A stretch of DNA of 36,653 nucleotides from Rubrivivax sp. (GTDB taxonomy: Bacteria; Pseudomonadota; Gammaproteobacteria; Burkholderiales; Burkholderiaceae_C): NCBI GenBank assembly GCA_016789865.1, contig JAEUPC010000215.1, positions 1 to 36,653 of the forward strand. Direction: 5' to 3'. Made by a program: the position numbers and the translations under genes. The notes beneath the pieces are model-generated. The model did no database searches and was not told where the DNA came from. It was given only the letters and a program-made list of their open reading frames with translations. Below, one piece after another: positions 1 through 36,653 of this stretch (the first letter of the stretch is position 1; every line of letters starts with the position of its first letter).

Positions 1-1
1 C

Positions 2-1081
2 GCCGAGCAGGTGCGCGAGGCGCTGTTCTCGGGCAAGTTCAACAGCATGTTCAGCCTGCTGTTCGGCATCGGCTTCACCATCCAGTACGCGCGCATGCAA
101 GAGCGCGACCCGGCGCACGCCACCGCGCTGTACCTGCGGCGGCTGCTGGCGCTGCTGGCCTTCGGCGTCATCCACGCGTTGCTGTTCTGGCCCGGCGACG
201 TGCTGCACAACTACGCCCTGCTGGGCATCGTGCTGGTGCTGGGCCTGAGGCATGTCAGCGACCGCGGCCTGATGGTGCTGATCGGCGCCTGCCTGGTGTA
301 CCCGGCGGTCAGCGGGCTGGCGCGGCTGGCGATCATCACGCCGGCCATCACCGCCGAGCGCGTGCGCATCGCGCAGGCTTTCGAGGCCAGCAACCACGCC
401 GCCTTCGGCGCCGGCAGCTACCTCGACATGGTGCGCGAGAACACGCGCATGATGGTCCACTTCTACACCGACTGGCTCAACCTGTGGGGCACCGCCGGCT
501 GGTACGTGATGCTGGGCATGACGATGCTGATCGGCGTGCTGGCCGGCCGCCGGCGCTGGGTGCAGCGCGCCGGCGAGTTGATGCCGCAGATCCGCCGGCT
601 GATGTGGTGGGCCCTGGCCATCGGCCTGGCGTGCGGCGCGGCGTTCGCGCTCATCTTCGAGCTGAACCGCGCACCCGGCCCATCGCCGATCAAGCTGCTG
701 GGCAGCATCTGCTACAGCCTTTCGCGCGTGGCGATGATGTGCTTCTACGTGCTGCTGATCGTGCGCGCGGCCGAGAGCGCAGGCGGCCGGCGCTGGCTGA
801 CCCCCTGGCAGGCCGCGGGCCGCCTGCCGCTGACCAACTACCTGATGCAGACGGCGATCTGCCTCGTGTTGTTCCAGCACTGGGGCTTCGGCCTGTGGAT
901 GAAGGTGGGGCCGGCCTGGGGCCTGGTGCTCAGCTTGGCGATCTTCTTCGTCATCCAGGTGCCGTGGAGCCTGTGGTGGCTGAAGCGCCACGAGCGCGGG
1001 CCGCTGGAGGCCCTGTGGGCCTGGCTGACCTACGGCGGTGGCGGCCAGCTTGCCGGGGCGCAGGCTGGCCTGCGGAGCTGA
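2..1081 (+). CDS. DUF418 family membrane protein (5' end outside window)
   Basis: The frame is open from the first bases of the window, so the N-terminus is missing. The visible ~359 residues contain several hydrophobic helices, and the C-terminal part (around 'GRLPLTNYLMQT' and 'HWGFGLWMKVGP') matches the DUF418 domain as I know it from YeiB-like inner-membrane proteins. The start of the visible part ('LFSGKFNSMFSLLFGIGF') also fits the conserved N-terminal region of that family. Members are polytopic inner-membrane proteins of unsettled function, sometimes linked to transport. No operon partner is visible; the next gene lies 330 bp downstream behind a repeat element. Family assignment is fairly sure, function is not. 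Confidence 0.85.
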   Translation, partial: AEQVREALFSGKFNSMFSLLFGIGFTIQYARMQERDPAHATALYLRRLLALLAFGVIHALLFWPGDVLHNYALLGIVLVLGLRHVSDRGLMVLIGACLVYPAVSGLARLAIITPAITAERVRIAQAFEASNHAAFGAGSYLDMVRENTRMMVHFYTDWLNLWGTAGWYVMLGMTMLIGVLAGRRRWVQRAGELMPQIRRLMWWALAIGLACGAAFALIFELNRAPGPSPIKLLGSICYSLSRVAMMCFYVLLIVRAAESAGGRRWLTPWQAAGRLPLTNYLMQTAICLVLFQHWGFGLWMKVGPAWGLVLSLAIFFVIQVPWSLWWLKRHERGPLEALWAWLTYGGGGQLAGAQAGLRS

Positions 1082-1098
1082 GTGGCTGCTCCAAGCTG

Positions 1099-1240
1099 CC
1101 GGGTCCCGCCCCGGCGGGCGGGTCGCTTTCATTTGCTGGCCCAAATGAAAGTAACCAAGGCAAAGGGCCTGTACTTCGAAGAGGTTGTGCCTTCGGGCCG
1201 GCAACCGTGTGCACATCGGGTGGGCTTGGTGGTTGCTCGG
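1099..1240 (+). repeat. Dispersed intergenic repeat, copy 1
   Basis: This is the first of three related ~135-bp copies (others at 5554-5690 and 5837-5972). The core holds a perfect 9-bp inverted repeat, CTTTCATTT (1126-1134) and AAATGAAAG (1143-1151), with an 8-base loop. It is followed by a conserved 'GTAACCAAGGCAAAGGGCCT' stretch and then a less conserved tail with 'GAAGAGGTTGTGCCT' and 'CAACCGTGTGCAC'. The small open frames it creates (reading FHLLAQMKVTKAKG) recur in every copy and look like translations of the repeat, not protein genes. The rest of the 1082-1413 gap holds only the kynU upstream region. Confidence 0.85.
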
Positions 1241-1313
1241 GGCTTGTCGGTGCAAGTGGCGGTGCTGCATCGATTGCAGTGGCGATGGAGGGCAATGTGA
1301 GCAGGCCGAGCCA

Positions 1314-1345
1314 TTGATTTAGGTGTCAACTATTTGCCCTATCAT
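1314..1345 (+). promoter_or_regulatory. Candidate kynU promoter region (AT-rich island)
   Basis: A short AT-rich patch in otherwise very GC-rich DNA lies 70-100 bp before the kynU start. It contains TTGATT (1314-1319) and TATCAT (1340-1345), but the 20-bp spacing is long for a sigma-70 promoter. kyn operons are often controlled by an Lrp-type regulator (KynR); no such gene is in the window. Weak call. Confidence 0.25.
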
Positions 1346-1413
1346 CGCCGGTGCGTCACCGGTCCGCTGCCATGCCGCGCGGGAGTGCGGCCGGAGGCCT
1401 TGTTGGAGGAGCC

Positions 1414-2715
1414 ATGCGTCCCGCTTCAGTCACCACCCGAGACCAGGCCGCGGCGCTCGACGCCGCCGATCCGCTGGCGCCGCTGCGCGATCTGTTCGAG
1501 CTGCCGCCGGGCGTGATCTACCTCGACGGCAACTCACTGGGCGCACTGCCGCGGGCGACTGCCGCGCGTGTGCGCGAGGTGGTCGAACAGGAGTGGGGCC
1601 AGGGCCTCATCCGCAGCTGGAACAGCGTCGGCTGGATGACACTGGCCTCGCGCATCGGTGACAAGATCGCGCGGCTGGTGGGCGCCGCGCCCGGCGAGCT
1701 GGTGGTCACCGACTCGACCAGCGTCAACGTCTTCAAGGTGCTCTCGGCGGCGCTGACGATGGCGCGCGTGGCCGCCGGGCCCGGGGCGGACCGCCGCGTC
1801 ATCGTCTCCGAGCGCAGCAACTTCCCCACCGACCTGTACATCGCCGAGTCGCTGGCGCGCGAGCGCGGCTTCGAGCTGCGGCTGCTCGACGCACCCGATC
1901 TCGCCTCGGCGCTGGACGCACGCACCGCGGTGCTGATGCTCACGCACGTGAACTACCGCAACGGCGTGATGCACGACATGGCCGCGCTGTCGCGCGCGGC
2001 GCACGATGCCGGCGCCCTGGTGATCTGGGACCTTGCCCACAGCGCCGGTGCGGTGCCGGTGGACCTGCACCGCGACGGCGCCGACTTCGCGGTGGGCTGC
2101 GGCTACAAGTACCTCAACGGCGGCCCCGGCGCGCCGGCCTTCGTGTGGGTGCACCCGAAGCATGTGGGCCGCTTCCAGCAGCCGCTGTCGGGCTGGATCG
2201 GGCACGCCGCGCCCTTCGAGTTCACGCCCGGGTACCGACCGGCAGCCGGCATCTCGCGCTACCTGTGCGGCACGCCGGCAGTCATCTCGATGGCTGCGCT
2301 CGAGTGCGGCGTGGACACCTTGCTGGCGGCGCAGCAGCATGGCGGCATGGCGGCGCTGCGCGCCAAGTCACTGGCGCTGTCGCACCTGTTCGCCGCACGT
2401 GTGGAGGCACTGTGCCCCGCGCTCACGCTCGCTTCGCCACGCGACGACGCCGGCCGCGGCAGCCAGGTCTGCTTCTCGCACGCCACGCATGCCTACGCGA
2501 TCATGCAGGCGCTCATCGCACGCGGCGTGATCGGCGACTTCCGTGCCGGCGACCCGGCGCACCCGCCCGACGCCGCCGACATCCTGCGCTTCGGCTTCAC
2601 GCCGCTGTACCTGCGCTTCGTCGACGCGTGGGACGCCGCCGGGCACGTGCACCAGGTGCTGGCCGCCGAGGAGTGGCGCCGGCCCGAGTTCAACCGCCGA
2701 CACGCCGTCACCTGA
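1414..2715 (+). CDS. kynU: Kynureninase
   Basis: KynU is a PLP enzyme (EC 3.7.1.3) that hydrolyses L-kynurenine to anthranilate and alanine in the cytoplasm. The 433-residue product has the family's usual length. The N-terminal '[14 protein letters not shown]' motif and the PLP-lysine motif '[14 protein letters not shown]' (Lys232) are both clear, as is the downstream 'LSGWIGH' segment. An ATG at 1351 would give 21 extra residues, but the ATG at 1414 sits behind a good ribosome binding site (GGAGGA at 1405-1410), so I prefer it. kynA follows after 31 bp on the same strand, which indicates an operon for tryptophan breakdown. The formamidase gene kynB is not adjacent. Confidence 0.95.
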
Positions 2716-2746
2716 GCGAACCACGGCCTTCGCAGGCCCAACCCCC

Positions 2747-3577
2747 ATGAGCCCCCCCACCGAACACCACGGCGCCAAGCTCGACTTCAGCGCCGACATG
2801 AGCTACGGCGACTACCTGCACCTGGACCAGGTGCTCAGTGCGCAGCACCCGCGCTCGCCCGACCACAACGAGATGCTGTTCATCGTGCAGCACCAGGCGA
2901 GCGAACTGTGGATGAAGCTGATGCTGCACGAGCTCGGCGCCGCCATCGGCCACATCGCCGGCGACCGGCTGGCCCCGGCGTTCAAGATGCTGGCGCGCGT
3001 CAGCCGCATCATGGAACAGCTGGTGCACGCCTGGGACGTGCTCTCCACGATGACGCCGCCGGAGTACAGCGCCATCCGGCCCTACCTGGCCAACAGCAGC
3101 GGGTTCCAGAGCTGGCAGTACCGCTGCATCGAATTCAGCCTGGGCAACAAGAACGCGGCGATGCTGCGCCCGCACGAACACCGGCCCGACCTGCTGGCGC
3201 ATGTGCGCGCGGCCTACGTGGCGCCGTCGCTGTACGACGAGGCGCTGCGCCTGCTGGCGCGGCGCGGGCTGCCGGTGCCGGCCAGCCACACGGCGCGCGA
3301 CTGGACCCAGCCCTACCCGGCCAGCGACGAGGTCGAGGCCGCGTGGCTCGTGGTGTACCGCAACCCCGAGGCGCACTGGGACCTGTACCAGCTGGGCGAG
3401 GAACTCACCGATCTGGAAGACGCCTTCCGGCTGTGGCGCTTCCGCCATGTCACGACGGTGGAACGCGTGATCGGGTTCAAGCGCGGAACGGGCGGCACCA
3501 GCGGGGTGGGTTATCTGCGCAAGATGCTCGATACGGTGTTGTTTCCGGAGATCTGGAAGTTGCGGACCGACCTTTGA
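2747..3577 (+). CDS. kynA: Tryptophan 2,3-dioxygenase
   Basis: KynA is a haem enzyme (EC 1.13.11.11) that opens the indole ring of L-tryptophan to give N-formylkynurenine, the first step of the pathway. The 276-residue product carries the distal-histidine segment '[13 protein letters not shown]' (His49), the '[10 protein letters not shown]' motif, and near the end '[18 protein letters not shown]' with His234 as the expected proximal haem ligand. The open frame extends further upstream inside kynU, but homology begins at the ATG at 2747, 31 bp after the kynU stop. It is the second gene of a kynU-kynA operon. The intermediate step (N-formylkynurenine to kynurenine) must be encoded elsewhere. 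Confidence 0.95.
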
Positions 3578-3611
3578 GGGGCTTGTTTTCCTGTTGGCAA
3601 TGACGGGAGGG

Positions 3612-3644
3612 GTTGCCACTTCGTTGCCACTTGGTTGCCACTCC
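3612..3644 (+). repeat. Three tandem 11-bp repeats (GTTGCCACTTS)
   Basis: Units GTTGCCACTTC (3612-3622), GTTGCCACTTG (3623-3633) and GTTGCCACTCC (3634-3644) follow one another without a gap. The period is close to one helical turn. They lie 35 bp after kynA, between convergent genes. No plasmid-type replication gene is near, so they are probably not origin iterons. Confidence 0.8.
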
Positions 3645-3648
3645 GCAG

Positions 3649-3671
3649 CGGCCGGGGCGGGACCCGGCTGC
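3649..3671. repeat. Fragment matching the edge of the dispersed repeat
   Basis: The stretch around 'CCGGGGCGGGACCCGGC' matches the outer end of the dispersed repeat as it appears on the minus strand of copy 1 and in copy 3 (near 5954-5970). The hairpin core is absent. It may be a decayed copy or simply GC-rich sequence. Confidence 0.4.
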
Positions 3672-3750
3672 GTCGAAGTAGTCCGAACCTAACCCGAGCC
3701 CCACCGCGAAGACCCTTCAACGCCTTGAAACATGCGCCCTCGGCCAGCGC

Positions 3751-4335
3751 TCAGCCGGCCGCGTCGAACGCCTGCTTCAACCACCCGGTCAGCACCGCAT
3801 CCACCTCCTTCACCGAGCCGATGCGCGTGGTGACCTGGCACATGCCGCCGGGCGGCAGCACCTTCAGCCGCGCATGCACCGGCAGGTCCTTGGCGTTCAG
3901 GCCGACCTCGACCGCGTCCTTGGTGGCCGGCCCCACCATCGCGAACTGCTTCTTGCGGCGCAGGCTGATGTACGTCTTCTTCGGCGCTTCCTCGAACTCC
4001 CCGAAGCCACGCGCCACTTTCATGACGGCCTCATGCACTTCGCGCAGGTGGGCCTTGGGGCCGGCGTAGAGCGCATCGAGCGGGTCGCCACCTTCCGGCG
4101 CGGGCGCCGCGGCCGGCGCGCCGTCGAGCCCGGGCGGGACCTTGCCCACCAGCAGGGCCACCGTGTTGGCGTCGCCGTAGCCGAGCTTGAACTGCTCCAT
4201 CAGCCAGCTGCGCTTTTCGCCCACCTTGGCCAGGCCCGTGTCGGCAAGCAGGGTGTGCAGCGCAGCGATCGACTTGCCGGTCTTCGCCTGGATGTTGCGC
4301 AACTGGGTCAGCAGCGCGGCTTGCGGGTCGGCCAT
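3751..4335 (-). CDS. DUF4287 / DUF5655 domain protein
   Basis: The 194-residue product shows two recognisable parts. Residues ~1-65 ('LLTQLRNIQAKTGKSI' ... 'GYGDANTVALLV') fit DUF4287, and ~85-190 ('ALYAGPKAHLREVHEAVM' ... 'KKTYISLRRKKQFAMVGP') fit DUF5655, a domain often found in proteins annotated as predicted transport or stress-linked. The ATG at 4335 has GGAG nearby. It is the third gene in the same direction after an ArsR regulator and an SRPBCC protein, 73 bp downstream of the latter. Such small cytoplasmic proteins commonly accompany ArsR/SRPBCC pairs; the biochemical role is unknown. Confidence 0.8.
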   Translation of the reverse strand: MADPQAALLTQLRNIQAKTGKSIAALHTLLADTGLAKVGEKRSWLMEQFKLGYGDANTVALLVGKVPPGLDGAPAAAPAPEGGDPLDALYAGPKAHLREVHEAVMKVARGFGEFEEAPKKTYISLRRKKQFAMVGPATKDAVEVGLNAKDLPVHARLKVLPPGGMCQVTTRIGSVKEVDAVLTGWLKQAFDAAG

Positions 4336-4408
4336 CGGCTTCTACTCCGGATGATGGTGGTTGGGGGTGGTTGGGTGAGGTGCACGAACCTCGCGGCGCG
4401 GTGGCCGC

Positions 4409-4954
4409 TCACGGGCGCTGCAGCGGCCAGTGCTCGGCGCGCGTGCGCGCCGGCAGCACGAACTCCATGCGCGCGAACATCCCGTACATGAGCCGCGTGC
4501 CGAACGACGGGCGGCCGGTCTCGCAGATGGCCTTCAGCGTGTCGAGGATCATGTGGCCGCCGCTGGCCATGCTCTTGCCCGTCTTGGTGCCCGGAGGCAG
4601 GCCGATCACGCGCAACGTGACCTCGACCCCCGCATCAGCCCCCTGGCCTACCGGCTTGAGCTCGTAGCTCACCTGGCAGACCGGGTCGTCGTACTGCGTG
4701 AAGCGGTGCGTGTGCACGAAGCGGTGGGGCGGCTCGAACGCCACCACGTCGCCATCGACGATGACGTACTTGCCGCTGCCGGTGCGCATCTGCAGCCGGC
4801 CGCCGGGCACCAGGCCGGTGGTGTGCAGCCAGGCGTTGAAGACGGCGCCTTGCGCCTCGCCGGTCTTCGTGAGCTCGCGCCACACACGCTGGATGTCGGC
4901 ACGGATGAAGATGCGGAACACGGCGTCGCCGCCCTCGGTGGATGCTTCAGCCAT
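4409..4954 (-). CDS. SRPBCC (AHSA1-like) protein
   Basis: The 181-residue product belongs to the START/Bet v1-like SRPBCC fold, in the branch called 'activator of Hsp90 ATPase homolog 1-like'. The helix-grip pattern is seen from 'FRIFIRADIQRVWRELT' through 'GSGKYVIVDGDVVAFEPPHRFVH'. These proteins have a deep hydrophobic cavity and probably bind small ligands; the ligand here is unknown. A start at 5002 is open, but the ATG at 4954 overlaps the ArsR stop as ATGGCTGA (8-bp overlap), which is the usual coupling in ArsR-SRPBCC pairs, so I chose it. Confidence 0.85.
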   Translation of the reverse strand: MAEASTEGGDAVFRIFIRADIQRVWRELTKTGEAQGAVFNAWLHTTGLVPGGRLQMRTGSGKYVIVDGDVVAFEPPHRFVHTHRFTQYDDPVCQVSYELKPVGQGADAGVEVTLRVIGLPPGTKTGKSMASGGHMILDTLKAICETGRPSFGTRLMYGMFARMEFVLPARTRAEHWPLQRP

Positions 4955-5429
4955 GACGGCGCTCCTTGTTCGTGGTCTTTGGGGTCTTGGTGGTCTTCCC
5001 ATCCACCCGCGCCGCCAGCGCGTGCACCTCGGCGCCCTCCGCGCCGTACTTCAGCCGCGTGAGGCGTGCGGCCCAGTAGGCGCTGAACTCGGTGGTCCAG
5101 CGCTCGTGGATCAGCTGGATCGGCGTGGCGTCGAACCACAGCCGGCGCTCGCGCCCTTCGCGCGCCGAGACGACCAGCCCCCCGCGCTCCAGCGCCGCCA
5201 GGTGCTTCATCACCGCGAAGCGGCCGATCTCGCCGGCGAACTGTTCGCAGACGAAGTTGACGTTGCAGCCGGCCTCGCGCTTGAGCACGTCGAGCATGCG
5301 GCGGCGCAGTTCGGAACTCAGCGCGAAGAAGGCGGCGTCGAGGGCATCGGCATCTGCGGCTGCCGCCGTCGCCGTCGCCGTCGCCCTTTGGCGGCGTCGG
5401 ATGCGGGTCGGCGTCGCGGCGCGGATCAT
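4947..5429 (-). CDS. ArsR-family winged-helix regulator
   Basis: The product (160 residues from the chosen start) has an ArsR-type winged helix from about residue 29 ('FFALSSELRRRMLDVLKR') through 'FAVMKHLAALERGGLVVSAREGR'. It lacks the metal-binding CXC of true arsenic sensors, which fits the ArsR subgroup paired with SRPBCC proteins. The N-terminus carries an Ala-Thr run from a GGCGAC-like microsatellite (near 5364-5386). An ATG at 5489 is also open, but the ATG at 5429 is supported by a 24-bp dyad sitting on it, the likely autoregulatory site. The stop overlaps the SRPBCC start. Confidence 0.85.
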   Translation of the reverse strand: MIRAATPTRIRRRQRATATATAAAADADALDAAFFALSSELRRRMLDVLKREAGCNVNFVCEQFAGEIGRFAVMKHLAALERGGLVVSAREGRERRLWFDATPIQLIHERWTTEFSAYWAARLTRLKYGAEGAEVHALAARVDGKTTKTPKTTNKERRHG

Positions 5430-5451
5430 ATGTGCCGTGAGAGTCACATAT
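5428..5451. promoter_or_regulatory. Candidate ArsR operator (ATATGTG-N10-CACATAT)
   Basis: A perfect 7-bp inverted repeat with a 10-base spacer lies at and just upstream of the preferred ArsR start codon. It is an AT-rich patch in GC-rich DNA, which is what one expects of an autorepressor site. If the longer start (5489) is used the site would be inside the gene. Confidence 0.5.
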
Positions 5452-5553
5452 CGTGCGCCGGCTGTCAACGCCAGGGCGGTGCGGATCACCGGCAGGTCGG
5501 GAAAGTCCCAGGCAGGGCCGCTTCCCGCGGTGGGTGTTGGTGTGCGGTGGCGG

Positions 5554-5690
5554 CAGGGTTCCGCCCTGCGGGCGGGTCACTTTCATTTGCTGGCCCAAAT
5601 GAAAGTAACCAAAGCAAAGGGCCTGGTCGTCGAAGAGGTTGTGCCTGCGAGCTGCCAACCGTGTGCACGAATGGTGGCCACGGTGGTTGT
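5554..5690 (+). repeat. Dispersed intergenic repeat, copy 2
   Basis: Same element as copy 1, with the core hairpin CTTTCATTT (5580-5588) / AAATGAAAG (5597-5605) and the following 'GTAACCAAAGCAAAGGGCCT'. The tail matches copy 3 closely ('GTGCCTGCGAGCTGCCAACC', 'ATGGTGGCC'). It faces copy 3, so together they form a large imperfect inverted repeat around about 145 bp of unique sequence (5691-5836) in which I see no gene. Confidence 0.85.
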
Positions 5691-5836
5691 TCGGCAGGTT
5701 GTCATGGTCTGTCTGCGTCGGCCCCACGGGGCCCATCGTTGTTGCCGTGGAAGACCCTCGCGGCACTTCTGCGGCAGCTTCGGTTTGCTGCCGAGGCGCA
5801 CCTTGCCGCACCACCAATGACACGCTTGCACACTCC

Positions 5837-5972
5837 CACGGCGGCCACCATTTGTGCACGCGGTTGGCAGCTCGCAGGCACAGGCTCTTCAGAGTACGGG
5901 CCCTTTGCTTTGGTTACTTTCATTTGGGCCAGCAAATGAAAGTGACCCGCCCGCCGGGGCGGGACCCGGCGC
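5837..5972 (-). repeat. Dispersed intergenic repeat, copy 3 (inverted)
   Basis: Reverse-orientation copy of the element. The hairpin here is the longest of the three: 'GGTTACTTTCATTTG' pairs with 'CAAATGAAAGTGACC' (5912-5926 and 5933-5947) with one G-T type mismatch and a 6-base loop. The copy ends 85 bp before the pepP start. Confidence 0.85.
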
Positions 5973-6013
5973 CTGCGAAGCAAGCCAAATGCACCCAAAA
6001 AACCAGCCCCACC

Positions 6014-6019
6014 TAGAAT
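6014..6019 (+). promoter_or_regulatory. Candidate -10 box for pepP (TAGAAT)
   Basis: TAGAAT differs from the sigma-70 -10 consensus at one base and lies 39 bp before the pepP start. No convincing -35 box is seen at the proper distance. Weak call. Confidence 0.25.
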
Positions 6020-6057
6020 GCCCAGAGCACTCAAACCGGCACTCTTCAGGAGCGCAG

Positions 6058-7902
6058 ATGGACACCCGCACCTCCCCCTTCCGCGCCCGCATCGCCCAGT
6101 TGCGCGAGGTGCTCGCCAAGGAAGGCATCGACGCCCTGCTCGTGCCCAGCGCCGACCCGCACCTCTCCGAGTACCTGCCCGGCCGCTGGCAAGGCCGCGA
6201 GTGGCTCTCGGGCTTCACCGGCTCGGCCGGCACGCTGGTGGTCGGCCAGCGCGCCGCGGCCCTCTTTGCCGACAGCCGCTACTGGCAGCAGGCCGAGGCC
6301 GAGCTGCAAGGCAGCGGCATCGAGCTGGTGCGCATCGCCAGCGCCGCGGCGCCCGCGCATATCGAGTGGATGATCGACAACGTGCCGCGCGGCGGCACGG
6401 TGGCCGTCGACGGCCAGGTGCTGGGCCTGGCCGCCGCGCAGCAGCTGCAGGCGCGTCTCACCACCGCCGGCATCGCACTGGCGACCGAGCGTGACCCGCT
6501 CGATGCGATCTGGCCCGCGCGCCCGTCGCTGCCCACGGCGCCGGTGGTCGCGCACAACCCACCGCACGCGCCGCGCTCGCGCGCCGAGAAGCTGGCACTG
6601 GTGCGCGCCGCGATGGCCACGCACGGCGCGACCCACCACTTCGTCTCCACCGTCGACGACATCGCCTGGATCACCAACCTGCGCGGCAGCGACGTCGAAT
6701 ACAACCCGGTCTTCATGGCGCACCTGCTGCTGCAGCACAGCGCCGATGCGGCCCCGGGCGCGTGCAACGCGCGGCTGTTCACCGGCGCCGGCAAGGTCGA
6801 CGCGGCGCTCGCCGCCGCACTCGCCGCCGACGGCGTCGAGCTGCGCCCGTACGAAGAAGCCGGCGCCGCGCTCGCCGCGCTCGGCGAGCGCGACACGCTG
6901 CTCATCGACCCCAAGCGCGTGACCTTCGGCTTTCGCCAGCGCGTCGGTGCGGCCTGCAAGGTGGTCGAGGCGATCAACCCCAGCACGCTGGCCAAGAGCC
7001 GCAAGACCGATGCCGAGGCCGCGCACGTGCGTGAAGCGATGATCGAAGACGGCGCCGCGATGTGCGAGTTCTACGCCTGGATGGAGGAAGCGCTGGCGCC
7101 CTCGCGTCCGCACGGCGTGGTCACCGAGCTCACCATCGACGAGAAGCTCAGTGCCTCGCGCGCACGCCGCGCCGGCTTCGTGGGCTCGAGCTTTTCCACC
7201 ATCGCCGCCTTCAACGCCAACGGCGCGATGCCGCATTACCGCGCCACGCCTTCGAGCCATGCGGTGATCGAAGGCGATGGGCTGCTGCTCATCGACAGCG
7301 GCGGCCAGTACCTCGGCGGCACCACCGACATCACGCGCGTGTGGCAGGTCGGCACCGCCAGCGCGGCGATGAAACGCGACTTCACGCTGGTGCTCAAGGG
7401 CACGATGGCGCTGTCGCGCACGCGTTTCCCGCGCGGCACGTTGAGCCCGATGATCGATGCCATCGCACGCGCGCCGCTGTGGGCCGAGGGGCTCGATTTC
7501 GGCCACGGCACCGGCCACGGCGTGGGCTACTTCCTCAATGTGCACGAGGGGCCTCAGAGCATCAGCCGCACGATCCCGGACGCGAACATGGCGATGGAGC
7601 CGGGCATGATCACCTCCATCGAGCCGGGCGTGTACCGGCCCGGCCAGTGGGGCGTGCGCATCGAGAACCTGGTGCTCAACGTGCCGCTGCAGACCAGCGA
7701 GGGCAGCACGTTCGGCGAGTTCCTCGCGTTCGAGACGCTGACGCTGTGCCCCATCGACACGCGCTGCATCGACAGGAGCCTCATGCGCGCCGACGAGATG
7801 GCGTGGCTGAACGCCTACCACGCCACGGTGCGCGAGCGGATCGCGCCGCGCGTCAGCGGCGCGGCCAGGGCCTGGCTCGTAGCGCGCACAGCGCCGATTT
7901 GA
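6058..7902 (+). CDS. Xaa-Pro aminopeptidase (M24B), three-domain type
   Basis: This cytoplasmic metallopeptidase removes the N-terminal residue from peptides with proline in second position. The 614-residue length and architecture match the three-domain eukaryote-like form (XPNPEP1 type) rather than the ~440-residue E. coli PepP: two creatinase-like N-terminal domains, a pita-bread M24 domain and a C-terminal extension ('FETLTLCPIDTR'). Expected dinuclear metal ligands are present: Asp413 ('LLIDSGG'), Asp424 ('TTDITRVW'), His487 ('GHGTGHGVGYF'), Glu522 ('SIEPGVY') and Glu536 ('RIENLV'). The ATG at 6058 has AGGAG at 6048-6052. The frame is open further upstream through the repeat, but that part is repeat sequence. 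Confidence 0.93.
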   Translation: MDTRTSPFRARIAQLREVLAKEGIDALLVPSADPHLSEYLPGRWQGREWLSGFTGSAGTLVVGQRAAALFADSRYWQQAEAELQGSGIELVRIASAAAPAHIEWMIDNVPRGGTVAVDGQVLGLAAAQQLQARLTTAGIALATERDPLDAIWPARPSLPTAPVVAHNPPHAPRSRAEKLALVRAAMATHGATHHFVSTVDDIAWITNLRGSDVEYNPVFMAHLLLQHSADAAPGACNARLFTGAGKVDAALAAALAADGVELRPYEEAGAALAALGERDTLLIDPKRVTFGFRQRVGAACKVVEAINPSTLAKSRKTDAEAAHVREAMIEDGAAMCEFYAWMEEALAPSRPHGVVTELTIDEKLSASRARRAGFVGSSFSTIAAFNANGAMPHYRATPSSHAVIEGDGLLLIDSGGQYLGGTTDITRVWQVGTASAAMKRDFTLVLKGTMALSRTRFPRGTLSPMIDAIARAPLWAEGLDFGHGTGHGVGYFLNVHEGPQSISRTIPDANMAMEPGMITSIEPGVYRPGQWGVRIENLVLNVPLQTSEGSTFGEFLAFETLTLCPIDTRCIDRSLMRADEMAWLNAYHATVRERIAPRVSGAARAWLVARTAPI

Positions 7903-8065
7903 AGGCAGCTGCGGCTGCCGCGCGAGGCGGGAGCGAGCCGCCGCCGAACGCCGCAACGTCATCGCCACGATGGCGATGCCTGGCCGGCCCGCGGGCCAAG
8001 CACGCGCCGCTGCCGCTGATCGCCTTCTTGCCGGGCCGCGCTGCGCCGCTGTCCGAAACCGCCCC

Positions 8066-8093
8066 TGTCGATCGTCTATCGGCTGCAGTACTC
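8066..8093 (+). promoter_or_regulatory. Candidate ECF42-type promoter upstream of the DGPF gene
   Basis: TGTCGA (8066-8071) lies 52 bp before the DGPF gene. From memory, published ECF42 target promoters have TGTCGA in the -35 region and precede DGPF genes. The expected -10 region around 8088-8093 reads GTACTC and does not match the CGTC-like element well, so only the -35 half is convincing. Confidence 0.4.
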
Positions 8094-8122
8094 TTGCTGC
8101 AGGCCCGATCAGGAGATCCACC

Positions 8123-8467
8123 ATGGCCCACCCGAAGTTCCTCCTCGCCTACCGCAACCCGCCAGAGGCCGACGCGCATCCGCCCTCGGCCGCCGAGATG
8201 CAGCAGATCTACGCCCAGTGGGTGGCGTGGAAGGAGAAGTTCAAGAACGAGATCGTCGACCTGGGCGACGGCCTGAAGCCGGCCGGTCGGGTCGTGCGCG
8301 CCGGCTCGACCACCGACGGCCCGTGGGTCGAAGCCAAAGAGGTTCTGGGCGGCTACAGCATCGTGCAGGCGGCGAACATCGAGCGCGCCGTCGAGATCTC
8401 GAAGTCGTGCCCGGTGCTCGCGATGCCTGGTGCCAGCGTCGAAGTGCGCGAACTGGCCGGCTACTGA
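8123..8467 (+). CDS. YCII/DGPF-domain protein
   Basis: A 114-residue protein of the YCII-related (DGPF) family. The name-giving motif is visible as 'TTDGPWVEAKEVLGGY', followed by 'ERAVEISKSCPV', the usual second conserved block. These small alpha-beta proteins resemble dimeric ferredoxin-like folds; their substrate is unknown. The ATG at 8123 follows AGGAGATCCACC. The ECF sigma gene starts 45 bp downstream, and DGPF genes next to ECF42 sigma factors are the signature of that group, so the protein is probably a target or partner of the sigma factor. Confidence 0.92.
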   Translation: MAHPKFLLAYRNPPEADAHPPSAAEMQQIYAQWVAWKEKFKNEIVDLGDGLKPAGRVVRAGSTTDGPWVEAKEVLGGYSIVQAANIERAVEISKSCPVLAMPGASVEVRELAGY

Positions 8468-8512
8468 AGCCCAAGCCCGATCCGGGGTTCGGCTGACCTC
8501 GGCGCGCGATCG

Positions 8513-9814
8513 ATGGCCGTCAACGCCGGCTGCGCACCGCTGCTCGTCGAGCACGCGTTCCGCCATCTGTACGGCCGCTTGGTCGCGCGCCTGTCGCGCG
8601 AGTTCGGCTTTCACCGCACCGAATCGGTGGAAGACGCGGTGCAGGGCGCGCTGATGGCCGCCCTCACGGCGTGGAGCCGCAGCGGCGCGCCCGACAGCGC
8701 AATGGCCTGGCTGTACCGCGTTGCGCGCAACCGGCTGCTCGACGAGCTGGGCCGCAGCGCGCAGCGTGATGTCTCGCTGCACGCCGAGACCGGCGACGAC
8801 GGCCCGCCGGTGCCCGTTGCCGATGCCGCGCTCGAACCACCCAAGGTGCGGTTCGAGGGCGAGATTGCCGACGACGAGCTGCGGCTGCTCTTCGTCTGCG
8901 CCGACGAGGCGATCCCGCTGGAAAGCCAGTTCGTGCTGGCGCTGAAGATCCTGTGCGGCTTCTCGACGCGCGAGATCGCGCTGCGGCTGCTGACCAGCGA
9001 GGAGAACGTTCACAAGCGCCTGGCGCGCGGGCGCGAGCGCCTGCGCCAGCTCGCACCTTCGCTCGAGACGCCGCCTCTGCGTGCGCTGCTGGTGCGGCGC
9101 GCCGCGGTGATGCGCATCGTCTATCTGCTGTTCAATGAAGGCTACAGCTCGGCGCTGCCCGAGCGGCTGATCCGGCGCGAACTGTGCGACGAGGCGATCC
9201 GCCTGGGCCACCTGCTGGCCGAGCATCCGGCCTGCGGTTGCGCCGAGGCCGACGCGCTGCTGGCACTGATGCTGCTGCACGCGGCCCGCTTCGATGCGCG
9301 GCTGGACGGCCACGGCGGCCTGCTGCTGCTGGAGGAGCAGGACCGCTCGAAGTGGAACCCGCGCTTGATCGCCGCCGGCGTGCAGCGGCTCGCCCGCGCC
9401 GGCCGCGGCGAGGTGTTCTCGCGCTATCACGCCGAAGCCGCGGTGGCCGCTGCACATTGCCTGGCGCCCAGCTTCGAGCACACCGACTGGCGCGAGATCG
9501 TCGAGCTGTACGAAACGCTCGAGCGCTTCGAGCCCTCGCCGCTGCACACGTTGAACCGAGCCATCGCGCTGGCGCAGTGGCAGGGGCCGCCCGCGGGCCT
9601 GGCCCTGCTGCAGGCGCTGAAGCCGCCCGCCTGGCTCAGCGGCTACTACCTGTGGGACGCGACGCTGGGCGAACTCGAACGCCGCGCCGGCGATCTGGAC
9701 GCGGCGCGCCGGCATTTGCGCCGCGCGCTCGACGCGGCGCCGCATCCGGCCGAGCGCGCGCTGATCGAGCGTCGCCTGGCGGCATGCGACCTGGCCCGCT
9801 CCGGCCGACCGTGA
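8513..9814 (+). CDS. ECF42-group RNA polymerase sigma factor
   Basis: The 433-residue protein has sigma region 2 near residues 12-80 ('SVEDAVQGALMAALTAW', 'WLYRVARNRLLDEL') and region 4 near 140-185 ('CGFSTREIALRLLTSEENVHKRLARG'). It then carries a ~240-residue C-terminal extension with helical TPR-like character. The extension contains 'LNRAIALAQWQGPPAGL' beginning near residue 347, the conserved motif I associate with ECF42 factors. No anti-sigma gene is adjacent, as is usual in this group, where the C-terminal extension is thought to control activity. The ATG at 8513 has no strong ribosome binding site. It probably forms an operon with the preceding DGPF gene. Confidence 0.9.
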   Translation: MAVNAGCAPLLVEHAFRHLYGRLVARLSREFGFHRTESVEDAVQGALMAALTAWSRSGAPDSAMAWLYRVARNRLLDELGRSAQRDVSLHAETGDDGPPVPVADAALEPPKVRFEGEIADDELRLLFVCADEAIPLESQFVLALKILCGFSTREIALRLLTSEENVHKRLARGRERLRQLAPSLETPPLRALLVRRAAVMRIVYLLFNEGYSSALPERLIRRELCDEAIRLGHLLAEHPACGCAEADALLALMLLHAARFDARLDGHGGLLLLEEQDRSKWNPRLIAAGVQRLARAGRGEVFSRYHAEAAVAAAHCLAPSFEHTDWREIVELYETLERFEPSPLHTLNRAIALAQWQGPPAGLALLQALKPPAWLSGYYLWDATLGELERRAGDLDAARRHLRRALDAAPHPAERALIERRLAACDLARSGRP

Positions 9815-9931
9815 GGTGATCGGCCAGAGTGCCGCTGGGCTGGTTCGATGCGCCGGTGGCGGCCAGCGGCGGCTGGCGGCCGTGCGGCAGGGCTGCAGTT
9901 CGCACATCGGCTTCTCGGTTACGCTGCCGAC

Positions 9932-10963
9932 GTGGATGACGCCGCCCCCCGCCCCGACCTGGCCGCGCTCGGCATCGACCTCGGCGGCACCAAGATCGAA
10001 GCGGTGCTGCTGGCCGACGACGGCAGCGTGCGTTGGCGCCAGCGTGTGGCCACACCCGCCGGCAGCTACGACGCCACGGTCGCCGCCCTCTCCGAACTGG
10101 TGCGAGGCGCCCGCGCGATCGCTGGCGGCCGGCCCACCATCGGCATCGGCACGCCGGGCACCGTCACCGCCGACGGCCGCATGAAGAACTGCAACTCGCA
10201 GTGCCTGAACGGCCGCTTCCTGCAGCGCGACCTCGAGGCCGCGCTCGGCCAGCCGGTGGCGGTGGCCAACGACGCCAACTGCCTGGCGCTTTCCGAAGCC
10301 ACCGACGGCGCCGGCGCGGGCCACGGCGTGGTGTTCGCCGCCATTCTCGGCACCGGCGTGGGCGCAGGCATCGCCGTGCACGGCCGCGTGCTCACCGGGC
10401 CCAACGGCGTGGCCGGCGAGTGGGGGCACAACCCGCTGCCGTGGGCCGACGCGCAGGCCGATCCGCGCTGGCGCTGCTTTTGCGGGCAGACCGGCTGCAT
10501 CGAGACGCTGCTCAGCGGCCCGGGGCTCGCACGTGACCACGCGCTGGTCAACAGCCTGCTGCCGGTGCCGGATGCCAAAGCCGCGCAGGGTGAAGCCGGC
10601 GGCGCCGGGCCCGAGGTCACCCAGCCCGTGGTGGGCGCACCCGACGCGCCGCAGATCGTGCGCCTGGCCGCCGGCGGTGATGCCGCCGCGCAGGCCACGC
10701 TGGAGCGCCACGCCTGCCGGCTGGCCCGCGCGCTGGCCGGCGTCATCAACGTGCTCGATCCCGACATCATCGTTCTGGGTGGCGGCCTGTCGCGCATGCC
10801 GCACCTCGTTCGGCGTGTGCCGCAGCTGTGGCAGACATGGGTGGTGTCCGGCGGCGTGCGCGAGCCGGTTCGCACCCCGCTGGCGGCCAGCGTGCATGGC
10901 GACGCTTCGGGCGTGCGCGGGGCCGCCTGGCTGGGGCGCGCACGGGCGCGCGCGGCCGCTTGA
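9932..10963 (+). CDS. ROK-family sugar kinase (fructokinase/glucokinase-like)
   Basis: ROK kinases phosphorylate sugars such as glucose, fructose or N-acetyl-hexosamines with ATP. The 343-residue product has the N-terminal phosphate-binding 'GIDLGGTKIEAV', the catalytic 'VANDANCLALSEA', 'GTGVGAGI', and the ROK zinc motif ('GEWGHNPL' followed by 'CFCGQTGCIE'). 'DIIVLGGGLSRM' near the C-terminus is also typical. I prefer the GTG at 9932, which places DLGGTK at residue 16; an ATG at 9848 would add 28 unconserved residues. Neither has a good ribosome binding site. The exact sugar cannot be read from the sequence; the 'HNPLPW' context resembles fructokinase/Mak-like members. Confidence 0.88.
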   Translation: MDDAAPRPDLAALGIDLGGTKIEAVLLADDGSVRWRQRVATPAGSYDATVAALSELVRGARAIAGGRPTIGIGTPGTVTADGRMKNCNSQCLNGRFLQRDLEAALGQPVAVANDANCLALSEATDGAGAGHGVVFAAILGTGVGAGIAVHGRVLTGPNGVAGEWGHNPLPWADAQADPRWRCFCGQTGCIETLLSGPGLARDHALVNSLLPVPDAKAAQGEAGGAGPEVTQPVVGAPDAPQIVRLAAGGDAAAQATLERHACRLARALAGVINVLDPDIIVLGGGLSRMPHLVRRVPQLWQTWVVSGGVREPVRTPLAASVHGDASGVRGAAWLGRARARAAA

Positions 10964-11051
10964 CCGCTGTCAAGCGTGGCGCCTGCGGCGGCGCTTACCG
11001 TGTGCCGCACCGTCGCCCCGCCCACCCCTGCAAGCCATCGAAAGCCCGGCC

Positions 11052-11615
11052 ATGAGCGCAGCCCCCACCCCCTCGGCCGAGCCGATCGCCGGCTTTTCGC
11101 GGTGCCACGAAGGCATCCTCACGCACCTCGAGGCGCTGGCCGGCCTGCCGGCACTGCTCGACCCGGCGGCGCGCGCGCGGCACGTGGCCGAGGAGACAGT
11201 GCACTTCTTCCGCACCGCCGTCTACGAGCATCATCAGGAAGAAGAACGCAACCTGTTCCCCGCCGTGCTGGGCAGCGCCACGCAGGGCGCCGAGCATGAC
11301 CAGGTGCTGGCGATCGTGCGCCAGCTCACCGACGAGCACCGCGAGGTCGAGAGCCGGTACGAACACATCGAGCCGGCGTTGAAGAAGGTGGCCAAAGGGC
11401 AGGACGCGGGTGTCGACGGCAAGGAACTGGCCGCCGACATCGAGCACCTCGTGCGGCAGTACGAGGGCCATGCGCGCTACGAGGAGAATGACTTCCTGCC
11501 GCTGGCCGAGCGCATCCTCGGGCGCAACAGCAACCACATGGCTGCGCTCGGGCTGTCGATCCATCTGCGGCACGCGCTGCCCGACGTGCTGCAGCGCTAC
11601 GGGTCGCGGATCTGA
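11052..11615 (+). CDS. Hemerythrin HHE-domain protein
   Basis: The 187-residue product is a four-helix HHE-type protein. Candidate iron ligands appear in order: 'FSRCHEGILTHL', 'VYEHHQEEERNLFPAV', 'HDQVLAIVRQLTDEHREVE' and 'YEGHARYEENDFLPLAERIL'. Members bind a non-haem di-iron centre and act in oxygen, nitric-oxide or redox sensing, or iron-sulfur repair; which of these applies here is unknown. The ATG at 11052 is chosen because homology begins just after it. It lies 88 bp downstream of the ROK kinase on the same strand. Confidence 0.88.
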   Translation: MSAAPTPSAEPIAGFSRCHEGILTHLEALAGLPALLDPAARARHVAEETVHFFRTAVYEHHQEEERNLFPAVLGSATQGAEHDQVLAIVRQLTDEHREVESRYEHIEPALKKVAKGQDAGVDGKELAADIEHLVRQYEGHARYEENDFLPLAERILGRNSNHMAALGLSIHLRHALPDVLQRYGSRI

Positions 11616-11903
11616 CGACGCTCGAGGGGCCAGGGAATGCCAGGGGCCGGTGCAGCGTGCGGCATCGGCCTGCTCGAGCCGGTGCTACGATGAATTCGGC
11701 CGCGCGTGTGACGGCGCGTGGCCCTGCGAGGCATCGCGTCAGGTCCCTTGGTCATCCCGCCCCTACCACCCGCCAACCGCGGGCTGCCTTTCATCGCTGA
11801 GGCGTTCTTCGCCGCGTTGCCCCGGGGCCCGCGCTTCGCGCTGCCGCCGCAGGGCGGCTTCCGCCTGGACAGCTCCTCGAATCCGGCGCGCTGTCGCGGC
11901 GGC

Positions 11904-12068
11904 ATGCGGGAGCTGATGGACAACCTGCTGCACTGGCAAGCCCAGCATCGCAGCGGCGACGAGATCCGCGCGCTGTTCGCACGTTCGCGTTTTGCCGGCC
12001 AGCCGCTCGACCTGAGCCTGGACGATGGGCAGGTGACGCTGACCGCGTCTTGCCGCAAGGCCGCTTGA
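11904..12068 (+). pseudogene. Possible 3' remnant of a methyltransferase gene
   Basis: The last ~54 residues of this frame ('MRELMDNLLHWQAQHRSGDE' then 'IRALFARSRFAGQPLDLSLD') look like the C-terminal end of class I SAM methyltransferases of the type ending in a 'LLHW...HR...LFA.S.F' pattern. No catalytic SAM-binding domain is present upstream: the in-frame stretch from 11718 reads as unrelated proline-rich sequence. I see it as a truncated leftover, but a small unrelated gene or chance similarity is possible. The rest of 11616-12158 shows nothing I can support. Confidence 0.3.
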
Positions 12069-12158
12069 TCCGCGCGTTGCATCACCGGCGACGAATCGCC
12101 GCGGCGCCCGCTGCGCTCGAGGACCCTCAGCGCGCCGCCGTCCGCCGACGGCCGAGCA

Positions 12159-13187
12159 TCACGTCCGCGCCAGACCCAGCTCCAGCAGGCTGCGCGCGCA
12201 ATCGACGATGCTGCGCTCCACCGGCCGCGTCTGCCAGCCGAGCACGGCCTTGGCGTGGGCGGCGTCCTGGTGGCGTATCACGCCCAGCTCGCCGGCGGCG
12301 ACGCGCGCCTCGGCGCTGAAGAGAGCGCTCAGGCGCACCAGCCAGTCCGGGGCGTTGCGCGTGGTCACCTTGTGCGCCTGGGCGCCGAGTTCGGCGCGCA
12401 GCAAGTCGGCCATCTCGCGCAGCTTGACATAGCGGCCCGAGGCGATGAAACGCTCGCCGGCCATGCCGGGGGCGCGCAGCGCGCGCACGTGCAGATCGGC
12501 GGTGTCGCGCACGTCGACCACGCCGAAGCCGAGGTCGGGGGTCGCACTCACGCCGCCGTCGAGCAGCCGGCGCACGATCGCGACCGAGCTCTAGTTGTCA
12601 GGGCTCCACAGCGGCCCGAACACCACCGAGGGGCAGATGCTGCAGAACTCGAAGGCGGGCGCGGCTTCGCGCGCCACCCACTCGCGCGCCGCGCGTTCGG
12701 CCAGGGTCTTGCCCTTCGCGTAGGCCGAGAGGTCGCGGCGCTCGGGGTCGGTCCAGTCGGCCTCGGTGAAGGTCTGTTCCCCGCGCTCGTTGCCGCGGCC
12801 ATAAGCGACGGCCGACACCGAGGAGGTCATGACGAAGCGGCGCACACCGCTGGCCTGGGCGACACGCAGCGCGCGCAAGGTGCCTTCGTGCGCCGGCCCG
12901 ATCAGCTCATCGGGCGCCTGGCGGCTGCCCGAGGGCACCGGCGAGGCCAGGTGCGCCACATGGCTGCATCCGGCCATCGCCTCGGCCCAGCCGGTGTCCG
13001 CTTGCAGGTCGGCGGCGAAGAGGTGCAGTTTCGCGTTGTCCACCGCCAGCCGTGCGCGCAGCGCCGCTTCCTTGTCCAGGCTGCGTACGGTGGTGTGCAC
13101 GCGCCAGCCTTCGGCGACGAGTTGGCGGATCAGGAAGCCGGCGATGTAGCCGGACCCTCCGGTCACGAGGACGGTGCGGTCAGGCAT
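12159..13187 (-). pseudogene. NAD(P)-dependent epimerase/reductase (extended SDR) broken by one in-frame TAG
   Basis: The gene reads as a dihydroflavonol-4-reductase-like extended SDR. The Rossmann motif is intact ('TVLVTGGSGYIAGFLIRQL'), as is the active site ('SSVSAVAYG', then 'YAKGKTLAE' with the YxxxK pair). A TAG at 12591-12593 interrupts it after 'GPLWSPDN', and the same frame continues at once with 'SSVAIVRRLLDGG' and 'GVVDVRDTADLHVRAL', conserved in the family. Full length would be ~342 residues. The start overlaps the stop of the preceding SRPBCC gene as ATGCCTGA. A recent nonsense mutation is the simplest reading; a sequencing error or amber readthrough is possible. Confidence 0.85.
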
Positions 13188-13656
13188 GGGAGACCGCGCC
13201 GGCGCCCGGGCGCGCGAGGTAGGCCCGCATGCCTTCGGCACCCTTGCGCGCCGCGATGTCGTGGTTCAGCGCGAACAGCCGGTGCAAGATGGGGCCGAGC
13301 AGATCGAGGATCCACCGGTTGGTGCGCACGGTCTCCTCGAAGGTCACTTTCGTGCCGCCGCCCGCAGGCTCCGGGGTCCAGCGCCAGCTGCCTTCGAGCT
13401 CGCCGCTCACGGTGCCCTCGAGCAGGCGCGGCGCCTCCGAGCGCGTGCTGCGCGTGGTGATGGTCAGCGTGTAGGGCAGCAGCACCCGGAACTTCAGCAC
13501 AGCCACCGATCCCACCGGACCGTTGTCCTCGGTGACCCGGGCGTCGAGATAGATCGGCCACCACAGCGGGTAGGTCTCGGGCTCCTCCATCAGTGCCCAC
13601 ACCCGCGCCGGCGGCGCATCCACTTCCCACTCGTCGCGAAAGCTGTACGTCCTCAT
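13180..13656 (-). CDS. SRPBCC-family protein
   Basis: The 158-residue product is an SRPBCC (polyketide cyclase/dehydrase-like) protein: 'MRTYSFRDEWEVDAPPARVW' opens the first strand and helix, and 'GELEGSWRWTPEPAGGGTKV' gives the later strands. The long C-terminal helix contains 'LDLLGPILHRLFALNHDIA'. The fold binds hydrophobic ligands; the actual role is unknown. The ATG at 13656 has AGAGGG upstream and overlaps the stop of a preceding remnant as ATGA. Its own stop overlaps the SDR start by 8 bp. The three genes were evidently a translationally coupled operon. Confidence 0.85.
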   Translation of the reverse strand: MRTYSFRDEWEVDAPPARVWALMEEPETYPLWWPIYLDARVTEDNGPVGSVAVLKFRVLLPYTLTITTRSTRSEAPRLLEGTVSGELEGSWRWTPEPAGGGTKVTFEETVRTNRWILDLLGPILHRLFALNHDIAARKGAEGMRAYLARPGAGAVSHA

Positions 13657-13900
13657 GACCCGGCCCTCTGTGGTTGGCCGACGAGCACACGCTGCAGGTT
13701 GGCGAGCGCCGCCGTCGCGTCCTTGGCCATCGTGCGCGTCGAGGCGCGGCCGAACACGGATGCCACTCATGCCAGCGCGAGGGGTTGGTGACGAGCGCGA
13801 ACACGTCGGCTGGCGGGCGGGCGAGGCGCACGACATGCTCGAGGGTGTCGCGCCAGCGCTCGCCCGCGGGCGCGTGGCGGTCCGGACGTTGATCCTGCAT
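13653..13900 (-). pseudogene. SRPBCC-family gene with internal deletion
   Basis: The N-terminal part from the ATG at 13900 reads like the start of another SRPBCC protein ('DTLEHVVRLARPPADVFALV', then 'TNPSRWHEWHP'). Near 13752 the frame turns to nonsense. In another frame the sequence at once reads 'STRTMAKDATAALANLQRVL' and ends in a TGA overlapping the next gene's ATG as ATGA, as a normal C-terminal end would. About 80-100 central residues are missing, so an internal frame-breaking deletion is the best explanation. GGGG-rich sequence before 13900 could serve as ribosome binding site. Confidence 0.6.
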
Positions 13901-13977
13901 GCCCCTGCCCCTTCATGAGTGGGAGCGGGATCTTGCTCACCGCACCCAACGCGCCGCAGGCCAGGCCGCGGCCCGCG

Positions 13978-14005
13978 CGCAAGGCCCGGCGCGCGGGGCC
14001 TTGCG
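13978..14005. other. Strong stem-loop, 10-bp stem
   Basis: CGCAAGGCCC (13978-13987) pairs perfectly with GGGCCTTGCG (13996-14005) around an 8-base loop. It lies in a gene-free stretch (13901-14401) between divergent transcription units, upstream of the SRPBCC remnant. There is no adjacent gene end for it to terminate and only a weak GTTGGTTGG follows. Apart from this and the 14402 gene's upstream region I see nothing else in the stretch. Confidence 0.6.
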
Positions 14006-14401
14006 GCGTTGGTTGGAAGCACCGGCCGAGCACTGCATCAGAGGTGCGCGGCTTGCGGCAGCGAACCTGCCGGCCGACGTCTGCGCCAAGGTGGTGGGTT
14101 GCCAGCGCCTCTCGGAAGCAGGTCGGAAGCAGGCGTGCCGCGGCTACACTGGCGTTCCGGTCGGCAGTCCACCCAGGCGTTGCCGCGCGGCACGGCGTCA
14201 AGCCGTGGCGCGAGCTGAACCTGCCATCTCCCTGATCTCGGCATTCTTCGGTCGCATCACCGCTGCGAACGCGAGAGCCGGAAGTCGGCAACCCCCGGCG
14301 CCCCGATGCGGGGCCACGAAGCGTTCGCGACGTTGATGCCTGCGTGGCTGACGGCGCCCTCCTTACCGTGGGTGCCCGCGCGCGGGCCGGAGAGAACGAG
14401 C

Positions 14402-14995
14402 ATGACCCGTCTTGCCCTGCCCCTGGTGGCCCCGGACCTGTCGGCGTTCGCGCGTGGCCTGGGCCGCGCGCTGAAGGCACGCCATCCGCAGCACCCCGAG
14501 CCGCCCGGCCACAGCGAAGTGCTGAACCTCATCGCTGCGGCACTCGGCCACCGCAATTACCAGGCGCTGCGTGCGGCGCTCGAGCACGAATCGACGGCCA
14601 GGCCGTCGGGCTCCGCCCAAGAGGACCCCGCGCCCGCCACGCGGGGCGCTCCTGCGGCCACGGCGCTCACCGACAACGCCCGCAAGACGCTCGGCCAGTT
14701 CGACACCGCCGGGCGGCTCGTGCGCTGGCCGGTGAAGTACTCGGTGCAGCGGCTGGCGATGTGGGTGCTGTGGACGCACTTCGAGGCCAAGCGCCGCTAT
14801 ACCGAGCGCGAGGTCAACGCCATCCTGAAGGCGGCCAATGCCTTCGGCGACCACGTCACGCTGCGCCGCGAGCTCATCAACCACCGGTTGCTGGCACGCA
14901 AGAGCGACTGCAGCGAGTACTGGAAGCTCGCGCCGCGGGCTGACGAGGAGACGCGGGCGTTGCTCAGGGCCTGGCGCGAGCGGCGCTCGGCGTAG
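14402..14995 (+). CDS. DUF2087-domain protein
   Basis: The 197-residue product has two parts. Residues ~1-60 ('APDLSAFARGLGRALKARH', 'HSEVLNLIAAALGHRNYQAL') resemble the small helical domain often found in toxin/glyoxalase-superfamily fusions. Residues ~85-185 match DUF2087, with its signature 'RRYTEREVNAILKAANAFGD' followed by 'HVTLRRELINHRLLARK'. DUF2087 is a winged-helix-like domain often fused to DNA-binding regulators, so a regulatory role is possible but not shown. The ATG at 14402 has GGAGAGAACGAGC upstream. It converges on the TRAP binding-protein gene. Confidence 0.8.
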   Translation: MTRLALPLVAPDLSAFARGLGRALKARHPQHPEPPGHSEVLNLIAAALGHRNYQALRAALEHESTARPSGSAQEDPAPATRGAPAATALTDNARKTLGQFDTAGRLVRWPVKYSVQRLAMWVLWTHFEAKRRYTEREVNAILKAANAFGDHVTLRRELINHRLLARKSDCSEYWKLAPRADEETRALLRAWRERRSA

Positions 14996-15043
14996 CTCGG
15001 CGCAGCACAGCGGGCCGCTGCGGCCGGAAACGGCACAAGGCAC

Positions 15044-15067
15044 GCGGGCCCACCGAGGTGGGCCCGC
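15044..15067. terminator. Bidirectional terminator hairpin between convergent genes
   Basis: GCGGGCCCACC (15044-15054) and GGTGGGCCCGC (15057-15067) are perfectly complementary. The hairpin stands 49 bp after one gene and 67 bp before the end of the convergent one. No clear T-run follows on either strand, so Rho-independent function is likely but not certain. Confidence 0.6.
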
Positions 15068-15133
15068 TCATGGGCACGCCGGGCGGCGGCCGGCGCAGCG
15101 GCGCTCAGTGCGCCGCGCTTCCGTGCCCGCTGC

Positions 15134-16171
15134 TCACCCCTTGCCGTGCTTGGCGATCAGCGCGCGCGCCGTATCCAGCAGCACCTTGCCCTTGAAGCCG
15201 CGCTTGTCCATGTCGGCCACCCACTCGTCGTCGACATGCGACGAGAGCTTGACAAACTCCTCGCGCTGCGCGGCGGTGAACTGGTAGATGGTGTTGCCGC
15301 GGTCCACCGCGGCCTTGCGGCCGGCGGGGTCGTTGCCCTGCTGCGTCTTGCCCAGCCACGCCGAGGTGGCCGAGCCCGAGTTGGCGTCGATCACCTTCTT
15401 CAGGTCGGGCGCCAGGCCTTCGTACTTGGCCTTGTTCATGGCCATCACGAAGGTGGTGGTGTACAGCGCGCCGGCGCTGTTGTCGAACTCGCTGTGGAAC
15501 TTGGTGAGTTCATGCACCTTGACCGAGGGCACCACCTCCCACGGGATGACGCAGGCCTCGATCGTGCCCTTGCTCAGCGCGTCGGGGATCTGCGGCAGCG
15601 GCATGCCCACCGGCGTGGCGCCCACGCTGCCCAGCATCTTGGTGATCTGGCGCGTGGGGCCGCGCACCTTCATGCCCTTGAGATCCGCCGCGTTCTTGAT
15701 CTGCTTGGTGGCCGAGTGGAACATGCCCGGGCCGTGCACGTGCAGCGCGATGACCTGCGTCTCCTTGAACTCGTCGGGGCACTGGGTCTGGAAGTACTCC
15801 CAATAGGCCTTCGAGGTGGCCTCGGCGTTGTTCATCATGAACGGCAGCTCGAACACCTCGATGCGCGGAAAGCGCCCGGCCGTGTTGGCCGGCAACGTCC
15901 AGATGATGTCGACGACACCGTCGCGCGCCTGGTCGTACAGCTGCACCGGCGTGCCGCCCAGCTGCATGGCCGGGTAGGCCTCGAACTTGATGCGGCCGGC
16001 CGAGTCCTTCTCGACCTTCTCCATCCACGGCTTGTGCATCGTGAGCCACACGTTGCTCATCGGCGCCATGAAGGTGTGGAACTTCAGCGTCACGCTCTGC
16101 TGGGCCAGCGCGGCCAGCGGGGTGCCCAGGGTCACGGCGGCGCCGGCCTGGACGAAGCTGCGTCTTTTCAT
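15134..16171 (-). CDS. dctP: TRAP transporter substrate-binding protein (DctP family)
   Basis: A periplasmic solute receptor for a tripartite (TRAP) importer, 345 residues. It opens with an RR-containing signal peptide ('MKRRSFVQAGAAVTLGTPLAALAQQ' in outline: RR at 3-4, hydrophobic core, A-x-A-type cut near residue 24). The mature part has the DctP features 'GRIKFEAYPAMQLGGTPVQL' and 'LKGMKVRGPTRQITKMLG', the latter with the arginine that usually salt-bridges a carboxylate ligand. The ATG at 16171 has GGAGA upstream. No membrane subunits are adjacent. DctQ and DctM genes without a binding protein lie at 23.8-25.6 kb, a possible partner. The substrate is probably an organic acid. Confidence 0.92.
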   Translation of the reverse strand: MKRRSFVQAGAAVTLGTPLAALAQQSVTLKFHTFMAPMSNVWLTMHKPWMEKVEKDSAGRIKFEAYPAMQLGGTPVQLYDQARDGVVDIIWTLPANTAGRFPRIEVFELPFMMNNAEATSKAYWEYFQTQCPDEFKETQVIALHVHGPGMFHSATKQIKNAADLKGMKVRGPTRQITKMLGSVGATPVGMPLPQIPDALSKGTIEACVIPWEVVPSVKVHELTKFHSEFDNSAGALYTTTFVMAMNKAKYEGLAPDLKKVIDANSGSATSAWLGKTQQGNDPAGRKAAVDRGNTIYQFTAAQREEFVKLSSHVDDEWVADMDKRGFKGKVLLDTARALIAKHGKG

Positions 16172-16183
16172 CGGTTCAATCTC

Positions 16184-16248
16184 CGGGAAAACGAGTACGG
16201 GCAAGACCATAACGCCCGGCTCGGGCCGCAGCCGTCGCGGTTTTCCCG
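16184..16248 (-). promoter_or_regulatory. Long-range inverted repeat in the dctP leader
   Basis: CGGGAAAAC (16184-16192) and GTTTTCCCG (16240-16248) are perfect complements 47 bases apart. In the dctP transcript the downstream arm runs directly into the GGAGA ribosome binding site. The pair could be a split operator or an mRNA structure affecting translation. Confidence 0.35.
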
Positions 16249-16377
16249 AACGTACAGCGCCCGGAACAACGATCGCTCCAACGCCGGCTCCAACGCCTGG
16301 CGCCCACAGTCCACCTCACCCGGTGGCGAGCACCGGCGTGCACACCCGCCACACCCCACCATCGATCGGAGACCCTC

Positions 16378-17778
16378 ATGCATCTCGCTCCATCACGCCG
16401 CGTCTGGCCTCGCCTCGTGCTGTCGCTGGCCGCGCTGCTGCCCGCGGGCGCTGCGCAGGCGCTGGCGCTGTCGCGCGGCATCCAGGATCTGCCCGTGAGC
16501 TACCAGGAGTGCCTCGGCCGCGCCTACCAGTCGCTGGTGGCCGAGGGCTACCAGGCCACGCCCTCGCAAGGCGCCGGCTTCGTTGGCGGCTTCAAGGCCA
16601 ACCACGGCAGCTACATCAACTGCACCGGACTGGCCGCCGACCGCATGTCGGTCATCGTGTTCGTCGCCTCCGAGGGCACGAACGACCCCGGCGCGCCGGG
16701 CGCCGAGCGCGTGCGCCTGCAGCAACGGATGAATCAGAGCGCGCCGCCACCGCCGCCGCCCGCGGCGGCCGCGGGTGGCGCCTGCTGGGCCAACGCCTCC
16801 GCCTTTGTCGAGACGGGCGAGGGCAACTACTGGACCGGCATCTACACCCGGCGCGGCTCGAGCAATGTCTTCGATGTCGTCTACACCTCGCCCGGCGGGC
16901 CCACCGCGCGCGGCGAACTGACGCTCGATCTCGACCAGCGCGACCCGGCCAACCTCCTCATCGTTCGCACGCGCACCGACAACGGCTACACCGGCACATT
17001 CGGTGCGAGGGTCGACCCCGACGGGCGGCAGGCCCAGGGCACGTACCCGGCAGGCAGCCGCTTCACGCTGCGCTGCTCGGACGCCGCCGGCGCCCAGCAG
17101 CGCGTGGTGCCGCCACCCCTGGCCGGTGGGGCAGGTCCAGCAGGCCCGGCGGTGGCCCCGGCGGCCGATCTGGGCCAGGTCTGGAACGAGGTCGAAGCGA
17201 CCGAGCACGCGGTCTGGACGCGCCGGCCGGGCACGAACATCTTCGACGCTTCGTGGAGCAACGGCCGCGTGCGCGCGCTGCTGCAGATGTCGCTCGTGGG
17301 CAACCATGTCACGATCCGGCGCACGCAGAGCAGCGACGGCTACGACTGCACCTACACCGGCATCATCACAGCCAACCAGGCCAGCGGCACCTTCGGCTGC
17401 AACCGCTTCGCCGGGCAGAAGCCCTGGCGCGCGACGATCCAGGGCGGCGGCGGCGCCGCAGCCGCGGTGCCCTCGCCGGTGGTGCCCGCCGCCTTGGCCG
17501 CGCCGCGCTACCTCGGCTGCTTCCGCGACCCGAACCGGCCGTTCGATCTCGACGGCTTCCTCGTGCGCAGCGCGCAGAACACGCCCGAGCGCTGCATCCA
17601 GACCTGCGCCGCCAAGGGCTTCAAGTACGCCGGCGTGCAGTACGGCGAGAGCTGCCTGTGCGGCAACAGCTACGGCCGCTTCGGCGCGGCGCCGGCCTGC
17701 AACGTGCCGTGCACCGGCAACGCCGGCCAGGCGTGCGGCGGGCCGAACGCCAACGCGGTGTTCTCGACCGGGCGCTGA
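16378..17778 (+). CDS. Secreted protein with internal duplication and C-terminal WSC domain
   Basis: The 466-residue product starts with a signal peptide (hydrophobic 'LVLSLAALLPAGAAQALA', cut near residue 29). The C-terminal ~90 residues (Tyr378 onward) form a WSC domain: 'YLGCFRD', 'TPERCIQTCAAKGFKYAGVQ', 'SCLCGNSYG', 'ACNVPCTGNAGQACGG', with eight or so ordered cysteines. WSC domains bind carbohydrate and are mostly known from fungi and animals. The middle holds two related modules, marked by 'TRRGSSNVFD' (Thr157) and 'TRRPGTNIFD' (Thr281), each ending in a 'GY..TG' block, joined by Pro/Ala linkers. The ATG at 16378 follows GGAGACCCTC. Likely periplasmic or extracellular; ligand unknown. 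Confidence 0.85.
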   Translation: MHLAPSRRVWPRLVLSLAALLPAGAAQALALSRGIQDLPVSYQECLGRAYQSLVAEGYQATPSQGAGFVGGFKANHGSYINCTGLAADRMSVIVFVASEGTNDPGAPGAERVRLQQRMNQSAPPPPPPAAAAGGACWANASAFVETGEGNYWTGIYTRRGSSNVFDVVYTSPGGPTARGELTLDLDQRDPANLLIVRTRTDNGYTGTFGARVDPDGRQAQGTYPAGSRFTLRCSDAAGAQQRVVPPPLAGGAGPAGPAVAPAADLGQVWNEVEATEHAVWTRRPGTNIFDASWSNGRVRALLQMSLVGNHVTIRRTQSSDGYDCTYTGIITANQASGTFGCNRFAGQKPWRATIQGGGGAAAAVPSPVVPAALAAPRYLGCFRDPNRPFDLDGFLVRSAQNTPERCIQTCAAKGFKYAGVQYGESCLCGNSYGRFGAAPACNVPCTGNAGQACGGPNANAVFSTGR

Positions 17779-17936
17779 CCGCGACGCACCCCCGCCCCAC
17801 GACGCACCCGATGCCGCCGCCATTCCAACGCTGGCACCAACGGTGCCCGCGCACACTGAAGCCAGTCCGGTCTTGGACCGACCCGCCGCGCAGCACCGCG
17901 GCGCCCGCCCACCCGCAACCCCAAGGAGCCATCACC

Positions 17937-18479
17937 ATGATCCGTTCCCGCATCGTCGCCCACACCACCGGCCAAGCCGGCCACGGCCACGGCCTCGCTG
18001 CCACGCCGCCCGGCATCACCCAGCCGACCACGCGCCGCGCCTGGTGCCTGGGCGCAGGCCGCGCTGCGCTGGCCTTGCTGCTGGCCACTCAATGGCCCGA
18101 GCACGCAGCGGCCAACGACGGCCTGGAGGGCCGGCGCTTCGACACGCAGGCCGGCATGGCCGGCAAGGCGGCCCACGTGCCCTCGGACATCCTCAGCTTC
18201 GCCGCGGGCCTGTTCCACAGCTCCGACTGCGACCAGTACCAGTACGGCAAGGGCCGCTACACGCGCAGCGCCGAGCCCGACGGCGCCATCCGCTTCGAGG
18301 CCGAGACCGAGAGCCCCACCTACGGCCGCAACACCTGGAAAGGCGTGATCCGCGGGCGCAGCATCGAAGGCGAGTTCGTGTTCCATCGCAAGCCCACGTG
18401 GTGGCGGCCGAATCCCGAGCCGCTGCCGCACTGGTTCAAGGGCCACGAGGTCGACGCCAGCGGCAAGCCGCTGAGCTGA
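17937..18479 (+). CDS. Secreted protein of unknown function
   Basis: The 180-residue product has a long N-terminal segment with a twin-arginine-like signal ('TTRRAWCLGAGRAALALLLA', cut near residue 58). The mature part contains 'FHSSDCDQYQYGKGRYT', 'FEAETESP' and 'WKGVIRGRSIEGEFVF'. I have a general memory of similar small proteobacterial secreted proteins with a 'FHS..CD..G.G.Y' pattern, but no known activity. The ATG at 17937 follows AAGGAGCCATCACC, a strong ribosome binding site. It lies 158 bp after the WSC protein on the same strand and may be co-transcribed with it. Confidence 0.7.
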   Translation: MIRSRIVAHTTGQAGHGHGLAATPPGITQPTTRRAWCLGAGRAALALLLATQWPEHAAANDGLEGRRFDTQAGMAGKAAHVPSDILSFAAGLFHSSDCDQYQYGKGRYTRSAEPDGAIRFEAETESPTYGRNTWKGVIRGRSIEGEFVFHRKPTWWRPNPEPLPHWFKGHEVDASGKPLS

Positions 18480-18668
18480 AGGCAACGGCGCCGCGCACCT
18501 GCACGCCACGCCTGCGCGCCGCAGGCCCCCCACGCCCTCACGCCTTTCGCCCGCCCACCGAAAGCTGCGCGATGTTCAACCGCAAGCGCCGACCCGCGCA
18601 CCCCGGTGTCTGCCGCGTGGCGCGCCGCGGGCGGCCCGTGTACCCTTTGGCCGCAGAGGGCACACGAA

Positions 18669-21600
18669 GTGAGCACCGCCACGAGCCGGCCTGGCGCGCC
18701 GGGCGCGCGAACCGAGCCGGGCGCCAACGGCCCTGGCCCACCGCAGGCCGGCAACGCCGGCCCGAGGCTGCACGTGCGCCTGCTCGGTGACCTCCAGCTG
18801 CGGCGCGGCCGAGGGGGCCCGCTGTTGGTGCTGCCGCCCTCGCGGCGCACGCGTGCGCTGCTGGGCTACCTGGTGGCCACCGCGGTGCCGCAGTCGCGCA
18901 CGGCGCTGTGCGACCTGCTCTGGGACGGCCCCGACGACCCGCGCGCCGCGCTGCGCTGGAGCCTGACCAAGCTGCGCCCGGTGGTCGACGACGAGGCCAC
19001 CCAGCGGCTGCGCGCCGACCGCGACAAGGTGGCCTTCGAGCCGCACGGCTGCGAGGTCGACAGCGCGCTGGTGGGCGCCTGGCTGGACCGTGAAGCGCTC
19101 GAAGCGCTGCCGCTGACCACGCTGGAAGCGGCGGCTTGCGCGCTGCAAGGCGAGTTCCTCGACGGCCTCGATCTGCCGGCCTGCTACCGCTTCCACCACT
19201 GGTGCCTGGCCGAACGCGAGCGTTATTCGCGCCAGCGCCGCGCCGTGCTCGGGGCCCTCGTCGCGCGGCTGGCCGACAGCGACCCGCAGCGCGCGTTGAC
19301 GCATGGCCGCGCGATGGTGTCCGCCGACCCGCTGGCCGAAGCGGCGCACGCCACGCTGGTGCGGCTGCTCGCCGCGGCGGGGCGCTACCCGGAAGCCGAA
19401 ACGCACTACGCCTGGGCACGCGAGCTGCTCAGACGCGAGGTGGCGCTGCCCGACGGGGGTGCGCTCGACCAGGCCGTGCGCGCGGTGCGGCAGGCGCAGC
19501 GCGAGGCGGCGGCCGCGGCGGCCGTGCCCGAGCCGGCAGCGGTCGCTGCGGTGTTCGACAGGCAATATGGTCGGAATGGCCGCAATGGTCCGGATGGCCC
19601 CAGCGGTTCCGTCGCGCAAGCGGCTCCCGCTGGGCTCGCTGAGTCCGCTCGATCCGATGCGGCCCGTGTCGCCGAAGGGCCCGTGCCTCAGGCCGATCCA
19701 GCTACCTCACCGCTGCAGCCAGCCAGCGCGCCGGGCACTTCGCCGCTGGTCGGCCGCGACGCCCAGTGTCGCGTCATCGACGCGGCGCTGGCAGCCACCG
19801 GCCCCGTGCCGATGCTGCTGTTCGCAGGCGAGCCCGGCATCGGCAAGACGCGCCTGCTCGACCACCTGGGCCACCGTGCCGCCGGGCTCGGCCGGCACGT
19901 GCTGCGCGCGCGCTGCTTCGAAGCCGAGGCGGTGCGCCCCTACGGCTGGTGGCTCGATGCGGTGCGCGGCCTGCCCACGCAGGGTGTCAGCGAGCAGGTG
20001 CTGGCCCAGGCCGCGCCCCTGCTCGGCGGCAGCGCGAGCGCGGTCAGCCGCGAGCAGCTGTTCGACGCCGCCGCGCAACTGCTGTGCACGCTGGCGCAGC
20101 GGCAACCGCTGGCCGTGATGGTCGACGATCTGCAGTGGATCGACGACGCCTCGGCGGCGCTGCTGCACTTCGTCACCCGCCGGGTCGCCGATCGGCGCCT
20201 GCCGGTGCTGTTCGCTGCCGCCGCGCGCGCCGGTGAGGTCGACGACAACGCCGCCGCCAAGGGCCTGCTGCAGTCGCTGGCGCGTGAGCGCTCGCTGCAG
20301 CGCAACGACCTGGCACCCTTGCTCGAAGGCGATGTGCGGCAATGGCTCGGCGACCGTCTGGCCGACGTGGCCGAGGCCCTGCTCGCCAGTGGCGGCAACC
20401 CGCTGTTCCTGCTGGAACTGGCCCGCGCCGGCGGCGGCGCCGCGCAGGAAGTGAGGCCGCTGGATGCGTTGATCGACGACCGCCTGCGCCCGCTGGACGA
20501 TGCCGCACGCGACCTGCTCGGCTGGTGTGCGGCGCTGGGCGGCGAGTTCGGCGCCGAGCGCCTGGCGGCGGCCACTTCGCTGCCGGTGGCCGACGTGCTG
20601 GGCCGCATCGCCGCGTTCGAACGGCGCGGGCTGCTGCGCGCCGCCGACAACGGCGGCTTCGACTTCGTGCACGGCCTGGTGCGCCAGGCGGTCTACCGCG
20701 GCCTGTCGACGCCGCGCCGCCGCGCGCTGCACCGGCAGATCGCGCGCGCCTGCGCCGAGGCCAGCCTGCACGACCCCTGGCAACACGGCGCCGTCGTGCA
20801 CCATGCCGGCCTGGCCGGCGACGCGCCGATGGCCGCGAGTGCAGCGCTGGCCGCCGGCGAACATTGGCTGCGGGTGTTTGCCAACGTCGAAGCGGCCCAG
20901 GTCGCCGAGCGCGGCCTGGCGATGATCGATGCATTGGCACCCGGCGCACCGCGGGTGCGGCTGGAGATCGGCCTGCTGCGCCTGCGCGTGGCCGCTGCCG
21001 CGGCACCCGGTGGCCGGCGCCTGCCCGACCTGGCCGCGCGCATCCAGGGCGCCATCGTCGCCGCGCAGGACCTGGACCTGCCCACCGAGGCCTCGGCCGC
21101 CTGGGAGATCCTGGCCTTCTGGCGCCAGCAGGCGGGCGACACGGCCGGCGCGCACGAGGCCACGCTCGCCGCCGAGCGCAGCACGCGCCGCGCCGACGCG
21201 CACACGCGTTGCCGGCAGTTGGCCAACACCGGGCGCTGCCTGCTCGACATCGATTCCGACGGCGAGCGGGCCCGCGCGCTGCTGGACGAAGCGGCAGCCC
21301 TGGCCGGCGAGCTGCAGCTGCCGGTGATGGAACTCGAATGGGGCCGTGGCCTGGCCGCCCGCGCCGACGGCAACCTGCCCTTGGCGCGCGAGGCGCTGGC
21401 CCGCGCGGTGGCGCTGGCGCGCGCCGCATCGAACCACTGGCGCGAGTACGAATGCATGCTCGCACTGGCCACGGTCGAGTTCGAGCTCAGCCAGCACGAA
21501 GAGGTCCTGCGCCATGCCGACGAGGTGGCCGATGCCGCGCGTCGCATGGGCGAGTCGCAGGTTCCGTTCGCCGACGCGCTGGCGGCGCTGGCGCGCCGGC

Positions 21601-21857
21601 GCCGCGACGAGGCCGGTGCCGCGGCTGCCGTGGCGGCCAGCCTCGCCGCACTGCGCGAGCGCGATGACAAGGCGCACCTGGCCTACGCGCTGATCGAATC
21701 CGCCGCCCTGGCGCTGGCCGCCGGCGACACCGCCGGCGCGAGGCGCGAGGCCCATGAAGCACTGGCCGCGGCCACCCAGGTGCGCCGCCCGACCCTGATG
21801 GCCCGCGCGCAGGCCATCGTCACCGCGGCCGGGTCGGCGGCCGCCGAACGAGGCTGA
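18669..21857 (+). CDS. SARP-type regulator: BTAD plus AAA ATPase and TPR-like repeats
   Basis: The 1062-residue product resembles AfsR/SARP regulators. Residues ~35-125 form an OmpR-like DNA-binding domain with a BTAD domain up to ~280 ('LLGDLQLRRGRGG', 'EFLDGLDLPACYRFHHWCLA'). A linker contains four Gly-X-Y triplets (residues 301-313). An AAA-type ATPase follows with Walker A 'GEPGIGKTRLL' and Walker B 'LAVMVDDLQWIDD'. The last ~450 residues are alanine-rich helical repeats like TPRs. These proteins integrate a signal through the ATPase to control transcription. The GTG at 18669 has AGAGGG upstream; an ATG at 18606 is also open. The small gene at 22018 may be its target or partner. Confidence 0.88.
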   Translation: MSTATSRPGAPGARTEPGANGPGPPQAGNAGPRLHVRLLGDLQLRRGRGGPLLVLPPSRRTRALLGYLVATAVPQSRTALCDLLWDGPDDPRAALRWSLTKLRPVVDDEATQRLRADRDKVAFEPHGCEVDSALVGAWLDREALEALPLTTLEAAACALQGEFLDGLDLPACYRFHHWCLAERERYSRQRRAVLGALVARLADSDPQRALTHGRAMVSADPLAEAAHATLVRLLAAAGRYPEAETHYAWARELLRREVALPDGGALDQAVRAVRQAQREAAAAAAVPEPAAVAAVFDRQYGRNGRNGPDGPSGSVAQAAPAGLAESARSDAARVAEGPVPQADPATSPLQPASAPGTSPLVGRDAQCRVIDAALAATGPVPMLLFAGEPGIGKTRLLDHLGHRAAGLGRHVLRARCFEAEAVRPYGWWLDAVRGLPTQGVSEQVLAQAAPLLGGSASAVSREQLFDAAAQLLCTLAQRQPLAVMVDDLQWIDDASAALLHFVTRRVADRRLPVLFAAAARAGEVDDNAAAKGLLQSLARERSLQRNDLAPLLEGDVRQWLGDRLADVAEALLASGGNPLFLLELARAGGGAAQEVRPLDALIDDRLRPLDDAARDLLGWCAALGGEFGAERLAAATSLPVADVLGRIAAFERRGLLRAADNGGFDFVHGLVRQAVYRGLSTPRRRALHRQIARACAEASLHDPWQHGAVVHHAGLAGDAPMAASAALAAGEHWLRVFANVEAAQVAERGLAMIDALAPGAPRVRLEIGLLRLRVAAAAAPGGRRLPDLAARIQGAIVAAQDLDLPTEASAAWEILAFWRQQAGDTAGAHEATLAAERSTRRADAHTRCRQLANTGRCLLDIDSDGERARALLDEAAALAGELQLPVMELEWGRGLAARADGNLPLAREALARAVALARAASNHWREYECMLALATVEFELSQHEEVLRHADEVADAARRMGESQVPFADALAALARRRRDEAGAAAAVAASLAALRERDDKAHLAYALIESAALALAAGDTAGARREAHEALAAATQVRRPTLMARAQAIVTAAGSAAAERG
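19569..19607 (+). repeat. Nonanucleotide tandem array in the SARP-gene linker
   Basis: Units GGTCGGAAT, GGCCGCAAT, GGTCCGGAT and GGCCCCAGC follow in frame and encode Gly-Arg-Asn, Gly-Arg-Asn, Gly-Pro-Asp, Gly-Pro-Ser, a short collagen-like G-X-Y run between the BTAD and ATPase domains. Confidence 0.6.
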
Positions 21858-21901
21858 ATGGCGCGGGACGCGCGCCACGCATCGAGCGCATCGCAGATAC
21901 C

Positions 21902-21928
21902 GAACTCACCGGACTCACCCGACTCACC
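21902..21928 (+). repeat. Three tandem 9-bp repeats (NNACTCACC)
   Basis: GAACTCACC, GGACTCACC and CGACTCACC follow without a gap, 44 bp after the SARP gene. The rest of the 21858-22017 gap shows no other structure. Confidence 0.7.
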
Positions 21929-22017
21929 GCACGCATCAAGCGCCCCCGCCGCCATCGAATGCCCGCCCGCACCGCGGCGCGCTCTCACCCCCCAACCCTG
22001 CCCCGAAGGAGAAGCCC

Positions 22018-22272
22018 ATGCCCCTGTACCGCATCGTCGTCGAACGCAGCTTCGACACCCCGCAGTCCGACGCCGACATGATGCTCGTGGCCGACCGCGA
22101 GCGGCCGTGCCTGGCCGCCTACGAGGCGAGCTGGAAACGCAGCGTGTTGTCCACCGACCGCAAGCTCATGATCTGCGAGTACGAGGCCGCCGACGCCGAA
22201 ACGATGCGCCGCATCCAGCGCGAGGCCGGCGCGCAGTTCGACCGCATCTGGGTCGGCGAGGTCATCGAGTAG
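22018..22272 (+). CDS. Small DUF4242-like protein
   Basis: The 84-residue product ('MPLYRIVVERSFDTPQSDAD' ... 'KLMICEYEAADAETMRRIQR') looks like a DUF4242/NIPSNAP-type small alpha-beta barrel half, a fold that usually dimerises. It has 'CEYEA' in the position of the family's core strand. The ATG at 22018 follows GAAGGAGAAGCCC, a strong ribosome binding site. It sits 160 bp after the SARP regulator; DUF4242 genes are often next to LuxR- or SARP-like regulators. Function unknown. Confidence 0.75.
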   Translation: MPLYRIVVERSFDTPQSDADMMLVADRERPCLAAYEASWKRSVLSTDRKLMICEYEAADAETMRRIQREAGAQFDRIWVGEVIE

Positions 22273-22302
22273 GCCGCACCGCGGCCGCGGCGGACCGACC
22301 TC

Positions 22303-22725
22303 TCACCGAAAGGGGTCGACGATCGTCAGCCCTTCCAGCTTCTGCCCGTGCTGCAGGTCTTCGCTGAGCAGCGTGCGGCAGCCGGCGGTCAAGGCCGAGG
22401 CGACGATCAGAGAGTCGTAGAAGCCGAACCGCCAGCGCGCCTTCACGTCGAGCGCGCGCTGGTACAGCGCTTCGCTGGCGGTGATCTGCATCAGCGGCAG
22501 CAGCACCGCTTCGAGGTAGGTGCGCGCTGCTTCCACCGGCAGCGCCACCTCCGCTTTGCGCAGCGCCACGTTCAGGCACTCCTGCACCACCTGATAGCTG
22601 ATGCAGGCGTTGCCCGTCACCAGCCCCTCGCGCACGATGCGCTCGGCCACAGCGTGTTTGCGCGGATCGGTGTTGTCGAGGTGGTAGACGAAGACGTTGG
22701 TGTCGACGAAGAACTCAGCGCTCAT
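22303..22725 (-). CDS. vapC: VapC-type PIN-domain toxin
   Basis: A 140-residue PIN-domain ribonuclease. The four acidic metal-binding positions are present: Asp8 ('FFVDTNVFVYHLD'), Glu49 ('VVQECLNV'), Asp104 ('GFYDSLIVASAL') and Asp123 ('LLSEDLQHGQ'). VapC toxins cut RNA, often initiator tRNA, when their antitoxin is lost. The ATG at 22725 lies inside the 3' end of the antitoxin gene (11-bp overlap), the usual antitoxin-first arrangement. Some members of this branch act as housekeeping nucleases, but the context supports a toxin-antitoxin module. Confidence 0.92.
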   Translation of the reverse strand: MSAEFFVDTNVFVYHLDNTDPRKHAVAERIVREGLVTGNACISYQVVQECLNVALRKAEVALPVEAARTYLEAVLLPLMQITASEALYQRALDVKARWRFGFYDSLIVASALTAGCRTLLSEDLQHGQKLEGLTIVDPFR

Positions 22726-22936
22726 TCATCGCTTCCCGGCCGAGCTTGCGCCCCACGCGCATCTTGCCGCGCAGGCCGCGCATGACCGCTTCGTAGCGCT
22801 GCAGACGCTCGTCGGTCTTCGCGTAGCCGGCCAGCCAACGCCGGAACTGCTCGTTCAGCGTGGTGTTCTCGGCGCGCGCGCGCTCGCGAGCGGCTTCGAT
22901 CAACGACTCGTCGGCACTGAGGGTGATGTTCTTCAT
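22715..22936 (-). CDS. vapB: VapB-type antitoxin (ribbon-helix-helix)
   Basis: A 73-residue protein with an N-terminal ribbon-helix-helix: 'MKNITLSADESLIEAARERA' then 'RAENTTLNEQFRRWLAGYA'. The basic C-terminal tail ('GLRGKMRVGRKLGREAMNER') would wrap the toxin. RHH antitoxins bind their own promoter together with VapC. Upstream, two short perfect palindromes are candidate operators. The stop overlaps the vapC start by 11 bp, so the two are translationally coupled. Confidence 0.9.
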   Translation of the reverse strand: MKNITLSADESLIEAARERARAENTTLNEQFRRWLAGYAKTDERLQRYEAVMRGLRGKMRVGRKLGREAMNER

Positions 22937-22978
22937 GGCGACCGGGCGGGGTTGGTGCGGATCCTTCGCACGGCGCCA

Positions 22979-23003
22979 GTGTACACGACGCTCGTGCGCA
23001 CGA
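22979..23003. promoter_or_regulatory. Candidate vapBC operator palindromes
   Basis: GTGTACAC (22979-22986) and TCGTGCGCACGA (22992-23003) are both perfect palindromes, with centres 15 bp apart, 43-67 bp upstream of the vapB start. Such paired sites suit a dimer-of-dimers RHH antitoxin. Confidence 0.4.
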
Positions 23004-23151
23004 TTGTCACGAGACCGAACCGCGAAATCGCGTCGTGCCGCCGCGCTCGGCCCGGTGGCTACAGCACCTCGCAGGCGGTCGCCGCAAGGTCGCCGCAGCA
23101 ACGCCGGCGACATCGAGCCTGAGCTGCCGGCAAGGCGGGTCGTTCGGGGAT

Positions 23152-23470
23152 CTACGCCGTGTAAGTCAACTGGATGACGTAGCTGCGCCGTCCGGTCGGG
23201 CTCGCTGTCCACACGAACGACTTGCCGTCGAGCGCGGCGGCAGCGCCTGCCGCCAGCGCCATCCGCCCCTTGCCGGAGGCATTCCAGCCTGTCACCTTGC
23301 CGTCGGTGAGCTGGAACGTGAGGGCGCCTTGCAAGATGACGGCAGTGCTCAGTGCACCGGGCTTGCGTGCGACGGAATGGCCCGAGAGGACGGTGCCCGT
23401 GCCTTTGTCGTAGTGCCACAGGAAGTGCTGCGTTTCCACGGCCCCGTACCGCAGGCAGGACTTCGCGGGT
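23152..23470 (-). pseudogene. Orphan C-terminal coding fragment, unknown family
   Basis: The minus-strand frame ending at 23152 reads as plausible protein ('HFLWHYDKGTGTVLSGHSVA', 'LQGALTFQLTDGKVTGWN', 'SFVWTASPTGRRSYVIQLTY'), a beta-rich C-terminal end. Upstream of about 23470 the frame (open to 23592) overlaps another remnant on the opposite strand and loses protein character. I do not recognise the family. Either a small intact gene of 100-146 residues or the tail of a lost one. Confidence 0.35.
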
Positions 23471-23501
23471 CCGCTGCTGCTGGCCCAGACTGGTGGCACG
23501 T

Positions 23502-23735
23502 TTCCCGAACCAGCCGTGGAGTCCGACCCAAGCCGGCCCGCAACTGATGCTCGCCGCCGCGTTGGTGCACAGCGGCCAGCATGAGGAGGCACGCAAGATC
23601 GTGCGAGCGGTTCCGGGTCAGACGATAGTCGTGGAGCAGAGCCTGCGCCGGCTGCTGACCGGCACCGAACCGAAGTTGGTTCAGGCGCGAGAGCGGCTCT
23701 TCGAGACGCTGAGGCGGCTGGACGCGTCGTCGTAG
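23502..23735 (+). pseudogene. 3' remnant of a TPR-containing protein gene
   Basis: This frame ends with 'QLMLAAALVHSGQHEEARKI' and 'LVQARERLFETLRRLDASS', which looks like the closing TPR repeats of adenylate-cyclase-like or other TPR signalling proteins. It has no start of its own and nothing conserved before about 23500, where the orphan minus-strand fragment begins. A truncated leftover at a recombination point is the best reading. Confidence 0.4.
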
Positions 23736-23757
23736 TCTCTCTCTCTCGCGCGCGCGC
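23736..23757. repeat. Dinucleotide microsatellites (TC)6 (GC)5
   Basis: Six TC units run directly into five GC units, right after the remnant's stop codon. Alternating GC can adopt Z-DNA. It is followed by a CCC-rich tract ending at the dctM stop. Confidence 0.8.
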
Positions 23758-23802
23758 CGCCGTGCCCCGACTACCCTGCCAACCCGCTAACCCACTATCC
23801 CG

Positions 23803-25119
23803 CTACCCCACGTACTTCACCAACCACAGCGAGATGCCCGGCACGAACAGCAGCAGCAGCGTGCGCAGCGTGTCCGCGGCGAGGAAGGGCATCACGCCCT
23901 TGTAGCTTTCGGCGATCGGCAGGTCGCGGGCCATGCCGTTGACGATGTAGACGTTCAGGCCCACCGGCGGCGCCAGCAGGCCGAAGCCCACGGTCATCAA
24001 CACCATGATGCCGAACCAGATGGCCACACTCTCCTTGGGCAGGCCGAAGTCCAGCCCCATCACCATCGGAAAGAAGATCGGGATGGTCAGCAGGATCATC
24101 GAGAGCTCGTCCATCACCGCGCCGAGGATGACGTAGAAGACGAGGATCGCCCCCACCACCGCCAGCGGCGCGAGACCCCAGCCCTGCACCACGCTCGCCA
24201 GCTGCGCCGGCACCTGGGTCAGCGCCAGCGCCGAGTTCATGAGGTCGGCGCCGAGGAAGATCATGAAGATCATCGCCGAGGCTTCGGCCGTGGCGTAGAA
24301 GCACTGCTTGAACTTGGGCCAGTCGATCTCGCGCTTGAGCAGCGCGGCCACGAAGGTGGACGCCGCGCCCACCGCGGCGCCTTCGGTGGGCGTGAACTTG
24401 CCGCCGTAGATGCCGCCGAAGACGACGAGAAAGATGATGGCGATCGGCGCGATGCCCTTCAGCGACGAGAGCGTCAGCGCCGGCGCCTCGTCGTGCTCGG
24501 GGGCGTGGCCGGGCACCAGGCGCACGTAGATCGCGATGGCCACCATGTAGCCCAGCATCGCGATCAGCCCCGGCACCATCGCCGCGGCAAACAGCTTGGC
24601 GATGTTCTGTTCGGTGAGGATGGCGTAGATCACCAGCGGCACCGAAGGCGGAATCAGGATGCCCAGCGTGCCGCCGGCGGCCAGCGTGCCGGTGGACAGG
24701 CGGCCGGAGTAGCCGTGCTTCTTCATCTCCGGCAGCGCCACCTGCGTGATGGTGGCTGCGGTGGCCACGCTGCTGCCGCAGATGGCGCCGAAGGCCGCGC
24801 AGGCCATCACCGCGGCCATCGCGAGGCCTCCCTTGAAGCGCGCCATCACGGCCGCCGCGAACTCGAACAGCGCGCGGCTGATGCCCCCCTGCGTGGCAAA
24901 GTTGCCCATCAGGATGAACAGCGGGATGACGCTCAGGTCGTAGCTGGCAAAGCGCGCGAAGGCCTGCGTGTTGAGAAAACTCGCCAGCGGCAGCCAGCCG
25001 GCCTGCAGCACGTAGCCGATGCAGCCGGCGGCGAACATGCAGATCGCGATCGGCACGCGCACGGCCATCAGCACGAGCATCAGCGCGAAGATGAGCACGG
25101 TCAGCGCGATCGGGGTCAT
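23803..25119 (-). CDS. dctM: TRAP transporter large membrane subunit DctM
   Basis: The 438-residue, ~12-helix subunit that forms the ion-coupled transport channel of a TRAP importer. Family marks include 'GNFATQGGISRALFEFA', 'CGSSVATAATITQVALPEM', 'GGTLGILIPPSVPLVIYAIL' and 'GLLAPPVGLNVYIVNG'. It follows dctQ by 10 bp on the minus strand. No binding-protein gene is next to it; the family normally needs one. The gene ends the six-gene unit that starts with the Rieske oxygenase, so it probably imports the pathway's substrate. Confidence 0.95.
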   Translation of the reverse strand: MTPIALTVLIFALMLVLMAVRVPIAICMFAAGCIGYVLQAGWLPLASFLNTQAFARFASYDLSVIPLFILMGNFATQGGISRALFEFAAAVMARFKGGLAMAAVMACAAFGAICGSSVATAATITQVALPEMKKHGYSGRLSTGTLAAGGTLGILIPPSVPLVIYAILTEQNIAKLFAAAMVPGLIAMLGYMVAIAIYVRLVPGHAPEHDEAPALTLSSLKGIAPIAIIFLVVFGGIYGGKFTPTEGAAVGAASTFVAALLKREIDWPKFKQCFYATAEASAMIFMIFLGADLMNSALALTQVPAQLASVVQGWGLAPLAVVGAILVFYVILGAVMDELSMILLTIPIFFPMVMGLDFGLPKESVAIWFGIMVLMTVGFGLLAPPVGLNVYIVNGMARDLPIAESYKGVMPFLAADTLRTLLLLFVPGISLWLVKYVG

Positions 25120-25129
25120 CGCCGGGCCC

Positions 25130-25612
25130 TCACGCGGCCGCCGCCGGCATGCCGGCTTGTCGGCGCACGGCCTGCACCAGCGCGATCAGGGCCGCCAGCG
25201 CGATCGGCGGCACCATGAAGCAATACACCACCCATTCCGGGAAGCCCAGCATCATCGAGCCGGACTGCGACCGCCACGCGTTCAGCCCGCCGATCGTCGT
25301 GCGCCAGGTCAGCAGCCCCATGCACATTGCCAGCACCAGCGCGCCGAAGCGGTCCAACGCCGCTTGCGCCGCCTCGCTGGCGCGCGCGGTGAAGAAGTCG
25401 ACGATGATGTTGCCGCGCCGCCACTGGCACCACGGCAGGAACAGCGCAATGGCCGCGCCGGCGGCCGAGCCCGACAGTTCGAAGTCGCCCACGATCGTCC
25501 AGCCCACCGTGTTGCGGCCGATCACGCTGACGCAGGTCATCAACGTGATCAACGTCAGCAGCACGCCAGCCAGCACGGCGCAGGCCTTGGCCAAGATCTC
25601 CAGCAGGCGCAT
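25130..25612 (-). CDS. dctQ: TRAP transporter small membrane subunit DctQ
   Basis: A 160-residue protein with four predicted transmembrane helices (around residues 10-30, 45-62, 90-105 and 125-147), the usual DctQ pattern. 'GRNTVGWTIVGDFELSG' and 'CQWRRGNIIVDFF' match the family's conserved blocks. It pairs with DctM in the inner membrane. The ATG at 25612 has GAGGAAAAGG upstream and lies 39 bp after the ferredoxin stop, so the two are probably co-transcribed. Confidence 0.92.
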   Translation of the reverse strand: MRLLEILAKACAVLAGVLLTLITLMTCVSVIGRNTVGWTIVGDFELSGSAAGAAIALFLPWCQWRRGNIIVDFFTARASEAAQAALDRFGALVLAMCMGLLTWRTTIGGLNAWRSQSGSMMLGFPEWVVYCFMVPPIALAALIALVQAVRRQAGMPAAAA

Positions 25613-25651
25613 GGCCTTTTCCTCGCTCCCGGTTCGTCTTGTGCGGCCGGA

Positions 25652-25978
25652 TCAGTATTGGGTTGGCGGCAGCCGCAGCACAAGCCCGTGCAACTCCGGG
25701 GTCATGATGAGCTGGCAGCTCAACCGGCTGCCCGCCTCGCGCCGTGCGGCGGTCATCTCCAGCATGGCGTGCTCGTCGGCCGTCGGCGCGGGCAGCCGAC
25801 CGGCCCATTCGGCAGGCACCCTCACGTGGCAGGTGGCGCAGGTCATCGTGCCGCCGCAGTCGGCGGCGATGCCCTCGAGGCCGGCCTGCACGGCCGCCCA
25901 CATCGCGCTCTTGCCCGGCGCGGCCTCGACGATCTGGCGTGTGCCGTCGTCGGCAATGAAGTTGAGCTGAAGCGACAC
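25652..25978 (-). CDS. [2Fe-2S] ferredoxin, adrenodoxin-like
   Basis: A 108-residue electron carrier. The cluster motif is 'DCGGTMTCATCHVRV' (Cys-x5-Cys-x2-Cys) with the fourth cysteine in 'SRLSCQLIMTPELHGL', the adrenodoxin/putidaredoxin pattern. I prefer the GTG at 25978, which starts the first strand ('VSLQLNFIADDGTRQ'); ATGs at 26014 and 26053 would add unconserved residues. It sits between the CoA-transferase and dctQ in the catabolic gene row and could feed electrons to the Rieske oxygenase. No ferredoxin reductase is in the window. Confidence 0.88.
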   Translation of the reverse strand: MSLQLNFIADDGTRQIVEAAPGKSAMWAAVQAGLEGIAADCGGTMTCATCHVRVPAEWAGRLPAPTADEHAMLEMTAARREAGSRLSCQLIMTPELHGLVLRLPPTQY

Positions 25979-26062
25979 GGGGCGGTACCTGGAGCGGCGC
26001 TGGACGGCGCGCATTGTCTGTGGCGCACCGCCGGCGCGCGCGGCATGGACCATCTAGCAGTT

Positions 26063-26077
26063 ATGCCGAAGCGGCAT
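26063..26077 (-). other. Intercistronic hairpin between CoA-transferase and ferredoxin genes
   Basis: ATGCCG (26063-26068) and CGGCAT (26072-26077) form a tight stem with a 3-base loop, 50 bp after the CoA-transferase stop on the minus strand. It could be an attenuator, an mRNA processing or stability element, or chance. No T-run follows. Confidence 0.35.
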
Positions 26078-26127
26078 GCTGCGCCTCGGCGCCGCACCGC
26101 GCCGCTCGGTCTTCAGGGGTCAGGCGC

Positions 26128-27324
26128 TCAGGCCACCACCTTGCGCGCGCGCAGTGCGGCAATCTCGTCTTCGCCGAAGGCCAGCTCGCGCAGCACGGCA
26201 TCGGTGTCGTCGCCCAGGCCGGGCGCCGACGAGCGCACGCCGCCGGGCGTGCCCAGCAGCTTGGGCACGATGCCGGGCACGGCCACGTCGTGGCCGTCGC
26301 GCGTCTTCTGCGTGAGGATCATGTCGCGCTCGCGGTAATGCGGGTCTTCGGCGATGTCCTTGGCCGTGTAGACGCGGCCCGAAGGCACGCCGGCGTCGGC
26401 CAGCGCGGCCAGCACCTCGGCGGCCGGCTGGGTGCGCGTCCACGTTTCGATGGCCGCGTCCAGCTCGGCCGCGCGCTGCGCGCGGCCGGCGTTGCCGGCC
26501 AGCGCGGGGTCGCGGGCCAGGTCATCCCGGCCGACCACGCCCATCAGGCGTTTGAAGATGCTGTCGCCGTTGCCGCCGATCAGCACCGCCGCGTCGTCGC
26601 CGCAGCGGTAGGCGTTCGAAGGTGCGATGCCCGGCAGCGCGGAGCCGGCGGGTTCGCGCACGACCCCGAACGCGCTGTACTCGGGCAGGAGGCTCTCCAT
26701 CACGTTGAAGACCGCCTCGTGCAGCGCCACGTCGATCACCTGGCCCGGGCCGCCGTGCACCTTGCGGTGGTACAGCGCCATCAGCACGCCGATCGTGCCG
26801 TGCAGCGCGGCCAGCGTGTCGCCGATCGAGATGCCACAGCGCACCGGCACGCGGCCGGGCTCGCCGGTGAGGTGACGCAAGCCGCCCATCGCCTCGCCGA
26901 TGACGCCGAAGCCCGGCCGGTCGCGGTAGGGCCCGGTCTGCCCGTAGCCGCTGATGCGCAGCATCACCAGCCCGGGGTTCGTCTTGGCGAGTTCGTCGTA
27001 GCCCAGGCCCCAGCCCTCCAGCGTGCCGGGGCGGAAGTTCTCGATCAGCACGTCGGCCTCGTCGATGAGCCTGCGCGCGATGGCCTGCCCTTCGGCGCTG
27101 CGCAGGTCCAGCGCGATCGAGCGCTTGTTGCGAGACTGCACCTGCCACCACACCGAGGTGCCGTCCTGCAGCAGGCGCCAGTGGCGCAGCGGGTCGCCGG
27201 CCTCGGGCGGCTCGATCTTGATGACCTCGGCGCCGAAGTCGCCGAGCGTCTTGCCGGCGAACGGACCGGCAATGAGCTGGCCCATCTCGACGACCTTCAG
27301 GCCCTGAAGTGCGGCTGGGTGCAT
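26128..27324 (-). CDS. Class III (CaiB/BaiF family) CoA-transferase
   Basis: A 398-residue cytoplasmic enzyme that moves CoA from a donor thioester to an organic acid. The N-terminal 'LKVVEMGQLIAGPFAGKTLG' and 'GAEVIKIEPPEAGDPLRHW' are standard for the family, as are 'LIENFRPGTLEGWGLGYDEL', 'ISGYGQTGPYRDRPGFGVIG' and the active-site region 'GQVIDVALHEAVFNVM'. The ATG at 27324 has GAGGAG upstream. It lies 68 bp after the GS-like gene in the same direction. Probable role: activation of an acid product or substrate of this pathway; succinyl-CoA as donor is only a guess. Confidence 0.92.
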   Translation of the reverse strand: MHPAALQGLKVVEMGQLIAGPFAGKTLGDFGAEVIKIEPPEAGDPLRHWRLLQDGTSVWWQVQSRNKRSIALDLRSAEGQAIARRLIDEADVLIENFRPGTLEGWGLGYDELAKTNPGLVMLRISGYGQTGPYRDRPGFGVIGEAMGGLRHLTGEPGRVPVRCGISIGDTLAALHGTIGVLMALYHRKVHGGPGQVIDVALHEAVFNVMESLLPEYSAFGVVREPAGSALPGIAPSNAYRCGDDAAVLIGGNGDSIFKRLMGVVGRDDLARDPALAGNAGRAQRAAELDAAIETWTRTQPAAEVLAALADAGVPSGRVYTAKDIAEDPHYRERDMILTQKTRDGHDVAVPGIVPKLLGTPGGVRSSAPGLGDDTDAVLRELAFGEDEIAALRARKVVA

Positions 27325-27392
27325 GGCGTGCTCCTCGTGCGCCGGCGGCGCCGCGCCCGTTGGGGGCGTGGACGGTTCGTTCACGGCTTGTC

Positions 27393-28922
27393 TCAATAGC
27401 GGCCGAAGTACTCGCGCCGCAGCCAGGCGTCGCGGTCCTCTGCGGCGGCGAAGCGCGCCAGCTCCTGCTGCTTCACCGTCTCGATCAAGCGCGCCAGCGG
27501 CACGCCCAGGCCCTGCTGCAGCACCGGGTCGGCGGCCAGTGCGTCCAGCGCTTCGCCCAGCGACGTGGGCAGCATCACCGGCGCCGCGGCGTAAGGCGTC
27601 TCGGTGGCCGGCGGCGGTTCGAGCCGGCGGTCCAGGCCGTCGAGGCCGGCAAACACCTGCGCGGCGACGTAGAGGTACGGGTTGGCCATCGGCTCGCCCA
27701 GGCGGTTCTCGATGCGCGTGGCCGGGTCGCCGCCGGGCACGCCCGGCTCGCCCAGCACGCGCAGCATGGCGCCGCGGTTGTCGCGGCCCCACAGCGCCGC
27801 CTGCGGCGCCATCACGCTGCCCTGGTAGCGGCTGTAGGCGGCAATGGTGGGTGCGCACAGCGCGGCCATGCCGCGCGCATGCGCCAGCAGGCCGGCCAGC
27901 CAGTGCGCACCGGCATCGGTGAGCACACGGCGCGCGTCGCCCGCGATGGCTTCGTCGCGGCCGGCGGGCTCGCGCCGCCGGAAGGTGTTGCCGCCATCGC
28001 GCAGATCCACCAGCGACTGATGCAGGTGCCAGCCGCTGGCAATCGCGTTGGGCAGCGGCGGGCGGCACACGAAGCTCACGTGATAGCCGGCGCGGCGCAG
28101 CGCCTGCCGCATGCCGTTGCGGAACAGCAGCATCTGGTCGGCCGCCCCCAGCGCATCGGACACCCCGAACACCGCCTCGAACTGGCTGGGGCCGAGCTCG
28201 ACCTCCAGCGACCGCAACGGCAGGCCGAGCCCCAGCGCGTGGTCGCGCACCAGCGCCAGCGCCTCGTGCGCCATGTCGGCCCAGTTCTCGGCCAGCAGGT
28301 TGTAGCCCGGGTGCAGCAGGCGCACGGCGGGCGGTTCGGCCGGCCACGCGGCGTGCTCAGCGGCCAGCGCGGGCGAGGTGGCCTCGTCGACGATGCGATG
28401 GATGTGGAACTCCACCTCCAGCCCGCAGCGCAGCCCGTGGCCGCGCCGCGCCAGCGCGGCCAGCGCCTGCTGCAGCACCCGGCGTGGGTCGATGGCGACC
28501 TCGGTGCCGTCGGGGAAGAACGGCTCGGCGCGCAGCCAGCCGGTGCGCTCGGCCCAGGGCAGCACGACAAAGCTCGCGGGGTCGGGCAGCAGGAACAGGT
28601 TGTTGGCGCCGCGCAGCCCCGGCAGCGCCGCTGGTGCCTCGGGGTCGAAGACCTTGAACGCGGTGCGGTCGGAGGTGTCCTTCAGCAGGATCGTGCTGAC
28701 GAAACCGATGCCGTCGTCGAAGGCGCCGCGCAGCACGCGGCACTCGGCGTCGGCCGGGTCGAGCACCAGCGTCTTGCCGCGGAACGTGCCGTGCAGGTCG
28801 CCCCAGGCGATGCGCACCTGCGCGAGACCGGCCTCGCGCACACGCGCCACCACCGCCTCGATGGCGGCGGCGCGCTCAGCGGGGGCGGCGCCGGCGTGAC
28901 CGGCGCGCTGGGCCAGCGTCAT
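27393..28922 (-). CDS. Glutamine-synthetase-like ligase
   Basis: The 509-residue protein has a full GS fold: an N-terminal beta-grasp part ('QVRIAWGDLHGTFRGKTLVL') and the catalytic part with 'GLEVEFHIH', 'ELGPSQFEAVF' and 'IENRLGEPMANPYLYVAAQV'. It is not a canonical GlnA: the usual NGSGMH-type loop reads 'SGWHLHQSL', and the adenylylation tyrosine segment is missing. It is closer to gamma-glutamyl-amine ligases (PuuA, IpuC and relatives), which glutamylate amines for catabolism. The start overlaps neighbours tightly: only 7 bp separate it from the Rieske stop, with no clear ribosome binding site, so translation is probably coupled. Confidence 0.9.
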   Translation of the reverse strand: MTLAQRAGHAGAAPAERAAAIEAVVARVREAGLAQVRIAWGDLHGTFRGKTLVLDPADAECRVLRGAFDDGIGFVSTILLKDTSDRTAFKVFDPEAPAALPGLRGANNLFLLPDPASFVVLPWAERTGWLRAEPFFPDGTEVAIDPRRVLQQALAALARRGHGLRCGLEVEFHIHRIVDEATSPALAAEHAAWPAEPPAVRLLHPGYNLLAENWADMAHEALALVRDHALGLGLPLRSLEVELGPSQFEAVFGVSDALGAADQMLLFRNGMRQALRRAGYHVSFVCRPPLPNAIASGWHLHQSLVDLRDGGNTFRRREPAGRDEAIAGDARRVLTDAGAHWLAGLLAHARGMAALCAPTIAAYSRYQGSVMAPQAALWGRDNRGAMLRVLGEPGVPGGDPATRIENRLGEPMANPYLYVAAQVFAGLDGLDRRLEPPPATETPYAAAPVMLPTSLGEALDALAADPVLQQGLGVPLARLIETVKQQELARFAAAEDRDAWLRREYFGRY

Positions 28923-28929
28923 CGGCCGC

Positions 28930-30381
28930 TCAGGCCGAAGGGGTGGTGGCCGGCACGGCAGCGGCGGCAGCGGCCGGCGCGGGCGCACTGCCCACCGTCG
29001 GTGGCGAGCCGGCCAGCCAGGCCGCGCGCGCACGCTTGGCGGCGCAGCCTTCGCGCCACGTCGACTCCCAGCCGGCCGCCGGCGCGACACAGTCGATGGT
29101 GTCGGGGCCGACGAGGGCCGCCGCGGCTGCGGCATCCAGCCGGCCCGGCGGCATGCCGCCCGCCTTCACCGTCTCGATGGCTGCGAGCAGCGTGCGCCGA
29201 TTCGCCATGATCACCTTGTCGCTGGTGCCCAGGTGCTCGCGCGTGCGGTCCTGGATGGCGCCCATGCTCTCGCAGGCCCATTGGTCGTGCACGTTGATGT
29301 CGGCCTCGCCCATGCCGAGGTAGGTGCGGCTGGCCTGCTCGGCGGCGTCGTAGCCCCAGTCGTTGCCGCGCCCCTTCTTCGGCAGGTAGTCGGGCAGCTC
29401 GGTGTTCGCGAGGCGCTGGCTGCGCATCGTCTCCTTGTCCAGCGGCGCGTCGAAGCTGGTGAAGAACGAATACCAGTAGGTGTTGAAGTCGTCCACCGGC
29501 ACGTGCATCTGCGTGATGGTCACCGTCTCCGACAGCGGGATGACGAAGGTGTACGGGAACAGCGCGTTGGTCACGCGCACATGCGTGAAGCGCGCGTTGA
29601 TCAGGCGCAGCGTGGTGATGCGCGTCAGCCCCGCGGCCTTGTCACCCAGCGCCTCGTGGCGGATCTCGGGCGAGTGGCACTCGCGCAGCACCTTGGTCAT
29701 CGGCCAGCGCTCGCCGTCGATGCTGCCGGCGCTGGCGCCGCGGAACTGGCGGCCGTAGGTGTGGGCCGGATCGACATCTTCGTCGAGCATGCGGTGCAGG
29801 AACGACGCATGCGCCGGGTCGATGCCTACCTCGAACGCCTGCAGCCAGTTGCAGCGCCACAGGCCCTTGAAGGCGAAGCTGTGCGAAGCGGGCGCGGCGA
29901 AACAATCGAAGGCCGGCAGTTCGGGCGGTGCCGAACCCTCGGGCCCGAGGTAGGCGAAGAGCGTGCCCGCGGCCACGCGCAACGGGTAACTGCGCTGGCG
30001 CACCCGCTGGCAAAGCGTGCTGCCGACCCCATTGATGGACGGTTCGGCCGGCGTCTCCAGGCAGCGGCCGTCGGCGGCGAACTTCCAGCCGTGGAACGGG
30101 CAGCGCACGCCGTCGCCTTCGTGCCGGGCGTACTTCAGGTCGGCGCCGCGGTGCGCGCAGTCGCGGTCCAGCAGGCTGTGGCGGCCTTCGGCGTCGCGCC
30201 ACAGCACGAAGTCCTGGCCGAGCAGGCGCACCGCCTTCAGCGGGCGCAGCGCCATCGCCGGGTCGAGCCGGGGCTCGAACTCGTCCAGCAGCGCCACCGG
30301 GTGCCAGTAGCGCCGCAGCAGGTCGCCACAAGGCGTGCCGGGGCCGATGCGGGTGATGAGTTCGTTCTGGGCGGCTTGCAT
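28930..30381 (-). CDS. Rieske non-haem iron oxygenase, alpha-subunit type
   Basis: The 483-residue protein has an N-terminal Rieske domain with Cys75-x-His77 ('RDCAHRGADLKY') and Cys94-x2-His97 ('RCPFHGWKF'), and a C-terminal catalytic domain with the mononuclear iron motif Asp188-x2-His191-x4-His196 ('GIDPAHASFLHRM'). It is of the single-component phthalate/vanillate-demethylase type, with no beta subunit nearby. Such enzymes hydroxylate or demethylate aromatics using a reductase or ferredoxin. Its last ~60 residues are Ala/Pro-rich and not conserved. The ATG at 30381 is chosen by homology; the ribosome binding site is weak. It heads the operon. Confidence 0.93.
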   Translation of the reverse strand: MQAAQNELITRIGPGTPCGDLLRRYWHPVALLDEFEPRLDPAMALRPLKAVRLLGQDFVLWRDAEGRHSLLDRDCAHRGADLKYARHEGDGVRCPFHGWKFAADGRCLETPAEPSINGVGSTLCQRVRQRSYPLRVAAGTLFAYLGPEGSAPPELPAFDCFAAPASHSFAFKGLWRCNWLQAFEVGIDPAHASFLHRMLDEDVDPAHTYGRQFRGASAGSIDGERWPMTKVLRECHSPEIRHEALGDKAAGLTRITTLRLINARFTHVRVTNALFPYTFVIPLSETVTITQMHVPVDDFNTYWYSFFTSFDAPLDKETMRSQRLANTELPDYLPKKGRGNDWGYDAAEQASRTYLGMGEADINVHDQWACESMGAIQDRTREHLGTSDKVIMANRRTLLAAIETVKAGGMPPGRLDAAAAAALVGPDTIDCVAPAAGWESTWREGCAAKRARAAWLAGSPPTVGSAPAPAAAAAAVPATTPSA

Positions 30382-30478
30382 GGGCGCCAGTCTAGGCAGG
30401 GCGGCAGTGGGGTGGCAAGCCCGGCGACCCGCAGGCCCGACAACGATCGTCGACAGCCTCCAGCGCCGCACAGCGCCC

Positions 30479-30493
30479 TTCAACGTCCTTGAA
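30479..30493. promoter_or_regulatory. Candidate operator TTCAA-N5-TTGAA in a divergent promoter region
   Basis: A perfect 5-bp dyad with a 5-base spacer lies between the divergent Rieske and doxX genes, 98 bp before the Rieske start. The 15-bp size and T...A ends suit a LysR-type site, but no regulator gene is adjacent. A near-identical TTCAA-N4-TTGAA stands at 3716-3729. Confidence 0.3.
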
Positions 30494-30615
30494 CGCTCCC
30501 GTCAACGCCGCCAGGGGCCGGAGCCGGCCGGTGCGCTGCACAGTCACGACCAGCGCAACGGCCTCGCGGCCCGCGCGCCATCGAATCAACCAACTTCTTC
30601 AAAGTGAGACGAGAA

Positions 30616-31038
30616 ATGCAAGCCCCCGCCCCCGTCTACATCGTGGCCCGCGTCCTGCTGGCCCTGATGTTCATCCTCGCCGGCTTCAGCAAGTTCGGCG
30701 CGCTGGCCGGCACCGCCGGCTACATCGCCAGCAAGGGCCTGCCGCTGCCCTCGGTGCTGGCGTTCCTGACCGCCGCGCTGGAAGTGGTGGCCGGCATCGC
30801 GCTGGCCGTGGGATTCAAGGCGCGCTGGGCCGCACTGGCGCTGGCCGTCTTCACGCTGCTTGCCACTCTGCTGTTCCACAACTACTGGGCCATGCCGGCC
30901 GATCAGCAGTACATGCAGCAGCTGATGTTCATGAAGAACCTGTCGGTCACCGGCGGCCTGCTGATGGTGTTTGCGTTCGGCGCCGGCCCCCTCAGCATCG
31001 ACGCGCGGCGCGGCTCGGCAACGCTGGCCACGGCCTGA
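30616..31038 (+). CDS. DoxX-family membrane protein
   Basis: A 140-residue inner-membrane protein with four hydrophobic helices. 'VARVLLALMFILAGFSKFGA' is the typical DoxX opening and 'ALEVVAGIALAVGFKARWA' the second helix. DoxX proteins take part in thiosulfate/thiol redox or oxidative-stress roles in some bacteria; here the job is unknown. The ATG at 30616 follows GAGACGAGAA; a GTG at 30604 is also in frame. It diverges from the Rieske operon. Confidence 0.88.
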   Translation: MQAPAPVYIVARVLLALMFILAGFSKFGALAGTAGYIASKGLPLPSVLAFLTAALEVVAGIALAVGFKARWAALALAVFTLLATLLFHNYWAMPADQQYMQQLMFMKNLSVTGGLLMVFAFGAGPLSIDARRGSATLATA

Positions 31039-31123
31039 AGCAACGAAGGCCGGCACGCCCGGCCGACGCAGTGCGCCACCGCACGTGGCGCGCCCGGGTC
31101 GGCGCCGCCTTGCTGCGCAGCCG

Positions 31124-31918
31124 CTAGAGCAGCCGCAGCAAGGCCATCGCCGCCGCCGGGTTCTTCTCCTTGGCGGCGGCGATGAAGAGCAGGTACACGT
31201 TGCGCGGCGCTCCGGGTACCCCGGGCGCCTCCACTCGCGGCAGTCCTTCGGGCTCGCCACCGTCGCGCCAGGCGTGCGCGCACGCCGCCACCTGCGCCGC
31301 CGCGGCAGCCGACAAGCCCTCGGGCTCGCTCGCCTCGGCGCGCATCACGCGCGCATAGACGAAATCGCCGGTGAGGTCGGCGAAGGCCGGGTACTCGTCG
31401 GACTCGGTGAACACGTTCACCGCGCCGTAGCGGCGCGCCAACGCCAGGTATTCGGGGCAGCGGAAGCTCTCGTGCCGCACGTCCAGCGCGTGCTGCAGCG
31501 GCACGCCGGCGGCTTCCTTAGGCAGCAGCTTCAGGAAGGCCTCGAAGTCGGCGGCATCGAAGCGCTTGGTCGGCGCGAACTGCCAGACGATCGGCCCGAG
31601 TTTGGGGCCGAGTTCGGCGATGCCGCTCGCGCAGAAGAAGCTCACCGACTCGCCGGCCTCGGCCAGCACGCGCCGGTTGGTGGTGAGCCGGTGCGCCTTC
31701 ACCGAGAAGACGAAGTCGTCGGGCGTCTCGCTGCGCCACTTGGCGAAGGTGGCCGGCTTCTGCGTGGCGTAGTAGGTGCCGTTGATCTCGATCATCGTCA
31801 GCTTGCGGCTGGCGTATTCGAGCTCGCGGTCCTTGGACCAGCCGGCCGGGTAGAAGTTGTTGCGCCACGGCTCGAAGGTCCAGCCGCCGACGCCGACGCG
31901 GACGCGCGGGGTGCTCAA
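31124..31918 (-). CDS. DUF72-domain protein (YecE-like)
   Basis: A 264-residue TIM-barrel-like protein of the DUF72 family, known in E. coli as YecE. Conserved blocks include 'VGVGGWTFEPWRNNFYPAGW', 'MIEINGTYYATQKPATFAKW', 'FVFSVKAHRLTTNRR' and 'HALDVRHESF'. The frame begins with a TTG at 31918 that has a very strong ribosome binding site (GGAGGAGGAG); no ATG in this frame precedes the conserved start, so TTG is the likely start codon. The reaction catalysed by the family is not established. It is divergent from the hydrolase-ligD pair. Confidence 0.92.
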   Translation of the reverse strand: MSTPRVRVGVGGWTFEPWRNNFYPAGWSKDRELEYASRKLTMIEINGTYYATQKPATFAKWRSETPDDFVFSVKAHRLTTNRRVLAEAGESVSFFCASGIAELGPKLGPIVWQFAPTKRFDAADFEAFLKLLPKEAAGVPLQHALDVRHESFRCPEYLALARRYGAVNVFTESDEYPAFADLTGDFVYARVMRAEASEPEGLSAAAAAQVAACAHAWRDGGEPEGLPRVEAPGVPGAPRNVYLLFIAAAKEKNPAAAMALLRLL

Positions 31919-31964
31919 GGTTCGTCTCCTCCTCCACGAAGGCCGCCGGGGCGGCGATGCACAC

Positions 31965-31998
31965 GCGGCGATATCGCCGCTGGCGCTCGTATCGATAC
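31965..31998. promoter_or_regulatory. Two perfect palindromes between divergent genes
   Basis: GCGGCGATATCGCCGC (31965-31980, 16 bp) and GTATCGATAC (31989-31998, 10 bp) are both exact palindromes, 8 bp apart. They lie between the DUF72 and hydrolase starts, so they may be operators for both. Confidence 0.45.
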
Positions 31999-32068
31999 AG
32001 GTGCCGACGCGGGTGCCGATTCAGCGGTCCGTTTCGCGGCGCCGCTGCCGAGGTTACGCTAGCGCGCC

Positions 32069-32797
32069 ATGACGATGGCTGCGCCCACCGCCTTGTCCCT
32101 GTCGCTCGCTGTCGAAGGCGCAGGCGCCATCTCGGCGTTGGCGCTCGAGCCGGCCGGCGCGCGCGTGGCCTTCGTGCTGGCCCACGGCGCAGGCGCCGGC
32201 ATGACCCATCCCTTCATGCAGCGGCTGGCCGAAGGCCTGGCGGCGCGCGGCGTGGCCACGCTGCGCTACCAGTTCCCGTACATGGAGCGCGGCAGCAAGC
32301 GCACCGATCCACCGCCCGTGGCGCACGCCGCGGTGCGCGCCGCGGTGGCCGAGGCGCGCCGGCGCTGGCACCGGCTGCCGCTGGTCGCCGGCGGCAAGTC
32401 GTTCGGCGCGCGCATGACCTCGCAGGCGCAGGCCGCGGCGCCGCTGCCGGGCGTCGCCGGCCTCGTGTTCATCGGCTTCCCGCTGCACCCGGCGGGCGCA
32501 CCGGGTACGCAGCGTGCCGACCACCTTGCGGGCGTGGCCTGCCCGATGCTCTTCCTGCAAGGCACGCGCGACGAGCTGGCCGAGCCGGCGCTCGTGCGCC
32601 AGGTGCTCGCCCGGCTGGGCGAACGCGCCGCGGTCGAGTGGTTCGAACACGCCGACCACGCGTTCCACGTGCGCGCCGGTGACGTGAAGCAGCACGGCGC
32701 GCGCAACGACGACGAAGTGCTGGCCGCGCTGCTGGACGCAGCGGCGCAGTGGATCCACCTGCGCGGCGCGGCGGCCGTGCCAGGACCTGCAGCGTGA
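32069..32797 (+). CDS. Alpha/beta hydrolase (KANSL3/Tex30-like)
   Basis: A 242-residue alpha/beta-hydrolase. The nucleophile elbow is 'VAGGKSFGARM' with Ser111, the acid is in 'LQGTRDELAEP' and the histidine in 'HADHAFHV'. The 'LAHGAGAGMTHPFMQRLAEG' and 'RYQFPYMERGSKR' blocks are characteristic of the KANSL3/Tex30 branch, whose bacterial members have no known substrate. The ATG at 32069 is chosen; a second ATG two codons on is possible. Its TGA overlaps the GTG start of ligD by 4 bp (GTGA), so the two are coupled. Confidence 0.9.
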   Translation: MTMAAPTALSLSLAVEGAGAISALALEPAGARVAFVLAHGAGAGMTHPFMQRLAEGLAARGVATLRYQFPYMERGSKRTDPPPVAHAAVRAAVAEARRRWHRLPLVAGGKSFGARMTSQAQAAAPLPGVAGLVFIGFPLHPAGAPGTQRADHLAGVACPMLFLQGTRDELAEPALVRQVLARLGERAAVEWFEHADHAFHVRAGDVKQHGARNDDEVLAALLDAAAQWIHLRGAAAVPGPAA

Positions 32798-35601
32798 GTG
32801 CCGGCGCGGCCTCAGGCGCCACCGCGGGGCGATCAGACACGGCGGCACCCGCCGAGCCGCTGCGCCCGCCCCGCCCCGCCACCGGCCGGCCGCTCAAGCA
32901 GTACACCGCCAAGCGCGACTTCCGCCTCACGCCCGAACCGCCGGCCGATGTGGCCGAGGTGAGCCACGGCTCGCTGTCGTTCGTGGTGCAGAAGCACTGG
33001 GCCTCGCGCCTGCACTACGACTTCCGGCTCGAACTTGACGGCGTGCTGCTCAGCTGGGCCTGCCCCAGGGGCCCCAGCTACGACCCGGCCGAGAAGCGCA
33101 TGGCCGTGCACGTGGAAGACCACCCGGTGGCCTACGCCAGCTTCGAAGGCACCATCCCGAAGGGCCAGTACGGCGCCGGCCGCGTCATCGTGTGGGACCG
33201 CGGCACGTGGCAAGCGGTGGGCGACCCGCGGCAGGGCATGGCCGCGGGCAAGCTCGTCTTTCAACTGCACGGCGAGAAACTCGCCGGCCTGTGGGAACTG
33301 GTGCGCATCAGCAAGCCCGGCGACAAGCAGGAGCCGTGGATGCTGTTCAAGAAGCGCGACGCGTGGGCGCGGCCGCTGCTCGAGTACGACGTGGTCAGCG
33401 CACTGCCCGACAGCGTGGTCGACAAGCCGCTGGGGTTGATTGAACAGCGCGAGCCGCGCGTGGCCGCGGCAGGCACCGCGGGGGGTGGCAGCGGGGGCAC
33501 GGGCGGCCCCGCGCAGGCGCAGCTGCCCGACTCGGCCGCCGCGCTGCCGGGCGCACAGCGCGCCGAGCCGTTTCCCGCCAGGCTTGCGCCGCAGCTGGCC
33601 AGCGCCGCCGATGCGCCACCCACGCGCGGCCACTGGCTCTACGAGTTGAAGTTCGACGGCTATCGGCTGCTGGCGCGCTTCGATGCCCAAGGCGCCGTGT
33701 CGCTGCACACCCGCAACGGCCACGACTGGACGGCTCGGCTGAAGCCGCTGGCCGCGGCGCTGCACGCCTGGGGCTTGAAGTCAACCTGGCTCGACGGCGA
33801 GATCGTCGTGATGGGCGCGCGTGGCACGCCCGACTTCAACGCGCTGCAAAACGCCATCGACTCCGCGCGCGGCGGCGAGGCGATCCGCTACTTCGCCTTC
33901 GACATTCCTTTTCACCACGGCCACGATCTGCGCGCCGTGCCGCTGGCCGTGCGCCGCGCGTGGCTGAAGCGGCTGTTCGAAACGCGGCTTGCGGCCACGG
34001 ATGGCGATGGCGATGGCGATGGCGATGGCGATGGCGATGGCGATGGCGATGGCGATGGCGATGGCGATGGCAATGGCGATGGCGACGGCACAGAGATCGC
34101 CCGCACGACCGAGGCCGTGCAGCTCAGCGCCGACTTCGCCGCCGACCCCGCGAGCCTGCTCGAAAGCGCCCGCGCACTCGGCCTCGAAGGGCTGATCGCC
34201 AAGCGCGCCGATGCGCCCTACGTCTCGCAGCGCAGCGACAGCTGGCTGAAGCTCAAGCTCGCGGCGCGGCAGGAGTTGGTGATCGGCGGCTTCACCGAAC
34301 GCCAGGGCGCGCCGCGCGAAGTGGGCAGCCTGATCCTCGGCGTGTACGACGCCGCCGGCGCGTTTGTGCACGCCGGCAGCGTGGGCACCGGCTGGAACGC
34401 CGCCACCGCCGCGGCGCTGCGCACGCAGCTGGCGCCGCTGGAACAACCCGCGCCGCCCTTCACCGCCGGCAGCCCCGACCCCGGCCGCTTCAGCCGCCGC
34501 GGCGCCGGCAGCGAGCGCTGGGTGCGGCCGGAGCTCGTCGCCGAAGTGCGCTTCGCCGGCTGGACACCCGACGGCCACGTGCGCCACGCCGTCTTCGTGG
34601 CGCTGCGCAGCGACAAGCCGGCCCGCAGCGTGACGCGCGAGCGCGTGGTCACGCAAGCAGCGCTCGCTTCACTGCCCGGGGCGCGGCTGGCCAAGCTGAA
34701 GGTGACGCATGGCGAGCGTGTCATCGATGCCGCCACGGGCCTCACCAAGCTCGACCTCATCCGCTACTACGACAGCGTGGCCGAGCGCATGCTGCAGCAC
34801 CTGGCGGCGCGCCCGCTGGCGCTGGTGCGCGCGCCCGAAGGCGTGGCCGGTGCGCAGTTCTTCCAGAAGTACGACGAGGCCGGCAGCATCCCCGGGCTGA
34901 AGGCGCTCGACGCCAAGCTCTTCCCCGGCCACGCGCCGCTGCTTACCGTGCCCGATGCCGAGGCGCTGCTGTCGGCAGCGCAGATGAACGTCATCGAGTT
35001 CCACCCCTGGAACAGCACTGCGAAGAAGATCGGTGAGCCCGACCGCATCGTCTTCGACCTCGACCCCGGCGAGGGCCTGCCGTGGGAGCGCATGAAGGAA
35101 GCGGCGCTGCTTGTGCGCACGCTGCTCGACGAACTGGGCCTGCAGGTGTGGCTCAAGACCAGCGGCGGCAAGGGCCTGCACCTGGTGGTACCGCTGACGG
35201 CGCGGTGGCCGCACGAGACGGTGAAGGCGGTGTCCAAGGCGGTGGTGCTTCACCTGGCACGCACGATCCCTTCGCGCTTCGTGGCCAAGAACGGCCCGGC
35301 CAACCGCGTCGGCCGCATCTTTGTGGACTACCTGCGCAACGGCGAAGGCGCGACGACGGTAGCGGCTTTCTCGGCGCGCGCCCGACCGGGCCTGGGCGTA
35401 TCGATGCCGCTGGAGTGGGAGGAACTGCCCGACCTGAAAGGCTCGGCGCAGTGGACCATCACCAATGCGCGGGATCGTCTGTCACTGCATGCCGCGAGCC
35501 CCTGGACAACACTGCGGCCGCAGTCGCTGTCGCGGGCGCTCAAGGCACTGCAAGTCGAGCCCGCAGCGGCCGGTCGCCGCACACGGACTCGCAAGGATTG
35601 A
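32794..35601 (+). CDS. ligD: ATP-dependent DNA ligase D (PE-LIG-POL)
   Basis: LigD is the multi-enzyme of bacterial non-homologous end joining, normally acting with Ku (not in the window). The 935-residue product has the Pseudomonas-like order. The 3'-phosphoesterase is at ~35-220 with His68, His74, Asp76 and His110. The ligase is at ~260-640 with adenylated Lys286 in 'ELKFDGYRL' and 'GLEGLIAKR'. The primase-polymerase is at ~655-930 with 'FDLDPGEG' (Asp755, Asp757) and 'RIFVDYLRN'. Residues 403-432 are an Asp-Gly repeat from a GATGGC array, inserted in the ligase domain. The GTG at 32794 overlaps the hydrolase stop. Family members are usually ~840 residues, so this one is enlarged. Confidence 0.95.
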   Translation: MSAGAASGATAGRSDTAAPAEPLRPPRPATGRPLKQYTAKRDFRLTPEPPADVAEVSHGSLSFVVQKHWASRLHYDFRLELDGVLLSWACPRGPSYDPAEKRMAVHVEDHPVAYASFEGTIPKGQYGAGRVIVWDRGTWQAVGDPRQGMAAGKLVFQLHGEKLAGLWELVRISKPGDKQEPWMLFKKRDAWARPLLEYDVVSALPDSVVDKPLGLIEQREPRVAAAGTAGGGSGGTGGPAQAQLPDSAAALPGAQRAEPFPARLAPQLASAADAPPTRGHWLYELKFDGYRLLARFDAQGAVSLHTRNGHDWTARLKPLAAALHAWGLKSTWLDGEIVVMGARGTPDFNALQNAIDSARGGEAIRYFAFDIPFHHGHDLRAVPLAVRRAWLKRLFETRLAATDGDGDGDGDGDGDGDGDGDGDGDGNGDGDGTEIARTTEAVQLSADFAADPASLLESARALGLEGLIAKRADAPYVSQRSDSWLKLKLAARQELVIGGFTERQGAPREVGSLILGVYDAAGAFVHAGSVGTGWNAATAAALRTQLAPLEQPAPPFTAGSPDPGRFSRRGAGSERWVRPELVAEVRFAGWTPDGHVRHAVFVALRSDKPARSVTRERVVTQAALASLPGARLAKLKVTHGERVIDAATGLTKLDLIRYYDSVAERMLQHLAARPLALVRAPEGVAGAQFFQKYDEAGSIPGLKALDAKLFPGHAPLLTVPDAEALLSAAQMNVIEFHPWNSTAKKIGEPDRIVFDLDPGEGLPWERMKEAALLVRTLLDELGLQVWLKTSGGKGLHLVVPLTARWPHETVKAVSKAVVLHLARTIPSRFVAKNGPANRVGRIFVDYLRNGEGATTVAAFSARARPGLGVSMPLEWEELPDLKGSAQWTITNARDRLSLHAASPWTTLRPQSLSRALKALQVEPAAAGRRTRTRKD
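34000..34089 (+). repeat. GATGGC hexanucleotide array (15 units) inside ligD
   Basis: Twelve perfect GATGGC units (34000-34071) are followed by AATGGC, GATGGC and GACGGC. The array keeps the reading frame for any copy number and encodes (Asp-Gly)12-Asn-Gly-(Asp-Gly)2. Such arrays are prone to slipped-strand change. Confidence 0.95.
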
Positions 35602-35610
35602 AGGCGCCGC

Positions 35611-35796
35611 TCAGCGGTCGCGCTCGTCGCGCTCCAGGCCTTCGCGCAGATCGCCGGCAGCCTTCTGCGCCTTGCCTTCGACCTGCTGGGCTGCGCCCTT
35701 GGCCTGCTGGCGACGGCTGCCCACCGCTTCACCCGCCTTGCGCCGCACCTTGCCGGCGGCGTCCTTCACCGAACCCTTCACCTGGTCGCTGTTCAT
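35611..35796 (-). CDS. CsbD-family stress protein
   Basis: A 61-residue, highly charged protein of the CsbD family: 'MNSDQVKGSVKDAAGKVRRK' is the usual opening, followed by 'AVGSRRQQAKGAAQQVEGKA'. CsbD-like proteins are abundant under general stress in many bacteria; their molecular function is unknown. The ATG at 35796 follows GAAGGAGTTGAGCC, a strong ribosome binding site. The gene converges on ligD with only 9 bp between stops. Confidence 0.93.
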   Translation of the reverse strand: MNSDQVKGSVKDAAGKVRRKAGEAVGSRRQQAKGAAQQVEGKAQKAAGDLREGLERDERDR

Positions 35797-35912
35797 GGCT
35801 CAACTCCTTCGTTTCCCTGGCCGCCGCCCCTTGCGTAGGCCGAAGCCCGACCTTAGGTGCCAGGCGGGGTGACGCTTATCGGCCGGCCGCGCATCCGGCT
35901 GTCGGCCGCGGA

Positions 35913-36107
35913 CTACGCCGCCGAGCGTGGACGCAGGCTGCGCAGCGCCGGCTGGGGACGCTGCTGCGAAGCCAAGGTGCGCTCCAGGCACAGCAGGTCG
36001 TGGGCGATACGGTCGATGCGCCGACCGTCCCAAGGCCGCGCGGCATAGGCCGCATCGAGCTCGCGCCGCAGGTGCGCATAGAGCATGTCCAGGTCGTCGG
36101 CTTGCAT
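35913..36107 (-). CDS. Small hypothetical protein
   Basis: A 64-residue frame with protein-like composition ('MQADDLDMLYAHLRRELDAA', 'WDGRRIDRIAHDLLCLERTL'). I have a general memory of similar short Burkholderiales proteins with a 'YA.L..EL..AY....WD...IDR.A' pattern. No clear ribosome binding site precedes the ATG at 36107. No function known. A longer start at 36206 is open but less likely. Confidence 0.55.
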   Translation of the reverse strand: MQADDLDMLYAHLRRELDAAYAARPWDGRRIDRIAHDLLCLERTLASQQRPQPALRSLRPRSAA

Positions 36108-36269
36108 TGGGAGGCTCAGCGATTCGTTGCCAGATTCAGCAAGTCGCGTGCCCGGCGCTTTCGGCCTCCCTGTCGGCTGCGCTGCACCCCGGCACGCCGA
36201 TTGCACTATGGACAGGTTTGCGGCGATCGGCTGGCGATTTCGGTCAATCCCTCCTTTGCAAAGGTTGCC

Positions 36270-36653
36270 ATGTACGCCCCCACAGAAGCCTTACGCGCAT
36301 TGCCTGCCGTCTCGTCCGCCGCGATCCGGACCAGGCTGGCTTACACGACCGCACGCGGCATCACGGTGCGGCGCTATCAGCCAAGCGAGCAGCAGGCTTG
36401 GGATGAGTTCGTGCGTCAGGGCAAGAACACCAGCTTCATGTTTCTTCGCGGCTACATGGACTACCACCAGGACCGCTTTCTGGATCATTCGCTGATGCTC
36501 TACAGGGACCGGACGCTTCTAGGGCTGTTGCCGGCCAACCGCAGTTCGGACAGCCGCGTCGCCAGTCATGACGGGCTGACCTATGGCGGGCTGGTTCTCA
36601 AACGCGACGCGACGCTCCTGGAGACCGCCGAGCTGCTGCGGGCCGCGCTGGAG
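36270..36653 (+). CDS. GNAT/FemAB-like acetyltransferase, 3' end outside window
   Basis: The first 128 codons of a gene that runs off the window. The product ('QGKNTSFMFLRGYMDYHQDR', 'DHSLMLYRDRTLLGLLPANR', 'HDGLTYGGLVL') matches the N-terminal half of GNAT/FemAB-type proteins that occur in cell-surface polysaccharide gene clusters. AAAGG precedes the ATG at 36270. Codons such as TTA, CTA and CTT, rare elsewhere in the window, hint that the gene was acquired. If the match is right, a surface-polysaccharide locus may begin here. Confidence 0.8.
   Translation, partial: MYAPTEALRALPAVSSAAIRTRLAYTTARGITVRRYQPSEQQAWDEFVRQGKNTSFMFLRGYMDYHQDRFLDHSLMLYRDRTLLGLLPANRSSDSRVASHDGLTYGGLVLKRDATLLETAELLRAALE

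Follow-up and report, generated by a model that had tools for sequence, protein, structure and literature searches.

Background

The sad operon of Hydrogenophaga intermedia PBC is reported to convert 4-aminobenzenesulfonate; the text of the report names the sad operon, and a figure legend gives sadA as a dioxygenase, sadB as a glutamine synthetase and sadC as a ferredoxin (PMC5632844). According to the excerpted sections of the same paper, the operon is fairly conserved across all Hydrogenophaga genomes reported at that time, and Gan et al. note its conservation in bacteria that presumably seldom meet xenobiotics; they suggested a structurally similar natural substrate and left its identity open (PMC5632844). 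In the AtdA and NpaA1-A5 systems, as the excerpts of PMC11335346 describe them, a GS-like enzyme carries out glutamylation, a Rieske oxygenase attacks the gamma-glutamyl amide and a catechol-type diol results, NpaA1 glutamylating 1-naphthylamine and aniline ahead of the Rieske dioxygenase. These systems have an oxygenase of large and small subunits, a reductase and a GAT-like gene (PMC11335346).

The operon and its parts

The locus described here lies in a window of 36,653 nucleotides, the whole stretch of Rubrivivax DNA that was analysed. Six open reading frames, all on the minus strand, occupy positions 23803-30381, as the initial annotation had it, and an ORF check and Pfam confirmed them as real. 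We abbreviate the Rieske oxygenase as RO, the glutamine-synthetase-like ligase as GS and the class III CoA-transferase as CoAT.

28930..30381, minus strand: single-subunit RO belonging to the phthalate/isophthalate dioxygenase group (Pfam PF00355, Rieske, and PF19301, LigXa_C)
27393..28922, minus strand: predicted GS-like ligase forming gamma-glutamyl amides, whose amine-binding loop carries Lys81 and Arg86 (Gln-synt_C PF00120)
26128..27324, minus strand: CoAT, with a possible GTG start at 27384 (CoA_transf_3 PF02515, E 1.4e-126)
25652..25978, minus strand: putidaredoxin/adrenodoxin-type [2Fe-2S] ferredoxin in an ORF that is open to 26053 (Fer2 PF00111)
25130..25612, minus strand: TRAP small permease DctQ (PF04290)
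23803..25119, minus strand: TRAP large permease DctM (PF06808; TIGR00786 above cut-off)
15134..16210, minus strand: TRAP binding protein DctP, probable start near 16171 at MKRRSF (PF03480, E 8e-42)

With starts at 30381 for the RO, 28922 for the GS, 27324 for the CoAT and a GTG at 25978 for the ferredoxin, the gaps of 7, 68, about 150, 39 and 10 bp are reproduced; the ferredoxin start is also the one picked by the gene caller for the homologue in L039. The ferredoxin has a ferredoxin (4ltu, E 7.6e-28) as its best PDB match and putidaredoxin as its second. No ferredoxin reductase is found in the window operon, and the genome has three weak candidates, the best at 35% identity. Structure models of the operon proteins confirmed the folds only, that of the RO being weak (mean pLDDT 71). 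In a promoter/terminator scan one promoter-like site was found upstream of the RO (30418-30389; 0.2 expected), and terminators were at chance level; neither result counts in the argument below.

An importer, as first proposed from the TRAP pair, fits homology and gene order, but 23803-30381 contains no binding protein: DctP lies about 7.6 kb downstream of DctM. It belongs to the same protein cluster as the DctP of relatives, several of which have DctP immediately after DctM. With this displaced PF03480 protein, PF04290 and PF06808, the DctPQM set is complete in the window.

The window operon and the sad operon both have oxygenase, GS and ferredoxin in order, the sad order being taken from the gene lettering (PMC5632844). 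The core of the gene combination, at first not recognised as a described pathway, corresponds to the printed sadA/sadB/sadC. The likeness is one of gene kinds and order, with a relative in Novosphingobium resinovorum SA1, a 4-aminobenzenesulfonate degrader (PMC5632844), as sequence proxy (RO 53%, GS 42% identity). Unlike sad, the window has a TRAP importer, an inserted CoAT and a predicted carboxylate instead of a sulfonate substrate. It differs from the AtdA and NpaA systems in its single-subunit phthalate-group RO, its separate ferredoxin and a loop Lys in place of Phe; no two-subunit oxygenase, reductase or GAT-like gene was found among the ORFs and Pfam matches of the operon. Genes of the GAT-like and two-subunit oxygenase kinds do stand beside the GS in L073 and L074, and a GAT-like gene in L137 and L139. 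The pSA3 cluster of strain SA1 (L072) and plasmid clusters of Caballeronia, Cupriavidus and Paraburkholderia (L067, L068, L075, L076, L079) have the RO-GS pair, again with the diagnostic Lys, and, unlike the window, a ferredoxin reductase inside the cluster or close to it. Among the latter five, a PcaK-like MFS transporter, PnbB and a nitroreductase are each present in four.

Conservation of the gene set

Of 299 genomes sampled from the family, 67 have a GS of this type. Besides the window genome, 66 genomes gave a GS match, and the neighbourhoods of 60 of them were used, leaving out G115, G166, G186, G198, G277 and G279 (fragments or contig ends) and the second GS copies in G114 and G196; the plasmid sample comprised 15 of 44 records. 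A home-made codon-score script served as gene caller; it misses some genes, for example the GS in L055, L057, L072 and L073, those of L072 and L073 being added from annotation.

The initial annotation had named the lack of a conserved gene order elsewhere as grounds against it, and this is not what we found. RO and GS lie side by side in 57 of 61 loci, far above chance, with a median gap of -4 bp, that is, with overlapping genes. This check leaves out G115, G166, G186, G198 and G279; the gene caller found no RO beside the GS in G009 (L126) and G216 (L117). The ferredoxin is directly downstream of RO-GS in 41/57 loci, with none called within 11 same-strand genes in 15/57, and an importer is downstream in 33/57. 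Pairwise identities of RO and GS are correlated over 81 loci (Spearman 0.89), mostly through shared descent. The core of the set is RO, GS and putidaredoxin-type ferredoxin.

The ligase and its pocket

Judged by sequence comparison, the ligase is nearest to the enzymes that glutamylate 1-naphthylamine and aniline. Its best PDB match is NpaA1 (8wwu, E 4.9e-90; next best 2.8e-34), and the top 13 Foldseek matches are all NpaA1 chains. None of the NCBIfam GS equivalogs that it matches is reached at cut-off, and with its place on the NpaA1 side in the PDB search, Foldseek and the tree we rejected a plain glutamine synthetase.

The residue alignment covered uninterrupted proteins above length limits. 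Of 94 aligned GS rows, 88 have Lys where NpaA1 has F75 (Lys81 in the window). The six other rows are NpaA1, the Variovorax SRS16 aniline-type enzyme, which we take to be TdnQ (entered twice), L137, L139 and Devosia L060; the branch on the aniline side of the GS tree, made up of these sequences, splits off with support 100. At the NpaA1 S80 position, 87 of the 88 Lys rows have R, K or H (Arg86 in the window). The motif-15 loop (NpaA1 positions 62-91) aligns without gaps with the cassette GS. The amine-binding residues E232 and E234 are kept in 85/85 cassette rows; of the aniline tunnel residues, F86 is kept in 85/85 and F75 is replaced by Lys in 85/85. The NpaA1 W235 position is uninformative, since Leu243 of the window GS matches the Leu of AtdA1 given in the excerpts of PMC11335346. 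Residues 85-92 of the GS model, exactly at the loop, are below pLDDT 50, and the pocket reading therefore rests on the alignment.

With F86 kept and F75 changed to Lys81, the ligase would belong to the general class of glutamyl-organic-amide synthetases (GoaS), yet by the latter mark it would not be an aniline enzyme. We infer that the GS glutamylates an organic amine, and the Lys at the F75 position suggests that this substrate may be an anionic aniline.

The Rieske oxygenase

The best PDB match of the RO is isophthalate dioxygenase (9ina, E 1.3e-57), and 9ina, 9ioy, 7fhr and 7fjl are its top Foldseek matches. The Rieske motif CXH...CXXH (C75, H77, C94, H97) and the triad histidines H191 and H196 are present in at least 84/85 rows. 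With isophthalate dioxygenase IPDO-KF1 (9ina) and phthalate dioxygenase (7fjl), the closest solved oxygenases, it shares a carboxylate Arg: R269, invariant in 85/85 rows, aligns with IPDO R234 and PDO R244, given a numbering offset of 23 that we derived from the alignment in print. In IPDO, R234 binds the isophthalate carboxylate, and the enzyme is paired with a reductase; the excerpts of that paper report no glutamylation step (PMC12445078). The conserved Arg may be general to this oxygenase group. Compared with IPDO, H257 is replaced by Gln291 and T175 by Pro189, both invariant in 85/85 cassette rows. Going by gene context alone, the RO would be SadA-like.

Proposed pathway

From the computed gene order, families, pocket substitutions and co-occurrence we infer a series of chemical steps, with import, a substrate and a para position. 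The TRAP system (DctQM with the displaced DctP) would import an acid-bearing aromatic amine, and the GS would couple the amine to the gamma-carboxyl of glutamate in an ATP-driven reaction. The RO would then dioxygenate the nitrogen-bearing ring carbon and its neighbour with electrons from the ferredoxin and an unlinked ferredoxin reductase, and the glutamyl-amide group would depart, leaving a catechol. The substrate would most likely be 4-aminobenzoate and the product protocatechuate, to be cleaved by a protocatechuate dioxygenase encoded elsewhere in the genome. Amine glutamylation, Rieske oxidation of the product and ferredoxin as electron source, all put forward initially, appear to fit homology, conserved order and pocket residues.

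The para position is suggested by the plasmid loci with PnbB, the SA1 relative and the conversion of 4-aminobenzenesulfonate by the sad operon. A homologue of the PnbB 4-hydroxylaminobenzoate lyase is within about 7 kb in 5/15 plasmid loci (L066, L067, L075, L076, L079), with a nitroreductase in four and a PcaK-like transporter in four. We favour, at somewhat better than even probability, a glutamylation/dioxygenation module of the sad type that brings its own importer for the acid, most likely converting 4-aminobenzoate to protocatechuate. The broader proposal, a widespread glutamylation-dependent 4-aminobenzoate route in which glutamate is a removable handle that lets a phthalate-type Rieske oxygenase convert an anionic aniline to protocatechuate, and from which the xenobiotic 'sad' sulfanilate pathway would have been recruited later, could as well be wrong as right. 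Among the matches listed, the open-access literature gave no report of aminobenzoate glutamylation. In the excerpted text of PMC10470067 all its Ralstonia strains have 4-aminobenzoate degradation via 3-oxoadipate in their metabolic networks, and in that of PMC4539516 an aniline route is described and 4-aminobenzoate is met only in an anaerobic reference.

Ring-cleavage partners and alternative substrates

The co-occurrence set comprised 65 of the 67 GS genomes, G065 and G095 being dropped as aniline-type. A protocatechuate dioxygenase (LigA domain, or PcaH above cut-off) is present in 64/65 cassette genomes and 152/234 others; in the first draw (G001-G140) it is 31/31 and 76/109, these co-occurrence counts carrying no correction for phylogeny beyond that draw. 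Two controls, homogentisate dioxygenase (26/65 and 91/234) and catechol 1,2-dioxygenase (counts below), do not track the cassette. Taken by itself, PcaH is less frequent in cassette genomes (4/65, others 41/234); the protocatechuate association rests on LigA, a domain that enzymes for other catechols have too. The cassette of G082 has a LigA match about 8.6 kb away, together with genes that we take to be LigB-, LigI- and LigK-like. Searches by tblastn with the LigA and LigB of G082 and the PcaGH of Palleronia gave no match in the fetched cassette stretches besides those of G082 and Palleronia (L069).

Another anionic aniline, such as 3-aminobenzoate, anthranilate or an aminosalicylate, could instead feed gentisate or another ring-cleavage route, and in Comamonadaceae-type loci the module would open a gentisate pathway. 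Downstream genes for gentisate 1,2-dioxygenase (11/57 RO-GS loci) and 3-hydroxybenzoate 6-monooxygenase (8/57) point to gentisate and against protocatechuate; an FAH gene is downstream in 17/57, and some loci have a maleylacetoacetate isomerase gene upstream. Gentisate dioxygenase is also commoner in cassette genomes (31/65, others 39/234). However, 34/65 cassette genomes have no match above cut-off, the window genome (77% complete) has none at E <= 1e-80, and on chemical reasoning gentisate would not be reached by simple dioxygenation at the amine-bearing carbon and its neighbour. For anthranilate, the anthranilate-forming kynureninase and tryptophan 2,3-dioxygenase occur in the window and in L050 and L051, three loci that we leave as synteny only and not as a functional link. 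The named relatives work at the para position, and we regard these substrates as unlikely, though they are the most serious competitors of 4-aminobenzoate.

It is improbable that the substrate is 4-aminobenzenesulfonate (sulfanilate) itself, converted to 4-sulfocatechol as in the printed sad operon, even if the core gene kinds are the same and the SA1 relative shares the loop Lys and the RO residues R269 and Q291. Against it stand the wide distribution of the ligase, the association of the cassette with ordinary protocatechuate dioxygenase families, and the excerpted account of Gan et al., with 4-sulfocatechol genes only in H. intermedia and their similar natural substrate (PMC5632844).

An aniline or chloroaniline degradation operon yielding catechol would share the GS family and the GS-then-Rieske logic of the aniline systems, but CatA (catechol 1,2-dioxygenase, E <= 1e-60) is found in 0/65 cassette genomes and 31/234 others (19 of these 31 above the family cut-off), a test that bears on ortho cleavage of catechol. 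With the loop change from Phe to Lys and the separate aniline-side branch, we rejected this reading as very improbable.

The initial annotation also took all six genes as a unit, and of this the core of RO, GS and ferredoxin is conserved, but the CoAT is not conserved with it. The CoAT accompanies RO-GS in the window only (1/57 RO-GS loci from the family genomes and the window), in L039 only (1/19 in the genome_contigs set), and is absent from all 9 RO-GS loci on plasmids. L039 is a near-identical MAG sharing the CoAT in its cassette, and since these closely related genomes are the only two with the arrangement, the CoAT is by this comparison a late, lineage-specific insertion, probably outside the core pathway. 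A single six-gene pathway in which the CoAT activates an acid is thus hardly credible and was rejected: the shared strand, short gaps and intact CoAT gene speak for it, but the other RO-GS loci examined lack the gene, and in the stretches fetched from six other genomes of the same genus its orthologs (about 70-80% identity) stand apart from RO and GS.

Significance

By gene kinds and order, the core gene set appears to be known already from a pollutant degrader. The data offer a testable answer to the question of the natural substrate of the sad operon, namely 4-aminobenzoate, a folate precursor, converted to protocatechuate. Lys at the position of NpaA1 F75 may mark off ligases for anionic anilines from those for aniline. 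If the proposal is true, the glutamylation chemistry of the aniline type would be joined to normal aromatic-acid metabolism.

Gene order and the linked importer

The initial annotation described six genes on the minus strand, together with the gaps between them, and both observations were confirmed on rechecking.

23803-30381, minus strand: run of six genes encoding a Rieske oxygenase (RO), a glutamine-synthetase-like ligase (GS), a class III CoA-transferase, a [2Fe-2S] ferredoxin and two TRAP permease subunits

The window corresponds to contig C222 of a 77% complete genome, and its closest named relatives are Rubrivivax MAGs. Of the 299 family genomes searched, 67 contain the GS (E <= 1e-60), which was also found in 26 loci of named genomes. 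We inspected its neighbourhood in 60 of the other 66 GS genomes, in the window, in the 26 named loci and in 15 of 44 plasmid records. The RO lies immediately upstream of the GS in 57 of the 61 loci from family genomes and the window, with a median gap of -4 bp; the remaining four comprise two aniline-type clusters (L137 and L139), a locus in which the GS is interrupted by a stop codon (L117, genome G216) and one in which the RO was not called by the gene caller (L126). Among the 57 RO-GS loci, a ferredoxin immediately follows the GS in 41, and 33 have a downstream importer. Rubrivivax-type loci have the order RO-GS-ferredoxin-DctQ-DctM-DctP, and the window otherwise has the same set, with DctP, the TRAP binding protein, displaced to 15134-16210. 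The TRAP slot is taken by a five-gene LIV-type ABC importer in Polaromonas JS666-type loci, mostly with a ferredoxin reductase, and likewise by a LIV-type importer in L049. This replacement of one importer type by another in the same slot suggests that the module's substrate is imported by the linked transporter.

The initial annotation read all six genes as one amine pathway. Amine glutamylation, oxidation by the RO and import fit our results; a CoA-transferase step is not supported. Among the loci examined, the CoA-transferase adjoins RO-GS only in the window and in L039, a 95-97% identical neighbour, in which the ferredoxin homologue has the same start that is most likely here, a GTG at 25978. 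Within the fetched stretches, CoA-transferase orthologs (~70-80% identity) from six same-genus genomes lie beside neither an RO nor a GS, and one of the six genomes, G094, lacks a GS match at E <= 1e-60. Most likely, the CoA-transferase was inserted into the operon by chance.

Several other neighbours were observed. Between DctM and DctP in the window is a PIN-domain protein (22303-22936, minus strand) with a small upstream partner that has no Pfam match, a pair resembling a toxin-antitoxin system. Fifteen copies of the 6-bp GATGGC (34000-34089, plus strand) encode an Asp-Gly run inside an ORF (32794-35601, plus strand) that, read without a domain search, we take to be DNA ligase D-like. Genes for kynureninase and tryptophan 2,3-dioxygenase, which make anthranilate, an aromatic amino acid, lie ~20 kb from the operon (1414-3577, plus strand), and in two relatives (L050, 19029-21198; L051, 7881-10201) the distance is within ~10 kb; we take this as synteny only. 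Downstream of many cassettes (L082-L112, for example L094, 9343-15495) come genes for a small ABM-domain protein, whose cluster occurs in 18 loci, and a MarR regulator, and in part of them also gentisate-pathway genes (3-hydroxybenzoate 6-monooxygenase, gentisate dioxygenase, FAH). In three alphaproteobacterial plasmid clusters a CHMI-like small protein directly follows the GS, in the ferredoxin slot (L069, 8346-8699; L070, 7338-7676; L072, 7476-7817).

The ligase and the oxygenase

The best solved match of the GS is NpaA1, a 1-naphthylamine/aniline glutamylating enzyme (E 4.9e-90 vs 2.8e-34 for the next in a PDB sequence search), and the best 13 matches in a fold search were all NpaA1 chains. 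NpaA1 works without its GAT-like partner and makes a gamma-glutamyl amide, from which a Rieske dioxygenase then yields 1,2-dihydroxynaphthalene; its F75 sits on a loop lining the amine tunnel, and aniline activity is almost completely lost in F75A (PMC11335346). Of 94 aligned GS rows, 88 have Lys at the F75 position, and the other six (NpaA1, a Variovorax SRS16 aniline-type row entered twice, L137, L139 and Devosia L060) form a single branch with support 100. At the S80 position 87 of the 88 Lys rows have Arg, Lys or His, while F86 and both amine-binding Glu are retained in all 85 cassette rows. The amine loop thus gains two positive charges, which point to a GS substrate that would bear an acid group; this pocket reading comes from the alignment, the predicted model being of low quality across residues 85-92. 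In the Devosia MAG (L060, 4251-9443) the GS relative has Leu at this loop position and lies next to genes that cluster with the Rieske alpha and beta subunits of L074; it represents a separate branch on the aniline side.

Among solved proteins the RO is closest to isophthalate dioxygenase (9ina, E 1.3e-57), 7fhr and phthalate dioxygenase (7fjl), and sequence and fold searches agree on these. According to PMC12445078, R234 and H257 of isophthalate dioxygenase bind the two carboxylates; in the alignment printed there, R234, H257 and T175 correspond to R269, Gln291 and Pro189 of the window RO, each invariant in 85 of 85 rows. The RO would thus keep one anion site with the other altered, as expected if a glutamyl amide replaces one carboxylate; the Arg may also be general to its oxygenase group. 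By our approximate judgement, it is very likely that the GS glutamylates an anionic aromatic amine and that the RO oxidises the product.

Probable product and substrate

Ring-cleavage enzymes were counted over the same 299 genomes, 65 with the cassette and 234 without. A protocatechuate dioxygenase, scored as a LigA domain or as PcaH over the cut-off, is present in 64/65 against 152/234, the one exception being G166, which is 78% complete. LigA alone is found in 61/65 and 118/234, with PcaH substituting in three of the four LigA-less cassette genomes; PcaH alone is rarer with the cassette (4/65 vs 41/234). Restricted to the first draw (G001-G140, about one genome for each genus by the listing), a protocatechuate dioxygenase is present in 31/31 and 76/109 (p = 8e-5). 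Catechol 1,2-dioxygenase (E <= 1e-60) occurs in 0/65 and 31/234, and homogentisate dioxygenase, a neutral control, in 26/65 and 91/234. Gentisate dioxygenase is enriched too (31/65 vs 39/234), which counts against protocatechuate as the product; its gene lies downstream in 11 of the 57 RO-GS loci and that of 3-hydroxybenzoate 6-monooxygenase in eight. In our reading these genes are part of an adjacent aromatic-acid cluster that shares the importer. The window genome, 77% complete, has two LigA matches and no gentisate dioxygenase match at E <= 1e-80. G082 has a LigA match ~8.6 kb away from the cassette (L155, G082:C11:336000-354000, local 10667-13613, minus strand), and the ORFs after it are, by reading, presumably LigB-, LigI- and LigK-like, a protocatechuate 4,5-cleavage cluster. 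A tblastn search with the G082 LigA/LigB and the PcaGH of Palleronia gave no match in the other fetched cassette stretches apart from Palleronia (L069).

A homologue of 4-hydroxylaminobenzoate lyase (PF16155, PnbB) occurs within ~7 kb of five plasmid relatives, from Methylobacterium nodulans, two Caballeronia, Cupriavidus necator and Paraburkholderia phymatum (E 9.7e-60 in Caballeronia insecticola, to which the other four proteins are 61-82% identical). A nitroreductase is also encoded at four of these five loci and a PcaK-like transporter at four, while both Caballeronia loci carry a Peptidase_C26 gamma-glutamyl hydrolase-like gene. In Palleronia the GS relative adjoins annotated protocatechuate 3,4-dioxygenase genes, and an RO-GS pair occurs in Novosphingobium resinovorum SA1, a 4-aminobenzenesulfonate degrader according to PMC5632844. 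Taken together, the PnbB neighbours, the Palleronia genes and the SA1 pair favour the para position, with 4-aminobenzoate as substrate and protocatechuate as product.

Relation to the sad operon

By the kinds of genes it contains, the core of the operon (RO, GS and ferredoxin) resembles the sad operon of Hydrogenophaga intermedia PBC, which has a dioxygenase (sadA), a glutamine synthetase (sadB) and a ferredoxin (sadC) and is reported to convert 4-aminobenzenesulfonate. Since that operon is already in print, the core is of a known type. The authors of PMC5632844 describe the sad operon as fairly conserved in all Hydrogenophaga genomes reported by then, with the 4-sulfocatechol genes limited to H. 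intermedia among them, and they expected the natural substrate to be structurally similar. No report of aminobenzoate glutamylation was among the open-access matches listed. Our analysis adds the spread across the family, the residues of the loop, the link to an importer and the co-occurrence with protocatechuate cleavage, and these allow a specific substrate to be proposed: the operon probably serves, in a reading we favour with moderate confidence, the glutamylation-dependent degradation of 4-aminobenzoate or a closely similar anionic aniline, with a CoA-transferase inserted by chance.
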